Below are positions 1-64,000 of a stretch of 64,000 bases of DNA, one piece after another. This DNA comes from Wenzhouxiangella limi (lineage in GTDB: Bacteria; Pseudomonadota; Gammaproteobacteria; Xanthomonadales; Wenzhouxiangellaceae): contig NZ_JAAGSC010000041.1 of NCBI RefSeq assembly GCF_010499265.1, positions 173,521-237,520 on the forward strand, read 5' to 3'. The notes under the pieces were generated by a model. That model saw only the letters and a program-made list of their open reading frames with translations, was not told where the DNA came from and did not search any database. The position numbers were made by a program, and so were the translations under genes. The first letter of the stretch is position 1. Each line of letters starts with the position of its first letter.

Positions 1-359
1 GCGAAGTTTCGGTACGCCACGTGCGCGAGGACCGCGAACGTACCGTGCGCCTGGTGCTCGAAGAGAACCTGGATGCGCGCATTTCCGGTCGCCGTCTGGA
101 CGAGCGGCTGGACGGGGCCACGCTGGTCCAGGCGCCCCAGCGCAGCCGGAGCGGCGGGGTGCTGATCGAGGATGTGCGTCGCAATAGCCCGACCTGGCGC
201 GCCGGTCTGCGGCCCGGTGACCTCATCATCACGCTCAACCAGCAGCCGCTGGCCGATCTGGCCCAGATGCGGGAAAAGTTTCCGCTGGATTCCGATGCGC
301 CGCTGATGCTCGAGATCCTGCGCCGCGGCGTCGGCTACCGCGTCATCCTGGAACCGTGA
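1..359 (+). CDS. Do-like serine endoprotease (DegP/DegQ/MucD family), C-terminal fragment
   Basis: This is the 3' end of a gene entering from the left edge; the frame is open from base 3 and ends at TGA 357-359. What remains is about 118 residues holding one PDZ domain, with the carboxylate-loop region GGVLIEDVRRNSPTWRAG followed by LRPGDLIITLN. This is the typical last PDZ domain of periplasmic Do-like proteases, which degrade misfolded envelope proteins. The trypsin-like catalytic domain is outside the window, so the protease assignment rests on the PDZ sequence and on it being the extreme C-terminus (ending VILEP). It converges on the DUF294 gene with 20 bp between stop codons. Confidence 0.75.
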   Translation, partial: EVSVRHVREDRERTVRLVLEENLDARISGRRLDERLDGATLVQAPQRSRSGGVLIEDVRRNSPTWRAGLRPGDLIITLNQQPLADLAQMREKFPLDSDAPLMLEILRRGVGYRVILEP

Positions 360-379
360 GCCGGACTTTCCGGAATGGA

Positions 380-2197
380 TCAGACCTGGTAGCGGTTGGA
401 CAGGGCTTCCTGGGCAGTGCGCACGATGCCGAAGGCTGACCGCAGGTAACGCCGGTGCAGGCCGGACAATTCGTCCGGGTCGACCAGGTGGTTGGGCTTT
501 TCGCCACGCTCGTAGAGCGCCACCTGGTGGCGCAGGCGCACGTTCCCGATGAAGCGCAGGGCGTGGATCAGGTCATCGGCATCGCCGTCGTTCATGATGC
601 CCTGCTCGCCGGCGGCCCGGAGCCGCTCCTCGGTGTGGACCGCGGTGATAGCGCCTTCCAGCGCGCGCACGCGGGCCAGATCGACGATCGGAATCACACC
701 CCGCTTTTTCAGGTTCAGGCCCTGGCTTTTTTCGCCGTCGTGCTCCTGGACGAACTGTCGGAAAAGGCCGAGCGGGGGGCGATGGCCCATGGATTCGGCG
801 GCCAGGAAGCGCCTGAAGATCTTGCTCTGGCTGGCCTGTTCCAGGACTTCGGCGTGCAGGCGACGGGCCATGGCGAGGTCGCCGGCGACACCGCGCATGT
901 CGAAAAAAATGCTGGACTGCATCACCGACTTTGGCTTCGGTTCCACGATCCAGCCGGCAAAGGTCTTGCGCCAGGCCGCGTATCCCATGCGCCATTCGCC
1001 CTTGGCCATGACACCGCCTGGACAGTAAACATAGCCGCAGTCGTTGAGGCCGTCACAGACGAAGTCGGCCAGCTTTCGGAAGTACTCGGCCGCCTCGCCT
1101 TCGGGGGCGTGGGCCAGTAAAAGACCATTGTCCTGATCGCTGACCAGGCCCTGCTCGAGACGGGCCTGCGAGCCGAAGGCCATCCAGGTCCAGGCCATGG
1201 GGGCTTCTCCCAACTGGTCCAGGGCCAGGGCCAGCAGCCGGCGCGTGCAGGCATCGGTGATCATGCTGGCCACCCGGCCGACTTCGCTGACCTGGCTGCC
1301 CTGCCGAGCCATTGCAGCGAGCATGCCGGGTCCCTGACGGGCTACTTCCGCCACCGCCGCTGCATTTTCCGCGCGCTGGATGTCGCGAACCAGTCGCAGG
1401 GGGTGCGGTGACTGCTGCCGCAGGAGGTCGCCGGAACTGATGACGCTGGCCAGTTGCCCGTCTTCGGTCGTCACTGGCAGATGGTGAATGCCCAGGCGCA
1501 TCATCTCGACCAGCGCATCCTCGATGCGGTGATGGGTAGAGACGGTGACGGGGTCCCGGGTCATGACCTCGGCGATTGGCAGCTTGGGATCCATGCCCTG
1601 GCCCAGCACCCGATTGCGCAGGTCGCGGTCGGTGACGATGCCCACCAGCGCGCCGTCGCGGACCAGCGGTACCGAGCTGACCTGGTGGCGGCTCATCAGC
1701 GCAGCTGTCTCGCCGATCGAGCGTTCTGGATCACCGGTGATCGGTGCTCGCAGCGGCAAGTCTCCGAGTCTTGCCGGGCGATGCCCGCTGGCTTCGCGCA
1801 GGCGGGCGCCGGGCCCATCGCTGAAAAACCTGGCGAAGTCGGGGTTACGTTGCCCCAGTGTTTCTAGATCCGGTGCCGGCAGGTGGAGCAGAGACAGCTC
1901 TTCGATGGCTTCGACCTCGTAGTCGCAGGCTTCGCCGTTGAAGCGCACGGCGTGGCCGAACAACTCGCCTTCGCCCCGCTGCTCCAGGGGACGACCATCG
2001 GCTGCCTTGAGGACGACCGCGCCTGCGGCGATGACGTAGATGCCGTGCTCCCCGGGTTGCTCGAACTGTCCGACCGAGTCGCCAGCGCTGAACTCGAGGG
2101 TCTGGCACGCGCTGATCAATGGCTCGATTTCTTCTCTGGGCAACTCCGAAAATGGCGCGACTTCGGCCAGAAACGCGCAGGACGCGGCAGGCTGCAT
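380..2197 (-). CDS. cNMP-binding / CBS-pair / DUF294 nucleotidyltransferase-like protein
   Basis: 605 aa. Visible domains are a cyclic-nucleotide-binding-like beta barrel (about residues 10-120), a tandem CBS pair (about 150-262, with VSSVPLVRDGALVGIVTDRDL and LGIHHLPVT), and a DUF294-type nucleotidyltransferase-like core containing GSQAR (342-346) and SDQDN (353-357), then the DUF294 C-terminal domain. The family resembles GlnD/KNTase folds and is found beside ActP-type symporters in Pseudomonas, Shewanella and Vibrio; its substrate is not established. The ATG is preceded by AAGGAG. It is the last gene of the receiver - pseudokinase/exonuclease - CBS operon, 36 bp after the preceding gene. 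A sensory or adenylylating role in acetate uptake is inference. Confidence 0.85.
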   Translation of the reverse strand: MQPAASCAFLAEVAPFSELPREEIEPLISACQTLEFSAGDSVGQFEQPGEHGIYVIAAGAVVLKAADGRPLEQRGEGELFGHAVRFNGEACDYEVEAIEELSLLHLPAPDLETLGQRNPDFARFFSDGPGARLREASGHRPARLGDLPLRAPITGDPERSIGETAALMSRHQVSSVPLVRDGALVGIVTDRDLRNRVLGQGMDPKLPIAEVMTRDPVTVSTHHRIEDALVEMMRLGIHHLPVTTEDGQLASVISSGDLLRQQSPHPLRLVRDIQRAENAAAVAEVARQGPGMLAAMARQGSQVSEVGRVASMITDACTRRLLALALDQLGEAPMAWTWMAFGSQARLEQGLVSDQDNGLLLAHAPEGEAAEYFRKLADFVCDGLNDCGYVYCPGGVMAKGEWRMGYAAWRKTFAGWIVEPKPKSVMQSSIFFDMRGVAGDLAMARRLHAEVLEQASQSKIFRRFLAAESMGHRPPLGLFRQFVQEHDGEKSQGLNLKKRGVIPIVDLARVRALEGAITAVHTEERLRAAGEQGIMNDGDADDLIHALRFIGNVRLRHQVALYERGEKPNHLVDPDELSGLHRRYLRSAFGIVRTAQEALSNRYQV

Positions 2198-2233
2198 GCG
2201 GATGTCTCCTTAGATTATCAATAGATCCGGGAA

Positions 2234-4423
2234 TCAGTAGTTGACCCGGGCATAGTAGGTCTTCTGGGCTGCCTCGCGCGCCTGCCTCAGGGTATGAATC
2301 CCCTTTTCGGCCAGCAGGGGGATGAGCTGAACGAGGATTTCGGCGGTCACCATGGCGTCGCCGATGGCGGTATGGCGACCGATAATGGTCAGTCCAAAAC
2401 GCTCGGCGATGGCTTCAAGGCGGTGCGAGTCCTGATTTTCATGGACCAGCGCCGACAACAGCAAGGTATCCAGCACCGGGTGATCGAAGCGCACGCCGGT
2501 GCGCTTTTCCTTGAGCTGCAGGCAGCGCATGTCGAAGGCCGCGTTGTGGGCAACCAGAACAGTATCCTGGCAGAAGCCGTGAAAGGCTGGCAAAACCTCG
2601 TCGATGGTCGGCTGGTCCTTGACCATGTCCGGAGTGATACCGTGAATCGGAATACTGGCTGGCGGAATGATCCGTTTCGGGTCGACCAGCTGGTCAAAGA
2701 ACTCATGCGTGAGCACCTTGCCGTTGACGATGCGGACCGCGCCAATCTGAATGATTTCGTCACCCTCCGCCGGATTCAGCCCTGTGGTCTCGGTATCAAA
2801 GACGGTATAGGCCAGCTCGACCAGGGGGCTGTCATCGAGGCCGCGGGTTCTTTCCGTGGCCTGGAACAGGTCAAAATCGTAATATTCCGGACGGCTTTCA
2901 TAGCGCATGAAGGTGGCGGCCGGCAGTTCTTCCTGGGGCGTGGCCAGGGGCAACAGCAGGCGAAAGAAGCAGCGATGGCGCGCGTCGTTGATTTCCTGCT
3001 CGATCCAGCATTCGCCGCCGTGACGTTCGAGGACATCGCGCACCGTCAAGGAGAGAGTTTCGGAGCCGACCTGAATCGGCTCCTGGTCCCAGCCGAGCTC
3101 GGCTTTGTCGCTTGCCCCGTCGCAGGGCATCCAGATCAGGTCCAGCACGCCCTGGCCGGATTGCTCGCCCGCTCGCAGGGTGAGCTTGCGTACCCTGCAG
3201 CGCTCGTGCAGGCGGCCCGCGAGATGGAGCACGGCTTGCAGCAGGGTGAAGCTCTCGACTTTCAGCCAGACGGCCTGGTTGCCTGGTTCGACATCGACCT
3301 GCAGGTCCAGCTCCGATTCCAGACGTCGCATGCCGGCTTCGACCAGATCTTCTCCCAGCATATCTTCCAGCGGCCAGCGTGAGCGAAGAGCAGCGCTTGA
3401 CGGCGGCTGCAGCTCATCGATCCGGCGACTCAGGCCGTGGACTTCCTCGCGGATTACGTCGAGCAGCCGTTCGCGCATTTGTTCGCTGATGGCGGGATCT
3501 TCCAGCACCTCGGCGGCTGCGCGGGCATTGGCCAGCCGCGACCGGGTTCCCTCGGTCAGGCTGGTAAGAATGCGGTCCTTTTCGGCATCGGCCTGCATTT
3601 CGTCGGTGATGTTTTCGATCAGCAGCACGAAACCGGTCATGCTGTCGGTCGCCCTGGCTTCCTTGCCGCTGGTCTCGACGTCGCGCACCGGGGTCATCTG
3701 CACTCGGAGCAGTTTGCCGGAGGGTGTGGTGGTGACGAACTGGGCCGACGGGGCACCGGCGCCGCGTCGCAGTCGGCGCTGCACGTTTTCGAGCGCGTGG
3801 TTGACGAGCTTGCGGTCCAGCACGGTATAGATCGACCGACCCAGGCCCATCAATTCGGCACCGCCGGCTGGCGTCGGCAGCCGCGAAAGGCGACGGAACT
3901 GCAGTCGCGCGCGATTGTTGTAAAGCAGTATGCGGCCGTCGAGATTGCAGACCACCACGCTCTTGGTCAGCTCCGACATCAGTGCTGCTAGCCGATTTTT
4001 TTCCAGTTCGGTCTGGCGGCTGGCGGCCTGTACGCGCTGGTCCATGTCCTCTCTGAGCGCCTCGCGCTGGGCGACCAGCTGTCCAATCACCTCGGCCAGG
4101 CGACGGTTTTCCGCGCTGCCGCGGGGTGTCGGGAGACGCTGGACATCGGTTTCGAGCAATAACCGGGCCTCCTCGGCCAGCTTGGCCGGTGCTCGCAGAT
4201 AGTGGTCGATCAGGTGGCGCAGGGCGGCCGCGGTCGGAACCAGAGAGCCGGCCCACAAAAACAGCAGTAGCCCACCCTTGCCGCCAAGTGCTTCCAGCAC
4301 GGTTTGCCAGTCGGCGGGATCCAGTACCGCCCATAGCAGGATCCCGGCCACGACCAGCCAAAGCAGGCAGGCCAGGCCGACGACGGCAACGCCGACGGCC
4401 AGACGCCAGTCAAATCGCCTCAT
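2234..4423 (-). CDS. Membrane PAS/degenerate histidine-kinase protein fused to a DEDDh 3'-5' exonuclease
   Basis: 729 aa. Two N-terminal membrane helices (about 8-34 and 48-72) are followed by a coiled linker, a PAS-like domain (about 140-275), a kinase-like region (about 285-510), and a C-terminal DnaQ-type exonuclease. The exonuclease has Exo I FDTETTG (D543, E545), Exo II HNAAFD (D631) and Exo III RHTAIGD (H684, D689), so the DEDDh set is complete. The kinase part looks dead: where an H-box should read SHELRxPL the sequence is LTEGTRSRL, and the N-box and G-boxes are not recognisable. Orthologues without stated function sit next to actP/DUF294 genes in other gammaproteobacteria. ATGA overlap with the upstream receiver gene implies translational coupling. 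A nuclease active near the membrane is inference. Confidence 0.85.
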   Translation of the reverse strand: MRRFDWRLAVGVAVVGLACLLWLVVAGILLWAVLDPADWQTVLEALGGKGGLLLFLWAGSLVPTAAALRHLIDHYLRAPAKLAEEARLLLETDVQRLPTPRGSAENRRLAEVIGQLVAQREALREDMDQRVQAASRQTELEKNRLAALMSELTKSVVVCNLDGRILLYNNRARLQFRRLSRLPTPAGGAELMGLGRSIYTVLDRKLVNHALENVQRRLRRGAGAPSAQFVTTTPSGKLLRVQMTPVRDVETSGKEARATDSMTGFVLLIENITDEMQADAEKDRILTSLTEGTRSRLANARAAAEVLEDPAISEQMRERLLDVIREEVHGLSRRIDELQPPSSAALRSRWPLEDMLGEDLVEAGMRRLESELDLQVDVEPGNQAVWLKVESFTLLQAVLHLAGRLHERCRVRKLTLRAGEQSGQGVLDLIWMPCDGASDKAELGWDQEPIQVGSETLSLTVRDVLERHGGECWIEQEINDARHRCFFRLLLPLATPQEELPAATFMRYESRPEYYDFDLFQATERTRGLDDSPLVELAYTVFDTETTGLNPAEGDEIIQIGAVRIVNGKVLTHEFFDQLVDPKRIIPPASIPIHGITPDMVKDQPTIDEVLPAFHGFCQDTVLVAHNAAFDMRCLQLKEKRTGVRFDHPVLDTLLLSALVHENQDSHRLEAIAERFGLTIIGRHTAIGDAMVTAEILVQLIPLLAEKGIHTLRQAREAAQKTYYARVNY

Positions 4424-4794
4424 CGCGCTTCCTTGAGCAGAATTTGCACCTGACGGACCAGGTCATCGGTAGAGAACGGCTTGACGATGTAGGCGTCGGC
4501 GCCCAGTGCCTTGCCCTTGGCGATATCGGTCTCGCGCGCCTTCGCGCTCAGCATCACGATGCGGATATGGCGCAGTGATGGATCTGCGCGAACCTGCTGG
4601 CAGATCTCGAAACCGGACTCGCCGGGCATCATCACGTCGAGCACCACCAGATCTGGACGTTGCTGCCGGATCATCTTCATTGCCTCAGTGCCATCGCGCG
4701 CCATGCTGACGTCGAAGCCCTGGCGCTGCATCAGGTATTCCAGCGAAATGAGCAGATTGGCTTCGTTGTCGGCGATCAGAACCTTGCTGGCCAT
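4420..4794 (-). CDS. Single-domain response regulator (CheY-like receiver)
   Basis: 124 aa from ATG 4794, chosen over an upstream in-frame start because MASKVLIADNEA begins the receiver fold and AGGAGG sits just upstream. Key residues are present: acidic D9 (IADNEAN), phospho-acceptor D53 (VVLDVMMPG), S83 (MLSAK) and K105 (IVKPF). There is no output domain. It overlaps the pseudokinase-exonuclease gene by 4 bp and is the first gene of that operon. Its partner kinase is not evident: the adjacent kinase-like protein lacks an H-box, so phosphorylation by another sensor such as CrbS or by a small phospho-donor is possible. The promoter region carries a copy of the acetate-locus palindrome. Confidence 0.88.
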   Translation of the reverse strand: MASKVLIADNEANLLISLEYLMQRQGFDVSMARDGTEAMKMIRQQRPDLVVLDVMMPGESGFEICQQVRADPSLRHIRIVMLSAKARETDIAKGKALGADAYIVKPFSTDDLVRQVQILLKEAR

Positions 4795-4816
4795 GGCGTC
4801 GGCCTCCTCTTGGATC

Positions 4817-4859
4817 AAGGTAGCAAGCGGGAGGCGTGTTTACGCTTCGACTTTGGTTG
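4817..4859 (-). promoter_or_regulatory. Candidate CrbR-type operator and promoter for the receiver-exonuclease-CBS operon
   Basis: Read on the minus strand, CAACCAAAGTCG (4859 to 4848) is followed by AAG, and 25 nt later by the weak -10-like hexamer TACCTT (4822 to 4817). The promoter-proximal half GTCG is identical to that in the other three copies in this locus. The -10 match is poor (3 of 6), so the call depends on the shared geometry. Confidence 0.45.
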
Positions 4860-4867
4860 TAGAACGG

Positions 4868-5392
4868 TCATGGCTGTCTGTTGCAGGCAATGGCCAGGGC
4901 CGGGTCATCGGGCGCCAGTTGGCGCCAGTCCGCACCCGGTAGATCGCCGGCCGGGTCCAGCTCGACGCCGCCATGCAAATCCGCCCGCCGGCCTTCGGTA
5001 CAGTCGAAAACGACCGGAATCCGGCGCGCCGGCATCCAGCGTCCCAGAAGCAGCACGCTGGTCATGACCCGTCCGGGCTGGTCCGCATGAGTACGATTGC
5101 GCCGGGTGTCCAGGGCCACGATCCGCAGGCTCAAGGGGCGAACGTAGGTCCAGGGTCGGTACCAGGTCGATTCCCGGCTGATCGAGACCACTTCGACCCC
5201 TTCCGGCAGTGAGTCCACCGTGCGCGGCAACCAGCTGTATTCCATCGAAATCATGAACACGATCATGCCGACGCCGGCCGCTGCCGGGGCCAGCCAGGAG
5301 GGCAGACGGCGACCGGTGGCGGCATTGATCGCCATGACCACCCCGGCCAAGGCCAGTCCCAGAACGATGGCCGCCAGGAATTCAAGCAGCAT
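4868..5392 (-). CDS. Small membrane-anchored protein of unknown function
   Basis: 174 aa from ATG 5392, preceded by GGAG; longer in-frame starts lack a ribosome site and encode non-hydrophobic sequence. Two hydrophobic helices (about 1-22 and 32-50) are followed by a soluble domain of about 120 residues with WYRPWTYVRPLSLRIVALDTR and a late cysteine pair (VVFDCTEG and AIACNRQP). I recognise no family. It lies between the symporter gene, from which a hairpin terminator separates it, and the receiver gene 73 bp downstream, which has its own candidate promoter. A role in the acetate locus is suggested only by position. Confidence 0.7.
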   Translation of the reverse strand: MLLEFLAAIVLGLALAGVVMAINAATGRRLPSWLAPAAAGVGMIVFMISMEYSWLPRTVDSLPEGVEVVSISRESTWYRPWTYVRPLSLRIVALDTRRNRTHADQPGRVMTSVLLLGRWMPARRIPVVFDCTEGRRADLHGGVELDPAGDLPGADWRQLAPDDPALAIACNRQP

Positions 5393-5421
5393 GAATGAAG
5401 GCTCCGAAGAATGGGTGCGGA

Positions 5422-5452
5422 AATAAACCTGCCCGGCAGCGAGGCCGGGCAG
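5422..5452 (-). terminator. Rho-independent terminator after the symporter gene
   Basis: Perfect 9-bp inverted repeat CTGCCCGGC / GCCGGGCAG (5429-5437 and 5444-5452) with a 6-nt loop. On the minus strand it is followed directly by GTTTATTT, so it terminates transcription coming from the DUF4212-symporter operon. Confidence 0.75.
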
Positions 5453-5503
5453 CGATCTTGACCAGGCCGCCGGGGTTGGACCCGGCGACGGCATGTGCGG
5501 CGC

Positions 5504-7276
5504 TTAGTGGTCGACAGCGGCGCCGGCACCGCGCGGAACGCGGATGCTCTCGACCAGTTCCTGGATATGCTCGGGTGGTTCGGCTGTGACCTTCATCACA
5601 AGGTAGGCTACCAGGAAGTTGATCATCGCGCCGATGGCACCGAAAGACAGCGGCGAGATGCCGAGCAGCCAGTTGTCGGGCGTATTGGCGAGCATGTTGG
5701 TTTCCGGAATGAAGAACCAGCCCAGGTAGGTGAAGATGTAGAGCAGGGTGGCGATCAGCCCTGCCAGCATCCCGGCGACCGCGCCGTAGGTGTTCATTTT
5801 CTTGGAGAAGATGCCCATCATCAGGGCCGGGAACAGCGTCGCGGCCGCCAGTCCGAAGGCCAGTGCCACCACCTGTGCGGCGAAGCCCGGTGGATTGAGC
5901 CCGAGGTAGGTCGCCAGCGCGATCGCGAATGCCATCGATACGCGCGCGGCGAGCAGTTCCTGTTTGTCGGTGATGTTGGGCGTGAGCACTGATTTGAGCA
6001 TGTCGTGACTGATGGCCGAGGAAATCGCCAGAAGCAGCCCGGCCGCGGTCGACAGCGCTGCGGCCAGGCCGCCGGCGGCGATCAGGGCCAGTACCCAGGG
6101 CGGTAGCTGGGCGATTTCCGGATTGGCCAGAACCAGAATGTCGCGGTTGAAGGTCACCATTTCGTTCCCTTCCCAGCCTCGCTCGGCCGCAACCGAGGCA
6201 AACTCCTCGGAGTTGTCGTTGTAGTACTGGATGCGACCGTCGTCGTTTTTGTCCTCGAAGGCCAGCAGTCCCGTCTGTTCCCAGCTCTCCATCCAGTCCG
6301 GACGCTCGTCGTAGCGGATCGGCTCGGCTGACGTGCCGTCGGGGAAGATTGTGGTGATGATGTTCAGTCTGGCCATGGCGCCGACGGCCGGTGCGGTCAG
6401 GTAGAGCAGGGCAATGAACACCAGCGCCCAGCCGGCCGATTTGCGGGCATCGGCGACTTTCGGCACGGTGAAAAACCGGATGATGACGTGCGGCAGTCCG
6501 GCGGTGCCGATCATCAGCGACAGGGTAAACAGGACCATATTGACGGTGGAGCCATGATGACCGGTGTAGTCCTGAAAGCCCAGCTCGATCAGAACCTCAT
6601 TGAGCTTGGTCAGCAGGGGCATGCCGGACTCGGCGTGGGTCGAAAACAGTCCCAGCCCCGGAATCGGGTTATTGGTCAGCTGCAGGGAAATGAACACCGC
6701 GGGGATGGTGTAGGCGGTGATCAGCACGCAGTACTGCGCCAGCTGGGTGTAGGTGATCCCCTTCATGCCGCCGAGGACGGCATAGATGAAGACCACGGCC
6801 GCAGCGATGAACAGCCCGGTCTCGTTTTGCACTTCCAGAAAGCGCGAGAAGGCCACCCCGGCGCCGGTCATCTGGCCGATCACGTAGGTGATGGAACACA
6901 CCAGCAGGCAGACCACGGCGACGACGCGCGCACTCTGGCTGTAAAAACGGTCGCCGATGAATTCCGGAACCGTGAAGCGGCCGAACTTCCTCAGGTATGG
7001 CGCCAGCAGCAGCGCCAACAGCACGTAGCCGCCGGTCCACCCCATCAGGAAGGTCGAATTGCCGTAGCCGACGAAGGCGATCAGGCCTGCCATGGAAATG
7101 AACGAGGCCGCCGACATCCAGTCGGCGGCAGTCGCCGCGCCGTTGACGATCGGATTGACGCCGCGACTGGCAGCGTAGAAGTCGGACGTCGTCCCGGCGC
7201 GCGCCCAGATGGCGATGCCGATGTAGAGGGCGAACGAGGCGCCGACGACGAGGAGATTGAGTGTGAACTGGCTCAT
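5504..7276 (-). CDS. Sodium:solute symporter, VC_2705 (ActP-like) family
   Basis: 590 aa, 13 or more hydrophobic segments, SSS/SLC5 fold. The N-terminus reads FYAASRGVNPIVNGAATAAD and the core GGMKGITYTQLAQY, matching the large-subunit symporters that pair with DUF4212 proteins and are commonly annotated as acetate permeases. A hydrophilic insert (about 311-392) separates two membrane segments and holds an EF-hand-like loop DKNDDGRIQYYN at 342-353. GGGAG precedes the ATG, and the gene starts 16 bp after the DUF4212 stop. Likely function is Na+-coupled uptake of acetate or another short carboxylate at the inner membrane; the substrate is inferred from the family and from acs, crbS and crbR next door. 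Confidence 0.88.
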   Translation of the reverse strand: MSQFTLNLLVVGASFALYIGIAIWARAGTTSDFYAASRGVNPIVNGAATAADWMSAASFISMAGLIAFVGYGNSTFLMGWTGGYVLLALLLAPYLRKFGRFTVPEFIGDRFYSQSARVVAVVCLLVCSITYVIGQMTGAGVAFSRFLEVQNETGLFIAAAVVFIYAVLGGMKGITYTQLAQYCVLITAYTIPAVFISLQLTNNPIPGLGLFSTHAESGMPLLTKLNEVLIELGFQDYTGHHGSTVNMVLFTLSLMIGTAGLPHVIIRFFTVPKVADARKSAGWALVFIALLYLTAPAVGAMARLNIITTIFPDGTSAEPIRYDERPDWMESWEQTGLLAFEDKNDDGRIQYYNDNSEEFASVAAERGWEGNEMVTFNRDILVLANPEIAQLPPWVLALIAAGGLAAALSTAAGLLLAISSAISHDMLKSVLTPNITDKQELLAARVSMAFAIALATYLGLNPPGFAAQVVALAFGLAAATLFPALMMGIFSKKMNTYGAVAGMLAGLIATLLYIFTYLGWFFIPETNMLANTPDNWLLGISPLSFGAIGAMINFLVAYLVMKVTAEPPEHIQELVESIRVPRGAGAAVDH

Positions 7277-7292
7277 GGTGATCTTGCTCCCT

Positions 7293-7559
7293 TTACTGTT
7301 CGTCGACGCCGAATTCGCGGTCGACCCGGTTCATGTACCAGGTGTAGTAGAAGATCAGCGCGATGAAGGTCAGGATCGAGCCCTGCTGGGCGAACCAGAA
7401 TCCCAGATCGGTGCCCCCGATGGTGATTGGCAGCATCTGCAAAAGCGGCCGCAGCAGGATGGCGAACCCGAAGGACACCAGGGCCCAGATGGCCAGGCAG
7501 ATCTTGATGATGCGGATATTGGCCGTCCAGTAGGCGGCAGCGGACTTGTCGTCAGACAT
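7293..7559 (-). CDS. DUF4212 small subunit of the symporter
   Basis: 88 aa with two membrane helices (about 21-41 and 54-73), beginning MSDDKSAAAYWTANIRII. The ATG at 7559 is preceded by GAGGGA; a longer in-frame start would add 46 residues with no membrane or family features. DUF4212 proteins are encoded directly upstream of VC_2705-type symporters and resemble the YjcH partner of ActP. It is the first gene of the operon, and its promoter region holds the acetate-locus palindrome. Confidence 0.88.
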   Translation of the reverse strand: MSDDKSAAAYWTANIRIIKICLAIWALVSFGFAILLRPLLQMLPITIGGTDLGFWFAQQGSILTFIALIFYYTWYMNRVDREFGVDEQ

Positions 7560-7603
7560 GATGATTGGATTCCCTCGGCAGAAGTGTGCTTGTTCTTTCT
7601 TGA

Positions 7604-7646
7604 AGTGTAGGCAGCCTGTTTGAGAAAACCCATACGACCAAAGTAG
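7604..7646 (-). promoter_or_regulatory. Candidate CrbR-type operator and promoter for the DUF4212-symporter operon
   Basis: On the minus strand CTACTTTGGTCG (7646 to 7635) is followed after 25 nt by TACACT (7609 to 7604), a good -10. The -35 position is poor (TGGGTT), as expected for an activator-dependent promoter. The box centre falls near -43 of the predicted start. It also lies in the divergent crbS upstream region, where TATGAT at 7668-7673 could be the crbS -10. Confidence 0.55.
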
Positions 7647-7718
7647 GTTCCGCCTGTGAGGCGCTGCTATGATGCGTGCGGTTTCTGATGGACGCATTCA
7701 CAAAACGATGGGCGCCTG

Positions 7719-10700
7719 ATGTTTTCCCCGACGGTTCTGGTGCTGGTTTCCCTGGCCTACGTGGGCGTGTTGTTCCTGATCGCCTGGTGGGGCGATCGGG
7801 TTGCGTTCAGGCGTGGTCGCCTGCCGGGCCAGCCTGTCATCTACAGCCTGTCGCTGGCGGTGTACTGCACGTCCTGGACCTTCTACGGCGCGGTCGGACA
7901 GGCGGCCACGACCGGCTGGGATTTTCTGCCCGTTTACCTGGGGCCAATCCTGATGTTCGCGGTCTTCGGCGGTTTTTTGCAGCGCATGGTGCGCGTCGCC
8001 AAGGAGCAACAGGTTACCTCGATCTCCGACTTTCTGGCCTCGCGCTTCGGTAAGACCCGTCGCCTGGCGGTCCTGGTGACCGTGGTCGCCGCATTGGGCG
8101 TTCTGCCCTATATCGCTCTTCAGCTCAAGGCCATCGCCATGGGCTTCGATCTGTTGACTTCGGATCTGGCGCAGCCCCTGACAATGCTGGACAGTCCGGG
8201 CCCGATCCAGCGCGATACCGCCCTGGGCGTTGCACTGCTGCTGGGTGTATTCGCGATGCTGTTCGGAACACGCCAGCTTGACGCCACGGAGCATCACCCC
8301 GGCCTGATGCTGGCGATCGCCTTCGAGTCCATGGTCAAGCTGCTGGCCTTCCTCGCGGTCGGAATTTTCGTGACCTGGTTTCTGTTCGACGGACCTGAAT
8401 CGCTGGCGCCCATGGCCGTGGACGATGCTCTGGTGGCCGCGGTATTTGCACCGGAGAACGTGCGGCTGACTTTCGTCACTATCCTGCTGCTGTCCACGCT
8501 CGCCGTATTCTGTCTGCCGCGCCAGTTTCACGTTGCGGTGGTCGAAAGCACGAGCGCGCGGGACGTGCGCTGGGCGCGGCTACTTTTCCCCCTGTATCTG
8601 GTCCTGATCAGTCTGTTCATCGCACCGGTCGCGGTCGCCGGGTTGCTGATTTTCGGCGACAGCATGGCTCCGGATGCCTTCGTTCTGACGCTGCCGCTTC
8701 AGGCCGGACAGGAATGGCTGGCGCTGCTGGCCCTGCTCGGCGGATTTTCTGCTGCAACCGGCATGGTCATCGTGGCCGCTGTTGCCCTTTCGATGATGGT
8801 GTCGAACGACATCGTCATGCCGCTGCTGCTCAGGGCCAGGCCGGTTTCTGGCGGCGCCGGTGCAGATCTTGGGCGCTTGCTGCTGGTGGTGCGACGCGTG
8901 GTCATCGTGGGGCTTTTGCTGCTGGCCTGGCTGTACTACCGGCTGTTCGGGTATTCCGAGAGCCTGGCCGGCATCGGACTGCTTTCCTTCGCCGCGGTCG
9001 CCCAGTTCGCGCCGCTGGTGATTGCGGCCATCTTCAGCCGGAAGGCCAATCGCCAGGGAGCCTTGCTCGGGCTCTCGCTTGGATTCGGTACCTGGTTGTA
9101 CTGCCTGCTGCTGCCGGTTGTTGCGCGCGGCATCGGTATCGGGCAGGTCTGGCTGGACCAAGGGCCCTGGGGATGGGCCTGGCTGCGTCCCGAAGCGCTG
9201 TTCGGGTTTGAGGCCGGTGATGCTCTAAGCCACGGCGTATGGTGGTCGCTGTTGCTGAACGTCCTCGGCCTGCTGGTCGGTTCCTGGTTCGGTTCACCGC
9301 GGCCTATCGACCGGATCCAGGCCAATGCCTTCAGCGGGGCGGCCAGTGACCCGGGGACGGATTCGCTACCGCGGGCCGGCATCGCCACGGTCGGTGACCT
9401 GGTCCAGCTGACCCGGCGATTCCTCGGCGAGCGCCGCGCCCGGCTGGCTTTTGACGAGTTTGCGCGGCGCGCCGGTCGTGAGCTTGGCGATGCTCAGCCG
9501 GCCGATGCCGGCCTGGTCGGCCATACCGAGCGGGTGCTGGCCGCGGTCATCGGGGCCAGTTCGGCGCGGATCGTGCTGGCCTCCGCCCTGGCCGGCAGCG
9601 GGATGCAGCTGGACCAGGTCGTCACCCTGCTCGATCAGACCTCACAGAAGCTCAAGTTTCGCCAGGAGTTATTGCAATCCGCCCTGGAGAACCTGTCGGA
9701 GGGTATCAGCGTGGTTGACGGGGAACTGCGGCTGGTGGCCTGGAATCGTGCCTATCTGGATCTGTTCGATTACCCGGACGGACTGGTCCAGATCGGTCGT
9801 CCGGTCGAGGAGCTGCTGTATTTCAATGCCCGCCGCGGCATGATGGGCGAAGGCGATGTCGAGTCGCTGGTCGAGCGACGGCTGCACTGGATGCGCCAGG
9901 GGAGTTCGCACTTCTACCAGCGACATACCGGCGACGGCCGGGTGATCGAGATTCGCGGCAACCCGATGCCCGGCGGTGGCTTCGTCACCAGCTTCAGCGA
10001 TGTCACCGAGCGTCTGCAGGCCGAGGAAGCCCTGCGCCAAAGCGAGCGCAACATCCGTTTCTACACCGACAACGTTCCGGCCCTGCTGGCCTATGTCGAT
10101 GCCGATCTCTCTTTCCGCTTCACCAACCGGGCCTACGAGAACCTGCTGGGCCTGAACCGTTCGGAGCTGATAGGTCGACACCTGCACGAAGTTTTCGATC
10201 AGCACGAAATGCTGCGCCGCTCACCCTATCTGGAAGGGGCGCTGGCCGGCGAGCGCCAGGACTTCGAGCTGGAAATCATCGATGCTCGCCAGCGTCGCCG
10301 CTACGTTCTTGCGACCTACATCCCGCAGTTCAACCGGCGTGGCGAAGTGCTGGGGTTTTTCTCCCTTTTGCAGGACATCACCGAGCGCCGCCAGGCCGAA
10401 CTCCGGCTCCAGGAGGCCAAGGAAGAGCTTGAGCGAAGAGTTGCCAGCCGCACCCATGAGCTCACCGAACTGAACCGTGAACTGAGTCAGGAGATTCGCA
10501 TCCGCTCGCGCGTTGAAGACGCCTTGCGCGAGGCCAAACGGGAAGCCGACGAGGCCAACCATTCCAAGACCCGCTTCCTGGCTGCGGCGAGCCACGACCT
10601 TTTGCAGCCGCTCAACGCGGCTCGGCTATTCATTTCAGCGCTTGGCCAGCAGCAGGGTTTTACCCCGGAACAGGCGCATCTGATCGAGCGGCTGGAAGGA

Positions 10701-11687
10701 TCAATCGGCAGTGCCGAGGAGTTGCTCAGCGCCCTGCTCGATATCTCGCGGCTCGACGCTGGCGCCATGGCGACGGATGTGCGGGAGTTTACGATTGCCG
10801 ATCTGCTTGATCCCCTGTATGCAGAATTCAGCGCACTGGCGCGCGAGCGTGGTCTTCGTTTTGATCTGGTGGCCTGTCGGGCCCGGGTCGTGTCGGACCC
10901 CAAGCTGCTGCGCCGGGTTCTGCAGAACTTCATCTCCAACGCGCTGCGCTATACCGAGCGCGGTCGCGTGCTGTTGGGCTGCAGGCGCCGGGACGGTCAT
11001 TTGAGTCTGCAGGTCTGGGATACCGGCCCCGGCATACCCGCGGACCAGACCGAGTCGATCTTTCGCGAATTCCACCGCCTGGAAGCCTCGCGCCGCAGCC
11101 GTGAGCGCGGTCTGGGGCTGGGCCTGGCGATTGTCGATCGGATCGCCCGGATGCTGGACCACCCGGTCAGCTTGCATTCCCAACCGGGTCGAGGGACGGT
11201 TTTCGCGTTGACGGTACCGTTAGCGACCGGTTCGGCCGAACCGCCTGCGGCCCGTTCCGGGCGGGCGCGTCGGCAGGGGCGGGACCTGGCCGGCATGCGA
11301 GTGCTGTGCGTGGACAACGAGCCCGACATCCTGGCGGGCATGCGTTCGCTGATCGCGCCGTGGGGATGTGATGTCCGGATCGCGCGCGATGAGAACGAGG
11401 CGCTGGCGGTGATGGGAGATGACTGGCTGCCGGCTGCCATACTGGCCGACTACCACCTTGATGAGGCACGCAACGGCATCGATCTGATGAATCGGCTCCG
11501 GGCGCGCTTCACGGATCCTGTCGGCGGTATCCTGATCACCGCTGACCAGGCTGAACCGGTCCGCAACGAAGCGCGCGCAAACGGCTATCGCGTGCTGCAC
11601 AAACCGCTTAAACCGGCGGCGCTGCGGGCCTTGCTGAGTCGATTGGAAAGTCTGCGCGAGCGCGATCAAGCGCCGCGAGAGGGCTGA
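7719..11687 (+). CDS. crbS: CrbS-type hybrid sensor kinase: SLC5 transporter domain + PAS + histidine kinase + receiver
   Basis: 1322 aa. Residues 1 to about 510 form an SSS/SLC5-like membrane domain of about 13 helices; a linker (about 530-640, STAC-like position), a PAS domain (about 650-760) and a second PAS (about 765-885) follow. Then come a coiled coil, HisKA with ASHDLLQPLNAARL (H959), HATPase with NFISNALRYTERG, VWDTGPGIP and RGLGLGLAI, and a C-terminal receiver with D1244 (LADYHLD). This is the architecture of CrbS (MxtR), the sensor established in Vibrio and Pseudomonas to control acetyl-CoA synthetase through CrbR. Its 3' end overlaps crbR convergently by 22 bp, and the symporter operon diverges from it. 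The ligand sensed is unknown. Confidence 0.9.
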   Translation: MFSPTVLVLVSLAYVGVLFLIAWWGDRVAFRRGRLPGQPVIYSLSLAVYCTSWTFYGAVGQAATTGWDFLPVYLGPILMFAVFGGFLQRMVRVAKEQQVTSISDFLASRFGKTRRLAVLVTVVAALGVLPYIALQLKAIAMGFDLLTSDLAQPLTMLDSPGPIQRDTALGVALLLGVFAMLFGTRQLDATEHHPGLMLAIAFESMVKLLAFLAVGIFVTWFLFDGPESLAPMAVDDALVAAVFAPENVRLTFVTILLLSTLAVFCLPRQFHVAVVESTSARDVRWARLLFPLYLVLISLFIAPVAVAGLLIFGDSMAPDAFVLTLPLQAGQEWLALLALLGGFSAATGMVIVAAVALSMMVSNDIVMPLLLRARPVSGGAGADLGRLLLVVRRVVIVGLLLLAWLYYRLFGYSESLAGIGLLSFAAVAQFAPLVIAAIFSRKANRQGALLGLSLGFGTWLYCLLLPVVARGIGIGQVWLDQGPWGWAWLRPEALFGFEAGDALSHGVWWSLLLNVLGLLVGSWFGSPRPIDRIQANAFSGAASDPGTDSLPRAGIATVGDLVQLTRRFLGERRARLAFDEFARRAGRELGDAQPADAGLVGHTERVLAAVIGASSARIVLASALAGSGMQLDQVVTLLDQTSQKLKFRQELLQSALENLSEGISVVDGELRLVAWNRAYLDLFDYPDGLVQIGRPVEELLYFNARRGMMGEGDVESLVERRLHWMRQGSSHFYQRHTGDGRVIEIRGNPMPGGGFVTSFSDVTERLQAEEALRQSERNIRFYTDNVPALLAYVDADLSFRFTNRAYENLLGLNRSELIGRHLHEVFDQHEMLRRSPYLEGALAGERQDFELEIIDARQRRRYVLATYIPQFNRRGEVLGFFSLLQDITERRQAELRLQEAKEELERRVASRTHELTELNRELSQEIRIRSRVEDALREAKREADEANHSKTRFLAAASHDLLQPLNAARLFISALGQQQGFTPEQAHLIERLEGSIGSAEELLSALLDISRLDAGAMATDVREFTIADLLDPLYAEFSALARERGLRFDLVACRARVVSDPKLLRRVLQNFISNALRYTERGRVLLGCRRRDGHLSLQVWDTGPGIPADQTESIFREFHRLEASRRSRERGLGLGLAIVDRIARMLDHPVSLHSQPGRGTVFALTVPLATGSAEPPAARSGRARRQGRDLAGMRVLCVDNEPDILAGMRSLIAPWGCDVRIARDENEALAVMGDDWLPAAILADYHLDEARNGIDLMNRLRARFTDPVGGILITADQAEPVRNEARANGYRVLHKPLKPAALRALLSRLESLRERDQAPREG

Positions 11688-12346
11688 AACGCATCGGCGG
11701 CCTGCGCGGGAGAATCGACCCCCAACTGGTTGAGCAGCAGAACCGCCTGCGTTCGGTTGCTGACCTCCAGCTTGCGAAAAATCGCGGTCATGTGGGCCTT
11801 GACCGTGGCTTCCGAGATACCAAGCTCAAAAGCGATCTGCTTGTTCAGCAGCCCGTCGGCCAGCATCATCAGCACGCGGAACTGCTGCGGGGTAAGTTCG
11901 CCCAGGCGCCCGGCCACGTCGAGTTCGTCGGCGGCGCTACCGGCCACATCGCTTTCGGGTGGATGCCAGATGTCGCCGGCCAGCACGGTCTCCAGCGCAT
12001 TTCGAATCTCTTCCACCGAAGCGGATTTGTGGATGAAGGCGGCCGCGCCGTGATCCAGGGCGCGCTGGATGACCACGGCATTGTTATTGGCCGATATCAG
12101 ACACACCGGCAGCTCAGGATGGTGGGCGCGAAGATACACCAGCGCCGAGAACCCCTGCACGCCGGGCATGTGCAGATCCAGCAGGACGAGGTCTGCCGAG
12201 TCATGCTCCGCGGTGACTTGCTGCAGTTCTTCCATGCTGCCGGCCTGGGCAATCACGACATCGCCCAGGGCCTGGCGCAGGGCCAGGCTCAGGGCCTCCC
12301 GGAACAGCGGATGGTCATCGGCGACGATGACCTTGCGGCGGTTCAT
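11666..12346 (-). CDS. crbR: CrbR-type LuxR/NarL-family response regulator
   Basis: 226 aa: receiver domain (D10, D11, phospho-acceptor D57 in LLDLHMPG) and a C-terminal LuxR helix-turn-helix (about 150-215; LLNKQIAFELGISEATVKAH). It is the expected partner of the adjacent CrbS; in Vibrio cholerae and Pseudomonas this regulator activates acs. It lies 26 bp downstream of acs on the same strand, so it is probably co-transcribed with acs, giving positive autoregulation. The ATG has only a weak ribosome site. The palindromes at 4848-4859, 7635-7646, 14384-14395 and 14403-14414 are its candidate binding sites (inference). Confidence 0.9.
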   Translation of the reverse strand: MNRRKVIVADDHPLFREALSLALRQALGDVVIAQAGSMEELQQVTAEHDSADLVLLDLHMPGVQGFSALVYLRAHHPELPVCLISANNNAVVIQRALDHGAAAFIHKSASVEEIRNALETVLAGDIWHPPESDVAGSAADELDVAGRLGELTPQQFRVLMMLADGLLNKQIAFELGISEATVKAHMTAIFRKLEVSNRTQAVLLLNQLGVDSPAQAADAFQPSRGA

Positions 12347-12372
12347 GACGGCAGGTCGCCGGGGCGGATCGA

Positions 12373-14316
<1,944 letters not shown>

Positions 14317-14351
14317 GATCGTTTCTCGATGGGCTTTCGAATTCGGCCCCC

Positions 14352-14395
14352 AGTCTATCAATGCCGGGGAATCGCGACACATTCGACTTAAGTCG
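14352..14395 (-). promoter_or_regulatory. Candidate CrbR-type operator and acs promoter
   Basis: Perfect 12-bp palindrome CGACTTAAGTCG (14384-14395). On the minus strand it is followed by AATG and, 26 nt after the box, by TAGACT (14357 to 14352), a 4-of-6 -10 match. The predicted start lies about 29 nt upstream of the acs ATG. The -35 position is poor. Confidence 0.6.
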
Positions 14396-14418
14396 CTAGC
14401 TGCGACTAAGGTCGAATG
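14380..14418. repeat. Near-perfect 17-bp inverted repeat between acs and the porin gene
   Basis: Arms 14380-14396 (CATTCGACTTAAGTCGC) and 14402-14418 (GCGACTAAGGTCGAATG) flank a 5-nt centre and differ at only a few central positions. Each arm is itself a 12-bp near-palindrome, so the structure reads as two tandem operators 19 bp apart (centre to centre) rather than a terminator: there is no T-tract and it lies between two divergent starts. Confidence 0.8.
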
Positions 14419-14444
14419 CGTTCTGCCTGGCTCACTGATATGCT
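14403..14444 (+). promoter_or_regulatory. Candidate CrbR-type operator and porin promoter
   Basis: Second palindrome CGACTAAGGTCG (14403-14414), followed by AATG and, 24 nt after the box, by TATGCT (14439-14444; 4 of 6 to the -10 consensus). The predicted start is about 26 nt upstream of the porin ATG, which has AGGAG in front. Confidence 0.55.
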
Positions 14445-14476
14445 GTTAACGCTTCCATAACAAGAGGAGAGAGAGC

Positions 14477-15805
14477 ATGAAATCACGAGGGCTGAAGAAA
14501 CTGGTCGTGGCGCTATGCGTCGCGGGTCTAACCGTGCCGGCATGGGCCGACGCCGACCCATCTGAACGCGAACGCGCGTTGGAGCAGCGCGTCGCCGATC
14601 TTGAGCGCATGGTCCAGCGGCTGTTGTCTGAACGCGAAGACGAGACCGAAGAGGCTGCACCGCAGCTTGAGCAGGAGGTTGAGGAACTCCGTGCTGAGGT
14701 GGCCCGCCTCGATACCGAGAAGGCCGAGCAGGTAATCAGTCCGGGCACCAACTTCAGCTTCGGCGGTTTCATCAAGCACGACATGATGTACAGCCGCTAC
14801 AGCGACGGAACGCCGGCGCCGCAGAGTATCTTGCGCGACTTCTACGTTGCCGGCGCCGTGCCGGTCGGGGGCGAAGAGTCGACGACCGATTTCGATACCC
14901 ATGCCCGCGAGACCCGGTTCATCTTCAACGTCGAGCGGCCTGAAGACGGTCTCCAGGGTTACATCGAGATGGACTTCACTTCCCGCACGGGGGGTGACGA
15001 GCGCCTGACCAATGCAACCAGCCCGAGTATCCGGCACATGTTCGTGCGGTGGAACAATCTCCTCGCCGGCCAGCACTGGTCGACCTTCCAGAACGTCGGT
15101 GCGCTACCGGAAAATCTGGACTTTGTCGGTCCGGCCGAGGGCACGATCTTTGTCAGGCAGCCCCAGATTCGCTACACCAACGGGCCCTGGCAGTTCTCGC
15201 TGGAAAACCCCGAGACTACGGTGACCCCCTTCGGCGGTGGTGGCCGGATCGTGACCGACACGGCCAGCGTGCCCGATGTCGTGGTGCGCTACAACCACTC
15301 GGCTGACTGGGGCTCTTTCGTGGCTGCCTTCATGGGTCGGCAACTCGGTATCGATGGCCCAGGCGGCACTGAGCGCGAGACCTCGTTTGCATTCAGCCTG
15401 TCGGGCAAGTTCGACATTGGCCGCAACGATATCCGCTGGATGTTCTCAGGCGGTCCGGGCATCGGACGCTACCTGGGCCTGAACACCGCCAACGATGCGG
15501 TGCTCGACGCCGGTGGTGATCTGGAAGCCATCGACGCCTATGGCGGGTTCTTGTCCTATCGTCATTTCTGGTCTGACCAGTGGCGCTCAAACTTCACCCT
15601 GTCTGCCTTCAGCGCCGACAACGAGACCAATCTGACCGGGTTTGGTGTGACCGAGCAGGCTGAGAGCGCGCACGTGAACCTGATTTACCAGGCCAATTCA
15701 AAGCTTCGCTTCGGTGCCGAGTACATCTACGGCCGGCGCGAGGTTGAATCCGGCGCCTCAGGCAACATGAACCGTCTGCAGTTCTCCACCATTTACGCAT
15801 TCTGA
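14477..15805 (+). CDS. DcaP-like outer-membrane porin
   Basis: 442 aa. A signal peptide (about 1-25, ending VPAWADA) is followed by a charged coiled-coil stretch (about 30-85; EQEVEELRAEVARLD) and a beta-barrel rich in alternating aromatic and polar residues. It ends in IYAF, with the C-terminal phenylalanine typical of outer-membrane barrels. The N-terminal coiled coil plus barrel starting FSFGGFIKHDMMYSRYSDG fits the DcaP family of trimeric porins for dicarboxylates and other small anions. AGGAG precedes the ATG. Divergence from acs and the shared operator pair suggest it admits acetate or related carboxylates (inference). Confidence 0.8.
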   Translation: MKSRGLKKLVVALCVAGLTVPAWADADPSERERALEQRVADLERMVQRLLSEREDETEEAAPQLEQEVEELRAEVARLDTEKAEQVISPGTNFSFGGFIKHDMMYSRYSDGTPAPQSILRDFYVAGAVPVGGEESTTDFDTHARETRFIFNVERPEDGLQGYIEMDFTSRTGGDERLTNATSPSIRHMFVRWNNLLAGQHWSTFQNVGALPENLDFVGPAEGTIFVRQPQIRYTNGPWQFSLENPETTVTPFGGGGRIVTDTASVPDVVVRYNHSADWGSFVAAFMGRQLGIDGPGGTERETSFAFSLSGKFDIGRNDIRWMFSGGPGIGRYLGLNTANDAVLDAGGDLEAIDAYGGFLSYRHFWSDQWRSNFTLSAFSADNETNLTGFGVTEQAESAHVNLIYQANSKLRFGAEYIYGRREVESGASGNMNRLQFSTIYAF

Positions 15806-15821
15806 TCCTGTTGGCGATCTT

Positions 15822-15850
15822 CCGGTCGTCGGCCACAGGCCGGCGGCCGG
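15822..15850 (+). terminator. Possible terminator hairpin after the porin gene
   Basis: 13-bp stem (CCGGTCGTCGGCC pairing with GGCCGGCGGCCGG, two G-U pairs) with a 3-nt loop, 17 bp after the porin stop. There is no T-run downstream, so it may only slow polymerase or stabilise the mRNA end. Confidence 0.4.
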
Positions 15851-15950
15851 ATGCTGTGCCAAGCAGCGTTTGTGCCTCGCTTCTTCATGCTATGTTCGCC
15901 ATCCGTAATAGCCAAACGGCTCGGGTGTGCCCAGTTCCGAATCCCACAAC

Positions 15951-18900
15951 ATGAGTTCTTCCGACCGCGCGACCCTGTTGTCGCAGGTGGCCGAGGCGCT
16001 GGTCACCGCCGGGCCGGAGTCGATCGATGCTTTGATCGAGCAGGCGTTGGCAAGAACGGGCCGTCTGCTGGAAGTTGATCGCTGTTCCCTGTTTCTGTTC
16101 AGCGAGCGCAGCACTGAACTCGAGCTGACCCACGGCTGGGAGGCCAAGGGTGTCCCGGCGCTGCCGCTGAAATCCATGTCCTCGGTGCCGGCGGCCAAAT
16201 TGTTCCCCAGAACGATGGAGGCCCTGCTCACGGGTCGGGCTTTGCCGATCAGCGACACCCGCCGGCCCGACAAAGTGATTCAGGATGAGGGCGAACGTCT
16301 GTTGCAATTGGGCATTCGCGCCATCTTGCTGGTACCAATGTTTGCCGGCGAGCGTCCCGTTGGCCTGATCGGCATCGATCGGGCCAGTGCAGTGAGGGAC
16401 TGGTCCGGGGATGAATCGACTCTGCTGGATAATCTTGGCCAGTTTCTGACCCACGCGTTGCTGCGCGTGCGCGCCGAGCAGACATTGCGGCAGGTCAAGG
16501 AGCGGTACCAGGCCTTGACCGAGAAGAGCCAGAGCATCCTGTTCGAGGTCGGTCGGGATGGACGCTATAACTTCGTTTCCAGTAACGCAGAGGCCATAAC
16601 CAGCTACCGGGCCGACGAGCTGGTCGGACGCTCGTTCCGGGATTTTCTGCATCCTGAGGATCTGCCGGACCTGCTCGCTAAATTTCGAACGGCGATGACC
16701 GATTCCGCGGCACTGCCCGTGCTCGAGTATCGGGTGATTCACGGGGATGAAAGCGTGCACTGGCACCGGGCCGTGCTCGTGCCCTTGCGTGACGAGTGCG
16801 GCAGTATCCGCGGCGTGGTTGGCACTGCCCTCGACATTACCGATCTCAAGGAGCTTGAATCCCACCTCCGAGGCGAGGCCGCGCTCACAGCGCTGCTGGT
16901 GCGAATGGCCACCCACTACATCAATCTGCCGATTCGTGATTTCGAGTCGGCAATCGCCCGCTCGCTGCGCGAGCTGGGACAATTCGTTGGCGCTGATCGG
17001 GCGTACGTCTTTCGCTATGATCGTGAAGCCGGAGTGGCGAGCAATACCCACGAGTGGTGCGCGGCCGGCATCACGCCCCAGATCGAAGAGCTGCGCGCCG
17101 TGCCGCTGGACCAGATCAGCGACTTTGCCGCTTTGCACCAACGGGGCGAGCCGATCCACATCGCTGAGGTTTCGTCCTGGCCCCATGAAGGCACGCGCGA
17201 AATTCTGGCCGCACAGCATGTCCAGTCGCTGGTGAGTGTGCCCTTGATGCTCGACGGCGAGTGTCTGGGCTTTGTCGGCTTCGACTACGTGCGTGCCCCC
17301 AGGGACTATTCCGGCAACGAGATCCATCTGCTGACCGTGTTTGCCCAGATGTTGGTCAACATGCGGGTTCGGGGAAAAATCGAGCGCCAGCTCGCCGATG
17401 AACGTCGTCGTCTCGGCGAGATCATCGACGGTACCGACGCCGGCACCTGGGAATGGAATCTGGAAACCGGCGAGATGCGGTTCAATCACCGCTGGGCCGA
17501 AATGCTGGGTGTCGCGTCGGTGGAGGATCTGCCACCGACCTCGAGCGACTGGGCCCACCACGTTCATCCCGACGACGCCCGCGTGGGGATGGAGAACCTG
17601 ATCGGCCACCTGAAGGGGCTGCAACCCAACCTGGAAACCGAAATCCGGGTCCGCCGTGCTGACGGAAGCTGGCTGTGGATTCTGGTACGCGGCCGGGCCT
17701 CGCACCGGGAAGCGGACGGCCGGGCACGCCTGATATCGGGCATTGCCATCGACATCCAGCAGCGCAAGCAGGCCGAGGCCGAGCTGCGCAAGGCCGCCAG
17801 CGTTTTCACCCACTCTGGCGAGGGCATTCTGATTACCGATCTGGACAATCGGATTGTCGAGATCAACGAAGGCTTTACCCGGATCACCGGCTACCCGCGA
17901 GAGGAGATCCTGGGGCGCAAGCCAAGCGTGCTTTCGTCGGGGCGGCACGACGAGGGTTTTTACAGTGCCATGTGGCGGGATCTTCTGGCCGATGGTTACT
18001 GGTCCGGCGAGATCTGGAACCGTCGCCGGGACGGCACCGAGTATGCCCAGCGCCTGACGATCTCGACCGTTCGCGACGATGATGGCAAACCCTCGCACTA
18101 TGTCGGCCTGTTCGCCGACATCACGGCCCAGAAAAATTACCAGCGCGAACTGGAGCGCATGGCCCACTACGATTCGCTGACCGGCCTGCCGAACCGTATT
18201 CTGCTGGGCGATCGGCTCAGTCAGGCGATGTCGCAGGCGCGCCGCAACGGTCAACAGATCGCGGTGGCCTATATCGACCTGGACAACTTCAAATCCATCA
18301 ATGATCGGCATGGACATCGGGCCGGCGATCAGGTGCTCAGGGCTGTTGCCCAGCTGTTTTGCGAGGTCCTGCGGGAAACCGATACGGTGGCGCGTCCCGG
18401 CGGCGATGAGTTTGTTGCCATTTTGACCGGGCTGGGGGCGGAGACCCAACTGGATCGGCTGCTGCAGCGGCTGTTGCACAAACTGGACCCGCCAATCGTT
18501 TTGGACGAGGTTGGCGTAAAGGTGAGCTTGAGCATCGGCGTGACGCTGTACCCCCAGGTTGGAGAACCGGAAGCCGATCAGCTGCTGCGCCAGGCAGACC
18601 AGGCCATGTTCGAGGCCAAGCGCAAGGGCCGCAATAATGTCTGTTACTTCGATACCGAGCTGGAGCGAAGCGCCCAGCAGCGTCGACTCGACCAGATCCG
18701 CCTGCGCCAGGCGCTGGCCGACGACGAGTTCGCCCTTTATTACCAGCCGCAGGTCGACCTGCAAACCGGCAGGGTTCAAGGTGTCGAGGCCCTGATTCGC
18801 TGGATTCATCCGGATCGCGGGCTGCTGGCGCCGGCGGCTTTCCTGCCCATGATCGAAGACCCCGCGCTGGCCGTTGAGCTGGGGCAGTGGGTGATAGAGC

Positions 18901-19829
18901 GCGCCCTGCAGGATAACGAGCATTGGCGCCGTGGCGGCCTCGACCTCGACATTGCGGTCAATGTTGACGCCGCCGATCTCCTGGCCCAGGATTTTACTGG
19001 CCGGCTGCAGCGCATCCTGGCTGACCACCCCGATTTTCCGGTAAGGCGGCTGATGCTGGAGGTGGTCGAAACCAGCATGCTCGAAGACATCTCGCAGGCC
19101 ACTGCCATCACGCGCGCTTGCCAGGGGCTCGGAGTTGCCTTTGCGCTGGATGATTTCGGGACCGGTTTTTCGTCCCTGAGCCACTTGAAGCATCTTCCGC
19201 TGCAACAGCTCAAGATCGATCGCAGCTTTGTCTCCGACATGATGTCCGACGCTGATGATCTCGCCATCGTCGAAGCGGTGATCAACCTGGGCCAGGTGTT
19301 CAGTCTGGACGTGCTGGCTGAGGGCGTTGAATCGGATGAGCACGTCGAGGCCCTGATGCAGTTGGGATGCCGCCTGGCCCAGGGCTATCGAATCGCACGC
19401 CCCATGCCGGCCAACGAGATTTGCGGATGGGTCGAGGGCTGGAAATTGCCGGAATCCTGGCGTCGTGTTCGTCCTTTGCTACGCGAGAATCGGCCGCTGT
19501 TGTTTGCCGAAGCCGACCTGCGCTGTCGTCTGAAGCGGCTGGAAGCAGCGGTTGGTTCGCTTTCCACCCAGTGTCCGCTGATCCCGCAGCCGACGCCGCC
19601 CTCCGGACTGGAGAATTGGCTGGCCACGCATGGGCAAGCGCCGGCCGTTGAGGGCTTGATGGACATCGTTTCAGCGCTGATTGTCCGTGAAGAAGCGTTG
19701 CTGGATTTGTGTCGGGCGGGTCGGCAGGTGGATGCTGAAGCCGAGCTGGCGCGTTTTGCTGAGCCGGCGAGCCGGCTGATCGAACGCCTGCGAGGCCTGC
19801 GCAGCCAGGATCCAGGCACCGAGGCGTGA
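15951..19829 (+). CDS. GAF/PAS multidomain c-di-GMP enzyme with GGDEF and EAL domains
   Basis: 1292 aa from ATG 15951; a GTG at 15927 is an alternative. Order: GAF (about 20-170), PAS (about 190-305), GAF (about 320-470), PAS (about 480-610), PAS (about 615-735), GGDEF (about 740-905), EAL (about 925-1165), then a helical tail. The cyclase motif is intact (GGDEF 817-821) with an I-site RETD at 808-811 for product inhibition. The phosphodiesterase side has EAL at 946-948 and DDFGTGFSSL. Both activities are therefore possible. No membrane segment is visible, so it should be a cytosolic sensor. The tail (1165-1292) resembles a zinc-binding CZB domain without its histidines. Its stop overlaps the start of the MlaE gene. 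Confidence 0.9.
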   Translation: MSSSDRATLLSQVAEALVTAGPESIDALIEQALARTGRLLEVDRCSLFLFSERSTELELTHGWEAKGVPALPLKSMSSVPAAKLFPRTMEALLTGRALPISDTRRPDKVIQDEGERLLQLGIRAILLVPMFAGERPVGLIGIDRASAVRDWSGDESTLLDNLGQFLTHALLRVRAEQTLRQVKERYQALTEKSQSILFEVGRDGRYNFVSSNAEAITSYRADELVGRSFRDFLHPEDLPDLLAKFRTAMTDSAALPVLEYRVIHGDESVHWHRAVLVPLRDECGSIRGVVGTALDITDLKELESHLRGEAALTALLVRMATHYINLPIRDFESAIARSLRELGQFVGADRAYVFRYDREAGVASNTHEWCAAGITPQIEELRAVPLDQISDFAALHQRGEPIHIAEVSSWPHEGTREILAAQHVQSLVSVPLMLDGECLGFVGFDYVRAPRDYSGNEIHLLTVFAQMLVNMRVRGKIERQLADERRRLGEIIDGTDAGTWEWNLETGEMRFNHRWAEMLGVASVEDLPPTSSDWAHHVHPDDARVGMENLIGHLKGLQPNLETEIRVRRADGSWLWILVRGRASHREADGRARLISGIAIDIQQRKQAEAELRKAASVFTHSGEGILITDLDNRIVEINEGFTRITGYPREEILGRKPSVLSSGRHDEGFYSAMWRDLLADGYWSGEIWNRRRDGTEYAQRLTISTVRDDDGKPSHYVGLFADITAQKNYQRELERMAHYDSLTGLPNRILLGDRLSQAMSQARRNGQQIAVAYIDLDNFKSINDRHGHRAGDQVLRAVAQLFCEVLRETDTVARPGGDEFVAILTGLGAETQLDRLLQRLLHKLDPPIVLDEVGVKVSLSIGVTLYPQVGEPEADQLLRQADQAMFEAKRKGRNNVCYFDTELERSAQQRRLDQIRLRQALADDEFALYYQPQVDLQTGRVQGVEALIRWIHPDRGLLAPAAFLPMIEDPALAVELGQWVIERALQDNEHWRRGGLDLDIAVNVDAADLLAQDFTGRLQRILADHPDFPVRRLMLEVVETSMLEDISQATAITRACQGLGVAFALDDFGTGFSSLSHLKHLPLQQLKIDRSFVSDMMSDADDLAIVEAVINLGQVFSLDVLAEGVESDEHVEALMQLGCRLAQGYRIARPMPANEICGWVEGWKLPESWRRVRPLLRENRPLLFAEADLRCRLKRLEAAVGSLSTQCPLIPQPTPPSGLENWLATHGQAPAVEGLMDIVSALIVREEALLDLCRAGRQVDAEAELARFAEPASRLIERLRGLRSQDPGTEA

Positions 19830-20947
19830 TGATGAAAGCTTCATCGCAATGGCTGCTTGAGATCCATAAGCCGGGGCGAACCCTGAGGCTTGGCGGAGAT
19901 TGGCGCATAGATCATGCCGCCGCGCTGCAGCGGACTCTGGACGACTGCTCTGAGGATTTTTCCGGCCTCGACGGAACCGATATCGCAGCGCTCGATGCCG
20001 CCGGCGCCTTCCTGCTGCTGGAGTTCGCCCGCCGCTGCGGGGTCGATGCCGAAGCGATCAAGCTGGAGGCCAGGCAGCGCGAACTGCTGTTCGCCGTGGC
20101 CCGCAGCCAGGAAATCGAAGAGCCGGGTGCCGACAGCGACGGCCCGCTTTGGCGGCGCGGCCTGGCCCGGCTCGGTGGTGCCGTCCTCGCGCTCAAGGTC
20201 AACACCTTCCGCTTGCTGGGTTTCCTGGGCCTGGCCCTGGCGACGCTGGCCGCCACGGTGCTGCGGCCAGGCCGCTGGCGGGTGACGGCGACCGTGCATC
20301 ACATGCAGCAAAGCGGTCTGGACGCACTGCCGCTGGTCAGCCTGCTGAGTTTCCTGGTGGGCGCGGTCATCGCCTTCCTGGGCGCGACGGTATTGCGCGA
20401 TTTCGGCGCCGAGTTGTTCGTGGTCGACCTGACCACCTACGCGTTCCTGCGCGAGTTCGGGGTTTTGCTGACCGCGATTTTGCTGGCCGGGCGCACCGCC
20501 AGCGCCTTCGCCGCCCAGATCGGAACGATGAAAAGCCGCGAGGAGATCGACGCCATCCGCACCCTGGGCCAGGATCCGATCGTGCTGCTGGTGCTGCCGC
20601 GCCTGCTCGCGCTTTTGATCATGCTGCCGCTGCTGTCGGTGGTCGCCACCCTGGCCGGACTTCTCGGCGGGCTGACGGTGGCGGTCTTCAACCTGGGCAT
20701 CCCAACCGATTTGTTCATCAGTCGGGTCCAGGAGACCGCGACCTTAAGCCACTACCTGACCGGCTTGTCCAAGGCGCCCATTTTCGCCATGGTGATCGCG
20801 CTGGTCGGCTGTCTGGAGGGCTTCAAGGTCGCCGGCACCGCTCAGTCTGTGGGTGAACGCACCACCTCGGCGGTGGTTCAGAGCATCTCGCTGGTCATTA
20901 TCATCGACGCGCTGGCGGCGGTTTTTTTCATGGAGATGGGCTGGTGA
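19829..20947 (+). CDS. MCE-system ABC transporter permease with N-terminal STAS domain (MlaE family)
   Basis: 372 aa. Its ATG overlaps the preceding stop (TGATG); ATG 19832 is an alternative. Residues about 8-95 form a STAS/MlaB-like domain (LDGTDIAALDAAGAFLLLE), followed by an MlaE permease of 5-6 helices with the conserved stretch LREFGVLLTAILLAGRTASA and the EIDAIRTLGQDP loop. In E. coli MlaB is a separate protein; here it is fused. The protein is the inner-membrane channel of a lipid transporter with the MlaF and MlaD homologues that follow. Confidence 0.92.
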   Translation: MMKASSQWLLEIHKPGRTLRLGGDWRIDHAAALQRTLDDCSEDFSGLDGTDIAALDAAGAFLLLEFARRCGVDAEAIKLEARQRELLFAVARSQEIEEPGADSDGPLWRRGLARLGGAVLALKVNTFRLLGFLGLALATLAATVLRPGRWRVTATVHHMQQSGLDALPLVSLLSFLVGAVIAFLGATVLRDFGAELFVVDLTTYAFLREFGVLLTAILLAGRTASAFAAQIGTMKSREEIDAIRTLGQDPIVLLVLPRLLALLIMLPLLSVVATLAGLLGGLTVAVFNLGIPTDLFISRVQETATLSHYLTGLSKAPIFAMVIALVGCLEGFKVAGTAQSVGERTTSAVVQSISLVIIIDALAAVFFMEMGW

Positions 20948-21720
20948 GCGAGGCGGTGATCCGGGTCCGCGGACTCAAGACCCAGTTCGGAACCCAGGTG
21001 GTTCACGAAGACCTGGATCTGGACGTCCAGCGCGGCGAGATCCTGGGCGTGGTTGGCGGCTCGGGCACCGGCAAGTCGGTGCTGATGCGCGCCATTCTCG
21101 GCCTGCTTTCCCCGCACGCCGGGTCGGTGGACGTGCTGGGTGAAACCGTTACCGGCCGGCGCGATCCGGTCAAGCTCAGGCGGCGGACGGGGGTGCTGTT
21201 TCAGGACGGCGCGCTGTTTTCCTCGCTGACCGTGCTCGAAAACGTCGAGGTGCCGCTCAAGGAGCATTTTCCGGAACTCTCAGCCCAACTGCGAGGAGAC
21301 CTGGCGCGCCTGCGCTTGCGCCTGGTCGGCCTGGCCCCCGGCACCGGCGCCAAGCTGCCCTCGGAACTGTCGGGCGGGATGCGCAAGCGGGCCGGGCTGG
21401 CGCGGGCCCTGGCGATGGACCCGGAGCTGCTGTTTCTGGACGAACCCACGGCCGGACTCGACCCGATCGGTGCGGCGGATTTCGATGAGCTGCTCAAGAC
21501 CCTGCAGCAGGCGCTGGGTCTGACCGTGTTCCTCATTACCCACGATCTTGATACGCTGTACGCCATCTGCGACCGGATCGCCGTGCTGGGCAAGGGCCGT
21601 ATTCTGACGGTGGGTACGCGCGAGGAGGTCGAGGATTTCGATGACGACTGGATTCGGGATTATTTTCATGGACCGCGGGCCCGGTCCGCCCGGGCCGCCC
21701 AACGCCGCGGAGGCGACTGA
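20944..21720 (+). CDS. MCE-system ABC transporter ATP-binding protein (MlaF family)
   Basis: 258 aa with a GTG start overlapping the MlaE stop (GTGA). ABC ATPase motifs are complete: Walker A GGSGTGKS (38-45), signature LSGGMRKR, Walker B LLFLDEPTAGLD and H-loop LITHD. LSGGMRKRAGLARA is characteristic of MlaF-type proteins. It energises lipid movement between inner membrane and periplasmic partners. Direction of transport (to or from the outer membrane) cannot be read from sequence. Confidence 0.95.
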   Translation: MSEAVIRVRGLKTQFGTQVVHEDLDLDVQRGEILGVVGGSGTGKSVLMRAILGLLSPHAGSVDVLGETVTGRRDPVKLRRRTGVLFQDGALFSSLTVLENVEVPLKEHFPELSAQLRGDLARLRLRLVGLAPGTGAKLPSELSGGMRKRAGLARALAMDPELLFLDEPTAGLDPIGAADFDELLKTLQQALGLTVFLITHDLDTLYAICDRIAVLGKGRILTVGTREEVEDFDDDWIRDYFHGPRARSARAAQRRGGD

Positions 21721-22685
21721 TGGAAACCCAGGCCAATCACGTTCTGATCGGTGCCGTGACCTTGCTCGGTGCGCTGCTGGCCGTCGCCCTGGGTTTGTGG
21801 TCGGCCAGCTACCGGGCCGATGCGGCCTGGCAGGAGTTCGAGATTCACTTCTCGCAGGCGGTCACCGGCCTGGCCGTGGGCAGCGTGGTCCAGTACAACG
21901 GCATCAACATGGGTGACGTGCGCGACCTCTATCTTGACCCGGACGATCCCAGCCGGGTGATCGCGCTGGTCCGGGTCGAGTCGTCGGCGCCGGTGCGCGA
22001 GGACACCACCGCCCGACTGACCATCAACGGTCTGACCGGGGTGTCGTTCATTCAGCTGCGCGGCGGCAGCGCCGACGCGCCGCCGCTGCGGTCGGACTCG
22101 GATAAGCCGCCGGTCATCGTCGCCGAAGAGTCGCCGCTGCAGCGGCTGCTCGAGCAGTCCGAAGACATCGCCAGCGCGGCCAGTGAGGTCATGCTGCGGC
22201 TGCTGGAGTTCTTGAGCGAGGACAACGCCGCCCGCGTGGCCGGTACGCTCGACAACATCGATGCGTTTACCGTGGCCATGGCCGAGGAGACCAATCGCAT
22301 CAGCGCTATCGTCGGCAATTTCGAGCAGGGCAGCGCACAGGCCAACGAGACCCTCGCCGAGTTCAACCAGGCGCTGACCGAGTTGCGCGGACTCATGGCC
22401 AACCTGGATCAGCGGGTCGATGACTTGATGCCGCAGCTGGCCGCTGATCTCGAGTCCAGCCTGGCGCGCTTTGCCTCGGCGTCCGAGCGCGTCGATCGGA
22501 TGCTGGCCGAAAACGAGCAGGCCATCGCCGAGTTCGGCAACGATACCCTGGCTCAGCTCGGACCGGCGGTGAGCGAGCTGCGCCAGCTGATGCGCGATTT
22601 TTCCCGCCTCAGCAGCCAGTTCGAGCGCCATCCTGCCCGCTTTCTGCTCGGCGGAGAGCAGCCGGAGGAGTACCGCCCGCAATGA
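21720..22685 (+). CDS. MCE-domain periplasmic lipid-binding protein (MlaD family)
   Basis: 321 aa, starting inside the previous stop (TGATG). One N-terminal membrane helix (about 8-28), a single MCE domain (about 38-115; VGSVVQYNGINMGDVRDL and TINGLTGVSFIQLRGG), then a long alpha-helical region (about 140-300) likely to form a coiled coil. At 321 aa it is longer than E. coli MlaD (183 aa), more like MCE proteins whose helices extend into the periplasm as a conduit. There is no MlaC-type shuttle gene in this operon. Confidence 0.93.
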   Translation: METQANHVLIGAVTLLGALLAVALGLWSASYRADAAWQEFEIHFSQAVTGLAVGSVVQYNGINMGDVRDLYLDPDDPSRVIALVRVESSAPVREDTTARLTINGLTGVSFIQLRGGSADAPPLRSDSDKPPVIVAEESPLQRLLEQSEDIASAASEVMLRLLEFLSEDNAARVAGTLDNIDAFTVAMAEETNRISAIVGNFEQGSAQANETLAEFNQALTELRGLMANLDQRVDDLMPQLAADLESSLARFASASERVDRMLAENEQAIAEFGNDTLAQLGPAVSELRQLMRDFSRLSSQFERHPARFLLGGEQPEEYRPQ

Positions 22686-23317
22686 GCCTGTCCCCCTCGA
22701 TCTATCCCAATGCCCTGCGCCTGGCGAGTGTCGTGCTGGTTGCATTAAGCCTGTCGGCGTGCGGACTCGGCGGGCGATCGGCGCCGGTGACCATCGTCGC
22801 CCCGCAGATCGACCTTGAGACCCAGGCGCAGTGGCCCGAAGTCGACTGGGCGCTCCAGGTGCGCCGGCCCGTGGCCGATCGGATGCGCGATTCGGAGCGG
22901 ATACTGATCCGCACCGGATCGTCGCGGCTGCAGACCTATCCGGCGGTGGCCTGGCTCGACAACGCCCCCGACATGCTCCAGGCGCTGATGATCCACGCCC
23001 TGGACGATTCCGACCGCTTTGCCGCCGTCGGCCGGCCGGGCAACCTGCGCGCGCGCTTCGCACTGGCGACCGAGCTGCGCCGCTTCGAAGGGGTCGACGA
23101 CCACGCGTCCGCAATGGCCGTGGAGCTGGTGATCCAGTCGAATCTGATCGACCAGCGCAGCGGCGCGGTGGTGGCCAGCCGGACGTTTCGAGTAACCGAG
23201 CCGGCGGCCGGCAATCAGCTCGACGCGCTGGTGCCGGCCTTTGAGCGCGCGATCCAGAGCTACTTCGAGGATCTCATCGATTGGGTGCTGGTAGAGGGTC
23301 AGCGCCAGGAGCGCTGA
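22682..23317 (+). CDS. ABC-type transport auxiliary lipoprotein (PqiC-like)
   Basis: 211 aa, 4-bp overlap with the MCE gene. Lipoprotein signal peptide with lipobox LSAC; then a PqiC/ABC_trans_aux-type domain with RDSERILIRTGSSRLQTYPAVAWLDNAPDM. Such lipoproteins are thought to link MCE systems to the outer membrane. With the STAS-MlaE, MlaF and MlaD genes it forms a four-gene transporter closer to Pqi-like MCE sets than to the classical mlaFEDCB. Confidence 0.88.
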   Translation: MSLSPSIYPNALRLASVVLVALSLSACGLGGRSAPVTIVAPQIDLETQAQWPEVDWALQVRRPVADRMRDSERILIRTGSSRLQTYPAVAWLDNAPDMLQALMIHALDDSDRFAAVGRPGNLRARFALATELRRFEGVDDHASAMAVELVIQSNLIDQRSGAVVASRTFRVTEPAAGNQLDALVPAFERAIQSYFEDLIDWVLVEGQRQER

Positions 23318-23360
23318 TTGGCCGCGCTTGCGTTCCGGCTGCTGACGCCCGGCCGGCGGT

Positions 23361-23366
23361 TATACT
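23361..23366 (+). promoter_or_regulatory. Possible -10 element before the AbgT-family gene
   Basis: TATACT 37 bp upstream of the ATG; no convincing -35 at 16-18 bp. It would separate the AbgT/efflux unit from the MCE operon 85 bp upstream. Confidence 0.3.
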
Positions 23367-23402
23367 CGGCGCCTTGCCGATTCCTCGTGGTGATCTTTGC
23401 TC

Positions 23403-24956
23403 ATGAACCAGTCCGCCAGCCATAGCCTGGGACAGCGTTTCGGTGCCTTCGTCGAGCGCGCCGGCCGCCGGATCCCGGATCCGGTCATCATCTTCATGGC
23501 CTTCTATCCGCTGGCCTTCCTGGCCACGGTCATCCTCGGCGGTCATCAGTTCGAGTCCATGGGCGCCGGCGGCGAGCCGGTGACCTACGAGATTCTGCCG
23601 ATGTGGCAGGCCGAGCACGTGCGCTGGATCTTCGACAACGCCCTGCTGCGCAACTGGCTGGCCTTCGGCAACGGCGTGCTGGGGGTGATCCTGGTGGTCA
23701 TGCTGGCCATCGGCATCGCCGAGAATTCGGGCCTGTTCGGCGCCCTGATCAAGCGCGCCGGGGCCTGGATTCCGCAGTCGCTTTTGCCGATGCTGCTGAT
23801 GTTTCTGGGCATCATGAGCTCGATCGCCACCGACGCCGGCTACCTGGTGCTGATCCCGCTGGCCGGCCTGCTCTACGCCGGGCTGGGCCGCAATCCCCTG
23901 ATCGGCATGGCCGCCGCTTTCGCCGGGGTGTCGGCGGGGTTTTCGGCCAACCTGATGCCGGGCACGCCGATCGACGTCATCATCGGCATGAATGCCGAAG
24001 TCTTTGCCGATGCGCAGGGTGTGCCGTTCACCACCGCCGACGGCAATACGCTGCGCCCGGCGACCATGAACTACTGGTTCATTCTCGCATCGACCTTCCT
24101 GCTGACGGCAACCGGCTATTTCGTGACCCGGCGCTTCGTCGAGCCGAAGCTGGAAGGCCAGGACTTCGTGGTGCCGGACGATCTGGACGCCGGCGAGTTC
24201 CAGGTCAGCGCGGCCGAGCGGCGCGGGCTGCGCTTCAGCCTGCTGGGCGTGCTGGTGGCCGCGCTGATGATCGCCGGCCTGATCTTCGGTCCGCTGGCGT
24301 CGTTCGAAAACGAGGCCGGTCAGGTCGTCCAGCCCTACATGGACAACATCATCCTGCTGATCTCGCTGTTTTTCGTCGTGGTCGGCGTGTTCTACGGCGT
24401 CGCTGCCGGCACGTTTGGTTCGGTGATGGACATCGTCCGGGCCATGGTCAAGCAGATGAACACCATGGGCTACATCCTGGTCCTGACCTTTTTCAGCTAC
24501 AACTTCCTGGGCCTGCTCAGCTACAGCGGGCTGGGATCGTGGATCACTTACCTGGGGGCACAGAGCCTGCTGGCCCTGGGGCTGCAGCAGTTCCCGGTGC
24601 TGCTGCTGGTCGGCTTCGTCCTGACCACGGCGGTGATCAACATCTTCATCGGCGGCCTGACCTCGAAGTGGATGCTGCTGGGTCCGATCTTCATCCCCAT
24701 GCTGTACTTCGTCAACCCGGCCATGACCCCGGACCTGGTCGCCGCGGCCTTCCGCGTGGCCGACTCATCGACCAACATCATCACGCCGATGATGACCTAC
24801 GCCGGCGTGATCCTGGCCTTCATGCGCAAGTACCGGCCGGACATGGGTTTCGGCGACATGCTGCTGATCATGCTGCCGTACTCGATCGCCTTCATGCTGG
24901 TCTGGACCACGCTGCTGGTGGCCTTTTTCGTGCTGGGTATCCCGCTGGGCTTCTGA
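23403..24956 (+). CDS. AbgT-family transporter
   Basis: 517 aa from ATG 23403; a TTG two codons earlier is rejected. About 11-13 hydrophobic segments and the family landmarks GRRIPDPVIIFMAFYPLAF, LIPLAGLLYAGLGRNPLIGMAAAFAG, NLMPGTPIDVIIG and SSTNIITPMMTY. AbgT proteins import p-aminobenzoyl-glutamate in E. coli; Neisseria MtrF and Alcanivorax YdaH export sulfonamides and related antimetabolites using the proton gradient. Only one base separates its stop from the TolC-like gene, so it is likely co-expressed with efflux genes, which leans toward an export role (inference). Confidence 0.92.
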   Translation: MNQSASHSLGQRFGAFVERAGRRIPDPVIIFMAFYPLAFLATVILGGHQFESMGAGGEPVTYEILPMWQAEHVRWIFDNALLRNWLAFGNGVLGVILVVMLAIGIAENSGLFGALIKRAGAWIPQSLLPMLLMFLGIMSSIATDAGYLVLIPLAGLLYAGLGRNPLIGMAAAFAGVSAGFSANLMPGTPIDVIIGMNAEVFADAQGVPFTTADGNTLRPATMNYWFILASTFLLTATGYFVTRRFVEPKLEGQDFVVPDDLDAGEFQVSAAERRGLRFSLLGVLVAALMIAGLIFGPLASFENEAGQVVQPYMDNIILLISLFFVVVGVFYGVAAGTFGSVMDIVRAMVKQMNTMGYILVLTFFSYNFLGLLSYSGLGSWITYLGAQSLLALGLQQFPVLLLVGFVLTTAVINIFIGGLTSKWMLLGPIFIPMLYFVNPAMTPDLVAAAFRVADSSTNIITPMMTYAGVILAFMRKYRPDMGFGDMLLIMLPYSIAFMLVWTTLLVAFFVLGIPLGF

Positions 24957-24957
24957 T

Positions 24958-26373
24958 ATGTACGGGCCGGGTTTAGCGCAGCTCTGGACAACTCGGGCGG
25001 TGCTCGGAAAGGGCCTCATCGCAATCGCGCTGCTGGTCTTTATGGCCGGTCATTCGGCGGCGGCCGAACCGCTGAGTTTCGCCGCGGCCATGGAGCGGCT
25101 GGAGGCCGACAGCCACGTGCTTGACGCGGCCCGGCGCGAGCTGGCGGCTGCGCGGGCCGAGGCCGAGGTGGCCCGGGGCCGGCGCCTGCCTTCGCTCGCG
25201 CTGGAGGGCAAGGCCACCCGCCTGGACGAGCCGCTGGGCCTGGAGTTGTCCGAGTATGCCCCCGCCCTGGGGGGCTTGCTGCCGCCGGGCCTTGTGCCGG
25301 ACCGGCTGGTCATCCAGGAGCGCCAGTTCTATAACCTGTCGCTGGAGGCCAGGCTGGCGCTGTATTCCGGCGGCCGCATCGCCGCCGGCATCGCCGCCGG
25401 GGAGGCTGGCGCCGAAGCCGGCCAGGCCGCGCTGGCCGCAACCCGCGCCGAGCTGCACGAGTTGCTGGTGCAGCGCTACTTCGGCCTCAGCCTGGCCGAC
25501 CAGGCGGTGAGCGTTCGCCAGGCCACCGTCGACGGCCTGGGGCGCCACCTGGCCCACGCCACCCGCATGGAAGAGGAGGGCCTGATCGCGCGCGCCGAGC
25601 GCCTGCGCGCCAACGTCGCCCTGGCCGAGGCCGAGCGCGATCTGCAAACGGCCGAGGAGTCCCGTTCGCTGGCGGCATCGGCGCTGGCCGCGCTGCTGGC
25701 CATGTCAGGCCAGGCCCAGCCGACCACGCCGATCCCGCCGCCGCCGGCCGCGCCGTCGCCCGAACGCTTTATCAATGAAATGCGCGCAAGCAGTCCGACC
25801 CTGGCCGAGCTGCGTGCGCGCAAGGCCCAGGCCGAGGCCGCCGTGCGCGCCGAGCGCGGAAGCTTGCTGCCCACCCTGGGCGCGTTCGGACGGCGCGAGC
25901 TCTACACCGACGATCTGACCCTGCTCGACCCGGAGTGGGCGGTCGGCCTGGTTGCCCGCTGGACGCTGTTCGACGGCGGCCAGCGCCGCGGCCGGCTGGA
26001 CCAGGCCGCCGCCCGGGCCGATCGGGTCACGGCCCTGCTGGCCGACGCCGAGCGCCAGCTGGAAGTGCGGGTTCGCCAGCGCCACCAGCAGCTGGTCACG
26101 GCCCTGGCGCGGCTGGATTCCTTTGTTGCCACCCGCGATCTGGCCGAGGAGAGCCTGCGCGCCCAGCAGCGCGCCTTCGAAGAAGGCCTGACCTCCTCGC
26201 TGGACGTGATCGACGCCGAGCTGGCGCTGTCGCGCGTGCGCTTAGGCGAGCTCGATGCCCGCCGCCAGGCCTGGGTGGCCCTGGCCGGTTTGCTGGCGGC
26301 CGTCGATCAGACCGACCAGCTGGTCGAGCGCGTGAGCGAGCAGCTGGCGGCCTCTTCCCCCACCCTCGACTGA
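24958..26373 (+). CDS. TolC-family outer-membrane efflux protein
   Basis: 471 aa. The N-terminal hydrophobic segment (GLIAIALLVFMAGHSAAAEP) is a signal peptide; a GTG at 25000 is an alternative start that would give a more usual leader. Two OEP repeats rich in Ala/Glu/Arg follow, the second containing EGLTSSLDVIDAELALSRVRL, the typical TolC periplasmic helix motif. Forms the outer-membrane duct for the HlyD and ABC-2 proteins encoded next. It starts 1 bp after the AbgT-family gene. Confidence 0.9.
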   Translation: MYGPGLAQLWTTRAVLGKGLIAIALLVFMAGHSAAAEPLSFAAAMERLEADSHVLDAARRELAAARAEAEVARGRRLPSLALEGKATRLDEPLGLELSEYAPALGGLLPPGLVPDRLVIQERQFYNLSLEARLALYSGGRIAAGIAAGEAGAEAGQAALAATRAELHELLVQRYFGLSLADQAVSVRQATVDGLGRHLAHATRMEEEGLIARAERLRANVALAEAERDLQTAEESRSLAASALAALLAMSGQAQPTTPIPPPPAAPSPERFINEMRASSPTLAELRARKAQAEAAVRAERGSLLPTLGAFGRRELYTDDLTLLDPEWAVGLVARWTLFDGGQRRGRLDQAAARADRVTALLADAERQLEVRVRQRHQQLVTALARLDSFVATRDLAEESLRAQQRAFEEGLTSSLDVIDAELALSRVRLGELDARRQAWVALAGLLAAVDQTDQLVERVSEQLAASSPTLD

Positions 26374-26383
26374 CAGGCTGCCC

Positions 26384-27412
26384 ATGTCCGAGCCCAAGCC
26401 CGCACCCAAACCCAAGTCAAAACGCTCGCTGCGGCTGGCGCTGGTTGTTATCGTCTTGCTGGCCGTCGCGGTGGTTGCCGCGCTCTGGATTTACCGGCAT
26501 TTCAGCCGCTCCGAGCCGGTCTGGCTCCAGGGTCAGATCGAGGCCACCGAGGTGCGCGTGGCGGCCAAGGTCGGCGGGCGCGTGGCCTCGGTCGAAGTCC
26601 AGCGCGGTCAGACCGTGGACAAGGACCAACTGCTGGTCGTGCTCGACCTGCCTGAAGTCCGGGCCCGGGGGCGCCAGGTTCAAGCCCAGGTCGAGGCCGC
26701 CCAGGCCATGGCCGACAAAGCCGAAAGCGGCGCCCGCGAGGAGCAGATCCGGGCCGCCAGGGCGCAGTGGCAAGCGGCCGAGCAGCAGGCTGAATTCGCC
26801 AGCGTCAGCGCCGAACGGATCGAGCGGCTGCACGCCGACGGGGTGGTGCCGGCCCAGCGTCGCGACGAGGCGGTTGCCAAGGCCGCCGCCGCGCGCGGTC
26901 AGGCCGAAGCCGCCCGCCAGGCCTGGGAAATCGCCCGCGATGCGACCCGTCCGGAAGACCGGCGTGCCGCAATGGCCCAGCTGTCGCAGGCCCAGTCTGG
27001 GCTGGACGAAGTCCAGGTGACCCTGGATGAGGCCGAGCAGCGCGCCCCGGCTGCCGGTGAGATCAGCGTCACCGTGGTCGAGCCGGGCGAGGTCGTCGGC
27101 CCGGGTTCTCCGCTGGTCGTGATCAGCCGCAGCGACGACCCGTGGCTGACCCTGAACCTCAGAGAGGACCTGCTATCGGCAGTGCAGATGGGCAGCGAAC
27201 TGACCGGCCAGTTGCCCGCCCTGGGCCGGCGCGAGGTGACGTTTCGGGTCGACTACATGGCCCCGCTGGCCGATTTCGCCACTTGGCGTTCGGCCCGTGA
27301 CCTGGGCGGATTCGACCTGCGCACCTTCGAGATCCGGGCCCGGCCGACCGCCCTGGTCGAGGGCCTGCGGCCGGGCATGACGGTGCTGATCGATGAGCGC
27401 TCGCTGCAGTAG
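26384..27412 (+). CDS. HlyD-family periplasmic adaptor (YbhG-like)
   Basis: 342 aa. One membrane helix (about 17-37), a lipoyl/biotinyl half-motif (GQIEATEVRVAAKVGGRVASV), a long alpha-helical hairpin (about 90-215), the second lipoyl half (RAPAAGEISVTVVEPGEVVGPG) and a beta-barrel. YbhG-like adaptors couple ABC-2 permeases to TolC. It lies 10 bp after the TolC gene and 15 bp before the first permease. Confidence 0.92.
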   Translation: MSEPKPAPKPKSKRSLRLALVVIVLLAVAVVAALWIYRHFSRSEPVWLQGQIEATEVRVAAKVGGRVASVEVQRGQTVDKDQLLVVLDLPEVRARGRQVQAQVEAAQAMADKAESGAREEQIRAARAQWQAAEQQAEFASVSAERIERLHADGVVPAQRRDEAVAKAAAARGQAEAARQAWEIARDATRPEDRRAAMAQLSQAQSGLDEVQVTLDEAEQRAPAAGEISVTVVEPGEVVGPGSPLVVISRSDDPWLTLNLREDLLSAVQMGSELTGQLPALGRREVTFRVDYMAPLADFATWRSARDLGGFDLRTFEIRARPTALVEGLRPGMTVLIDERSLQ

Positions 27413-27427
27413 CAACCCGCAGCCGTG

Positions 27428-28549
27428 ATGCGCGCGGTCCTGGTGCGGGAGTGGCGCCGGTTTCGGCACACGCCGCGGCTGTGGCTGCTGGTGATCGTGG
27501 CGCCGATCCTGCTGCCGACCATCCTGCTGACGGTGTTTGCCGAACGCACCCCCAGCGAGCTGCCGATCGCCGTGCTCGACTACGACAACAGCCCACTCTC
27601 GCGTCAGATCATTCGTGCTCTGGACGCCGCCCCGGGTGTCCAGATCGAGCGCTACCGGGCCGACCTCGAGGCCGCCGGCAGCGCGGTGCGCCGCGGCGAG
27701 GTGTTTGCCGTTGTCGCCCTGCCGCCGGACCTGAACCGCGACGTTCTGCGTGGCCAGGCGCCCCGGGTGCAGCTGTACGACAACCGCCAGATGCTCACCG
27801 CCGGCAACGTGATCATGCGCGAAGTGCGCACGGCCGTGGCCACGGTCGGCGCCGGTATCGGTCTGCGCCAGGGCGTTTTTCCGCCGGTGCGCACGGAAAA
27901 CCACCCGCTGTTCAATCCCGGTCTGGACTTTGGCCGTTTCCTGGCGCTGCCGCTGATGGTCACCCTGCTGCACATCCTGGTGGTGGTCGTGACCATTGAC
28001 GTGACCGGGCGCGAGCTGCGCGAGGGCACTGCCGGGGCCTGGCTGCAGGCGGCCGGGGACCGGCCCTGGGTCGCGCTGGTTGCCAAGCTGGCGCTGTATT
28101 TTGTCTGGTTTTCGCTGCTTGGCGTGCTGGCGCTGGTGATCGGCGCGCGCTTGCTCGGGCTGGAGGTGCGCGGCAGCGCCGGGTTGTGGCTGGGCGGCTG
28201 GGTCGGGCTGACCGCGGCCTGCATCGGTCTGGGGCTGTTCCTGACCGGACTGATCGGCAACCTGCGCATGGCCACCAGCGTGGCCAGCGTGATCGTCAGC
28301 CCGGCGTTTGCCTATTCCGGCATGACGTTTCCGGCCCAGGCCATGGAAGGCTTCGCCGTGCTGTGGTCGCGGCTGCTGCCGCTGGGGCACTACCTGAATC
28401 TCCAGGCCGGGCAGATGGTGATGGGGGCGCCGGCCGCCAGCGGTTTCATGCACCTGCTCTGGCTGCTGCCGTTTGTGGGCCTGCCGCTGCTGGTGCTGGC
28501 GCGCTGGCGTCGGCTGATGTCCAACCCGGATCTGTGGGGTGCGCGCTGA
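27428..28549 (+). CDS. ABC-2 type permease 1 (YbhS/YhhJ-like)
   Basis: 373 aa from ATG 27428; a GTG directly upstream in frame is possible. One N-terminal helix (about 20-38), a periplasmic domain of about 150 residues (ELPIAVLDYDNSPLSRQIIRAL is the standard opening), then five membrane helices (from about 175). This is the ABC2_membrane_3 layout of drug-exporting half-permeases. Its stop overlaps the start of the second permease. No ATP-binding protein gene is present in the operon. Confidence 0.92.
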   Translation: MRAVLVREWRRFRHTPRLWLLVIVAPILLPTILLTVFAERTPSELPIAVLDYDNSPLSRQIIRALDAAPGVQIERYRADLEAAGSAVRRGEVFAVVALPPDLNRDVLRGQAPRVQLYDNRQMLTAGNVIMREVRTAVATVGAGIGLRQGVFPPVRTENHPLFNPGLDFGRFLALPLMVTLLHILVVVVTIDVTGRELREGTAGAWLQAAGDRPWVALVAKLALYFVWFSLLGVLALVIGARLLGLEVRGSAGLWLGGWVGLTAACIGLGLFLTGLIGNLRMATSVASVIVSPAFAYSGMTFPAQAMEGFAVLWSRLLPLGHYLNLQAGQMVMGAPAASGFMHLLWLLPFVGLPLLVLARWRRLMSNPDLWGAR

Positions 28550-29682
28550 TGAGCGCCTGGCGGATCTTCATCGACGAACTGCGGGCGGCCCTGAGCGACC
28601 GCGGCGTGGTCATCGTGATCCTCGGGGCGAGCGTGTTCTACGCGCTGTTTTACCCGCTGCCCTACCAGTCCCAGGTCGCCATCGAGCTGCCGGTGATCGT
28701 GGTCGACCAGGATCGTAGTGCCAGCAGCCGCGACCTGATCCGGCGGGTGTCGGCGACCGAGCAGATTCGCATTGAGCGGGTGATCAGCGAGCCGCGCGCA
28801 GCCGAGGCACGGGTGCGCGACATGCGCGCGGCCGGCATCCTGCAGATCCCGCCGGACTTCGAGCGCGACATTCTGCGTCGGCAGCCGGTCCAGGTCGGCG
28901 CCTACGGCAACGCCGCCTTCCCGGTGCTCTACTCGCAGGTCGTGACCGGCATGGTCAACGCCGTCCAGGACTTCAGCGCTGAAATCGTGCGCGAGCGCCA
29001 GCTGGCTGACGGCCGCCCGCCGCTGCTGGCCGACACCCTGGCCGAGCCGCTGGCGGTCGACCTGCGCGAGTTGTACAACCCCGACGGCGGCTACGCCAAC
29101 TACATCGTCCCGGCGGTACTGGTGCTGATTCTGCAGCAGACCTTTCTGATCGGCATCGGCATGATGGGCGCCGGCCGGCGCGAGCAGGGTGTGAGAGCCG
29201 CGCACGGCCTGGTTGATTTGCTCGCGCGCGCGTCCGCCTACCTGCTGTTGCTGGCGCTGCTGCTGGGTTTTTACCTGCTGGTGGTCTACGAGATCTTCGA
29301 TTTTCCCCGCTTTGGCCGCGTGCGCGATGTCTACGTGCTCATGCTGCCGTTTTTTCTGTCCGTGATCTTTCTGGGCCTGGCGCTGGGCCAGCTTTTTCGC
29401 TCGCGCGAGACCGCGCTGCAGACCATGCTGCTGCTCAGCCTGCCGGCTGTCTTTCTGGCTGGCTTTGCCTGGCCGGCCGGCCTCATGCCCACACCCCTGG
29501 TCTGGCTGGGTCAGCTGATCCCCTCAACGTCGGGCATCGACGGTTTCGTGCGCATTTACCAGATGGGCGCTTCGCTTGAAGAGGTGCGCGCCACGCTGAT
29601 CCAGCTGTGGCTGATGGCCGGCGCCTACCTGCTGCTGGCCTGGTCGACCTCGCGGTCCGGCGAGCCTGCTGCGGTATCCTAG
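28549..29682 (+). CDS. ABC-2 type permease 2 (YbhR-like)
   Basis: 377 aa, ATG within the stop of permease 1 (TGATG). Same layout as its neighbour: N-terminal helix, periplasmic domain opening ELPVIVVDQDRSASSRDLIRR, then five to six helices ending SGIDGFVRIYQMGASLEEV. The two probably form a heterodimeric export channel with the adaptor and TolC protein upstream. An ATPase must be supplied from elsewhere if the system works as an ABC exporter. Confidence 0.92.
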   Translation: MSAWRIFIDELRAALSDRGVVIVILGASVFYALFYPLPYQSQVAIELPVIVVDQDRSASSRDLIRRVSATEQIRIERVISEPRAAEARVRDMRAAGILQIPPDFERDILRRQPVQVGAYGNAAFPVLYSQVVTGMVNAVQDFSAEIVRERQLADGRPPLLADTLAEPLAVDLRELYNPDGGYANYIVPAVLVLILQQTFLIGIGMMGAGRREQGVRAAHGLVDLLARASAYLLLLALLLGFYLLVVYEIFDFPRFGRVRDVYVLMLPFFLSVIFLGLALGQLFRSRETALQTMLLLSLPAVFLAGFAWPAGLMPTPLVWLGQLIPSTSGIDGFVRIYQMGASLEEVRATLIQLWLMAGAYLLLAWSTSRSGEPAAVS

Positions 29683-29718
29683 AAAACTGATTTCAACGCC
29701 CGTTACGGGGAGAGCCGA

Positions 29719-31086
29719 ATGTCCATGTTCATCACCGATTCCGATTGCGCCGTTGCCCTTTATTCGCTTGACGGCGACGGACTGAAGCGCTGGCTGGAAC
29801 AGGCCGACTCAAACCAGGCGCGCTGGGTGGAGACAAGCGGTTTCGAGCCCGAGCGCGGTCGCTGGCTGGCCGTGCCCGACGGCGACGGTGGCCTGGCCTG
29901 CGTGCTCAGCGGGCGCGAGAGCGACGATCGCCTGTGGGCGCTGGCGCATCTGCCGGGTGAGCTGCCCGACGGCGATTACCGTCTCGAAGCCGACTGGCCG
30001 GCCGAAGAACTTCAGCGCGCCCGGATCGGTTTCGGCCTCGGCGGCTATCGTTTCGATCGCTACAAGCCCGGCCCGGAGCGGCGGGTCAGACTGGTCGTGC
30101 CCGAGCGGGATCTGCACGAGCTCGAGGTGCTGGTCGACGCCTCGTGCTACGTGCGCGACCTGGTCAACACCCCGGCGCTGGACCTGGGGCCGGCCGAGCT
30201 GGCGCGCTCGGCCGAACAGCTGGCCGAGCGGTGCGGGGCGCAGTTCGAGGTCATCGAAGGCGAACGCCTGGAGCGCGAGTTTCCCGCCATCCACGTGGTC
30301 GGCCAGGCCTCCAGCCGCCCGCCGTGCCTGATCCGCCTGCAATGGGGCGAGGCGGACGCCCCGCCGCTGGCCCTGGTCGGCAAGGGCGTGATCTTCGACT
30401 CCGGCGGGCTCAACATCAAGCCCGGTGCCGGCATGGTGCTGATGAAAAAAGACATGGGCGGGGCCGCCCACGTTCTTGGTTTGGCAAAAATCATCATGTC
30501 GCTGGGTCTGAAGGTCAATTTGCGGGTCTACATCCCGGCGGTGGAAAACGCCATCTCGGGCAACGCCTACCGGCCGTCCGACATCATCCGCACCCGCAAG
30601 GGCAGCACGGTGGAAATCGGCAACACCGATGCCGAGGGGCGGGTGGTGCTGTCCGACGCCCTGACGCTTGCCTGCGAAGAGGGCGCCGAGCGCATCATCG
30701 ACATGGCGACCCTGACCGGCGCGGCCCGGGTGGCGCTGGGTGAGGATCTGCCGCCGATCTACGCCCGCGACGGCGAGCGGGCCAGAGCGATCCAGGATCT
30801 GTCGTTCAAGGCCGAAGACCCGCTCTGGCACATGCCGCTGTACGCGCCCTACCGCGACTACATCCGTCCGCCGATCGCCGATTTGTCGAACTCGGGCACC
30901 AGCAAGTTCGCCGGCAGCCTGACCGCGGCCCTGTTTCTGGATCACTTCGTCGAGCCGCAGGTCGACTGGTACCACCTCGACATCTACGCCTGGAACCTGG
31001 GAGATCGCCCGGGCCGCCCCGCCGGCGGCGAAGCCCAGGGACTGCGCGCGCTCTGGGGCTGGCTCGATCAGCAGTACGGACGCTGA
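29719..31086 (+). CDS. M17-family leucyl aminopeptidase
   Basis: 455 aa; GGGGAGAG precedes the ATG. Cytosolic two-metal aminopeptidase releasing N-terminal residues from peptides. All expected ligands are visible: GKGVIFDSGGLNIKP (Lys, Asp, Lys), KKDMGG (Asp) and NTDAEGR (Asp, Glu, Arg). The N-terminal regulatory domain (about 1-150) is shorter and divergent relative to E. coli PepA (503 aa), so whether it has PepA's DNA-binding role is unknown. It follows the exporter operon by 36 bp. Confidence 0.93.
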   Translation: MSMFITDSDCAVALYSLDGDGLKRWLEQADSNQARWVETSGFEPERGRWLAVPDGDGGLACVLSGRESDDRLWALAHLPGELPDGDYRLEADWPAEELQRARIGFGLGGYRFDRYKPGPERRVRLVVPERDLHELEVLVDASCYVRDLVNTPALDLGPAELARSAEQLAERCGAQFEVIEGERLEREFPAIHVVGQASSRPPCLIRLQWGEADAPPLALVGKGVIFDSGGLNIKPGAGMVLMKKDMGGAAHVLGLAKIIMSLGLKVNLRVYIPAVENAISGNAYRPSDIIRTRKGSTVEIGNTDAEGRVVLSDALTLACEEGAERIIDMATLTGAARVALGEDLPPIYARDGERARAIQDLSFKAEDPLWHMPLYAPYRDYIRPPIADLSNSGTSKFAGSLTAALFLDHFVEPQVDWYHLDIYAWNLGDRPGRPAGGEAQGLRALWGWLDQQYGR

Positions 31087-31098
31087 ACCGGTTCGCTT

Positions 31099-32061
31099 CT
31101 ACAGCCGCCAGATCCCCAGCAGGACCACCGCGACCAGGCAGAACAGCAGCATCAGGAAATAGGACGCGCCCAGAACGAGGTATTTGCCCAGGGTCAGGGG
31201 CCAGCCCTGGCGGTAAAAGCGCTTCTGGCTGATCAGGACGTAGATTGGAATCCACAGCCAGATCGCGGCACCGATCCAGTACAGCAATGCACTCCCCAGA
31301 CCGTGACCGATGAAGGTCGCGTCGGCCAGCAGGTCGCGCAGCAGCGCGATGAGGTAAAGCGCGACCAGGCTCAGAAAGACGAAGGTATGGTTGTGGACCT
31401 GCAGCAGCAGATGCTCGATGTAGTAGCGTTTTGCGAACAGGTAAAAGACCCCGACCCAGGCCGAAAACAGCGGCAGGATGACGAACATGGTCTGCGGCAG
31501 CATGCCGGCGGCGGTGCGCACGAGTCGAGCCGGATTGCGCGCCGCCTCGCGGGTGTTGGTTTCCATCAGGCCGAGCTGCCGGTTCAGCCACGCATTCGCG
31601 CCATCGCCCAGCCAGCCAATTTGCACCGGGTTGTCTTCCGGATGCCAAGGCTGGGTGCCGAAATGCAGGACATTGACTTCGGCCTCGCCCAATTCGGCAT
31701 TGGCCTGCGAGTAGTCGACGGTGCCGACCACGAAGCTGACCACCAGAAACGCGAGAATGCTGGCGACCAGGTAAAGCCGCACCGGCGGCGTGTAGCGCGC
31801 CCGCCGTCCCTGCACGTATTCGCTGGACAGAAATCCGGGCTGCAGCAGCAGGCACTTGAGCGTGCGCCACATGCGCGAATCGTAGTACAGCGTTTCGGCG
31901 GCCAGGTCCCCGATCAGGCCGGGCAGGGCGCGGATGAACGATTTTCGGGGCTGACCGCAGCGATGGCAGTAGCGACCCTGCAGCGCGGTTCCGCAGTTGT
32001 CGCACAGGGATCTCGGTCGCGCGGGCTCTGTACCAGCCGAGCCGTTGTCAAGTGCTTGCAT
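31099..32061 (-). CDS. DUF3667 membrane protein with N-terminal zinc ribbon
   Basis: 320 aa. A four-cysteine zinc ribbon (CDNCGTALQGRYCHRCGQ, about 20-37) is followed by the DUF3667 region with LIGDLAAETLYYDSRMWRTL and LKCLLLQPGFLSSEYVQGRR, then about five membrane helices (about 83-103 and 165-315). Function is unknown. It converges on the aminopeptidase (12 bp gap) and diverges from the MATE gene (58 bp). Confidence 0.85.
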   Translation of the reverse strand: MQALDNGSAGTEPARPRSLCDNCGTALQGRYCHRCGQPRKSFIRALPGLIGDLAAETLYYDSRMWRTLKCLLLQPGFLSSEYVQGRRARYTPPVRLYLVASILAFLVVSFVVGTVDYSQANAELGEAEVNVLHFGTQPWHPEDNPVQIGWLGDGANAWLNRQLGLMETNTREAARNPARLVRTAAGMLPQTMFVILPLFSAWVGVFYLFAKRYYIEHLLLQVHNHTFVFLSLVALYLIALLRDLLADATFIGHGLGSALLYWIGAAIWLWIPIYVLISQKRFYRQGWPLTLGKYLVLGASYFLMLLFCLVAVVLLGIWRL

Positions 32062-32119
32062 GGATGGGTCCGACGGTTGACAATGCCGCTCCCCGCTTGA
32101 TCAGGATCCCGCCGAGTAT

Positions 32120-33490
32120 ATGCCAGCGCCTTCGGATTCGCCCGGTCTGCGCCACGAGGTGCGCCGCACGCTGGTGCTGGCCGCGCCGCTGGTGATTGGC
32201 CAGCTGACCAACTTCGGCATGAACTTCGTCGACACCGTCATGGCCGGGCGCATCGGCAAGGTGGATCTTGGCGCGATCGCGGTCGGCTCGTCGATCTGGG
32301 CGGCGGGTTTCCTGTTCACCCTGGGCGTGCTGCTGGCGGTTTCGGCGACCGTGTCCCAGCTCGACGGCGCCGGTCGGCCGCGTCAGGCCGGCGAGTTCAC
32401 GCGCCAGGCGCTGTGGCTGGCGCTGGCGCTGGCCGCCGGCCTGATCGTGCTGGCGCTGAGCGCCGGGCGGGTCATGGACGCCCTGGAGGTCGAGCCGGCG
32501 GTGGCCGATCTGGCCATGGGCTACCTGCGCGCCATTGCCTGGGGCGCGCCGGCGCTGGTGCTGATGCTGACCCTGCGGTTTTTCTCCGAGGGCATGGGTC
32601 ATACCCGGCCGACCATGTACGTGGGCGTGCTGGGCATTGCCTGCAACATTCCGCTGAACTGGATGCTGATGTTCGGCAACCTGGGTTTTCCCGCGCTGGG
32701 CGCGGTCGGGGCCGGATGGGCTACCGCCATCGTGCTGTGGCTGCAGCTGTTTCTGATGATGTTCTGGATTGCCTGGCGTCCGCAGTACCGGCCATTCGAC
32801 GTGTTCGGGCGCTTCAGCGCGCCCAACCCGCGCGAAATCGTCGCCCTGCTCAAGGTCGGTCTGCCGATCGGCTTCATGGTCCTGATGGAAGGCGGGCTGT
32901 TTGCCGCCTCCGCCCTGCTGGTCGGCATTCTCGGCGCCTTGCCGGTGGCCGCCCACCAGGTCGCGATGAACTACACCGGCTTGGTGTTCATGGTGCCGCT
33001 GGGGCTTTCCGGGGCGATCACGGTGCGGGTCGGCAACGCCGTCGGGCGTGGCGACCCGGTCGGTGCGCGCCGGGCCGGCCTGGTCGGCATCGGTATCGCT
33101 CTGGTCTTTGCGGTTTGCTCGGCCACCGTGATCGTGGCGTTTCCCGAGGCGATCGTTCGACTGTACACCACGGATCCGGAGGTGATCGCGCTGGCCGCCA
33201 GCCTGCTGATGTACGCGGCGATCTTTCAGATCTCCGACGGTCTGCAGGTCGCCGCCGCCGGCGCGCTGCGCGGGATGAAGGATACCCGGATCCCGATGTT
33301 CTACAGCGTGCTTGCCTACTGGATGATCGGCATGAGCGTGGGCTGGTGGCTGACGTTTCGGGCCCAGTGGGGTCCGGCCGGCATGTGGGTGGGTATCCTG
33401 ACCGGCCTGAGCGTGGCCGCCGTGCTGCTCACGGCGCGTTACTGGCGTCTTTCACGGCGCACCATCGAGTTCTCCGGTGTGCAGGGGTGA
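32120..33490 (+). CDS. MATE-family multidrug/Na+ antiporter (NorM-like)
   Basis: 456 aa with 12 hydrophobic segments in two homologous halves. The first helix contains LVIGQLTNFGMNFVDTVMAG, the signature of NorM-type MATE pumps, which exchange cationic drugs for Na+ or H+. TTGACA at 32077-32082 is a perfect -35, but the -10 at the correct spacing is weak. There is no clear ribosome site before ATG 32120. Confidence 0.93.
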   Translation: MPAPSDSPGLRHEVRRTLVLAAPLVIGQLTNFGMNFVDTVMAGRIGKVDLGAIAVGSSIWAAGFLFTLGVLLAVSATVSQLDGAGRPRQAGEFTRQALWLALALAAGLIVLALSAGRVMDALEVEPAVADLAMGYLRAIAWGAPALVLMLTLRFFSEGMGHTRPTMYVGVLGIACNIPLNWMLMFGNLGFPALGAVGAGWATAIVLWLQLFLMMFWIAWRPQYRPFDVFGRFSAPNPREIVALLKVGLPIGFMVLMEGGLFAASALLVGILGALPVAAHQVAMNYTGLVFMVPLGLSGAITVRVGNAVGRGDPVGARRAGLVGIGIALVFAVCSATVIVAFPEAIVRLYTTDPEVIALAASLLMYAAIFQISDGLQVAAAGALRGMKDTRIPMFYSVLAYWMIGMSVGWWLTFRAQWGPAGMWVGILTGLSVAAVLLTARYWRLSRRTIEFSGVQG

Positions 33491-33501
33491 CCATAGGCAC
33501 A

Positions 33502-33531
33502 TTGCCCCCGCTCACGAGTCCGGCCTAGAAT
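33502..33531 (+). promoter_or_regulatory. Sigma70-like promoter for sppA
   Basis: TTGCCC (33502-33507), 18-bp spacer, TAGAAT (33526-33531), 33 bp before the sppA ATG. Confidence 0.5.
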
Positions 33532-33564
33532 CCGGGTTGATTCCGCCCGCGTCCCAAAATCACC

Positions 33565-35427
33565 ATGAACTCTTCCCGGCAGCCCAATATCCTCGTCCGC
33601 CTCTGGCTCGGCTTCTGGCGCAGCGTGACCGCGCTGCGCATCGGGGTGTTCAACGTGCTGTTCCTGATCGTCCTGGCGCTGATTATCGGCGTCCTGCTGC
33701 GCGGCGGCGAGCAGCTGATCGTCGAATCCGATACCACCCTGATCGTCGATCCCAGGGGCTTTCTGGTCGAAGAGTACACGGGCACACCGATCGAGCGGGC
33801 CCTGAACGAGGCCCTGGGCGAGGAGGTCGGCGAAACCCGTTTGCGCGACATCCTGTCGGCCCTGGACCGGGCCGCCCAAGATGACCGCATTACCCAGGTG
33901 CTGCTCAGCACCGATGACCTGATCGGCGTCTCTCCCGGCGTCATGCTGGAACTGCAGGAAGCCTTCGCCGAGTTCCGCAACAGCGGCAAGCCGGTCATTG
34001 CCTACGGCGGCTTCATGGGGCAGGGCCAGTACTTCCTGGCCTCGCTGGCCGACGAGGTCTGGCTGGATTCCGACGGCCTGGTGCTGCTGACCGGCTACGG
34101 ACTCTATCGCCAGTATTTCGCCGAAGGCCTGGAGCGCCTTGCGGTGGATGCCAACCTGATTCGGGTCGGAGAATACAAGTCGGCCATGGAGCCGTTCATC
34201 CGCAGCGACATGTCGGAGGAAGCGCGCGAGGCCAGCACCTTCCTGCTCGGCGATCTGTGGCAGCGTTACGTGGAAATGACCGCCCGCAACCGGGGTCTGC
34301 CGGTGGCCGTCATGGCCGAGCTGACCGAACAGCTGCCGCGCCAGCTCGAGCAGGCCAACGGCGACGGCGCGCGGGCCGCGCTGGAGGCCGGACTGGTCGA
34401 CCGGCTGGTCAGTCGCCCCGAGCTGCGCGCGGAAATGGCGCAGCGCGGCGCGCCGGACGACAACGGCAGCTATCGCAACATCGGCTTCATGTCTTACCTG
34501 GCGGCCTCCCAACCTCAGATGCGCGCCCCGGAAGGTCAGGTCGGCGTCATCGTGGCCCAGGGTGCGATCACCGAGGGTGTGCAGCCGCCGGGCACGATCG
34601 GCGCCGATTCGACCTCGCGCCTGATCCGCCAGGCCCTGCACGACGACGACATCAAGGCCGTAGTGCTGCGGGTGGATTCCGGTGGCGGCAGCGCGTTCGC
34701 TTCCGAGATCATCCGGCGTGAACTCATGGCGCTGCGCGAGGCCGGCAAGCCGGTGGTCGTCAGTTTCGGCAACGTGGCGGCCTCGGGCGGCTACTGGATT
34801 GCCATGGGTGCCGACGAAATCTGGGCCTATCCTTCGACCATCACCGGGTCGATCGGGATCTTCGGTTTCTTCCCGACCTTCCAGGACACCCTGGCCAAGA
34901 TCGGCGTTTATAGCGACGGCGTCGGGACCACGCCGCTGTCCGACGCGATGCGCCCGGATCGGGAAATGAGCGACGCGATGGAACGATTGCTGCAGAGTTT
35001 CATCGAGCACGGCTATCGGGAGTTCATCGGCCTGGTGGCTGAACATCGGCGCATGAGCGTCGAGGAAGTCGATGCCGTGGCCCAGGGTCGGGTCTGGAGC
35101 GGCGCCCAGGCCCAGGAGCGCGGCCTGGTGGACAAGCTGGGCACGCTCGACGATGCCATTGGCTCGGCGGCAAGAATGGCGAGCCTGGGCGAAGACTATC
35201 GCTTCACCTACGTCGAGCCGAAGCTGGAGCCGTGGCAGCAGTTTCTGACCCAGATGGGCGCGCGCGCGATCCTCGCGGCCGGCTTCGAAGCCAGCCATCC
35301 GCTGCTCGATCTGCTGCCGGCCGATTTCCGCTCCGGCCTTCTGGCCGATCTGACCCAGGTCTTCAACAGCACCCAAGGTGGTCGTCCCGGGGTCATGGCG
35401 CACTGTCTGTGCGAGGCGCCGCGCTAG
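33565..35427 (+). CDS. sppA: Signal peptide peptidase SppA, 67-kDa type
   Basis: 620 aa, matching the double-length form of E. coli (618 aa). One N-terminal membrane anchor (about 24-46) precedes two ClpP-like repeats. The catalytic lysine is K205 in VGEYKSAMEPF and the nucleophile is S407 in NVAASGGYWIAMGAD, the Ser/Lys dyad split between the two halves as in E. coli. It degrades cleaved signal peptides at the periplasmic face of the inner membrane. Confidence 0.96.
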   Translation: MNSSRQPNILVRLWLGFWRSVTALRIGVFNVLFLIVLALIIGVLLRGGEQLIVESDTTLIVDPRGFLVEEYTGTPIERALNEALGEEVGETRLRDILSALDRAAQDDRITQVLLSTDDLIGVSPGVMLELQEAFAEFRNSGKPVIAYGGFMGQGQYFLASLADEVWLDSDGLVLLTGYGLYRQYFAEGLERLAVDANLIRVGEYKSAMEPFIRSDMSEEAREASTFLLGDLWQRYVEMTARNRGLPVAVMAELTEQLPRQLEQANGDGARAALEAGLVDRLVSRPELRAEMAQRGAPDDNGSYRNIGFMSYLAASQPQMRAPEGQVGVIVAQGAITEGVQPPGTIGADSTSRLIRQALHDDDIKAVVLRVDSGGGSAFASEIIRRELMALREAGKPVVVSFGNVAASGGYWIAMGADEIWAYPSTITGSIGIFGFFPTFQDTLAKIGVYSDGVGTTPLSDAMRPDREMSDAMERLLQSFIEHGYREFIGLVAEHRRMSVEEVDAVAQGRVWSGAQAQERGLVDKLGTLDDAIGSAARMASLGEDYRFTYVEPKLEPWQQFLTQMGARAILAAGFEASHPLLDLLPADFRSGLLADLTQVFNSTQGGRPGVMAHCLCEAPR

Positions 35428-35574
35428 CGCGAAATCCGGGCCAGCCCTTCGATCTGATCGATTTCACGCTCAAGCACCTGCAGCCTGAGCGCTCGATCGC
35501 CAGGCATGGGCGAATCATGGCGATGGGCTCGGTACACTACGGGCTGTTTTCTGCCGTCCGAGCCTAGCCGATTC

Positions 35575-36591
35575 ATGGACCCGGTTACCCACGGCGTCGT
35601 TGGCGCGCTCAGCGCGCTGCCGGCAGCAAGGCGCAGACAGATGCGCAGCGCCGCCCTGGCCGGGGCCGCCGGCGGCATGGTGGCCGACCTCGACGCGCTG
35701 ATTCGCTCCTCATCCGACACCCTGCTCTACATCGAGTATCACCGCCAGTTCACGCATTCCTTCGCCTTTGCGCCGGTGGGCAGCCTGCTGGCGGCGCTGG
35801 CCCTGTGGCCGCTGCGCAAAAAGCGGGTCTGGTTCGCCCGGGTCTATCTCTGGTGCCTGCTCGGCTACCTGGTTCACCCGCTGCTCGACGCGGCCACCTC
35901 CTACGGCACCCAGCTGTGGTGGCCGATCAGCGATCGGCGCGTGGCCTGGAACTGGATCAGCGTGATCGATCCGGTTTATTCGCTGCCTTTGCTGGTGCTG
36001 CTGGCCGCGGCGATCTGGCGGCGCAGCCATGCCGTTGTCGCGATCGCGCTGGCCTGGATGGTGGTTTACCTGGGGTTCGGCGCCTGGCAGAACCAGCGCG
36101 CCGAGGCGCTTCTGGCCGGATGGGCTGACGAGGCAGGCGTGGCGGTCGAACGCCTGGTGGCCAAGCCGGCATTCGCCAACCTGGTGGTCTGGCGTGGTCT
36201 GATCGATGACGGGCAGGATCTTCACCTGGTCGCGATCCGCACCTTGCCGGGGTCCGAGCCGGTGTTTTATCCCGGCGGCGCGGTGGCGCGCTTTGATCGC
36301 GATGAGGTCGACCCGCAGACCCGCCGCGACCGCGACCTGGCCCGCTTTGATCATTTCTCGTCGCGCTGGCTGTTTCACTATCCGGCCCTGGACGCGGGGT
36401 CGCGCATCTTCATCGGTGACTTTCGCTACGCGCTGGATCCGGCCAGCCAGCGCCCCCTGTGGGGCGTGTTGGTGGATCCGAATGACCCCCACAGCCCGGC
36501 CGAGTACACTACATCGCGCCGGATGAACGACGCTGATCGCCGGCGCTTCTTCCAGCGGCTGCGCGGCGAACCGGCCGCGGCCATCGACTAA
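35575..36591 (+). CDS. YdjM-like inner-membrane metal-dependent hydrolase (DUF457)
   Basis: 338 aa from ATG 35575 (MDPVTHGVVGALSAL). Conserved histidine and aspartate motifs DPVTHG, VADLDAL, HRQFTHSF and HPLLDAATSYGTQLWWP are those of the membrane-bound hydrolase family related to E. coli YdjM. About four membrane helices occupy residues 60-185, and the C-terminal half is soluble. Substrate unknown. Longer in-frame starts lie in non-conserved sequence. Confidence 0.88.
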   Translation: MDPVTHGVVGALSALPAARRRQMRSAALAGAAGGMVADLDALIRSSSDTLLYIEYHRQFTHSFAFAPVGSLLAALALWPLRKKRVWFARVYLWCLLGYLVHPLLDAATSYGTQLWWPISDRRVAWNWISVIDPVYSLPLLVLLAAAIWRRSHAVVAIALAWMVVYLGFGAWQNQRAEALLAGWADEAGVAVERLVAKPAFANLVVWRGLIDDGQDLHLVAIRTLPGSEPVFYPGGAVARFDRDEVDPQTRRDRDLARFDHFSSRWLFHYPALDAGSRIFIGDFRYALDPASQRPLWGVLVDPNDPHSPAEYTTSRRMNDADRRRFFQRLRGEPAAAID

Positions 36592-36618
36592 AAAACCTAA
36601 AAGCGGAGCGCACTCGCC

Positions 36619-38037
36619 ATGCTTGTCACTGTCACCGACTTTCTCTGGTCCTACGTTCTGGTCATCGTGCTGATCACCATGGGGCTGGTCTTTACCGTGG
36701 GCTCGCGCTTTGTCCAGCTGCGCTATTTCGGCGAGATGTTCCGGGTGCTGGGGCAAGCCTTCCATCATCACCCCGGGCAGGTGTCTTCTTTTCAGGCATT
36801 GACCCTGAGCGTGGCCGGCCGCGTCGGTGCCGGCAATATCGCCGGCGTGGCCGTGGCCATCACCCTGGGTGGCCCGGGCGCAATTTTCTGGATGTGGGTG
36901 GTCGGCCTGATCGGCATGGCGACCAGCTTTTTCGAGTGCTCGCTGGCCCAGGCCTACAAGACCCGGGACGAAAAGACGGGGACTTTCCGCGGCGGACCGA
37001 TGTACTACATCGAGCGCGGCGTGGGCAGCCGCGCCCTTGGACTGGTGTTTACCCTGCTGCTGCTGGTGACGTTCGGACTGGCCTTCGTCGCCCTGCAGTC
37101 GTTTACCGCTTCGTCGTCGCTGGAAGAGGCCTTCGGCGTTCCGACCCAGGTCACCGGCATCGTGCTGACGGCGGTGGTGGCGGTGACGATCTTCGGCGGG
37201 GTGCAGCGCATTTCGCGGGTCACCGAGGTGGTGGTTCCGGTCATGGCGGTGCTCTACATCGCCGTGGCGCTGGTGGTGATCCTGGTCAACATCGGCCAGG
37301 TGCCGGCAGTGTTCGGGCTGATCGTCAAGAGCGCGTTCGGGCTTGAGCCGGCCATCGGCGGCGGCATTGGCGCGGCCATCATGCACGGCGTGCGGCGCGG
37401 CCTTTTTTCCAACGAGGCCGGGCTGGGGAGCGCGCCCAACGTGGCCAGCGTGGCCTATGTGCCGCATCCGGTTAACCAGGGCATCGTGCAATCGTTCAGC
37501 GTGTTCATCGACACCGCCGTCATCTGCACCGCGACCGCCTTCATCATCCTGATGGCCGGCATGCACACGGTCGGCGATGTCGACAACGGCGTCGTCTTGA
37601 CCCAGCTGGCCCTGGCCGAGCACGTCGGCGCGTGGGGCCAGCCCTTTGTCAGCTTCGTGCTGATGCTGTTTGCCTTCAGCTCGATTCTCTACAACTTCTA
37701 TCTCGGCGAGAACGCCACCCACTGGATCGATCCGGGCAACCGCTTTTTGTTCGTGATCTTTCGGGTGCTGATGCTGGTGCTGATCCTGTGGGGGTCGATG
37801 CAGGACCTGACCACGATCTTCAGCTTTGCCGACCTGACCATGGCCCTGCTGGCGGTGGTCAATCTGCTGGCGCTGGGCCTGATGGTCAAGGTCTGCTTTC
37901 GCCTGATGCGTGACTACGACGAACAGTCGCGCGCCGGCACGACGCCGGTGTTCGACCCGGACCGCTTTGCCGACCTGGCGATTGATCGCGACGCCTGGAG
38001 CGACGCGTCCGGCTCACGACCGGTAAAGAAGAGCTGA
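36619..38037 (+). CDS. Sodium:alanine (AGCS) family symporter
   Basis: 472 aa with about 11 membrane segments. AGCS landmarks are GRVGAGNIAGVAVAITLGGPG, ATSFFECSLAQAYK, FRGGPMYYIERG and LFSNEAGLGSAPNVAS. Members import alanine or glycine with Na+. It lies 27 bp after the hydrolase gene with CGGAG upstream; it converges on mnmG with 16 bp between stops. Confidence 0.94.
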   Translation: MLVTVTDFLWSYVLVIVLITMGLVFTVGSRFVQLRYFGEMFRVLGQAFHHHPGQVSSFQALTLSVAGRVGAGNIAGVAVAITLGGPGAIFWMWVVGLIGMATSFFECSLAQAYKTRDEKTGTFRGGPMYYIERGVGSRALGLVFTLLLLVTFGLAFVALQSFTASSSLEEAFGVPTQVTGIVLTAVVAVTIFGGVQRISRVTEVVVPVMAVLYIAVALVVILVNIGQVPAVFGLIVKSAFGLEPAIGGGIGAAIMHGVRRGLFSNEAGLGSAPNVASVAYVPHPVNQGIVQSFSVFIDTAVICTATAFIILMAGMHTVGDVDNGVVLTQLALAEHVGAWGQPFVSFVLMLFAFSSILYNFYLGENATHWIDPGNRFLFVIFRVLMLVLILWGSMQDLTTIFSFADLTMALLAVVNLLALGLMVKVCFRLMRDYDEQSRAGTTPVFDPDRFADLAIDRDAWSDASGSRPVKKS

Positions 38038-38053
38038 ACTGCCGAACGCGCCT

Positions 38054-39934
38054 TCAGGCGGCCGAGCGATGGCGCTTGAGGTAGACCAGGATCTGTGAGA
38101 TGGCGGCCGGGGTCATGCCCGGGATGCGGCTGGCCTGGTCGATGGAGGCGGGGCGGATTCGGTCGAGTTTTTCGGTCAGTTCCGCCGACAGCCCCTTGAC
38201 CGCCTCGAAGCGGAAGTCCTCGGGGATGGCCTGGCCGGCGGCGCGGCGCTGGCGCTCGATCTCGGCCTGCTGGCGGCCGAGGTAGCCGGCGTAGCGAATC
38301 TGGATGGCGACCTGTTCGGCCACGTCTTCGGCCTCGACCCCGGGGCCGAGGCCGTCGATGCCCATCAGCGCCCGGTAGCTCACCTCCGGGCGGCGCAGCA
38401 GTTCCTCAGCGGTCACGTCCTTGCTGATCGGAATGCCCAGCGCTTGCGCTGCCTGGGCCGCTGTCGTCGAGCTGGCGCCAATGCGCAGGCCGCGCAGGCG
38501 CTCGAGTTCAAGCTCGATCGCCTCGCGCCGGTGGCAGAAGGCCGCCCAGCGCGCGTCGTCGACCAGACCCAGTTCGCGACCGATCTCGGTCAGGCGCAGG
38601 TCGGCGTTGTCTTCGCGCAAATGCAGCCGGAACTCGGCCCGGCTGGTGAACATCCGGTAGGGCTCCGGTGCGCCCTGGGTGATCAGATCGTCGACCAGCA
38701 CGCCCAGATAGGCCTGGTCGCGTCCCGGCGTCCACGGCGCCAAATCGGCGGCCTGGCGGGCGGCATTGAGGCCGGCCAGCAGGCCTTGCGCGGCGGCTTC
38801 TTCATAGCCGGTCGTGCCGTTGATCTGGCCGGCGAAATACAGCCCCCGCAGATCGCGGGTTTCCAGGCTGGGCCTGAGATCGCGCGGGTCGAAAAAGTCG
38901 TACTCGATGGCATAACCCGGCCGGGTGATCTCGGCCTGCTCCAGGCCCGGGATCGATCGCACCATCTGGATCTGCACGTCGAACGGCAGGCTGGTAGAAA
39001 TCCCGTTGGGGTACCACTCGCACACATCCAGGCCTTCGGGCTCGAGGAAAATCTGGTGCGAGGACTTGTCGGCAAAGCGCACCACCTTGTCCTCGATCGA
39101 AGGGCAGTAGCGCGGGCCGGTGCTCTCGATCGCGCCGGAGTACATCGGCGAACGATCGAGGCCGGCGCGAATCAGCGCGTGGGTGGCCTCGCCCGTGCGG
39201 GTGATGAAGCACGAGACCTGGCGCGGGTGCTGGGCGCGCTCGCCGAGGAAGGAAAACACCGGGCGCGGTTCGTCGCCGGGTTGTTCGGTCAGGGCGCTGA
39301 AGTCGATGCTGCGGCCGTTGATGCGCGGCGGGGTCCCGGTCTTGAGCCGGCCGACCGACAGCGACAGCTCGCGCAGCCGGGCGGCCAGGGCATTGGCCGG
39401 CGCGTCTCCGGCGCGGCCGCCGGCCAGGTTGGTCTCGCCGATATGGATGCGACCGCCAAGAAACGTGCCGGTGGTCAGGACCACGGCGCGGGCGCGGAAA
39501 TCCAGGCCCATGCCGGTGCGAACGCCCACCACCCGCTCGCCCTCGACGATCAGGTCGTCGACGGCTTGCTGGAAGATGCTCAGGTTTTCCTGATGCTCCA
39601 CGGCCCGGCGCACCGCAGCGCGGTACAGGCTGCGATCGCACTGGGCACGGGTCGCTCTGACCGCCGGGCCCTTGCGGGCGTTCAGGGTGCGCCACTGGAT
39701 GCCGGCGCGATCGGCCGCCTGCGCCATGACGCCGCCCAGGGCGTCGACTTCGCGGGTCAGGTGGCCCTTGCCGATGCCGCCGATGGCCGGGTTGCAGCTC
39801 ATCTGACCGACGGTCTCGACGTTGTGGGTGACCAGCAGGGTGCGCGCGCCGCAGCGCGCCGAGGCCAGGGCGGCTTCGGTGCCGGCGTGGCCGCCGCCGA
39901 TCACGATCACATCGAAGGGATCCGGGTACTGCAT
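38054..39934 (-). CDS. mnmG: tRNA uridine-5-carboxymethylaminomethyl modification enzyme MnmG
   Basis: 626 aa (E. coli 629). FAD-binding motif [18 protein letters not shown] at the N-terminus, the conserved [26 protein letters not shown] and the C-terminal helical domain with [14 protein letters not shown]. With MnmE it installs the cmnm5 group at wobble U34 of several tRNAs. It is not next to mnmE or rsmG as in many bacteria; it stands alone beside the AGCS symporter gene. Confidence 0.97.
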
Positions 39935-40001
39935 TTGCTGTCCTGGCTGGTCAGAAACTAACCAGCAAGTCTATCAGCAGGGCCTGAGCTTCACCAGAGC
40001 T

Positions 40002-40811
40002 TTAGCGCTCGATCTGGCTGGCGCTCGTTGATGAGACGGCCGCCGCCGAATCCCGTGAAGATGCTCCGATCTGCCGATGGCCCGAGCGCGCGGCCGACTG
40101 TCGACTGCTGGAGCGGCTGCCTGAGGAATCGCTGCGCTCGGCCCGCATCCGCTGCGCTGTCGCGCCGCGCTCGCGCTGGGCCGTGCTTCGGGCCCTGACG
40201 GTCCGGGCATCAAGACGGGTGTTGTGCTGCGAGTCGGCGCGGCGCTGGGCGGCAAGCGTTCGCCGGGATTCATTTCGGGTCCCGGCGGCCTGAGCGTCAA
40301 GGCGACGCTGCTGCTGCGAGGCGACCTGGCGGCGCTCGGCAAGGGTTCTTCGGGCTTCGCTGACGCGTTGCATGAGATGCAGTTCGGCCCCTGCGTTGAG
40401 CGCCCGGATGCGGTGGTCCCCGGCGGGCCCCTGATCGCGCTTGGTCAGCCAGAAGTCATCGCGTTCGGCGCGCAGTCGGGTGTACAGGTGACGGGTATAG
40501 AACTCTTCCAGGCAAAGATGCTTGGCCCAGCGGCTGCAGGGGCCTGCCGAGGGATGCAGCGGCGGGTCATAGGCTGCTCGCGCCCCCATCGGCCCGTAGA
40601 AGTGGCTGAAGTAGAAGAAATCGATCGACCAGAACGGATAGCTCCTCGGGTTGACGATCGCCGCCTGGCGCGAGCTCAGGTGGGTCCGGTCCGCGCTACC
40701 CAGATAAACCCCGTCGTCGACAGTGCGGAATTGAGAAGAGCTCGCGCAGCCTGAAAGCAGCACGGCGATGGCCAGAATTCCCGCAAGCCGGGACGTGGAA
40801 ACGTTGATCAT
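40002..40811 (-). CDS. Lipoprotein of unknown function, paralogue 1
   Basis: 269 aa from ATG 40811. Lipoprotein signal peptide with lipobox LLSGCAS, then a short conserved block (VDDGVYLGSADRTHLSS, later SYPFWSIDFFYFSHFYGPMG) shared with the next gene. The C-terminal half is low complexity and strongly basic (Arg/Gln/Ser/Ala) with repeated ARRTLAERRQVASQQQRR-like units. No known family recognised. Anchoring in the outer membrane is inferred from the lipobox. Confidence 0.75.
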   Translation of the reverse strand: MINVSTSRLAGILAIAVLLSGCASSSQFRTVDDGVYLGSADRTHLSSRQAAIVNPRSYPFWSIDFFYFSHFYGPMGARAAYDPPLHPSAGPCSRWAKHLCLEEFYTRHLYTRLRAERDDFWLTKRDQGPAGDHRIRALNAGAELHLMQRVSEARRTLAERRQVASQQQRRLDAQAAGTRNESRRTLAAQRRADSQHNTRLDARTVRARSTAQRERGATAQRMRAERSDSSGSRSSSRQSAARSGHRQIGASSRDSAAAVSSTSASQIER

Positions 40812-40911
40812 CAGCGATTTCCCCGTACACACCGAGCTTTAACGTTAGCGCTGCAGCGGCGGAAAGTCAAACCCCGGCCGGCCTGTGCCAGCTAGCGGCC
40901 GACTAGCGTGG

Positions 40912-41961
40912 TTACCGATCCCGCTCTCGATCGGATCGATCGATTCTTGACCTGGCGCGGGGAGCTTGCGACGTTTCCCGTGGCGGCATCCGGCGGGTCG
41001 AGGGCGCAGGCCGCGCCTGCGGTGCACGCGAGGGGGTGATTTCTTGCCGGGGCGACGGTCGTGAGGGTCGGGACTGTTGGTCCGGTGCTCTGGTGGCAGG
41101 GGCCGGGCGCGACCGCGGTTCGGTCGCGCGGATGCGCGGCGCGGGCGCCGGTCGGGGCGCTGATCTGCGCTCGGCGCTGAAAGCCGACATATCGACGCCA
41201 GAGCGGAGCTCAGCTCGTGGCGGCTGACGCTGCGGTCGCACCGTGCGCATGGGGCTGCTGCGCTGGCGCGACGGCTGGGTCGATGGACTGCGCCGGGTGG
41301 CGGCCGGACGGGTGGTCGACCGCCGCTGGGAGCTGCGCGTCGCGGCCCGGACCGGCTCGGTCCTGCGGGCGCCACGGGTGGCGCGGTCTTCGGCGATGCG
41401 CTGACGAAGCATGGCATCCGAACGTAACGCGGGCGCGCCCGGCTGGCTGGTGGGTCGGACGATTCTGGGAGAACGCCCCCGCTCGTCAATGGCGCGCAGC
41501 CTTTCGTCGATCTGGTGAACCCGGTGAGAGGGCCGTTGATACGGGTCGCCCAGGTAATGCGGATAGCGCACGGCATAAGGGCGCCACGGCCGGTAGCTGG
41601 CGTAGCCGAAGCCGTGCCACGGGTAATAGGTGCCGAAGCCGACGCTGAGGCCGAAGCTGCTGCCTGCGCCGGGGCGGTAGCCGTAGTACCAGCCCGGGTA
41701 GGGGTAGAACCATGGATCGTAGGCCGAGACCGCGACCGAGTAGGGGTGGTAATAGCGGCTGAAATAGAAGTAGTCCAGCGACCAGTAGGGGTAGAGCAGG
41801 GGATCGGCGACCACCACGGTGCGCGGCTGGTGCCGGGTCTGGTCGAAATAAACGCCGTCAGCGCCGTAGCGCGGCTGGTGATAGCTGACGCAGGCGGTCA
41901 GGCCGAAGGCCAGCGCGCCAAGGACGGCAACCCTCAATACCTTGCCAAGTAGTTTGCTCAT
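40912..41961 (-). CDS. Lipoprotein of unknown function, paralogue 2
   Basis: 349 aa from ATG 41961 (MSKLLGKVLRVAVLGALAF), lipobox LTAC. After it come GADGVYFDQTRHQPRTVVV and LLYPYWSLDYFYFSRYYHPY, aligning with paralogue 1, then an aromatic Tyr/Trp/Pro/Gly-rich stretch (about 60-115; WFYPYPGWYYGYRPG). The C-terminal 200 residues are Arg/Pro/Ser/Ala-rich and probably disordered. An in-frame extension upstream to 42303 has no signal sequence and overlaps the next gene, so it is rejected. Function unknown. Confidence 0.75.
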   Translation of the reverse strand: MSKLLGKVLRVAVLGALAFGLTACVSYHQPRYGADGVYFDQTRHQPRTVVVADPLLYPYWSLDYFYFSRYYHPYSVAVSAYDPWFYPYPGWYYGYRPGAGSSFGLSVGFGTYYPWHGFGYASYRPWRPYAVRYPHYLGDPYQRPSHRVHQIDERLRAIDERGRSPRIVRPTSQPGAPALRSDAMLRQRIAEDRATRGARRTEPVRAATRSSQRRSTTRPAATRRSPSTQPSRQRSSPMRTVRPQRQPPRAELRSGVDMSAFSAERRSAPRPAPAPRIRATEPRSRPAPATRAPDQQSRPSRPSPRQEITPSRAPQARPAPSTRRMPPRETSQAPRARSRIDRSDRERDR

Positions 41962-42029
41962 GACTCGAATGTACCGCAGGCGCGGCAAGCGTGCCTGAAC
42001 GGGCCGTGAATAGGACGGTTGTTTGCCAA

Positions 42030-42644
42030 CTAGCCTTGATCGATCAAGGCGCGCAGGTCGGCCCGGCCGATTCTGCGTACCGCGTTGCCGTCGATCGGGC
42101 TGGGCGGCGGATGAACCGCATCGCGTCCGATCATCAGGGTCATTTCCACGGTCTGTTCGCCGGCCTCGACCACCAGCACGTCGACCTCGCGGTAGTCGCC
42201 GTCGTGCCAGCGAATCCGCCGCCGCTCCTGCTCGAAATCGATGCCGTGCTCCATCAGGAAGTGGACTACTGCGTCGGGGTCTTCGGAAAACAGGTGCAGG
42301 CACACGCGCGAATATTCATCGGCCGTGCCCTCCAGGACCGGGCCCACCAGACGCGGCTGGAACGGTTCCAGAAAGTCCATGGCTTCCAGCGCGGCCAGCC
42401 GCATCGCGCGCAGTCTTTCGGCGTGCTCCGGGCCGCCGTAGAGGTGCTGCCATTCCTTGAGCGCGCGCTCGATCTCGGCGTTGGTGGGCAGGCCGCCGCG
42501 GCTGGCCGCACCCAGGCGCTCGGCGGCCTTCTGCTTGGCGGCCAGGTAGGATCTTTGGCCCTCGGTGGCGATGATCCGGGCCGCTTCGGCGGCCACTTCC
42601 TGGCGCTGTCGCCGGCTGCTGGATCGGGCGGATCGATGGGCCAT
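42030..42644 (-). CDS. Conserved hypothetical protein
   Basis: 204 aa from ATG 42644. Basic N-terminus (MAHRSARSSSRRQRQEVAAE), a helical segment with SYLAAKQKAAERLGA, GLPTNAEIERALKEWQHLYGG, then an alpha/beta domain with YSRVCLHLFSEDPDAVVHFL and a late TLMIGRDAVHPPPSPIDG. No membrane segment or signal peptide. I cannot name the family. It starts 11 bp after the ponA stop, so it is probably co-transcribed with PBP1a. Confidence 0.75.
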   Translation of the reverse strand: MAHRSARSSSRRQRQEVAAEAARIIATEGQRSYLAAKQKAAERLGAASRGGLPTNAEIERALKEWQHLYGGPEHAERLRAMRLAALEAMDFLEPFQPRLVGPVLEGTADEYSRVCLHLFSEDPDAVVHFLMEHGIDFEQERRRIRWHDGDYREVDVLVVEAGEQTVEMTLMIGRDAVHPPPSPIDGNAVRRIGRADLRALIDQG

Positions 42645-42655
42645 CAGCGCACCTT

Positions 42656-45136
42656 TTAAAAAATGTCGTAGGGGTCGTCTTCGCCGCCGCGCTCGCTGGG
42701 ATCCTCCAGCGGCGGCAGATTGTCGGCGTGGAACCATTCAGGAATCGCCCCCGGGGTGCCCGGGCGCGCCCTGAGCCCGGAGTCGGGATTGATCATGGCC
42801 CGGGCGAGCCCGACCGGCTCGGCGGGCAGGCGTTCAGGCCGACCCTGCAGGGCCACTTCCATGAAGTCGACCCACAGCGGCAGCGCCGTGCGGCCACCCT
42901 GCTCCTGGCGCCCGAGCGAGTCGTTGTCGTCCATGCCCAGCCACACGGTGGCGACGATGCCGCCGCCGAAACCGACGAACCAGGTATCGCGCAGGTCGTT
43001 GGTGGTCCCGGTCTTGCCGGCCAGGTCCTGTCGGCCCAGCGCCAGCGCGCGCCGCCCGGTGCCCTCGCTGACCACGTCGGAGAGCATGGAGTGGATCAGC
43101 CAGCTGGTCTGGGCGCTGACCACGCGGGGCGCGATCGGCGGAATTGTCGGGCCGACCAGTTCTGCGCTGTCTTCGGCGCTGCCCTCGGGCTGGCTCAGGT
43201 CGACCCGCCGCGGTCCGGCCGGGGGCGGTTCCTCCGCATTATCTTCTTCGAGCGCAGGCTCGGGGCGGGGTTCAGGACAGTCGGGGCAGATCCGCGGCCA
43301 TTCCGGTTCATAGACCGTGCGTCCGAAACCGTCGGTGACGCGATGGATGAACTGCGGCTCGACCGCATAGCCGCCGTTGGCGAAGGCACTGTAGGCGGTG
43401 GTCACGCTCAGCGGCGTGAGCGAGGCCGAGCCCAGCGCCATCGACGGTCCATTGGGCAGGTCGGTGCGCTCAAACCCGAAGTCGCTGATGTAGTCGCGGG
43501 CATAGTCCAGACCGATATCCATCAACAGTCGTACGCTGACCAGGTTGCGCGAATGAATCATGGCTTCGCGTAGGCGCGTGGGGCCGTGGAATCGGCGCCC
43601 GAAGTTGGTCGGTCGCCAGGCTCGCTCCAGCGACGGGTCATCGACCACGACAGGCGCATCGTTGACCATGGAGGCCGGCGTGTAGCCGTGATCCAGGGCA
43701 GCGGCGTAGATGAACGGCTTGAACGACGAGCCGGGCTGGCGCCGACTCTGGGTGACCCGGTTGAACTGGTTGCGCGAGAAGTCCAGGCCGCCGACCATGG
43801 CCAGGATGGCGCCGCTATCGGCTTCCATGGCGACCAGCGCCGCTTCGGCACGCGGCACCTGGGCCAGCTGCCACTGATCTTCGACGCTGCGCAGCCGCAC
43901 CACGTCGCCTGGAACGAGGACGTCGGTGACCGCGGTCGGTCGCGAGCCGAGGCTGTTGAGCTCCAGAAACGGTCTGGCCCAGGTCAGGCTTTCGAGCGTG
44001 AGGGTGATCTGCTCGCCGTCGCGCAGCTGCAGCCAGGCCTGTTCGTCGTCGGATGCTACGACCACGGCCGGGACCAGGTCGGCCACGGCCCGGACCTCGC
44101 GCAGTCGTTGTTCCAGCGCTGCCGCGTCTTCGAGGATTTCGGGTGCCAGCTGTTGTTCGGGCCCGCGCCAGCCGTGGCGGCGATCGTAGGCCTGAAGACC
44201 ATCGCGCACGGCCTCGTCGGCGGCGCGCTGCATCGATGAACGCACCGTGGTGTGGATTTGATAACCGCCGGCATAGGCCTCCTCGCTGCCGAATCGATCG
44301 ATCAGCTCCTGGCGCGCCATTTCCGCCACCCACGGGGCGTTGAGCTCGATGACCGGGCCGTGATAGCGGGCCGTGTTGGGCGCGGCCAGCGCCTCGTCGC
44401 GGGCTTCGGAAGAGATGTAGCCCAGATGGTGCATGCGCTCAATCACCCAGTTGCGCCGGACCATGGCCTGGCGCGGGCCGGAGATCGGGTTGTCGCGCGA
44501 AGGCGCCTTGGGCAGCGCAGCCAGCTGCGCCATCTGGGCGATCGTGAGCGTTTCAAGATCGGTGCCGTAGTAAACCCGGGCCGCCGCAACGATGCCGTAG
44601 GCGCGGTGGCCGAGGAATTCCTTGTTCAGGTAGAGCTCGAAGATTTCGTCCTTGCTCATCTCGCGCTCGATCTTCAGCGCCAGCAGCATTTCGCGCAGCT
44701 TGCGCGTGACCGAGTATTCGGTCGTCAGGAAGAATCTTCGCGCCACCTGCTGGGTGATGGTGCTGCCGCCCGGCACCCGGCCCTGGCCGAGGCTGCGGGC
44801 GTACAGCAGTGCGCCGCGCAGGGTGCCGCGCCAGTCGATGCCGGGATGGCGATAGAAGCGGTCATCCTCGGCGGCCAGAAACGCCAGCCGCAGCGTCTCC
44901 GGTACCTCGTCCAGGGCAACCGGCGTGCGCCGCTGCTCGCCGATTTCGGCCATCAGTGCGCCGTCCTCGGAAAACACCCGCAGCGGCACCTGCAGGCGAA
45001 TGTCGCGCAGGCTCTCGACGTCTGGCAAGGTCGGAACCACCAGCACCCAGATCGCGCCAATCCCGGCTGTCCCGGCCAGCAAAGCCAGGGAAAACATGTA
45101 GATGGAAAACTTTATTAAAAACTTTAATCGGAGCAT
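42656..45136 (-). CDS. mrcA: Penicillin-binding protein 1A
   Basis: 826 aa from ATG 45136; a GTG at 45169 is possible. Bifunctional peptidoglycan synthase anchored by one helix (about 8-33). The glycosyltransferase domain has catalytic E90 in EDDRFYRHPG and PGGSTITQQVAR; an OB-like insert lies at about 320-430. The transpeptidase has S470-SFK, SRN (529-531) and KTGT (708-711). A Pro/Glu-rich insertion with CPDCPEP lies at about 617-670, before the KTG motif. Divergent from pilM, as in Pseudomonas and relatives. Confidence 0.96.
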   Translation of the reverse strand: MLRLKFLIKFSIYMFSLALLAGTAGIGAIWVLVVPTLPDVESLRDIRLQVPLRVFSEDGALMAEIGEQRRTPVALDEVPETLRLAFLAAEDDRFYRHPGIDWRGTLRGALLYARSLGQGRVPGGSTITQQVARRFFLTTEYSVTRKLREMLLALKIEREMSKDEIFELYLNKEFLGHRAYGIVAAARVYYGTDLETLTIAQMAQLAALPKAPSRDNPISGPRQAMVRRNWVIERMHHLGYISSEARDEALAAPNTARYHGPVIELNAPWVAEMARQELIDRFGSEEAYAGGYQIHTTVRSSMQRAADEAVRDGLQAYDRRHGWRGPEQQLAPEILEDAAALEQRLREVRAVADLVPAVVVASDDEQAWLQLRDGEQITLTLESLTWARPFLELNSLGSRPTAVTDVLVPGDVVRLRSVEDQWQLAQVPRAEAALVAMEADSGAILAMVGGLDFSRNQFNRVTQSRRQPGSSFKPFIYAAALDHGYTPASMVNDAPVVVDDPSLERAWRPTNFGRRFHGPTRLREAMIHSRNLVSVRLLMDIGLDYARDYISDFGFERTDLPNGPSMALGSASLTPLSVTTAYSAFANGGYAVEPQFIHRVTDGFGRTVYEPEWPRICPDCPEPRPEPALEEDNAEEPPPAGPRRVDLSQPEGSAEDSAELVGPTIPPIAPRVVSAQTSWLIHSMLSDVVSEGTGRRALALGRQDLAGKTGTTNDLRDTWFVGFGGGIVATVWLGMDDNDSLGRQEQGGRTALPLWVDFMEVALQGRPERLPAEPVGLARAMINPDSGLRARPGTPGAIPEWFHADNLPPLEDPSERGGEDDPYDIF

Positions 45137-45360
45137 GAGTTGTGGTACAAGGAGTAATCCGCCTGTCACGTGTGCGCAGTCCGGTCATTGAGACGGTGCC
45201 GGAGGGAAAAAGTGCCGTCGGTCAGCCAAGAGGGGCAGACAATCGTCACTACCGGTAGTATAGTTGTTTGCGTCACCGGGTCCCTGGCGGAAATTGGGCG
45301 TCAAAGTGTGACTCGTGGCACACTGCGCGGGGCAGGTTCAAAGAGGGCGACGACACGCAG
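45137..45360. promoter_or_regulatory. Divergent promoter region between PBP1a and pilM
   Basis: 224 bp without coding signal. TATAGT and, on the opposite strand, TATACT overlap within about 45255-45265 and could serve as -10 elements for pilM and the PBP1a gene respectively; neither has a good -35. No ribosome site is obvious for the PBP1a ATG. Confidence 0.35.
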
Positions 45361-46434
45361 ATGAACGGAATTCTGGGCAAGCTACTGGGCAAGGGCCCGC
45401 CTCCGCTGGTTGGCGTGGACATCGGCACCAGCAGTATCAAGGTGGTGCAGCTGGCCGGTTCGGGCGATGCCGTGCGGCTGGAAGCCTTCGGCGTAGAGCC
45501 TCTGCCCGACAACGCCGTCAGCGAAGGAGTCATCGGCGAACCGGAGCCGGTTGCGGCGGCACTGCGCCAGGTCATCAAGCGCGCGGGTGTGACGGCAAAG
45601 CGCTGCGCCATGGCGGTCAGTGGTTCTGCCGTGATTACCAAGATGATCAATTTGCCGGATGATCTGAGCGAGGACGATATCGAGGCGCAGATCGAGGTTG
45701 AAGCCGGTCATTACATTCCCTATCCGCGCGAGGAAGTCAGCCTGGATTTCGAAGTCCTGGGACCGTCTCCGAGAAACGCGGATTTGCTGGAGATTCTTCT
45801 GGCCGCCTCAAAGACCGAGCATGTCGACATGCGTCGCGAGGTGGCGGACCTGGCGGGCCTGACCATACAGGTCGTGGACGTCGAATCGTTCGCCGTCTCC
45901 AATGCTTTCGATCTGGTTCGGCAACAATCGGGGATTGACGAATCGGAAACCCTGGCGGTGCTCAATATTGGCGCTGTGTCGTCCACCATGATCGTTTTGC
46001 GGGGTAATCGCAGTATTTACAGTCGCGAGCATTCCTTCGGCGGCAATCTGCTGGTGGAGGAATGCATGCGCCGATACGGCATGGATGCCAATCAGGCTCG
46101 CTTCCTGCAGCGGGGAGAGGCGCCGCCGGCGGGTTTCGAGGACGAGGTGCTTGAGCCTTTCCGGCAAAACATCATTCAGCAGATCAGCCGTGCGCTGCAG
46201 TTCTACGCTTCTTCCAGCGATTACATGAGCCTGGGCACGCTTTACCTGACAGGCGGCGGTGCTTTGATACCGGGTCTTGCCGAGGCGCTGGGTGACGAGG
46301 TGGGTATCTCGACGGAACTGGGTGATCCACTCAAGAGTATGCGTCTTTCGCCTCGGATCAACGCCCGGCAGCTGGATCAGGTGCGGCCGGCGCTGACCAT
46401 TGCCACCGGCCTGGCGCTCAGGGGGTTTGACTGA
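45361..46434 (+). CDS. pilM: Type IV pilus assembly protein PilM
   Basis: 357 aa from ATG 45361. Actin-like ATPase fold with VGVDIGTSSIKVVQL at the N-terminus, LNIGAVSSTMIVLRGN in the middle and LYLTGGGALIPGLAEAL near the end. It is the cytoplasmic scaffold that binds PilN. First gene of pilMNOPQ. Confidence 0.96.
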   Translation: MNGILGKLLGKGPPPLVGVDIGTSSIKVVQLAGSGDAVRLEAFGVEPLPDNAVSEGVIGEPEPVAAALRQVIKRAGVTAKRCAMAVSGSAVITKMINLPDDLSEDDIEAQIEVEAGHYIPYPREEVSLDFEVLGPSPRNADLLEILLAASKTEHVDMRREVADLAGLTIQVVDVESFAVSNAFDLVRQQSGIDESETLAVLNIGAVSSTMIVLRGNRSIYSREHSFGGNLLVEECMRRYGMDANQARFLQRGEAPPAGFEDEVLEPFRQNIIQQISRALQFYASSSDYMSLGTLYLTGGGALIPGLAEALGDEVGISTELGDPLKSMRLSPRINARQLDQVRPALTIATGLALRGFD

Positions 46435-47003
46435 TGTCCAGAATCAATCTTCTGCCCTGGCGGGAAACCCAGCGTCAGGAGCGCCAGCGCAATTTCGTGA
46501 TTCTCGTCGTGGCTGTCGCAGCGCTAGCCGCTGCCGCCGTATTCGGTTCCAACCAACTGATGGGAAACATCATCGAAGGCCAGGAGGCTCGCAACGACTT
46601 CCTCCGCAGCGAGATCCGCGCGCTCGACCGGGAGATTGCCCGTATCGAGGATCTCGAGCGGACCCGGGATCGTCTGATTTCGCGCAAAAACGTGATTGAG
46701 CGCCTGCAGGAAAACCGTTCGCTGATGGTTCACCTGTTCAACCAGATTGCCCAAACGGTTCCGGAGGGGATTACGCTCAATTCCGTTCGTCAGACCGGCT
46801 CGGATTTGACCATCGTGGGTACGACGGAGTCCGAAACCCGGGTTTCGGAGTATATGCGTCGGATCGCGGACGCGACCTGGTTGCGAGACCCGCAACTACG
46901 CATCATCGAGATCGAGTCGAGCGAGCAGCGCGCCGATCAACCGTTCCGGTTTGAGCTGCAGGCGGTTATTGGTCCGCCGCGCGACAGCGGCGAGGAGGTC
47001 TGA
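46434..47003 (+). CDS. pilN: Type IV pilus assembly protein PilN
   Basis: 189 aa, start inside the pilM stop (TGATG). The N-terminal SRINLLPWRETQRQERQRNF is the PilM-binding cytoplasmic peptide. One membrane helix follows (about 22-42), then a coiled coil and a ferredoxin-like periplasmic domain with GITLNSVRQTGSDLTIVGTT. Confidence 0.96.
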   Translation: MSRINLLPWRETQRQERQRNFVILVVAVAALAAAAVFGSNQLMGNIIEGQEARNDFLRSEIRALDREIARIEDLERTRDRLISRKNVIERLQENRSLMVHLFNQIAQTVPEGITLNSVRQTGSDLTIVGTTESETRVSEYMRRIADATWLRDPQLRIIEIESSEQRADQPFRFELQAVIGPPRDSGEEV

Positions 47004-47005
47004 TC

Positions 47006-47632
47006 ATGCAGTTGTCAGAACTCAAGGATCTTGATTTCAATAACCTGGGCAGCGCCTCGAGTGGTGCCAAGTTTGTCATCCTCGCTTTCATCGCCGTGCT
47101 GATTCTGGCGGCTGGATACTGGTTCCTGATCAAGGACCAGCGCGAGACGCTGGAAAACAGGGAACGCGTCGAAGTCCAGCTCAAGCAGGAGTTTCAGGAA
47201 AAGCAGCAAAAAGCGGCCAATCTTCCGGCCTATGAGCGGCAGCTGGTGGAAATGGAAGAAATGCTCGAAGCGATGCTTCGGCAGTTGCCGTCGAAAACCG
47301 AAATGGCTGAGTTGCTGGTCGATATCTCTCAGACCGCCTTGGGGGCGGGGATCGACAATGAACTGTTCGAGCCGCGTGCAGAGATCACACGAGACTTCTT
47401 CGCGGAGCAACCGATCAACGTGCGCATGGTCGGGACTTACCATCAGTTCGGTGAATTCGTCAGCACCGTGGCTTCGCTGCCGCGGGTGGTCATCCTGACG
47501 ATTCAGGACATCTCGCTGCAGCCGGTGGAAGGTTCCGGTGGCCGCTTGCGCATGGACGGCGCGATCACGACCTATCGCTATCTCGACGAGACCGAGACCG
47601 CCGCCGCGCAAAGCTCGGAAGGAGGTCCCTGA
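47006..47632 (+). CDS. pilO: Type IV pilus assembly protein PilO
   Basis: 208 aa. One membrane helix (about 25-43), a coiled coil rich in Glu/Gln/Lys (about 45-90), and a periplasmic domain with LPSKTEMAELLVDISQTALGAG and MVGTYHQFGEFVSTVASLPR, typical of PilO. Heterodimer partner of PilN in the alignment subcomplex; 2 bp after pilN. Confidence 0.96.
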   Translation: MQLSELKDLDFNNLGSASSGAKFVILAFIAVLILAAGYWFLIKDQRETLENRERVEVQLKQEFQEKQQKAANLPAYERQLVEMEEMLEAMLRQLPSKTEMAELLVDISQTALGAGIDNELFEPRAEITRDFFAEQPINVRMVGTYHQFGEFVSTVASLPRVVILTIQDISLQPVEGSGGRLRMDGAITTYRYLDETETAAAQSSEGGP

Positions 47633-48165
47633 TGGGCGCAAGATTCAAGATGTTCTGGCCGCTGCTGATGGTCGTTGTCTTTGTGACGGCCTGCGACCGG
47701 GATGCTCGCGATCTGCGGCTTTGGGTGGCCGAGGAAAGCCAGCGTCCGGGCGAGCCGATTGACCCGATTCCGCCGGTGGAGACCGCCGAGGTTGTGGCCT
47801 ACGAGGCGGACAATCTGCGCGACCCCTTCCAACGTCAGGCGGCGCGAGCGGAAGACGATGTGACCGACGTGGGTACTGGCGACGGGCCGCGGCCCGATCC
47901 CGACCGACGCAGGGAATTTCTGGAAGGCTTTCCGCTGGATACCCTGGCCATGGTGGGTACGCTGCGAATCGACGGGGTGGATTACGCCCTGATTCGGGAT
48001 AACGAGAACGTGGTTCACCGGATCACCGAGGGCAACTATCTGGGCCGCAATCATGGCCTTGTCGAGCGGGTCACGGCCAGCCGCGTGGAGTTGCGGGAAT
48101 TGGTTCAGGATGGCCGTGGCGGCTGGAGCGAACGGCGCGTTCAGATCGCGATGGATGAAGCCTGA
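47632..48165 (+). CDS. pilP: Type IV pilus lipoprotein PilP
   Basis: 177 aa, ATG within the pilO stop. Lipoprotein signal with lipobox VTAC, then the motif NLRDPFQ and a beta-sandwich with FPLDTLAMVGTLRIDGVDYALI. It links the PilNO inner-membrane complex to the PilQ secretin. Confidence 0.95.
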   Translation: MGARFKMFWPLLMVVVFVTACDRDARDLRLWVAEESQRPGEPIDPIPPVETAEVVAYEADNLRDPFQRQAARAEDDVTDVGTGDGPRPDPDRRREFLEGFPLDTLAMVGTLRIDGVDYALIRDNENVVHRITEGNYLGRNHGLVERVTASRVELRELVQDGRGGWSERRVQIAMDEA

Positions 48166-48242
48166 TGAGTGGAATGAAGACGATGAGCCGCAGGAATTTT
48201 GGTACTGCAGGACCCGATTCGGGGACGACTGGGAGAAGCGTG

Positions 48243-50381
48243 ATGACAAGAAAAGCCGGGTTGGCCGGACTGATGACTCTGCTTCTGGCGCTGTTGGCGA
48301 CTGCGCAGGCAGCTGAACTGACCGATGTGCGGGTTGAAAGTACAGGTGGCGAGGTGCGACTGATCCTGACGACTGATTCTTCCTTCCCTGAACCAACAGT
48401 TTTCGCAACCGAGGAGCCGCCACGGATTGTTGTCGATCTCCCGGAAACGAGCACGAGCCTGTCGGCTGAAAGCGTTTCCGTTGGCAGCGGACCCGCTCAA
48501 AGTTACCAGGCGCTCAGCGCCGGTGGACGAACCCGTTTGGTCGTCGACCTGTCGCGGATGGTCCCCTACGAGCTGGAGATGGCCGGTAACGAACTGGCGC
48601 TGGTCGTTTCCGGCGGCGCCGCCAATGCCGTGGGTGCTGACACGTCCCGCGCACGAAGCGGCGCCAGCGGCGACGCTGGCCACGCCATCACCAATTTCGA
48701 TTTCCGCCGCTCACCGGACGGTGGTGGCCAGGTCATCGTCAATCTCGATCAGCCCGGCGTTAACATCACGGTCGATGAACGCGCCGGCGGGCTGAGGGTC
48801 GACCTGTTCGACACGATTCTGTCGGAAGATATGTATCGCCGCCTGGATGTCGCCGATTTTGCAACACCGGTGCAGATGATCACTCCCGAACAGCGCAATG
48901 ACAACGTGCGATTGTTGATCGACGTGGCCGGCGCCTACGAACATCTGGCCTACCAGACCGACAGCCAACTGGTGATCGAAGTGGAGCGACCGGAGGAAAC
49001 GGAGGCTGAGCAGGATCGCGAACTTCAGTTCTTCGAGGAGCGCGAGTACGAGGGCAGCCGCATCACGCTCAATTTCCAGGATATCCAGGTCCGCTCGGTT
49101 CTTCAGTTGATCGCCGACGTTTCCGATCTCAACATCGTGGTCTCGGACTCCGTGTCCGGAGCACTGACCCTGCGGCTGACCAACGTCCCTTGGGACCAGG
49201 CGCTGGACATCGTCTTGGAGACCAAGAATCTGGACATGCGTCGATCGGGCAATGTCATCTGGATCGCCCCGATCGAGGAGATCGTCAGTCGCGAGCAGCA
49301 AATCTTGCGAGCCCGCGCCGATCGCCAGACCCTGGAGCCGTTGCGCACGGCCATGATCCCGATCAGCTACGCCGATGCCTCCAACCTGGCGGGCATCGTG
49401 CAATCGAGTGCAGGTGAAGAGAGCGGAATGCTTTCAGAACGTGGTTCAGTCTCGGTTGACGAGCGCACCAATACGTTGCTGGTGACCGACACGCTGGAAA
49501 ATATCGATCAAATTCGAGATCTGGTCACCGAGCTGGATCGGCCGGTTCGCCAGGTCTCGATCGAGTCACGGATCGTGATCGCCCGCCACGATTTCAACTA
49601 CGAGCTGGGCGTGCGGTTTGGGGTAACAGCGTCCCGGCAGGACAGCCGGGGCAACCTGTTTTCCACTTCGGCGACCTCTGAAGCTCTGGATGGCATCAAC
49701 CAGACTGCCATCGCGAATCGCCGGTCCGGGCGGGGTAGCAGTACGCCGGTGGATATCCCGGGTCTTGAGGATCGCCTTAACATCAATCTTCCGGTGTCCA
49801 ATCCGGCCGGCAGTCTGGGTGTGTCCTTTCTTGCCGCCGATTATCTGTTGGATCTGGAACTCAGCGCGCTTGAAACCGAAGGACGTGGCGAGGTGATTTC
49901 CACGCCTCGTCTGATCACGGCCAACCAGCAGGAAGCCTTTATTCAGCAGGGTGTGGAGATTCCGTTTGAATCGCTGCAGGGAGGCAATCAGGCCGGCGCG
50001 GTCAATGTGGAATTCAAGGAAGCGGTTCTTGAATTGCGAGTCCGGCCGTTGATCACTCCGGATAATCGCGTGCAGCTGGATCTGAGCATCAAGCAGGACA
50101 CCGTTGGTGAAATTTTCGAAACGGGTCGGGGGGGCTCCGTGCCTTCGATTGACACCCGCGAAATGGGAACCAATGTTCTGGTGGATAACGGGCAGACCGT
50201 GGTGCTCGGCGGCATCTTCCAGGAGGAGCGTAACTTCAGTTCCAGCAAGGTGCCGGTCATGGGTGACGTGCCCGTGCTGGGCCATCTGTTCCGGCGACGG
50301 GGTACCGAGGATCAGAAGCGCGAGCTGCTGATTTTCGTGACCCCCTCGATCCTGGACGACCGCGCGGCCTACGATGACTGA
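48243..50381 (+). CDS. pilQ: Type IV pilus secretin PilQ
   Basis: 712 aa from ATG 48243, chosen because GGGAGAA lies 7 nt upstream and a signal peptide (MTRKAGLAGLMTLLLALLATAQA) begins there. An ATG at 48165 overlapping the pilP stop would add 26 non-hydrophobic residues. Two AMIN domains (about 25-120 and 150-235), an STN/secretin-N domain starting near ITLNFQDIQVRSVLQLIADV, a NolW-type N1 domain and the secretin barrel with VEIPFESLQGGNQAG and TNVLVDNGQTVVLGGIF. It forms the outer-membrane pore for the pilus. Confidence 0.95.
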   Translation: MTRKAGLAGLMTLLLALLATAQAAELTDVRVESTGGEVRLILTTDSSFPEPTVFATEEPPRIVVDLPETSTSLSAESVSVGSGPAQSYQALSAGGRTRLVVDLSRMVPYELEMAGNELALVVSGGAANAVGADTSRARSGASGDAGHAITNFDFRRSPDGGGQVIVNLDQPGVNITVDERAGGLRVDLFDTILSEDMYRRLDVADFATPVQMITPEQRNDNVRLLIDVAGAYEHLAYQTDSQLVIEVERPEETEAEQDRELQFFEEREYEGSRITLNFQDIQVRSVLQLIADVSDLNIVVSDSVSGALTLRLTNVPWDQALDIVLETKNLDMRRSGNVIWIAPIEEIVSREQQILRARADRQTLEPLRTAMIPISYADASNLAGIVQSSAGEESGMLSERGSVSVDERTNTLLVTDTLENIDQIRDLVTELDRPVRQVSIESRIVIARHDFNYELGVRFGVTASRQDSRGNLFSTSATSEALDGINQTAIANRRSGRGSSTPVDIPGLEDRLNINLPVSNPAGSLGVSFLAADYLLDLELSALETEGRGEVISTPRLITANQQEAFIQQGVEIPFESLQGGNQAGAVNVEFKEAVLELRVRPLITPDNRVQLDLSIKQDTVGEIFETGRGGSVPSIDTREMGTNVLVDNGQTVVLGGIFQEERNFSSSKVPVMGDVPVLGHLFRRRGTEDQKRELLIFVTPSILDDRAAYDD

Positions 50382-50433
50382 CCGGGAGCCGAACGAAATG
50401 AATGCAATCAATACTCTTAGGGACTTGCCACCA

Positions 50434-53400
50434 ATGAACGCGGTGAAAAACACAGTTGCACTTCTGCTTCTTTTCACGCTTGCAGCTTGTGGCGGCAGCT
50501 CTTCCGGCGGCTTTGATAACGGCGGTGCAGCGCGACTTACCGTAACGCCGGTTCAATCCTCGATTGAAGCCGCCGCTTTTGAGTGCACGCCCAATGTTCA
50601 AGTCAATGTGAGCGTTGAGCAGGCTGACGGTTCTGCTGTTGCCGATGGCACCACGGTGAACTTGAGCAGCAGCAATACCGACCTCGCTAGCGTGGAGACA
50701 GACTCCGCTCAGACATCGGGTGGTACCGCTCAGTTCAGGGTGTTTAGTGGCGTTGAAACCGGATCGGTGACTTTGACGGGATCGTCTCAGAATCCTTCAG
50801 GGGCTGGCACGGTAACTGGCACTGCGACGCTGCAGGTATCCGAAAGTTCTTGCGAGCCCCCCCCAACTGCCGTTTTGGAAATTTCCGGTTCTGCTTCAAT
50901 ACCCACGAATACAGCAGAGGTCCCACCATTCCTGGGGTCGCCGTACGTCAATGAACTGACCGTTCGCTACACAGACCCCGATGGCAACGCCGGTGAAGTG
51001 GAAGGCGGCCAGATCTCCGTGGCGGTTTCGCCGGTCAGCCTGGGCGCCTTCTCGACCCTGGACGATCCGACGACCGACGAAAATGAGTTCGAACTTCTGG
51101 TGGGCAGCGGTCCGGTCAACATGACCGCGGGTGTCGCAACGCTTTTCATTCACAGTGCCGACCGACCGGGAACATTGACCGTCTCGGTGACCGCGCAGGA
51201 TGCCAGCAGCGGTGAGCGGTTTTCAGAAGACTTCGTTCTCGAGATCGAAGATGGCGGCGCGGACTTCCTGCCGGGTGATCTGTCGTTCGGGATCGGGCCG
51301 GATCCGGTGTACGTGCAAGGCTCGGATGGACCGACCACCAAATCGCTGAGCGTGACGGTCACCGACTCCGGAGGCAACCCGGTTCCCAATCCTGAGGCTG
51401 ACGGTGTTGCCTTCAATAACGTGCAGCTGAAGCTTGACGCTCCGGACGGCAGTGGCGCCCGCTTGACCGGAACCGGGGCCGAAGGATCGGTCAACGGCAC
51501 CGAAATCGCCGTCCGTACCGTCAACGGCGTTGCCAATTTCTCGCTTAACGCCGGTTCCGAGACCGGTAATCATCGAATCACGGCAACCGTGGACCGAGCC
51601 GACAACAATGTCGACAACGAAATTCAGGATGATCTGTCAGCCCAGCGGTCGATCAACGTGGGCGATGGCCGTCTGTTTGCCTTGCGGCTGGTCAGCCCGT
51701 CAACGAATGCGTTGCTGATCAATCCGATTGCGGCCGAGTTTGAGACCGATGTCGAGCCGCAAGTGGATCCGGACACCGGTATTTCCATCCCGCCCAATCC
51801 GGATGGAACGTACTCTTATACCGTCACGGTGATCGCCACCGATCGTCAGGGCAATCCGCCGCTGCCGGGCCAGCCGGTCGCCTTCGGCAAGGTCGATAGT
51901 CCACTGACACCGAGCAATCCGCCACTGTACGTGTTCTCCGGGCCCGACGGTGACCCCGAGGAAGGAGGGCTTTTGTTCACTGTCGATGATCCCGACGAAG
52001 GGCTCCTGACCGATCCGGACCGCCCGGACGAGGCCGTGGAGTCGGGGGACACCCTGATCCTGTTTGGCAAGAGCGTGCCCGGCAACCGCGAGCACGAAGC
52101 GGTGCGCTCCGTTGCCAGCGTGGTCGACTCACAGAGCCTGACGGTGACCGAGCCGTTCAATTCGAATAATCCCAGCGGAGAGCTGGTCGACGACGGCGCG
52201 GTCATACCCTGGGTAGTCGGCCGCTCGCAGGTCGGATTTATCGACGGCAACCTCGTTCTGGATGAGCGTGGTCGTGGATCGGTGCGCCTGACCTATCCGG
52301 TTTCTGCAGTGGGACAGCCGGTGGTTCTGTGGACCCAGGGAGAGCAGTCCGGGTCGGCTGGGGTGAAAACGGTGGCCGATGCGCAACCGGTTACCTTCCC
52401 CGCGGTTACGCCACTGACGTTAACCGCTGTACCGTCGAACGTGCGCGGAAACTCCGACGCCACCGTGCGCCTGTGCGTTGTCGATGGCCTGGGAACCCCG
52501 CTGAACGGATTTTTCCCGAGGGCCGATCTGGGCGGCGGGGATATCGGGGCCGAACTGGATGGCGCGCCTCTGCCGGCGAATACGGCGGCGGCCACTGGCT
52601 CTGCCGGGCCTGGATGCGTGGACACGGTCTTGTCCACCACGGGGATGGTGCCGCAGGGTGATTCGGCCACGGTCGTGTTCTCAATCAGCGACGCTGTTGC
52701 CGAAGTCGAAGTTGTGCCGCCGGGCGTGGCCCGCCTGACGGTGCGACCGTCGACCGTCACGGACACGATACCGGGAACCTTCATCAGGTCGTTGACCTTG
52801 ACTTTGCTCGACGGCGATGATCAGCCCATTCCCGGCGTAGGCCTTACGGGCACCTGTAACGCAGACGGCGGCATTCTGGACATCGAAACCGTGCCAGGAA
52901 TCACCGACGGCAATGGTCGGACCTCAGCGAGCGTTCTGGTCGGACTGTCGGGTTGCGCCAGTTCGCTTGACGACGAAACCTTCCCGCGGGTCGGTCAGTG
53001 TGAGTTTACGACTTCATCGGGTTCACCCACGGGTCTGTTTACGGGCGTTGGCGTTGATCTGCGCAGCTTCCAGAGCTTCCTTTCGCCGCCGCCGCCGGAT
53101 CCTGCCTGCCCGCCGCTGGAAGATGATGGCGAGTTCCAGTTGGTGGTTGATGTTCGTGCACCTAGAGACGCTGTAAGTAGAATCTTGAGTAGTCCAGAGG
53201 GCATCAGTTGCGGCAAGTCCGAAGGAGCTTTACTAGAAGATGGTACGCTTGAATTGATTGAGAGCTTAGACTGCATCAGTTCATTTACTGATAGTTCCGT
53301 ACTTCTGCAAGCACCAGTGGGCACTTCTCCAACCTGGTCAGGAGACTGTAGGCGGGTGCCGGTGTCAAGCGAAGAGGACACGGAAAGATTTGCATCGGTC

Positions 53401-53451
53401 AATTTTGACGAAACAGGAACTCCAGCGATTTGTGTGGTCGATTTCAACTAA
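50434..53451 (+). CDS. Large Ig-like (bacterial invasin-type repeat) lipoprotein
   Basis: 1005 aa from ATG 50434; ATG 50398 is possible but leaves the signal peptide internal. Lipobox LAAC with C19, then a Gly/Ser linker and a run of Ig-like beta domains with Big_1-type features: SVEQADGSAVADGTTVNLSS, VTVTDSGGNPVPNPEADGV, VIATDRQGNPPLPGQPVAFG and LTLLDGDDQPIPGVGLTG. It lies 52 bp after pilQ, where aroK often sits in other gammaproteobacteria. The last 100 or so residues have different base composition and codon use. Likely a surface-exposed adhesin-like or pilus-associated protein; function is inference. Confidence 0.85.
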   Translation: MNAVKNTVALLLLFTLAACGGSSSGGFDNGGAARLTVTPVQSSIEAAAFECTPNVQVNVSVEQADGSAVADGTTVNLSSSNTDLASVETDSAQTSGGTAQFRVFSGVETGSVTLTGSSQNPSGAGTVTGTATLQVSESSCEPPPTAVLEISGSASIPTNTAEVPPFLGSPYVNELTVRYTDPDGNAGEVEGGQISVAVSPVSLGAFSTLDDPTTDENEFELLVGSGPVNMTAGVATLFIHSADRPGTLTVSVTAQDASSGERFSEDFVLEIEDGGADFLPGDLSFGIGPDPVYVQGSDGPTTKSLSVTVTDSGGNPVPNPEADGVAFNNVQLKLDAPDGSGARLTGTGAEGSVNGTEIAVRTVNGVANFSLNAGSETGNHRITATVDRADNNVDNEIQDDLSAQRSINVGDGRLFALRLVSPSTNALLINPIAAEFETDVEPQVDPDTGISIPPNPDGTYSYTVTVIATDRQGNPPLPGQPVAFGKVDSPLTPSNPPLYVFSGPDGDPEEGGLLFTVDDPDEGLLTDPDRPDEAVESGDTLILFGKSVPGNREHEAVRSVASVVDSQSLTVTEPFNSNNPSGELVDDGAVIPWVVGRSQVGFIDGNLVLDERGRGSVRLTYPVSAVGQPVVLWTQGEQSGSAGVKTVADAQPVTFPAVTPLTLTAVPSNVRGNSDATVRLCVVDGLGTPLNGFFPRADLGGGDIGAELDGAPLPANTAAATGSAGPGCVDTVLSTTGMVPQGDSATVVFSISDAVAEVEVVPPGVARLTVRPSTVTDTIPGTFIRSLTLTLLDGDDQPIPGVGLTGTCNADGGILDIETVPGITDGNGRTSASVLVGLSGCASSLDDETFPRVGQCEFTTSSGSPTGLFTGVGVDLRSFQSFLSPPPPDPACPPLEDDGEFQLVVDVRAPRDAVSRILSSPEGISCGKSEGALLEDGTLELIESLDCISSFTDSSVLLQAPVGTSPTWSGDCRRVPVSSEEDTERFASVNFDETGTPAICVVDFN

Positions 53452-53475
53452 TCTTTTCACTCAAGTAGTCACCAC

Positions 53476-53503
53476 CAAGGGCCCGGCGAGTGTCGGGCCC
53501 TTG
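53476..53503 (+). terminator. Terminator hairpin after the Ig-like lipoprotein gene
   Basis: 10-bp perfect stem CAAGGGCCCG / CGGGCCCTTG (53476-53485 and 53494-53503) with an 8-nt loop, 25 bp after the stop. The following bases are GCGTGTG, so the T-tract is poor. Confidence 0.6.
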
Positions 53504-53523
53504 CGTGTGCGTTCTACAGTTTG

Positions 53524-54132
53524 ATGCGCCATTCAGAGGCCTGCGAGCGCAACAAGCGGGTGATCTTAGAGGTGCTTGCAGCGCTGTTGCCGCAGTGCTC
53601 AACAGTGCTCGAAATCGGCTCGGGCACCGCCCAGCACGCGGTTCACTTTACCAAGCAGATGCCCGGTCTGCGCTGGCAGTGCTCGGACCTGGCCGAGAAC
53701 CTTCCGGGTATTCAGGCCCGCGTCGATCTGGAAGGCGACGACCTGCTGCCGAACCCGATCGAATTGAACGTTCTGACGGCGAACTGGCCGGCAGGCCGTT
53801 TTGATGCGGTTTTTACCGCCAACACCCTGCACATCATGCCCTGGGATCACACGCTGGTGCTGCTGGACCAGGTGGTCAAGGTGCTGGTGCCCGGGGGGCG
53901 GCTGATTATCTACGGCCCATTCCACGACAGCGGCATTCACACTGCGGCGAGCAACGCAGCGTTTGATCGCTCGCTGAAGTCCCGCGATCCGGACATGGGC
54001 GTGCGTGACGCCGTTGAGATCACCGCCCAGGCCGCGCGCCGCGGCCTGCACGCAGAGGCGGATCTGGCCTTGCCGGCCAACAACCGTACCCTGATTTTCC
54101 GGCAGGCTTCCTCAATCCCCCAAAAAACCTGA
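53524..54132 (+). CDS. DUF938 family SAM-dependent methyltransferase
   Basis: 202 aa from ATG 53524. Class I methyltransferase core with VLEIGSGTAQHAVHF (motif I) and FTANTLHIMPW, GGRLIIYGPF and SNAAFDRSLKSRDPDMG, all diagnostic of DUF938. Substrate unknown. It precedes the sulfoxide reductase gene by 21 bp. Confidence 0.88.
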   Translation: MRHSEACERNKRVILEVLAALLPQCSTVLEIGSGTAQHAVHFTKQMPGLRWQCSDLAENLPGIQARVDLEGDDLLPNPIELNVLTANWPAGRFDAVFTANTLHIMPWDHTLVLLDQVVKVLVPGGRLIIYGPFHDSGIHTAASNAAFDRSLKSRDPDMGVRDAVEITAQAARRGLHAEADLALPANNRTLIFRQASSIPQKT

Positions 54133-54153
54133 AACTTCGCTCTCGACTTTGTA

Positions 54154-54618
54154 ATGACCGATTCGATGCCTCCTCATTACCGGACTCTGGTCGCCCAGGC
54201 CCGCGGGCTGTTGTCCGGGCAGCCGCATCAGATTGCCAATGCGGCCAACCTGAGCGCGCTGATTTTCCAGGAACTGCCGGATTTGAATTGGGCAGGGTTT
54301 TACTTCATCGAAGGCGAAAGTCTTGTGCTCGGGCCCTTCCAGGGCAAGCCGGCCTGCGTCAACATCCCATGGGGGCAGGGCGTGTGCGGCACGGCCGCCG
54401 CCACGGGCCAGACCCAGCGGGTGGCTGACGTGCACGCGTTTGAAGGTCATATCGCCTGCGATACGGCTTCGAACTCGGAAATCGTCGTGCCGCTGAAACG
54501 CGACGGCATGGTGTTCGGCGTGCTGGATATCGACAGTCCGCTTGCGAATCGATTTGATGCCGGCGACCAGGCCGGGATCGAGGCGCTGGCAACGGTCTAC
54601 GTCGAGTCCGTCGGCTGA
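54154..54618 (+). CDS. msrC: Free methionine-(R)-sulfoxide reductase (GAF domain)
   Basis: 154 aa, a single GAF domain. The fRMsr signature is complete: GPFQGKPACV, GVCGTAA, DVHAFEGHIACD and SNSEIVVP. Cysteines C68, C78 and C102 keep the spacing (10 and 24) of the catalytic cysteines in E. coli fRMsr. It repairs free methionine-R-sulfoxide using thioredoxin. Its 3' end overlaps sixA convergently by 22 bp. Confidence 0.93.
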   Translation: MTDSMPPHYRTLVAQARGLLSGQPHQIANAANLSALIFQELPDLNWAGFYFIEGESLVLGPFQGKPACVNIPWGQGVCGTAAATGQTQRVADVHAFEGHIACDTASNSEIVVPLKRDGMVFGVLDIDSPLANRFDAGDQAGIEALATVYVESVG

Positions 54619-55076
54619 AAGGCCGCGACGGTGCGCGCCCGTTCAGGCGCCGGCGGCAGTGGCAATTCCAGGATGACGAGGCTACCCGCTTTCATGCCGA
54701 CGACGGGCAGCTGCCCGCCAAGCCAGCGCACCAGTCCCTCGAGGCCGGGATTGTGGCCGATCAGCATGAGAGAACTGGTCTCCGCGCTGGCCTGATCGAC
54801 TAATTTGACCAGATCGCCGACGCTGGCGTTCCAGAGCCCGGGTTCAATCACCGCGGGGGGAAAGTCGAGGTGCCCCAGGGCGGTGCGCGAGGTCTCCAGT
54901 GTCCGCTGGGCCGGGGAGACCAGGATGCGCCCCGGCAACGGCTCGGCATACTCGCGAATCCAAGCCTGCAGGTCGTGGCAGGTTCTGCGACCCGAAACTG
55001 TCAGTCGCCGGTCCTCGTCACGCCCGGAAGGCGCGCGGTCCTCTGCGCTGGCATGTCGGAGCAACCACAACTTCAT
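54597..55076 (-). CDS. sixA: Phosphohistidine phosphatase SixA
   Basis: 159 aa from ATG 55076, with AAGGAG upstream. Histidine-phosphatase fold with RHG-type motif LRHASAE (catalytic H8), SPAQRTLETS and LIGHNPGLEGLV. SixA dephosphorylates phosphohistidine on phosphotransfer proteins such as ArcB or PtsN-branch components. Diverges from pepN with 44 bp between starts. Confidence 0.9.
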   Translation of the reverse strand: MKLWLLRHASAEDRAPSGRDEDRRLTVSGRRTCHDLQAWIREYAEPLPGRILVSPAQRTLETSRTALGHLDFPPAVIEPGLWNASVGDLVKLVDQASAETSSLMLIGHNPGLEGLVRWLGGQLPVVGMKAGSLVILELPLPPAPERARTVAAFQPTDST

Positions 55077-55103
55077 CGAAACACTCCTTGACCCCACGAT
55101 CCG

Positions 55104-55109
55104 TATACT
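55104..55109 (+). promoter_or_regulatory. Possible -10 element immediately before pepN
   Basis: TATACT ends 11 bp before the pepN ATG, which would put the transcription start within a few bases of the start codon (leaderless or nearly so). The -35 position is poor. Confidence 0.4.
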
Positions 55110-55120
55110 ACAGAGCCTTC

Positions 55121-57796
55121 ATGACCACGGAATCACAGATGGCCCTTCGCGCCGACCAGAACAGCAAGCCCACGCTGCGCCGAGATTACCACCCACCGGC
55201 CTGGCTGATTGATCAGGCAGAACTGACGCTGAAGCTGGATCGCGACACGACCCGGGTGCATGCACGCCTGTTCGTGCGTCGCAACCCTGACAGCGACGCC
55301 AGCCGCGCGCCGCTGGCCCTGGCCGGCGTGGGCCTGACCACACGCGCCGTGCGCGTCAACGGAAACCCTGTGACTCATGGTCAGCGCCGCCATGAGGGTG
55401 AGGAAATGATCATTGGTTCGGTGCCCGACCAGGCCGAGGTTGAAACCGAGGTCGAGATTGCCCCCAGCGCCAACACCGCGCTGGAGGGCCTGTACGCGGC
55501 CGGGAACATGCTGCTGACCCAGTGCGAGCCAGAGGGTTTTCGCAAGATCACCTGGTTTCCGGACCGTCCCGACGTGATGACACGGTTTCGCGTGCGGCTT
55601 GAAGGGTCGCGATCGGAATTTCCGGTGCTGCTGTCCAACGGCAACTGCATAGAGCAAGGCGAGCTCGACGGCGGCGAACACTACGCCGTCTGGGAGGACC
55701 CGTTTCCGAAACCCAGCTACCTTTTTGCCATCGCCGCAGGACGCCTGGCGTCGATCAGCGACACCTTCATTACGGCCTCGGGCCGGACAGTGGCCCTGCA
55801 GATTCATTCCGAACCCGACAGCCTCGATCGTCTGGCCCACGCCATGGGCAGCCTGAAGCGGGCCATGCGCTGGGACGAGGAGCGATTCGGGCTGGAGTAC
55901 GATCTGGACGTTTACCACATCGTTGCCACGCATGATTTCAACATGGGCGCGATGGAGAACAAGTCGCTCAACATCTTCAATGCGCGCTACGTGCTGGCCG
56001 ATCACGAAACCGCCACTGACGCTGATTTCGAGGCGGTCGAGGCGGTGATCGCGCACGAGTACTTTCACAACTGGACCGGCAATCGCGTCACCTGCCGGGA
56101 CTGGTTCCAGCTCACCCTCAAGGAAGGCCTGACCGTCTTCCGCGACCAGGAATTTACCAGCGACCTGCATTCGCGTCCGGTCAAGCGCATCCAGGATGTG
56201 ACCGATCTGATTGCCCGCCAGATGCCGGAAGACGCCGGCCCAATGGCCCATCCGGTGCGACCGGAACGCTACGTGGAAATCAACAATTTCTATACCGCGA
56301 CGGTGTACGAAAAAGGTGCGGAAGTGGTGCGCATGTACCAGACGCTTCTGGGCCACGACGGCTTCCGGCGCGGGCTCGATCTTTACTTCCAGCGACACGA
56401 CGGCCAGGCGGTGACCTGCGACGATTTCCTCGCGGCGATGGGCGACGCCAACGGCCGCGATCTCGGCCGGTTCGAGCGCTGGTATCGCCAGGTCGGCACA
56501 CCCACCGTGCGGGCCGCTACCCGTTTCGATGCCGATCAAGGGGAACTGGTGCTCAGCCTGGAGCAGTCGCTTCCCGAACACCCGGATAACGCTGATCTCG
56601 GACCGTTGCTGATCCCGGTTGCCGTGGGTTTTCTGGACGCCGATAACCGGCCGCTCCAGCCGGTCCTGGTAGGAGGTGACACCGGCCCATCCGAGACCGT
56701 GTTGCTGGTGCTCGATCGGGAGCGCGAAGAGTATCGTTTCCGCGGCTTGCAGGCTGATGCCCTGCCGTCCCTGTTGCGCGACTTTTCCGCGCCGGTGCAT
56801 CTGGAATATGACTGGTCGCTGGAGCAGCTGGCCCGACTGGCCGGCTTCGATCCGGACGCCGTCAACCGCTGGCGCGCCGGCCGTCGCCTGGCAGAACGCA
56901 TTTTGCACGAGGGCATCAAGCGCCCAGCAGGCCTGCCGGATACCGTCGCACTGCTGGCTTCGGCCTGGCGAGCGACCCTTTCCGACCCGGCGCTGGACCC
57001 GGCGCTGGCGGCCGAGCTGCTGTCGCTGCCGTCCGAAGCCGAGCTTGCGGAACAGTGTGAGCAGGTCGACCCGGAGGCGATTCATCGTGCCCGAACCGAT
57101 CTGGCCACCTACCTGGCCGATCATCTGACCGCCGAACTCAACGCCGTGTTCCAGCGCCTCGATAGCGATCGTGCCTGGAGCGCGGATGCGGCAGAAATCG
57201 CCCGCCGGCGCCTCAAGAACATCGCGCTGCATTGGCTTTCGGCAGCCAGCGATCGAACCTGGAGCGTGCAGGCCGAAGCGCAGTACCGTCGGGCCGACAA
57301 CATGACCGATCGGTTCGCGGCGCTGCGCGCACTGGTTCACGGCAACGCAGATGAGGCCGACGCCGCGTTGGCGGATTTCGCCGAGCGTTTTGCCGACGAT
57401 GCGCTGGTCATGGACAAGTGGTTCGCCGTTCAGGCGACCCGACCCGATCCGGCGGTGGCCGAGGTGCTGCCGAAACTGATGGAGCATCCTGCCTTCAGCC
57501 TGAGAAATCCGAACAAGGTACGCGCCGTGGTCGGCGGTTTCGCCATGGCCAACCCGGTGGCTTTTCATCGCGCCGACGGGGCCGGTTACCGGCAGGTGGC
57601 CGACATCATTGCCCAGCTTGATGTCATCAACCCGCAAGTTGCAGCGCGCCTGGCCGCAGCGTTTGCTCGCTGGCAACGCTATGAACCCGGTCGGGCAGAG
57701 CGGATGCAGGGCGAGCTGGAGCGTCTTGCGGGCGGTCGCCTGAGCCCGGACGTGGGCGAAATCGTGGCCGCGGCGCTACGGCCTGCCAAGCGCTGA
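55121..57796 (+). CDS. pepN: Aminopeptidase N (M1 family)
   Basis: 891 aa from ATG 55121; ATG 55139 is an alternative given a -10-like element at 55104. Zinc metallopeptidase with GAMEN (276-280), HEYFH (H312, E313, H316) and the third ligand E335 in LKEGLTVFRDQEF. Length and the C-terminal helical domain match E. coli PepN (870 aa). Cytosolic; broad N-terminal trimming. Overlaps the amidase gene convergently by 21 bp. Confidence 0.96.
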   Translation: MTTESQMALRADQNSKPTLRRDYHPPAWLIDQAELTLKLDRDTTRVHARLFVRRNPDSDASRAPLALAGVGLTTRAVRVNGNPVTHGQRRHEGEEMIIGSVPDQAEVETEVEIAPSANTALEGLYAAGNMLLTQCEPEGFRKITWFPDRPDVMTRFRVRLEGSRSEFPVLLSNGNCIEQGELDGGEHYAVWEDPFPKPSYLFAIAAGRLASISDTFITASGRTVALQIHSEPDSLDRLAHAMGSLKRAMRWDEERFGLEYDLDVYHIVATHDFNMGAMENKSLNIFNARYVLADHETATDADFEAVEAVIAHEYFHNWTGNRVTCRDWFQLTLKEGLTVFRDQEFTSDLHSRPVKRIQDVTDLIARQMPEDAGPMAHPVRPERYVEINNFYTATVYEKGAEVVRMYQTLLGHDGFRRGLDLYFQRHDGQAVTCDDFLAAMGDANGRDLGRFERWYRQVGTPTVRAATRFDADQGELVLSLEQSLPEHPDNADLGPLLIPVAVGFLDADNRPLQPVLVGGDTGPSETVLLVLDREREEYRFRGLQADALPSLLRDFSAPVHLEYDWSLEQLARLAGFDPDAVNRWRAGRRLAERILHEGIKRPAGLPDTVALLASAWRATLSDPALDPALAAELLSLPSEAELAEQCEQVDPEAIHRARTDLATYLADHLTAELNAVFQRLDSDRAWSADAAEIARRRLKNIALHWLSAASDRTWSVQAEAQYRRADNMTDRFAALRALVHGNADEADAALADFAERFADDALVMDKWFAVQATRPDPAVAEVLPKLMEHPAFSLRNPNKVRAVVGGFAMANPVAFHRADGAGYRQVADIIAQLDVINPQVAARLAAAFARWQRYEPGRAERMQGELERLAGGRLSPDVGEIVAAALRPAKR

Positions 57797-58357
57797 CAAA
57801 CCGGTTGCCTCGCTCACGGTGCGCCAGGGAAAGTCCGGGCCCGGGTCCAGTTTTCGCCGAACCTGGAGGTTGGGATCATCGCTGGCCGGCACGAAGCGCA
57901 CATCGAGCTGGTCGTGCCCGGCGATACCGTCCAGCGTTGGAATATGTTCCATTAAACGGTTGAGCAGATCGATCAGCGCCGCGATCTGAGCCGGCGTGAT
58001 GGCCTCCCGCCAGGCTTGGTGATCACTGTTGAACCAGTCCGGGAATCGACCCAGGTTGATCAGTTCGATACCGATCGACGAGCGATTGTGGCCGGCGACG
58101 TGGTGGGCGACCCGATCCAGCGCGACCCATTGCTCGACGTGGCCGTCGCGATCGATATAAAAGTGACCGCTGTTGCCGGTTTGAGAGACCGGGTAGTGGA
58201 TGCGTTCGCCGTATTCCCGGGCAGCGGCCAGATCGGGCAGTTCGGTCGCGTGGATGACCGCCAGCTCGATTTCCTCTGGGGCGCGGGCCTGAAGTCGCTT
58301 CCAGTAACTCAGCGGTTTGTGGTCAACCCCTTCCAGCCAGGCCGAAGTTGCGTTCAC
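57776..58357 (-). CDS. N-acetylmuramoyl-L-alanine amidase, AmpD-like
   Basis: 193 aa, GTG start overlapping the preceding stop (GTGA). Amidase_2 fold with zinc residues in VIHATELPD, HHVAGHNRSSIGIEL and the final LDPGPDFPW (Asp). No signal peptide, so it is probably cytosolic like AmpD, cleaving 1,6-anhydro muropeptides in wall recycling. It keeps the HDQLDVRFV-type late segment seen in AmpD. ampE is not adjacent. Confidence 0.87.
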   Translation of the reverse strand: MNATSAWLEGVDHKPLSYWKRLQARAPEEIELAVIHATELPDLAAAREYGERIHYPVSQTGNSGHFYIDRDGHVEQWVALDRVAHHVAGHNRSSIGIELINLGRFPDWFNSDHQAWREAITPAQIAALIDLLNRLMEHIPTLDGIAGHDQLDVRFVPASDDPNLQVRRKLDPGPDFPWRTVSEATGLSALGRP

Positions 58358-59712
58358 GACTTTCCCGCGGCGCGTGCGGCCACCTCCTCAAGCATCCGGT
58401 CCAGGGTTTGTCGGTCGAACCAGCGTCCGGCCCGCATCACGCCCTCGATCTCGCGGCTGTTGCGGATGTCATCGAGCGGATTGGCGTCGAGCAGGACCAG
58501 ATCGGCAATGCAACCGGACTGGAGGCAAGCGTAGCGATCGGACTGGTCGAAATAGCGGGCGACGTTGACGGTGCCGGTGGCCAGCGCCTCGGCAGGTGAC
58601 AGGCCGCTGGCGACGTAGGTTTCAAGCTCGTGGTGGATGGCGTCGCCCGGGATGTTGAGAATCTGCGGCGCATCAGCGCCTAGCAGCAGCACCGCCCCGG
58701 CCTCGTGCAGCGCGCCGATCAGCGCGCGCCGGATTTCAACGAAACGCTCGCCTTGCTCGGGTGAGGTGCCGGCGCGGATCCGGTCAATGCCCTCCAGCCA
58801 CTGGGCTTGCGTGGCTTCCGGAATCCAGCGCATGGCCGGCCGGGCCATCAGGGCATCGAGGTCTCCGATCGCCCAGTTCTCGATCAGGCTCTGGGTGGGC
58901 ACGTTGGCGATGCCTGACTCGGCGGTCCGGCGCGCCAGTTCAGGAATGAGATCCGGGTCCATCCCCTCAACGAGATTGATCGCAAACAGCCCCGGATAGG
59001 TGCCATGCAAGGGGTGGTCCGGCGGCACCAGTTGCTGACCGTAGCCATCCAGATGATCGATGCTGCCCTGGCGCGAGGCCAGCACCCGGTCCAGCCCCAC
59101 GGCCACGGAAACATGGCCCGAGTAGGCCATACCCAGGGCATCGGCGGTTTCGGCGATGGCGGCAAAGGCGTCCGGCCACAGGCCTGGATGCAGCTTGAGC
59201 AGGTCATAGCCGGCTTCGGCCTGAGACCGCGCGCGCTCGGCGGCCGCAGCCGGCGAGGCGATGGTGCGGTTGTTGAAAGACGGGCCCGATGTGATCAGGC
59301 GCGGCCCGGGGAGCTCGCCGGCAGCCAGTCGCTGGCGCAGAACCAGATGCGATGGCTCGCCCAGCATGCCCCGGATCGTGGTGATGCCGTGGGCCAGGTA
59401 CAGCACGAGCGTATCGTGGATCTGCTGCGCCCCGACCCGTTCCGGCGGTACATGGGCATGCATCTCGGCCAGCCCGGGCATGAGGTATTTGCCCGCCGCC
59501 GATACCCGGATGGCATCAGCCGGCTCGGACCCGGCGGGCAGAATACGGCCCGAGGCGACAGCCAGGTCGGCGGGTGCGGAGACCTGACCGCTGGCCACGT
59601 CGACCAACCGGACCTGTTCGAATATCACCGTCGAACGGGTTTCGGCGTGCGCGGCAAGCTGACTGATCAGCGCCAGGCTGGTGAAAAGCAGGTGGAACGA
59701 CTTCATCTTCAT
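58354..59712 (-). CDS. Secreted amidohydrolase-family metal-dependent hydrolase
   Basis: 452 aa. Signal peptide (about 1-24, FTSLALISQLAAHA). Amidohydrolase barrel with MPGLAEMHAHVP (HxH), LLKLHPG (possible bridging lysine), YSGHVSVAV, GSIDHLDGY and LLLGADAPQ (Asp). The C-terminal ATGTVNVARYFDQSDRYACL resembles imidazolonepropionase-like and prolidase-type members. Substrate unknown; periplasmic location inferred. Translationally coupled to the amidase gene. Confidence 0.88.
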   Translation of the reverse strand: MKMKSFHLLFTSLALISQLAAHAETRSTVIFEQVRLVDVASGQVSAPADLAVASGRILPAGSEPADAIRVSAAGKYLMPGLAEMHAHVPPERVGAQQIHDTLVLYLAHGITTIRGMLGEPSHLVLRQRLAAGELPGPRLITSGPSFNNRTIASPAAAAERARSQAEAGYDLLKLHPGLWPDAFAAIAETADALGMAYSGHVSVAVGLDRVLASRQGSIDHLDGYGQQLVPPDHPLHGTYPGLFAINLVEGMDPDLIPELARRTAESGIANVPTQSLIENWAIGDLDALMARPAMRWIPEATQAQWLEGIDRIRAGTSPEQGERFVEIRRALIGALHEAGAVLLLGADAPQILNIPGDAIHHELETYVASGLSPAEALATGTVNVARYFDQSDRYACLQSGCIADLVLLDANPLDDIRNSREIEGVMRAGRWFDRQTLDRMLEEVAARAAGKS

Positions 59713-59808
59713 GATCGATCTGGCCTCGGCGTTTGCGTGAGTCTGCCAAGCTGATTCTACTGCAGGCGCTCATGACCTCCGGCACAGCCGATCTCACGGC
59801 GGGGCGAG

Positions 59809-59814
59809 TACAAT
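59809..59814 (+). promoter_or_regulatory. Possible -10 element immediately before the PIMT-like gene
   Basis: TACAAT ends 6 bp before the ATG, so a transcript from it would start at or next to the start codon. No ribosome site is seen. Confidence 0.4.
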
Positions 59815-59820
59815 AATAGA

Positions 59821-60483
59821 ATGTCGCTCAATATCGAACAGGCTCGATTCAACATGGTCGAGCAGCAGATTCGCACCTGGGACGTGCTCGATACAAACGT
59901 GCTCGACGTTCTGGGCAAGGTGCCGCGCGAGGATTTCGTGCCGTCGCGCTATCGCCGCATGGCGTTCGCCGACCTGCGCCTTCCATTGGCCATGCAACAG
60001 GTGATGATGAAGCCGGTCGAGGAGGGCCGAATGCTCCAGGCGCTGGGCCTGGAGCAGGGGCATACGGTCCTGGAAATCGGCACCGGCAGCGGTTTCACCG
60101 CGGCCTGCCTGTCTGCCCTGGGTGGTCGGGTTTTGAGTATCGATATTCATGCCGAACTGGCCGATACCGCCGCCGCGCGCCTGGAACGACTGGGATTTAC
60201 CGATGTGGAAGTTCGCTGCAGCGATGTCTTCGACGAGAGTTTCGACCCCGGCAGAACGTTTGATCGGATCGTTGTGACGGGGTCGGCGGCTGATGTGCCG
60301 ACGCGGCTTCTGGACTGGGTCAGCCCGGGTGGTTGTCTGTTTGCCGTGCGGGGCTGCAGCCCGGCGATGGAGGCGGTCTGTGTGAACCTGGATGCCCAGG
60401 GTCAGCGGTCCACTGAAAGTTTGTTCGAGACCGACCTCCCCAGACTGATTGGGGCAGAGGACCGTCCCGTTTTCGAATTCTGA
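59821..60483 (+). CDS. Protein-L-isoaspartate O-methyltransferase-like protein
   Basis: 220 aa. PIMT-type methyltransferase with VPREDFVPSRYR, VLEIGTGSGFTAACLSALGG (SAM site) and FDRIVVTGSAADVPTRLLD. The active-site segment that reads GQTISQP in true PIMTs is replaced by LAMQQVMMKP, so isoaspartyl repair is doubtful. Such diverged PIMT-like genes occur upstream of tolC in other gammaproteobacteria. Followed by tolC after 18 bp; divergent from the amidohydrolase. Confidence 0.85.
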   Translation: MSLNIEQARFNMVEQQIRTWDVLDTNVLDVLGKVPREDFVPSRYRRMAFADLRLPLAMQQVMMKPVEEGRMLQALGLEQGHTVLEIGTGSGFTAACLSALGGRVLSIDIHAELADTAAARLERLGFTDVEVRCSDVFDESFDPGRTFDRIVVTGSAADVPTRLLDWVSPGGCLFAVRGCSPAMEAVCVNLDAQGQRSTESLFETDLPRLIGAEDRPVFEF

Positions 60484-60501
60484 ACCCGATTACATTAGAG
60501 T

Positions 60502-61854
60502 ATGTTCATGATCAAGAAAACTGCTGTTGCGCTGAGCCTGTCGCTGGCGCTGAGTCCGCTGGCCGTCGCGGTCGACCTGTTGGGCGTATACGAACTGGCC
60601 CAGTCCAATGACGCCGAATTGCGCGCTGCGGAGAGTCGCCTGGCCGTTGCCGGAGAGATCCCGGTTCAGACCCGCGCAGCGCTGCTGCCCCAACTGTCGG
60701 GCAGCGCTTCGCAGACCCTGGGAGAGTCGTCGCCCAGCGTGGGCGGAAACAGCCTGCCGACCAACGACATCGATCAGCGCAACTACAGCATCCAGCTGCG
60801 CCAAAGCATCTATGACGACGCCAACTATGGTCGCCTGGAGCGCGGTCGAGCGGAGCTGGCGGCCGCCGATGCTCAATACAGGGAAGCCTTCCAGAACTTC
60901 CTGTTCCGCGTCAGTGAGCGCTACTTCGATGTCTTGACCGCGCTGGATACCGTGCGCTTTGCCGAGGCCGAGGAAACCGCCTTGCGGCGCCAGTTCGAGC
61001 AGGCTGAACAGCGCTTCGAGGTCGGCCTGGCGGCGGTCACCGACGTCCATGAGGCCCGCGCAACCTGGGACGGGGCGAGGGCGCGGGTGATCGTGGCCCA
61101 GAATACGCTGGAAGATGCCCGCGAGGCGCTGCGCGAGACCACCGGCACCTGGTTCGAGAACTTTGCCCGCCTGATCGAGGACGTACCGCTGTCGCCGCCG
61201 GAGCCGTCCAACGCCAACGAATGGGTTCAGTCCGCGCTGGAGACCAGCCCGCTGGTGCTTCAGCAGCGTCGCCAGGTCGATGTGGCCGACGCCGAGCTGC
61301 GTATTGCCCGTGCCGGCCACCTGCCGTCACTGGGTCTGACCGGTTCCTACAGCCGCAACCAGAACAACGAGTTCGTCGCGCGTGACCCCGAAACCCAGAC
61401 CCCGATCGGAACCACCACCTTCCGCACCGACGGCTGGCAGCTGGGCCTGACTCTCGATATTCCCATCTTCGAGGGCTTTGCTACCGAATCCCGGCGTCGT
61501 CAGGCCGGCCAGAGCCTGCGCTTGGCCGATGAAGTGCTGGATCAGGCCGAGCGGGCCGTTGTTCGCCAGACCGAAACCGCCTACCGCGCGGTGATCGCTG
61601 GTATCCGGGAAGTTGAGGCTCGGCGCCAGGCGGTGGTATCAGCCGAAAGCGCGCTGGAAGCGACCAATGCCGGTTTTGAAGTTGGCACGAGAACCATTGT
61701 CGACGTGCTGATTTCCGAGCAGCGCCTGTTTCAGGCCGAACGCAATTACTCCAACGCTCGCCATCAGTTCATCCTCAACGGTCTGCGCTTGCGCCAGGCT
61801 GCCGGCCTGCTGGATGAGCAGGATCTGGTCCAGGTCAACCAGCTGCTTCAGTAG
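60502..61854 (+). CDS. tolC: TolC-family outer-membrane channel
   Basis: 450 aa; ATG 60508 is an equally possible start. Signal peptide (about 1-23, LSLALSPLAVAV), then two OEP repeats with LLGVYELAQSNDAELRAAES, VGLAAVTDVHEARATWDGAR and VGTRTIVDVLISEQRLFQAE, the classic TolC motifs. It matches housekeeping TolC, the shared outer-membrane duct of RND, MFS and type I systems, better than the copy at 24958. It converges on waaA with 16 bp between stops. Confidence 0.93.
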   Translation: MFMIKKTAVALSLSLALSPLAVAVDLLGVYELAQSNDAELRAAESRLAVAGEIPVQTRAALLPQLSGSASQTLGESSPSVGGNSLPTNDIDQRNYSIQLRQSIYDDANYGRLERGRAELAAADAQYREAFQNFLFRVSERYFDVLTALDTVRFAEAEETALRRQFEQAEQRFEVGLAAVTDVHEARATWDGARARVIVAQNTLEDAREALRETTGTWFENFARLIEDVPLSPPEPSNANEWVQSALETSPLVLQQRRQVDVADAELRIARAGHLPSLGLTGSYSRNQNNEFVARDPETQTPIGTTTFRTDGWQLGLTLDIPIFEGFATESRRRQAGQSLRLADEVLDQAERAVVRQTETAYRAVIAGIREVEARRQAVVSAESALEATNAGFEVGTRTIVDVLISEQRLFQAERNYSNARHQFILNGLRLRQAAGLLDEQDLVQVNQLLQ

Positions 61855-61870
61855 TCTGCTTTTCGCCAGG

Positions 61871-63100
61871 TCACAGCCACGGATCGAGGGCGGCGAGCGT
61901 TTTCTTCAGGCTGCCGCGACCGTTTCGTAGCGCCGCCTGCGCGGCCAGGCCGATTTTTTCGGCTTCGGCCGAATCGGCAAACAGTCTCTGCAGGCAGTGG
62001 GCCAGGGTCGGGGCGTCGACGACCTTGACGAGACCGTCAGTTGACTCCAGGGCGCTGGCCGCCGCTGCCTGCTGTTGTAGATGCGGTCCGGCCAGGACCG
62101 GGCGGGCCAATGCGGCAGGTTCGAGCAGGTTGTGTCCGCCCAGCTCAACCAGGCTGCCGCCGACGAATGCCACCTGCGAAGCCGCGTAGCAGACAATCAG
62201 CACGCCCAATCGGTCGACCAGAACGACCTTGGTGGAGGCGTCGGGCGTCTGTCCATAGGCGCACCAGCTCAGCGCTTCCTGGTCCATCAAACGGGCGATC
62301 TCTCCGGCACGGTCGGGATGACGGGGTGCAATGACCAGCAAGGCGTCGGGCCGCGAGTTCAAAAGCCGGCGGTGGGCGGCGATCAGGATCTCTTCTTCAC
62401 CGGGTCGCGTGCTGCCCGCAGTCCAGACGGACCGCCCCGCCCATTCGGACTTCAGCGCCGCGGCCCGGGTCGTCAGGTCATCGGGCAGGGCGAGATCGAA
62501 TTTCAGATTGCCGGTTTCGACAATCCGCTGCGGTGGCAGTCCGAGAAGGGTCAGGCGCTCGGCGTCGGTTTGCGTCTGGCAGGTGGCCAGGACAATCCCG
62601 TTCAGCGCCTCGCCGAAGAGCTTCGGAAAGCGTCGGTACCGGCGCATGGCGGGTTCGCTCACGCGGGCGCTGATCATCAACATGGGGATGTCGAGCGCAC
62701 GGCAGCGACCGAACAGCTCTGGCCAGATTTCGGTCTCGATGATCAGACCCATACGCGGTCTTGCCCGATTAAGCCATGCGCGCACTGAGAAGGGGTTGTC
62801 CAGCGCCAGGTAGCGGTGCTCGACCCGCTCGCCAAACAGATCCCGACAGCGCTCGGCGCCGGTCACCGTCATGGTGCTGATCAGAAGCTTCTCGCCGCGC
62901 TCGAGCAGGGCGTTGATCAGGCCCTGGGCGGCGTTGATCTCGCCCACGGATGCCGCGTGAATCCAGACTCGCCCGGGGCTGAGGCCCTCAAGCCATCCCA
63001 GGCGCTCGCGCCAGCGCCCCGGCCGGGTTTCGCCGCGCTGCAGGCGCACCAGGGCCAGCGGCGTCAGCAGAAGGGTCAGCAGGCGATACACGATGGGCAT
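61871..63100 (-). CDS. waaA: 3-deoxy-D-manno-octulosonic acid transferase
   Basis: 409 aa from ATG 63100; an in-frame extension upstream is unsupported and overlaps the acyltransferase gene. N-terminal membrane helix (about 4-18), then a GT-B glycosyltransferase with VWIHAASVGEINAA, LIIETEIWPELF, SARVSEPAMRRYRRF, TGNLKFD and VGGSLVELGGHNLLEPAAL. Adds Kdo residues to lipid A precursor on the cytosolic face. Divergent from an LpxL-type acyltransferase, which acts in the same pathway. Confidence 0.96.
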   Translation of the reverse strand: MPIVYRLLTLLLTPLALVRLQRGETRPGRWRERLGWLEGLSPGRVWIHAASVGEINAAQGLINALLERGEKLLISTMTVTGAERCRDLFGERVEHRYLALDNPFSVRAWLNRARPRMGLIIETEIWPELFGRCRALDIPMLMISARVSEPAMRRYRRFPKLFGEALNGIVLATCQTQTDAERLTLLGLPPQRIVETGNLKFDLALPDDLTTRAAALKSEWAGRSVWTAGSTRPGEEEILIAAHRRLLNSRPDALLVIAPRHPDRAGEIARLMDQEALSWCAYGQTPDASTKVVLVDRLGVLIVCYAASQVAFVGGSLVELGGHNLLEPAALARPVLAGPHLQQQAAAASALESTDGLVKVVDAPTLAHCLQRLFADSAEAEKIGLAAQAALRNGRGSLKKTLAALDPWL

Positions 63101-63109
63101 GGTCCGGCC

Positions 63110-63115
63110 AGTGTA
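63110..63115 (-). promoter_or_regulatory. Possible -10 element immediately before waaA
   Basis: TACACT on the minus strand, 9 nt before the waaA ATG, with no -35 and no ribosome site; consistent with a very short leader. Confidence 0.35.
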
Positions 63116-63140
63116 GCCCCGGCCGCAGCGGCTGGCCGCA

Positions 63141-63146
63141 TAATGT
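63141..63146 (+). promoter_or_regulatory. Possible -10 element immediately before the acyltransferase gene
   Basis: TAATGT ends 5 nt before ATG 63152; no ribosome site between them. Confidence 0.3.
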
Positions 63147-63151
63147 AAGCC

Positions 63152-64000
63152 ATGAAAGCCTTGGGCAACTTCCTGCTGCGTTTGACGCTGCTGCCGGTGC
63201 GCGCGCTGGGACGGCTGCCGCTGGGGCTGGCGCGTGGGTTGCTGCGGCCGCTGGCTCCGACGCTGCGCCTGCTGATGCGACGTCGCCGGGCGGTGGTGGA
63301 GCGCAACCTGGCGCTGTGCTTTCCCGAGCGAGGAGAGGGCGAGCGCGACGCGCTGTGCCGCGCCCATTTCCGCCATCTGGCCGACAGCCTGGCCGAAACC
63401 GCTGTTGTCTGGTGCCGGCCCGGTCGCTTCGATCAGCGCTTCGGCGAACTGGTCGGGCTCGAACACATGCGCGCAGCCCAGGCCAGCGGCCGCGGGGTGC
63501 TGATGCTGACCGGGCACGTGACCTGCATCGAGCTGGGCGCGAGGCTGGTCGGCGAAAGCGTCACCGCCCGGGCGATCTACCGGCCGTTGCGCCAGCCGGT
63601 GCTCGAGGCTTTTCAGAACCAGGGCCGCGCGCGCTACGCCGAGGCCATGATCGCGCGCGACGATGTGCGCTCCATGGTCCGGCATCTGCGCGCCGGCGGC
63701 GTGCTCTGGTATGCCCCGGACCAGGACTTCGGGCCGGAACGCAGCGCTTTTGCGCCGTTCTTCGGCGTCCCCACCGCCACCCCGACCGGCCTGGTGGACC
63801 TGGTCCGCCTGGGTCGGGCGCTGGTGGTGCCGATGTATCCGCTCAAGCTGCCCGACGGGCGCGTGCAGATCCACTTCGAGGCGGCGTGGGAAGACTATCC
63901 CTCCGGCGATACCGAGGCCGACCTGACCCGTTTCAACGCCTTCCTCGAGCGTTACGTGCGCCTCAATCCGCCCCAGTACTGGTGGCTGCACCGCCGTTTC
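63152..64000 (+). CDS. Lipid A acyltransferase, LpxL/LpxM (HtrB/MsbB) family, 3'-truncated by the window
   Basis: 283 codons, open to the right edge. The start MKALGNFLLRLTLLPVRALG is followed by a basic segment LMRRRRAVVERNLALCFPE and the catalytic HX4E motif in MLTGHVTCIE. WYAPDQDFGPERSAFAPFFG and a final QYWWLHRRF are further family landmarks. It transfers a secondary acyl chain to Kdo2-lipid IVA at the inner membrane. Chain specificity cannot be told. Divergent from waaA (51 bp), so Kdo transfer and late acylation genes share a control region. Confidence 0.92.
   Translation, partial: MKALGNFLLRLTLLPVRALGRLPLGLARGLLRPLAPTLRLLMRRRRAVVERNLALCFPERGEGERDALCRAHFRHLADSLAETAVVWCRPGRFDQRFGELVGLEHMRAAQASGRGVLMLTGHVTCIELGARLVGESVTARAIYRPLRQPVLEAFQNQGRARYAEAMIARDDVRSMVRHLRAGGVLWYAPDQDFGPERSAFAPFFGVPTATPTGLVDLVRLGRALVVPMYPLKLPDGRVQIHFEAAWEDYPSGDTEADLTRFNAFLERYVRLNPPQYWWLHRRF

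Follow-up and report, generated by a model that had tools for sequence, protein, structure and literature searches.

Paired candidate CrbR boxes between acs and a divergent DcaP-family porin gene in Wenzhouxiangella limi and related bacteria

In Wenzhouxiangella limi the gene for acetyl-CoA synthetase and a gene for an outer-membrane porin are read in opposite directions from one short gap, which raises the question of whether the porin is switched on together with acetate activation, and by the same regulator. A sequence-only reading had proposed that the two genes share a back-to-back operator pair, one copy for each promoter, and that the porin could be a new member of the CrbR regulon. The features that bear on this question in the window, i.e. 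the whole stretch of 64,000 nucleotides that was analysed, are the following.

7719..11687, + strand: CrbS-like hybrid histidine kinase (long N-terminal part, PAS, HisKA, HATPase, REC)
11666..12346, - strand: CrbR/ErdR-like LuxR-type response regulator, downstream of acs (ErdR model)
12373..14316, - strand: acs, acetyl-CoA synthetase (acetate--CoA ligase), 647 aa, TIGR02188 over cut-off
acs start codon 14316 (-) to porin start 14477 (+): acs/porin gap, 160 bp
14352..14357, - strand: candidate acs -10, TAGACT, 23 nt after the 17-bp box
14381..14397, - strand: candidate ACTU (CrbR) box, acs side, AGCGACTTAAGTCGAAT, GAAT end towards acs
14401..14417, + strand: candidate ACTU (CrbR) box, porin side, TGCGACTAAGGTCGAAT, GAAT end towards porin
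14439..14444, + strand: candidate porin -10, TATGCT, 21 nt after the 17-bp box
14477..15805, + strand: DcaP-family outer-membrane porin, 442 aa (PF19577, 6eus_A)

The porin scores 48.3 bits on PF19577, against a gathering threshold of 27, and is thus a member of this family; its profile matches 6eus_A with an E-value of 2.6e-24. The regulator combines a REC domain with a LuxR-type HTH, and its gene adjoins crbS and acs, as expected of CrbR. Its best NCBIfam model is that of ErdR (NF041830), on which it obtains 241 bits, short of the curated cut-off of 390. A second ErdR-like response regulator (G000:C35:311368-312015, L307) is 51% identical to it, has a recognition helix that looks similar by eye, and obtains 219 bits on the same model. 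Since the cut-off is missed and the paralogue scores nearly as high, "CrbR-like" is a fair name, and the paralogue stays a rival. In CrbS an SLC5-like N-terminus is expected ahead of the PAS, kinase and REC domains; in the CrbS-like kinase PAS, kinase and REC are present, while the N-terminal part gave no match to the Pfam SSF family, and it matches the profile of 10ed_A ("histidine kinase") with an E-value of 2e-100. Downstream of the porin gene, at 15927-19829 (+), lies a 1300-aa putative signalling protein in which GAF, PAS, GGDEF and EAL domains were read by eye.

According to the available text of Sepulveda and Lupas (PMC5715377), the ACTU element, located from -52 to -36, is required for CrbR activation of acs in Pseudomonas fluorescens SBW25. 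Both candidate boxes in the gap are 17-bp imperfect inverted repeats that match the SBW25 sites, and they stand back to back, with their GAAT ends outward and 19 bp from centre to centre. Two palindromes had been proposed here. The left one (CGACTTAAGTCG, 14384-14395, centre 14389.5) is as described, the right one (CGACTAAGGTCG, 14403-14414, centre 14408.5) turns out to be imperfect in its central four bases, and the spacing of 19 bp between the centres holds. The 39-bp inverted repeat that they were said to form is the same object as one found by our repeat search at 14377-14421, with arms of 20 and 20 nt that are 85% complementary and have 5 nt in between. Likewise, the distances to the -10 elements given earlier, 26 nt for acs and 24 nt for the porin, are correct when counted from the palindrome edges, and become 23 and 21 nt when the count starts at the ends of the 17-bp sites. 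On both sides, relative to the predicted -10s, the box therefore occupies the position expected of an ACTU element, just upstream of the -35 region and about 23 nt before the -10, a spacing equal to that implied by the mapping of the SBW25 acs promoter in the same available text (PMC5715377).

How surprising is such a pair of sites? A matrix built from the four verified SBW25 sites, which also served for the published-site scan of loci, for the test on unpaired acs genes and as the start of a refined matrix, gave scores of 18.9 to the porin box and 12.9 to the acs box, the highest and third-highest of the 64 kb; the porin-side box has the top score of the window with both matrices. The degenerate 14-base ACTU pattern GACYWANGKCKAAT is matched twice in 3.35 Mb of genome sequence, each time in this gap, and its backwards control once. 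With up to three mismatches the 16-base pattern GCGACTWARGTCGAAT is found at 25 places in the genome, vs 58 for its backwards control; with no mismatches it is found only at the two gap boxes, the next best place having two. That third-best match (C35:203660) was dropped for lying inside an ORF, one that presumably belongs to a deo-like gene row, judging by the translations. The palindrome core CGACNNNNGTCG was also rejected as a signal: it occurs at 138 sites in the genome, fewer than the 169 of its backwards control, so that the core alone means nothing.

Among 101 genomes searched, the porin was matched in 60 and acs in 94. We used 63 of 80 listed porin matches, the others being 15 weak paralogues and two fragments from G008, and 95 acs matches, without the class at 39-44% and a fragment in G028. 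Among these, acs and the porin gene are divergent in 43 genomes from eight families of the window's order. At least one box was present in all 43 gaps and at least two in 41, counted by distinct dyad centres so that no palindrome is counted twice, although many rows are close relatives (e.g. Pseudoalteromonas) and the counts are not independent events. The matrix used for these counts included two predicted, unverified SBW25 sites (PFLU0447 and PFLU5314) besides the verified ones; dinucleotide shuffles of the same gaps had at least one box in 3.8% of cases and at least two in 0.05%. With the matrix refined on these gaps from the four verified sites, at least two boxes were found in 42 of 43. 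G045 is the exception with both matrices, while G065 reaches two boxes with the refined one only. The case that the sequence-only reading had named as speaking against it, relatives that keep only the acs-proximal box, was thus not borne out.

In an alignment of six close sequences (mean identity 65%), the two boxes and the two -10 regions are islands of conservation, the acs -10 being TANANT and the porin -10 TATNCT in all six. Over the divergent pairs, the score for a -10-like hexamer peaks 23 nt past the box on both sides, followed by 22 nt; the mean score at 23 nt is -2.2 for acs and -3.26 for the porin, and the highest values reached by 200 shuffles are -4.32 and -4.44, respectively. The search for the best hexamer covered 18-27 nt, and many of the hexamers are poor -10s. 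The distance between the outermost boxes, in contrast, varies between 16 and 397 bp, a value of 19 bp being confined to the window and five close relatives. The near-symmetry of the pair is therefore real in the window and absent as a general feature, and helical phasing between boxes was rejected as a general feature for the same reason. That the inter-box distance is free while the distance from box to -10 is steady on each side argues for one box per promoter.

In addition, 63 of 80 named loci (L222-L284) were scanned with a matrix trained on the window's order. At the 44 named loci where acs faces the porin gene, all had at least one box and 38 had at least two, six having a single box; without nine loci that repeat training genomes, the corresponding counts are 35/35 and 29/35. 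Ten named loci have crbR rather than acs facing the porin gene, and these have at least one box in 10/10 and at least two in 8/10. Nine other named loci have at least one box in six cases and at least two in five. Elsewhere in the scanned loci the background is 24 sites per 817,702 bp. The named loci include Pseudoalteromonas, Alteromonas, Aliikangiella, Marinicella and Woeseiaceae, and there are alphaproteobacterial names as well (Kordiimonas, Emcibacter and Rhodothalassium). In many Pseudoalteromonas loci the acs-side box is the only one that the published-site matrix detects by itself, and the order-trained matrix is needed to see the second. In L227, L233, L234, L236, L242, L244, L252 and L271, two boxes lie between crbR and the porin gene that it faces, which hints at autoregulation of crbR in those lineages.

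A class-wide draw had the porin in 20 of 369 genomes (E-value threshold 1e-40), and 16 of the porin places lie outside the window's order. At three of these the porin gene faces acs, with at least one box. At three others it lies downstream of acs on the same strand: L306 has a box upstream of acs, L299 is without one, and at L298 the sequence is cut off. At one (L300) it faces crbR, without a box, and three have boxes with neither acs nor crbR within 3 kb. In six of the 16 places in this class-wide sample, neither acs, crbR nor a nearby box was found. An acs or acs-like gene followed by the porin gene on the same strand is seen in L299, L306 and L229, and the layout of L306, with one box upstream of acs and the porin downstream, is an alternative route to co-regulation. 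For 24 porins that do not face acs, chosen for having a box (L229, L245 and L248, which lack either upstream sequence or a box at the threshold used, were left out), the -10 profile has its maximum 22 nt past the box and the best hexamer falls at 22-23 nt in 19 of 24. At C36, where a weak paralogue of the porin is encoded, the 400 bp inspected contain no box.

The boxes are also statistically linked to crbR. Among 52 acs genes that do not face the porin, the refined matrix at 14 bits found a box in 8 of 10 with crbR adjacent vs 1 of 42 without it (Fisher 5e-7), and the verified-site matrix at 9 bits found one in 8/10 vs 9/42. The acs gene of G032 and one acs gene of G046 have crbR beside them and no box. 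Of the 43 divergent pairs, 37 have crbR adjoining acs, adjacency having been taken from 70 listed crbR matches that were chosen for a top score or for their closeness to acs.

While the two sides share their spacing, they do not share every base. When each box is oriented to its own gene, position 12 is T in 42/42 boxes on the acs side, whereas on the porin side it is G in 29, T in 10 and A in 3 of 42, a contrast with a Fisher value of 2e-14 that is not corrected for kinship. Whichever site came last in the gap was taken as the porin-side box; for G018 and G029 this probably selects one next to the true box, and the rows were kept. Porin-side boxes thus form a distinct class, of the GAC..GGC type, as against the acs side. 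The ten boxes with T include that of the window, in whose lineage the porin box is canonical. A spacing of 15-17 bp separates the last two boxes of 8 of the 42 pairs and, as read off the list, of 19 of 63 named loci. Since G at position 12 breaks the dyad, most porin-side boxes may bind weakly, and together with the double boxes this suggests that binding at the porin may be weaker or cooperative. One may tentatively go further and suppose that porin promoters carry dyad-broken CrbR boxes, some lineages adding another one 15-17 bp further upstream, so that the porin would be a late, high-signal output, and that the window's lineage has rebuilt these into a compact canonical pair in which each box is proximal for one promoter and distal for the other; we regard this as possible but rather doubtful.

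These data can be set against other readings of the gap. Both boxes could serve acs only, the porin gene being a bystander, and in the window the 19 bp between them is near enough for joint action on acs. However, in relatives the outer boxes can be as far as 397 bp apart, the porin-side box holds its distance to the porin -10, and porins without an adjacent acs can retain both box and spacing, so that we give this explanation very little credence. It is likewise hard to believe that CrbR represses the porin or that the two promoters compete: back-to-back promoters can indeed interfere, and the sequence does not give the sign of regulation, but the box stands immediately before the -35, as does the activating site mapped for acs, and it keeps this place where acs is absent.

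Other readings concern the identity of the protein rather than the layout. The consistent difference at position 12 could mean that the porin promoters have an operator of their own for some other regulator, one that only resembles an ACTU box; this is highly improbable, since both sides agree at the remaining conserved positions and in their spacing to the -10, and the window's lineage has a canonical porin box. Alternatively, the boxes could be bound by another LuxR-type response regulator instead of the neighbouring CrbR, for example by the paralogue at G000:C35:311368, whose score on the ErdR model and similar recognition helix make it the obvious candidate. One would then hardly expect boxes at unpaired acs genes to track crbR adjacency, nor crbR to adjoin acs in so many divergent pairs, and we consider this, too, quite unlikely. 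We are thus largely confident that the gap is a bidirectional promoter, in which CrbR on two ACTU boxes activates acs and the porin gene, each from its own box. Since many related bacteria retain such pairs, we count the porin as a very probable new member of the acetate regulon, a CrbR target predicted to be co-activated with acs.

Two neighbouring operons carry weaker candidate boxes.

380..4794, - strand: operon-like row of a receiver-domain protein, an exonuclease-domain protein and then a cNMP/CBS/DUF294 nucleotidyltransferase protein
4845..4861, - strand: fourth candidate ACTU box, TACAACCAAAGTCGAAG, with a poor -10, TACCTT (4822-4817), 22 nt further on
5504-7276 and 7293-7559, - strand: symporter operon, divergent from crbS, with a VC_2705-family sodium/solute symporter and a DUF4212 small subunit, respectively
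7632..7648, - strand: third candidate ACTU box, ACCTACTTTGGTCGTAT, 22 nt before TACACT (7609-7604)

The third and fourth boxes are weaker evidence, since the coding sequences of acs and the porin also contain sites that score about as high. A site similar to the third box, GCCTACTATGGTCGTAT, is present upstream of crbS in L205, L206 and L207. The symporter is over the cut-off of TIGR03648 and far below that of TIGR02711 (ActP). With crbS, crbR, the symporter and the CBS/DUF294 genes, the stretch 380-15805 is probably a module for acetate uptake and activation.

How does this compare with known systems? The CrbS/R (MxtR/ErdR) regulon of SBW25, as far as the available text of PMC5715377 describes it, has the motif, the spacing from box to -10 and the acs target in common with our locus. 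A symporter operon and a cNMP/CBS/nucleotidyltransferase protein are targets there and candidates here, the latter protein having the domain make-up described for the SBW25 CrbR target Pflu5625. In contrast, crbS, crbR and acs are scattered in SBW25, judging by locus tags, whereas here they are clustered; the symporter here is of the VC_2705 type, not ActP as in the SBW25 comparison; and there is no porin among the targets reported in that text, in which the word occurs once, in a reference title. Nor did we find a report of a porin in the CrbR regulon in the literature searched, which consisted mostly of papers outside subscription.

With the DcaP porins of Acinetobacter (6eus; PMC12338516) our porin shares the family PF19577 and the profile match to the solved structure. 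In the available text of that study, DcaP3 has a role in growth on di- and tricarboxylic acids, DcaPs from outside Acinetobacter could not be put in the four classes, and neither CrbR nor acetate occurs. That a DcaP porin is needed for di- and tricarboxylic acids makes acetate plausible as a substrate, and acetate or other small carboxylates are plausible for the porin described here. The PP_2662 porin of the Pseudomonas ped cluster is also reported to be induced, with genes for short-chain alcohol oxidation; its inducers, however, are alcohols, acting on it together with the ped genes, and neither an ACTU box nor an acs neighbour is mentioned in the available text (PMC12997753).

The mechanism that we infer from sequence comparison would run as follows. 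In the presence of acetate or a related signal, the response regulator CrbR would be activated through CrbS and would bind the two ACTU boxes in the gap. As the two genes each have a box directly before their -35 region, each CrbR dimer would activate its own promoter, one leading to acs and the activation of acetate, the other to the DcaP-type porin and the entry of its substrate across the outer membrane. Uptake may not be limiting in the laboratory, as, in the text available, deletion of actP left growth on acetate unimpaired in SBW25 and E. coli.

The usual view is that small carboxylates cross general porins freely. A dedicated, co-regulated pore would therefore bear on how acetate is scavenged at low natural concentrations. 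The regulon as described to date consists of an enzyme, an inner-membrane symporter and accessory genes, to which the porin would add the outer-membrane step, and a DcaP porin outside Acinetobacter would gain a predicted inducer and a predicted role. As the pairing is kept in several orders, the response of the porin would bear on many bacteria.
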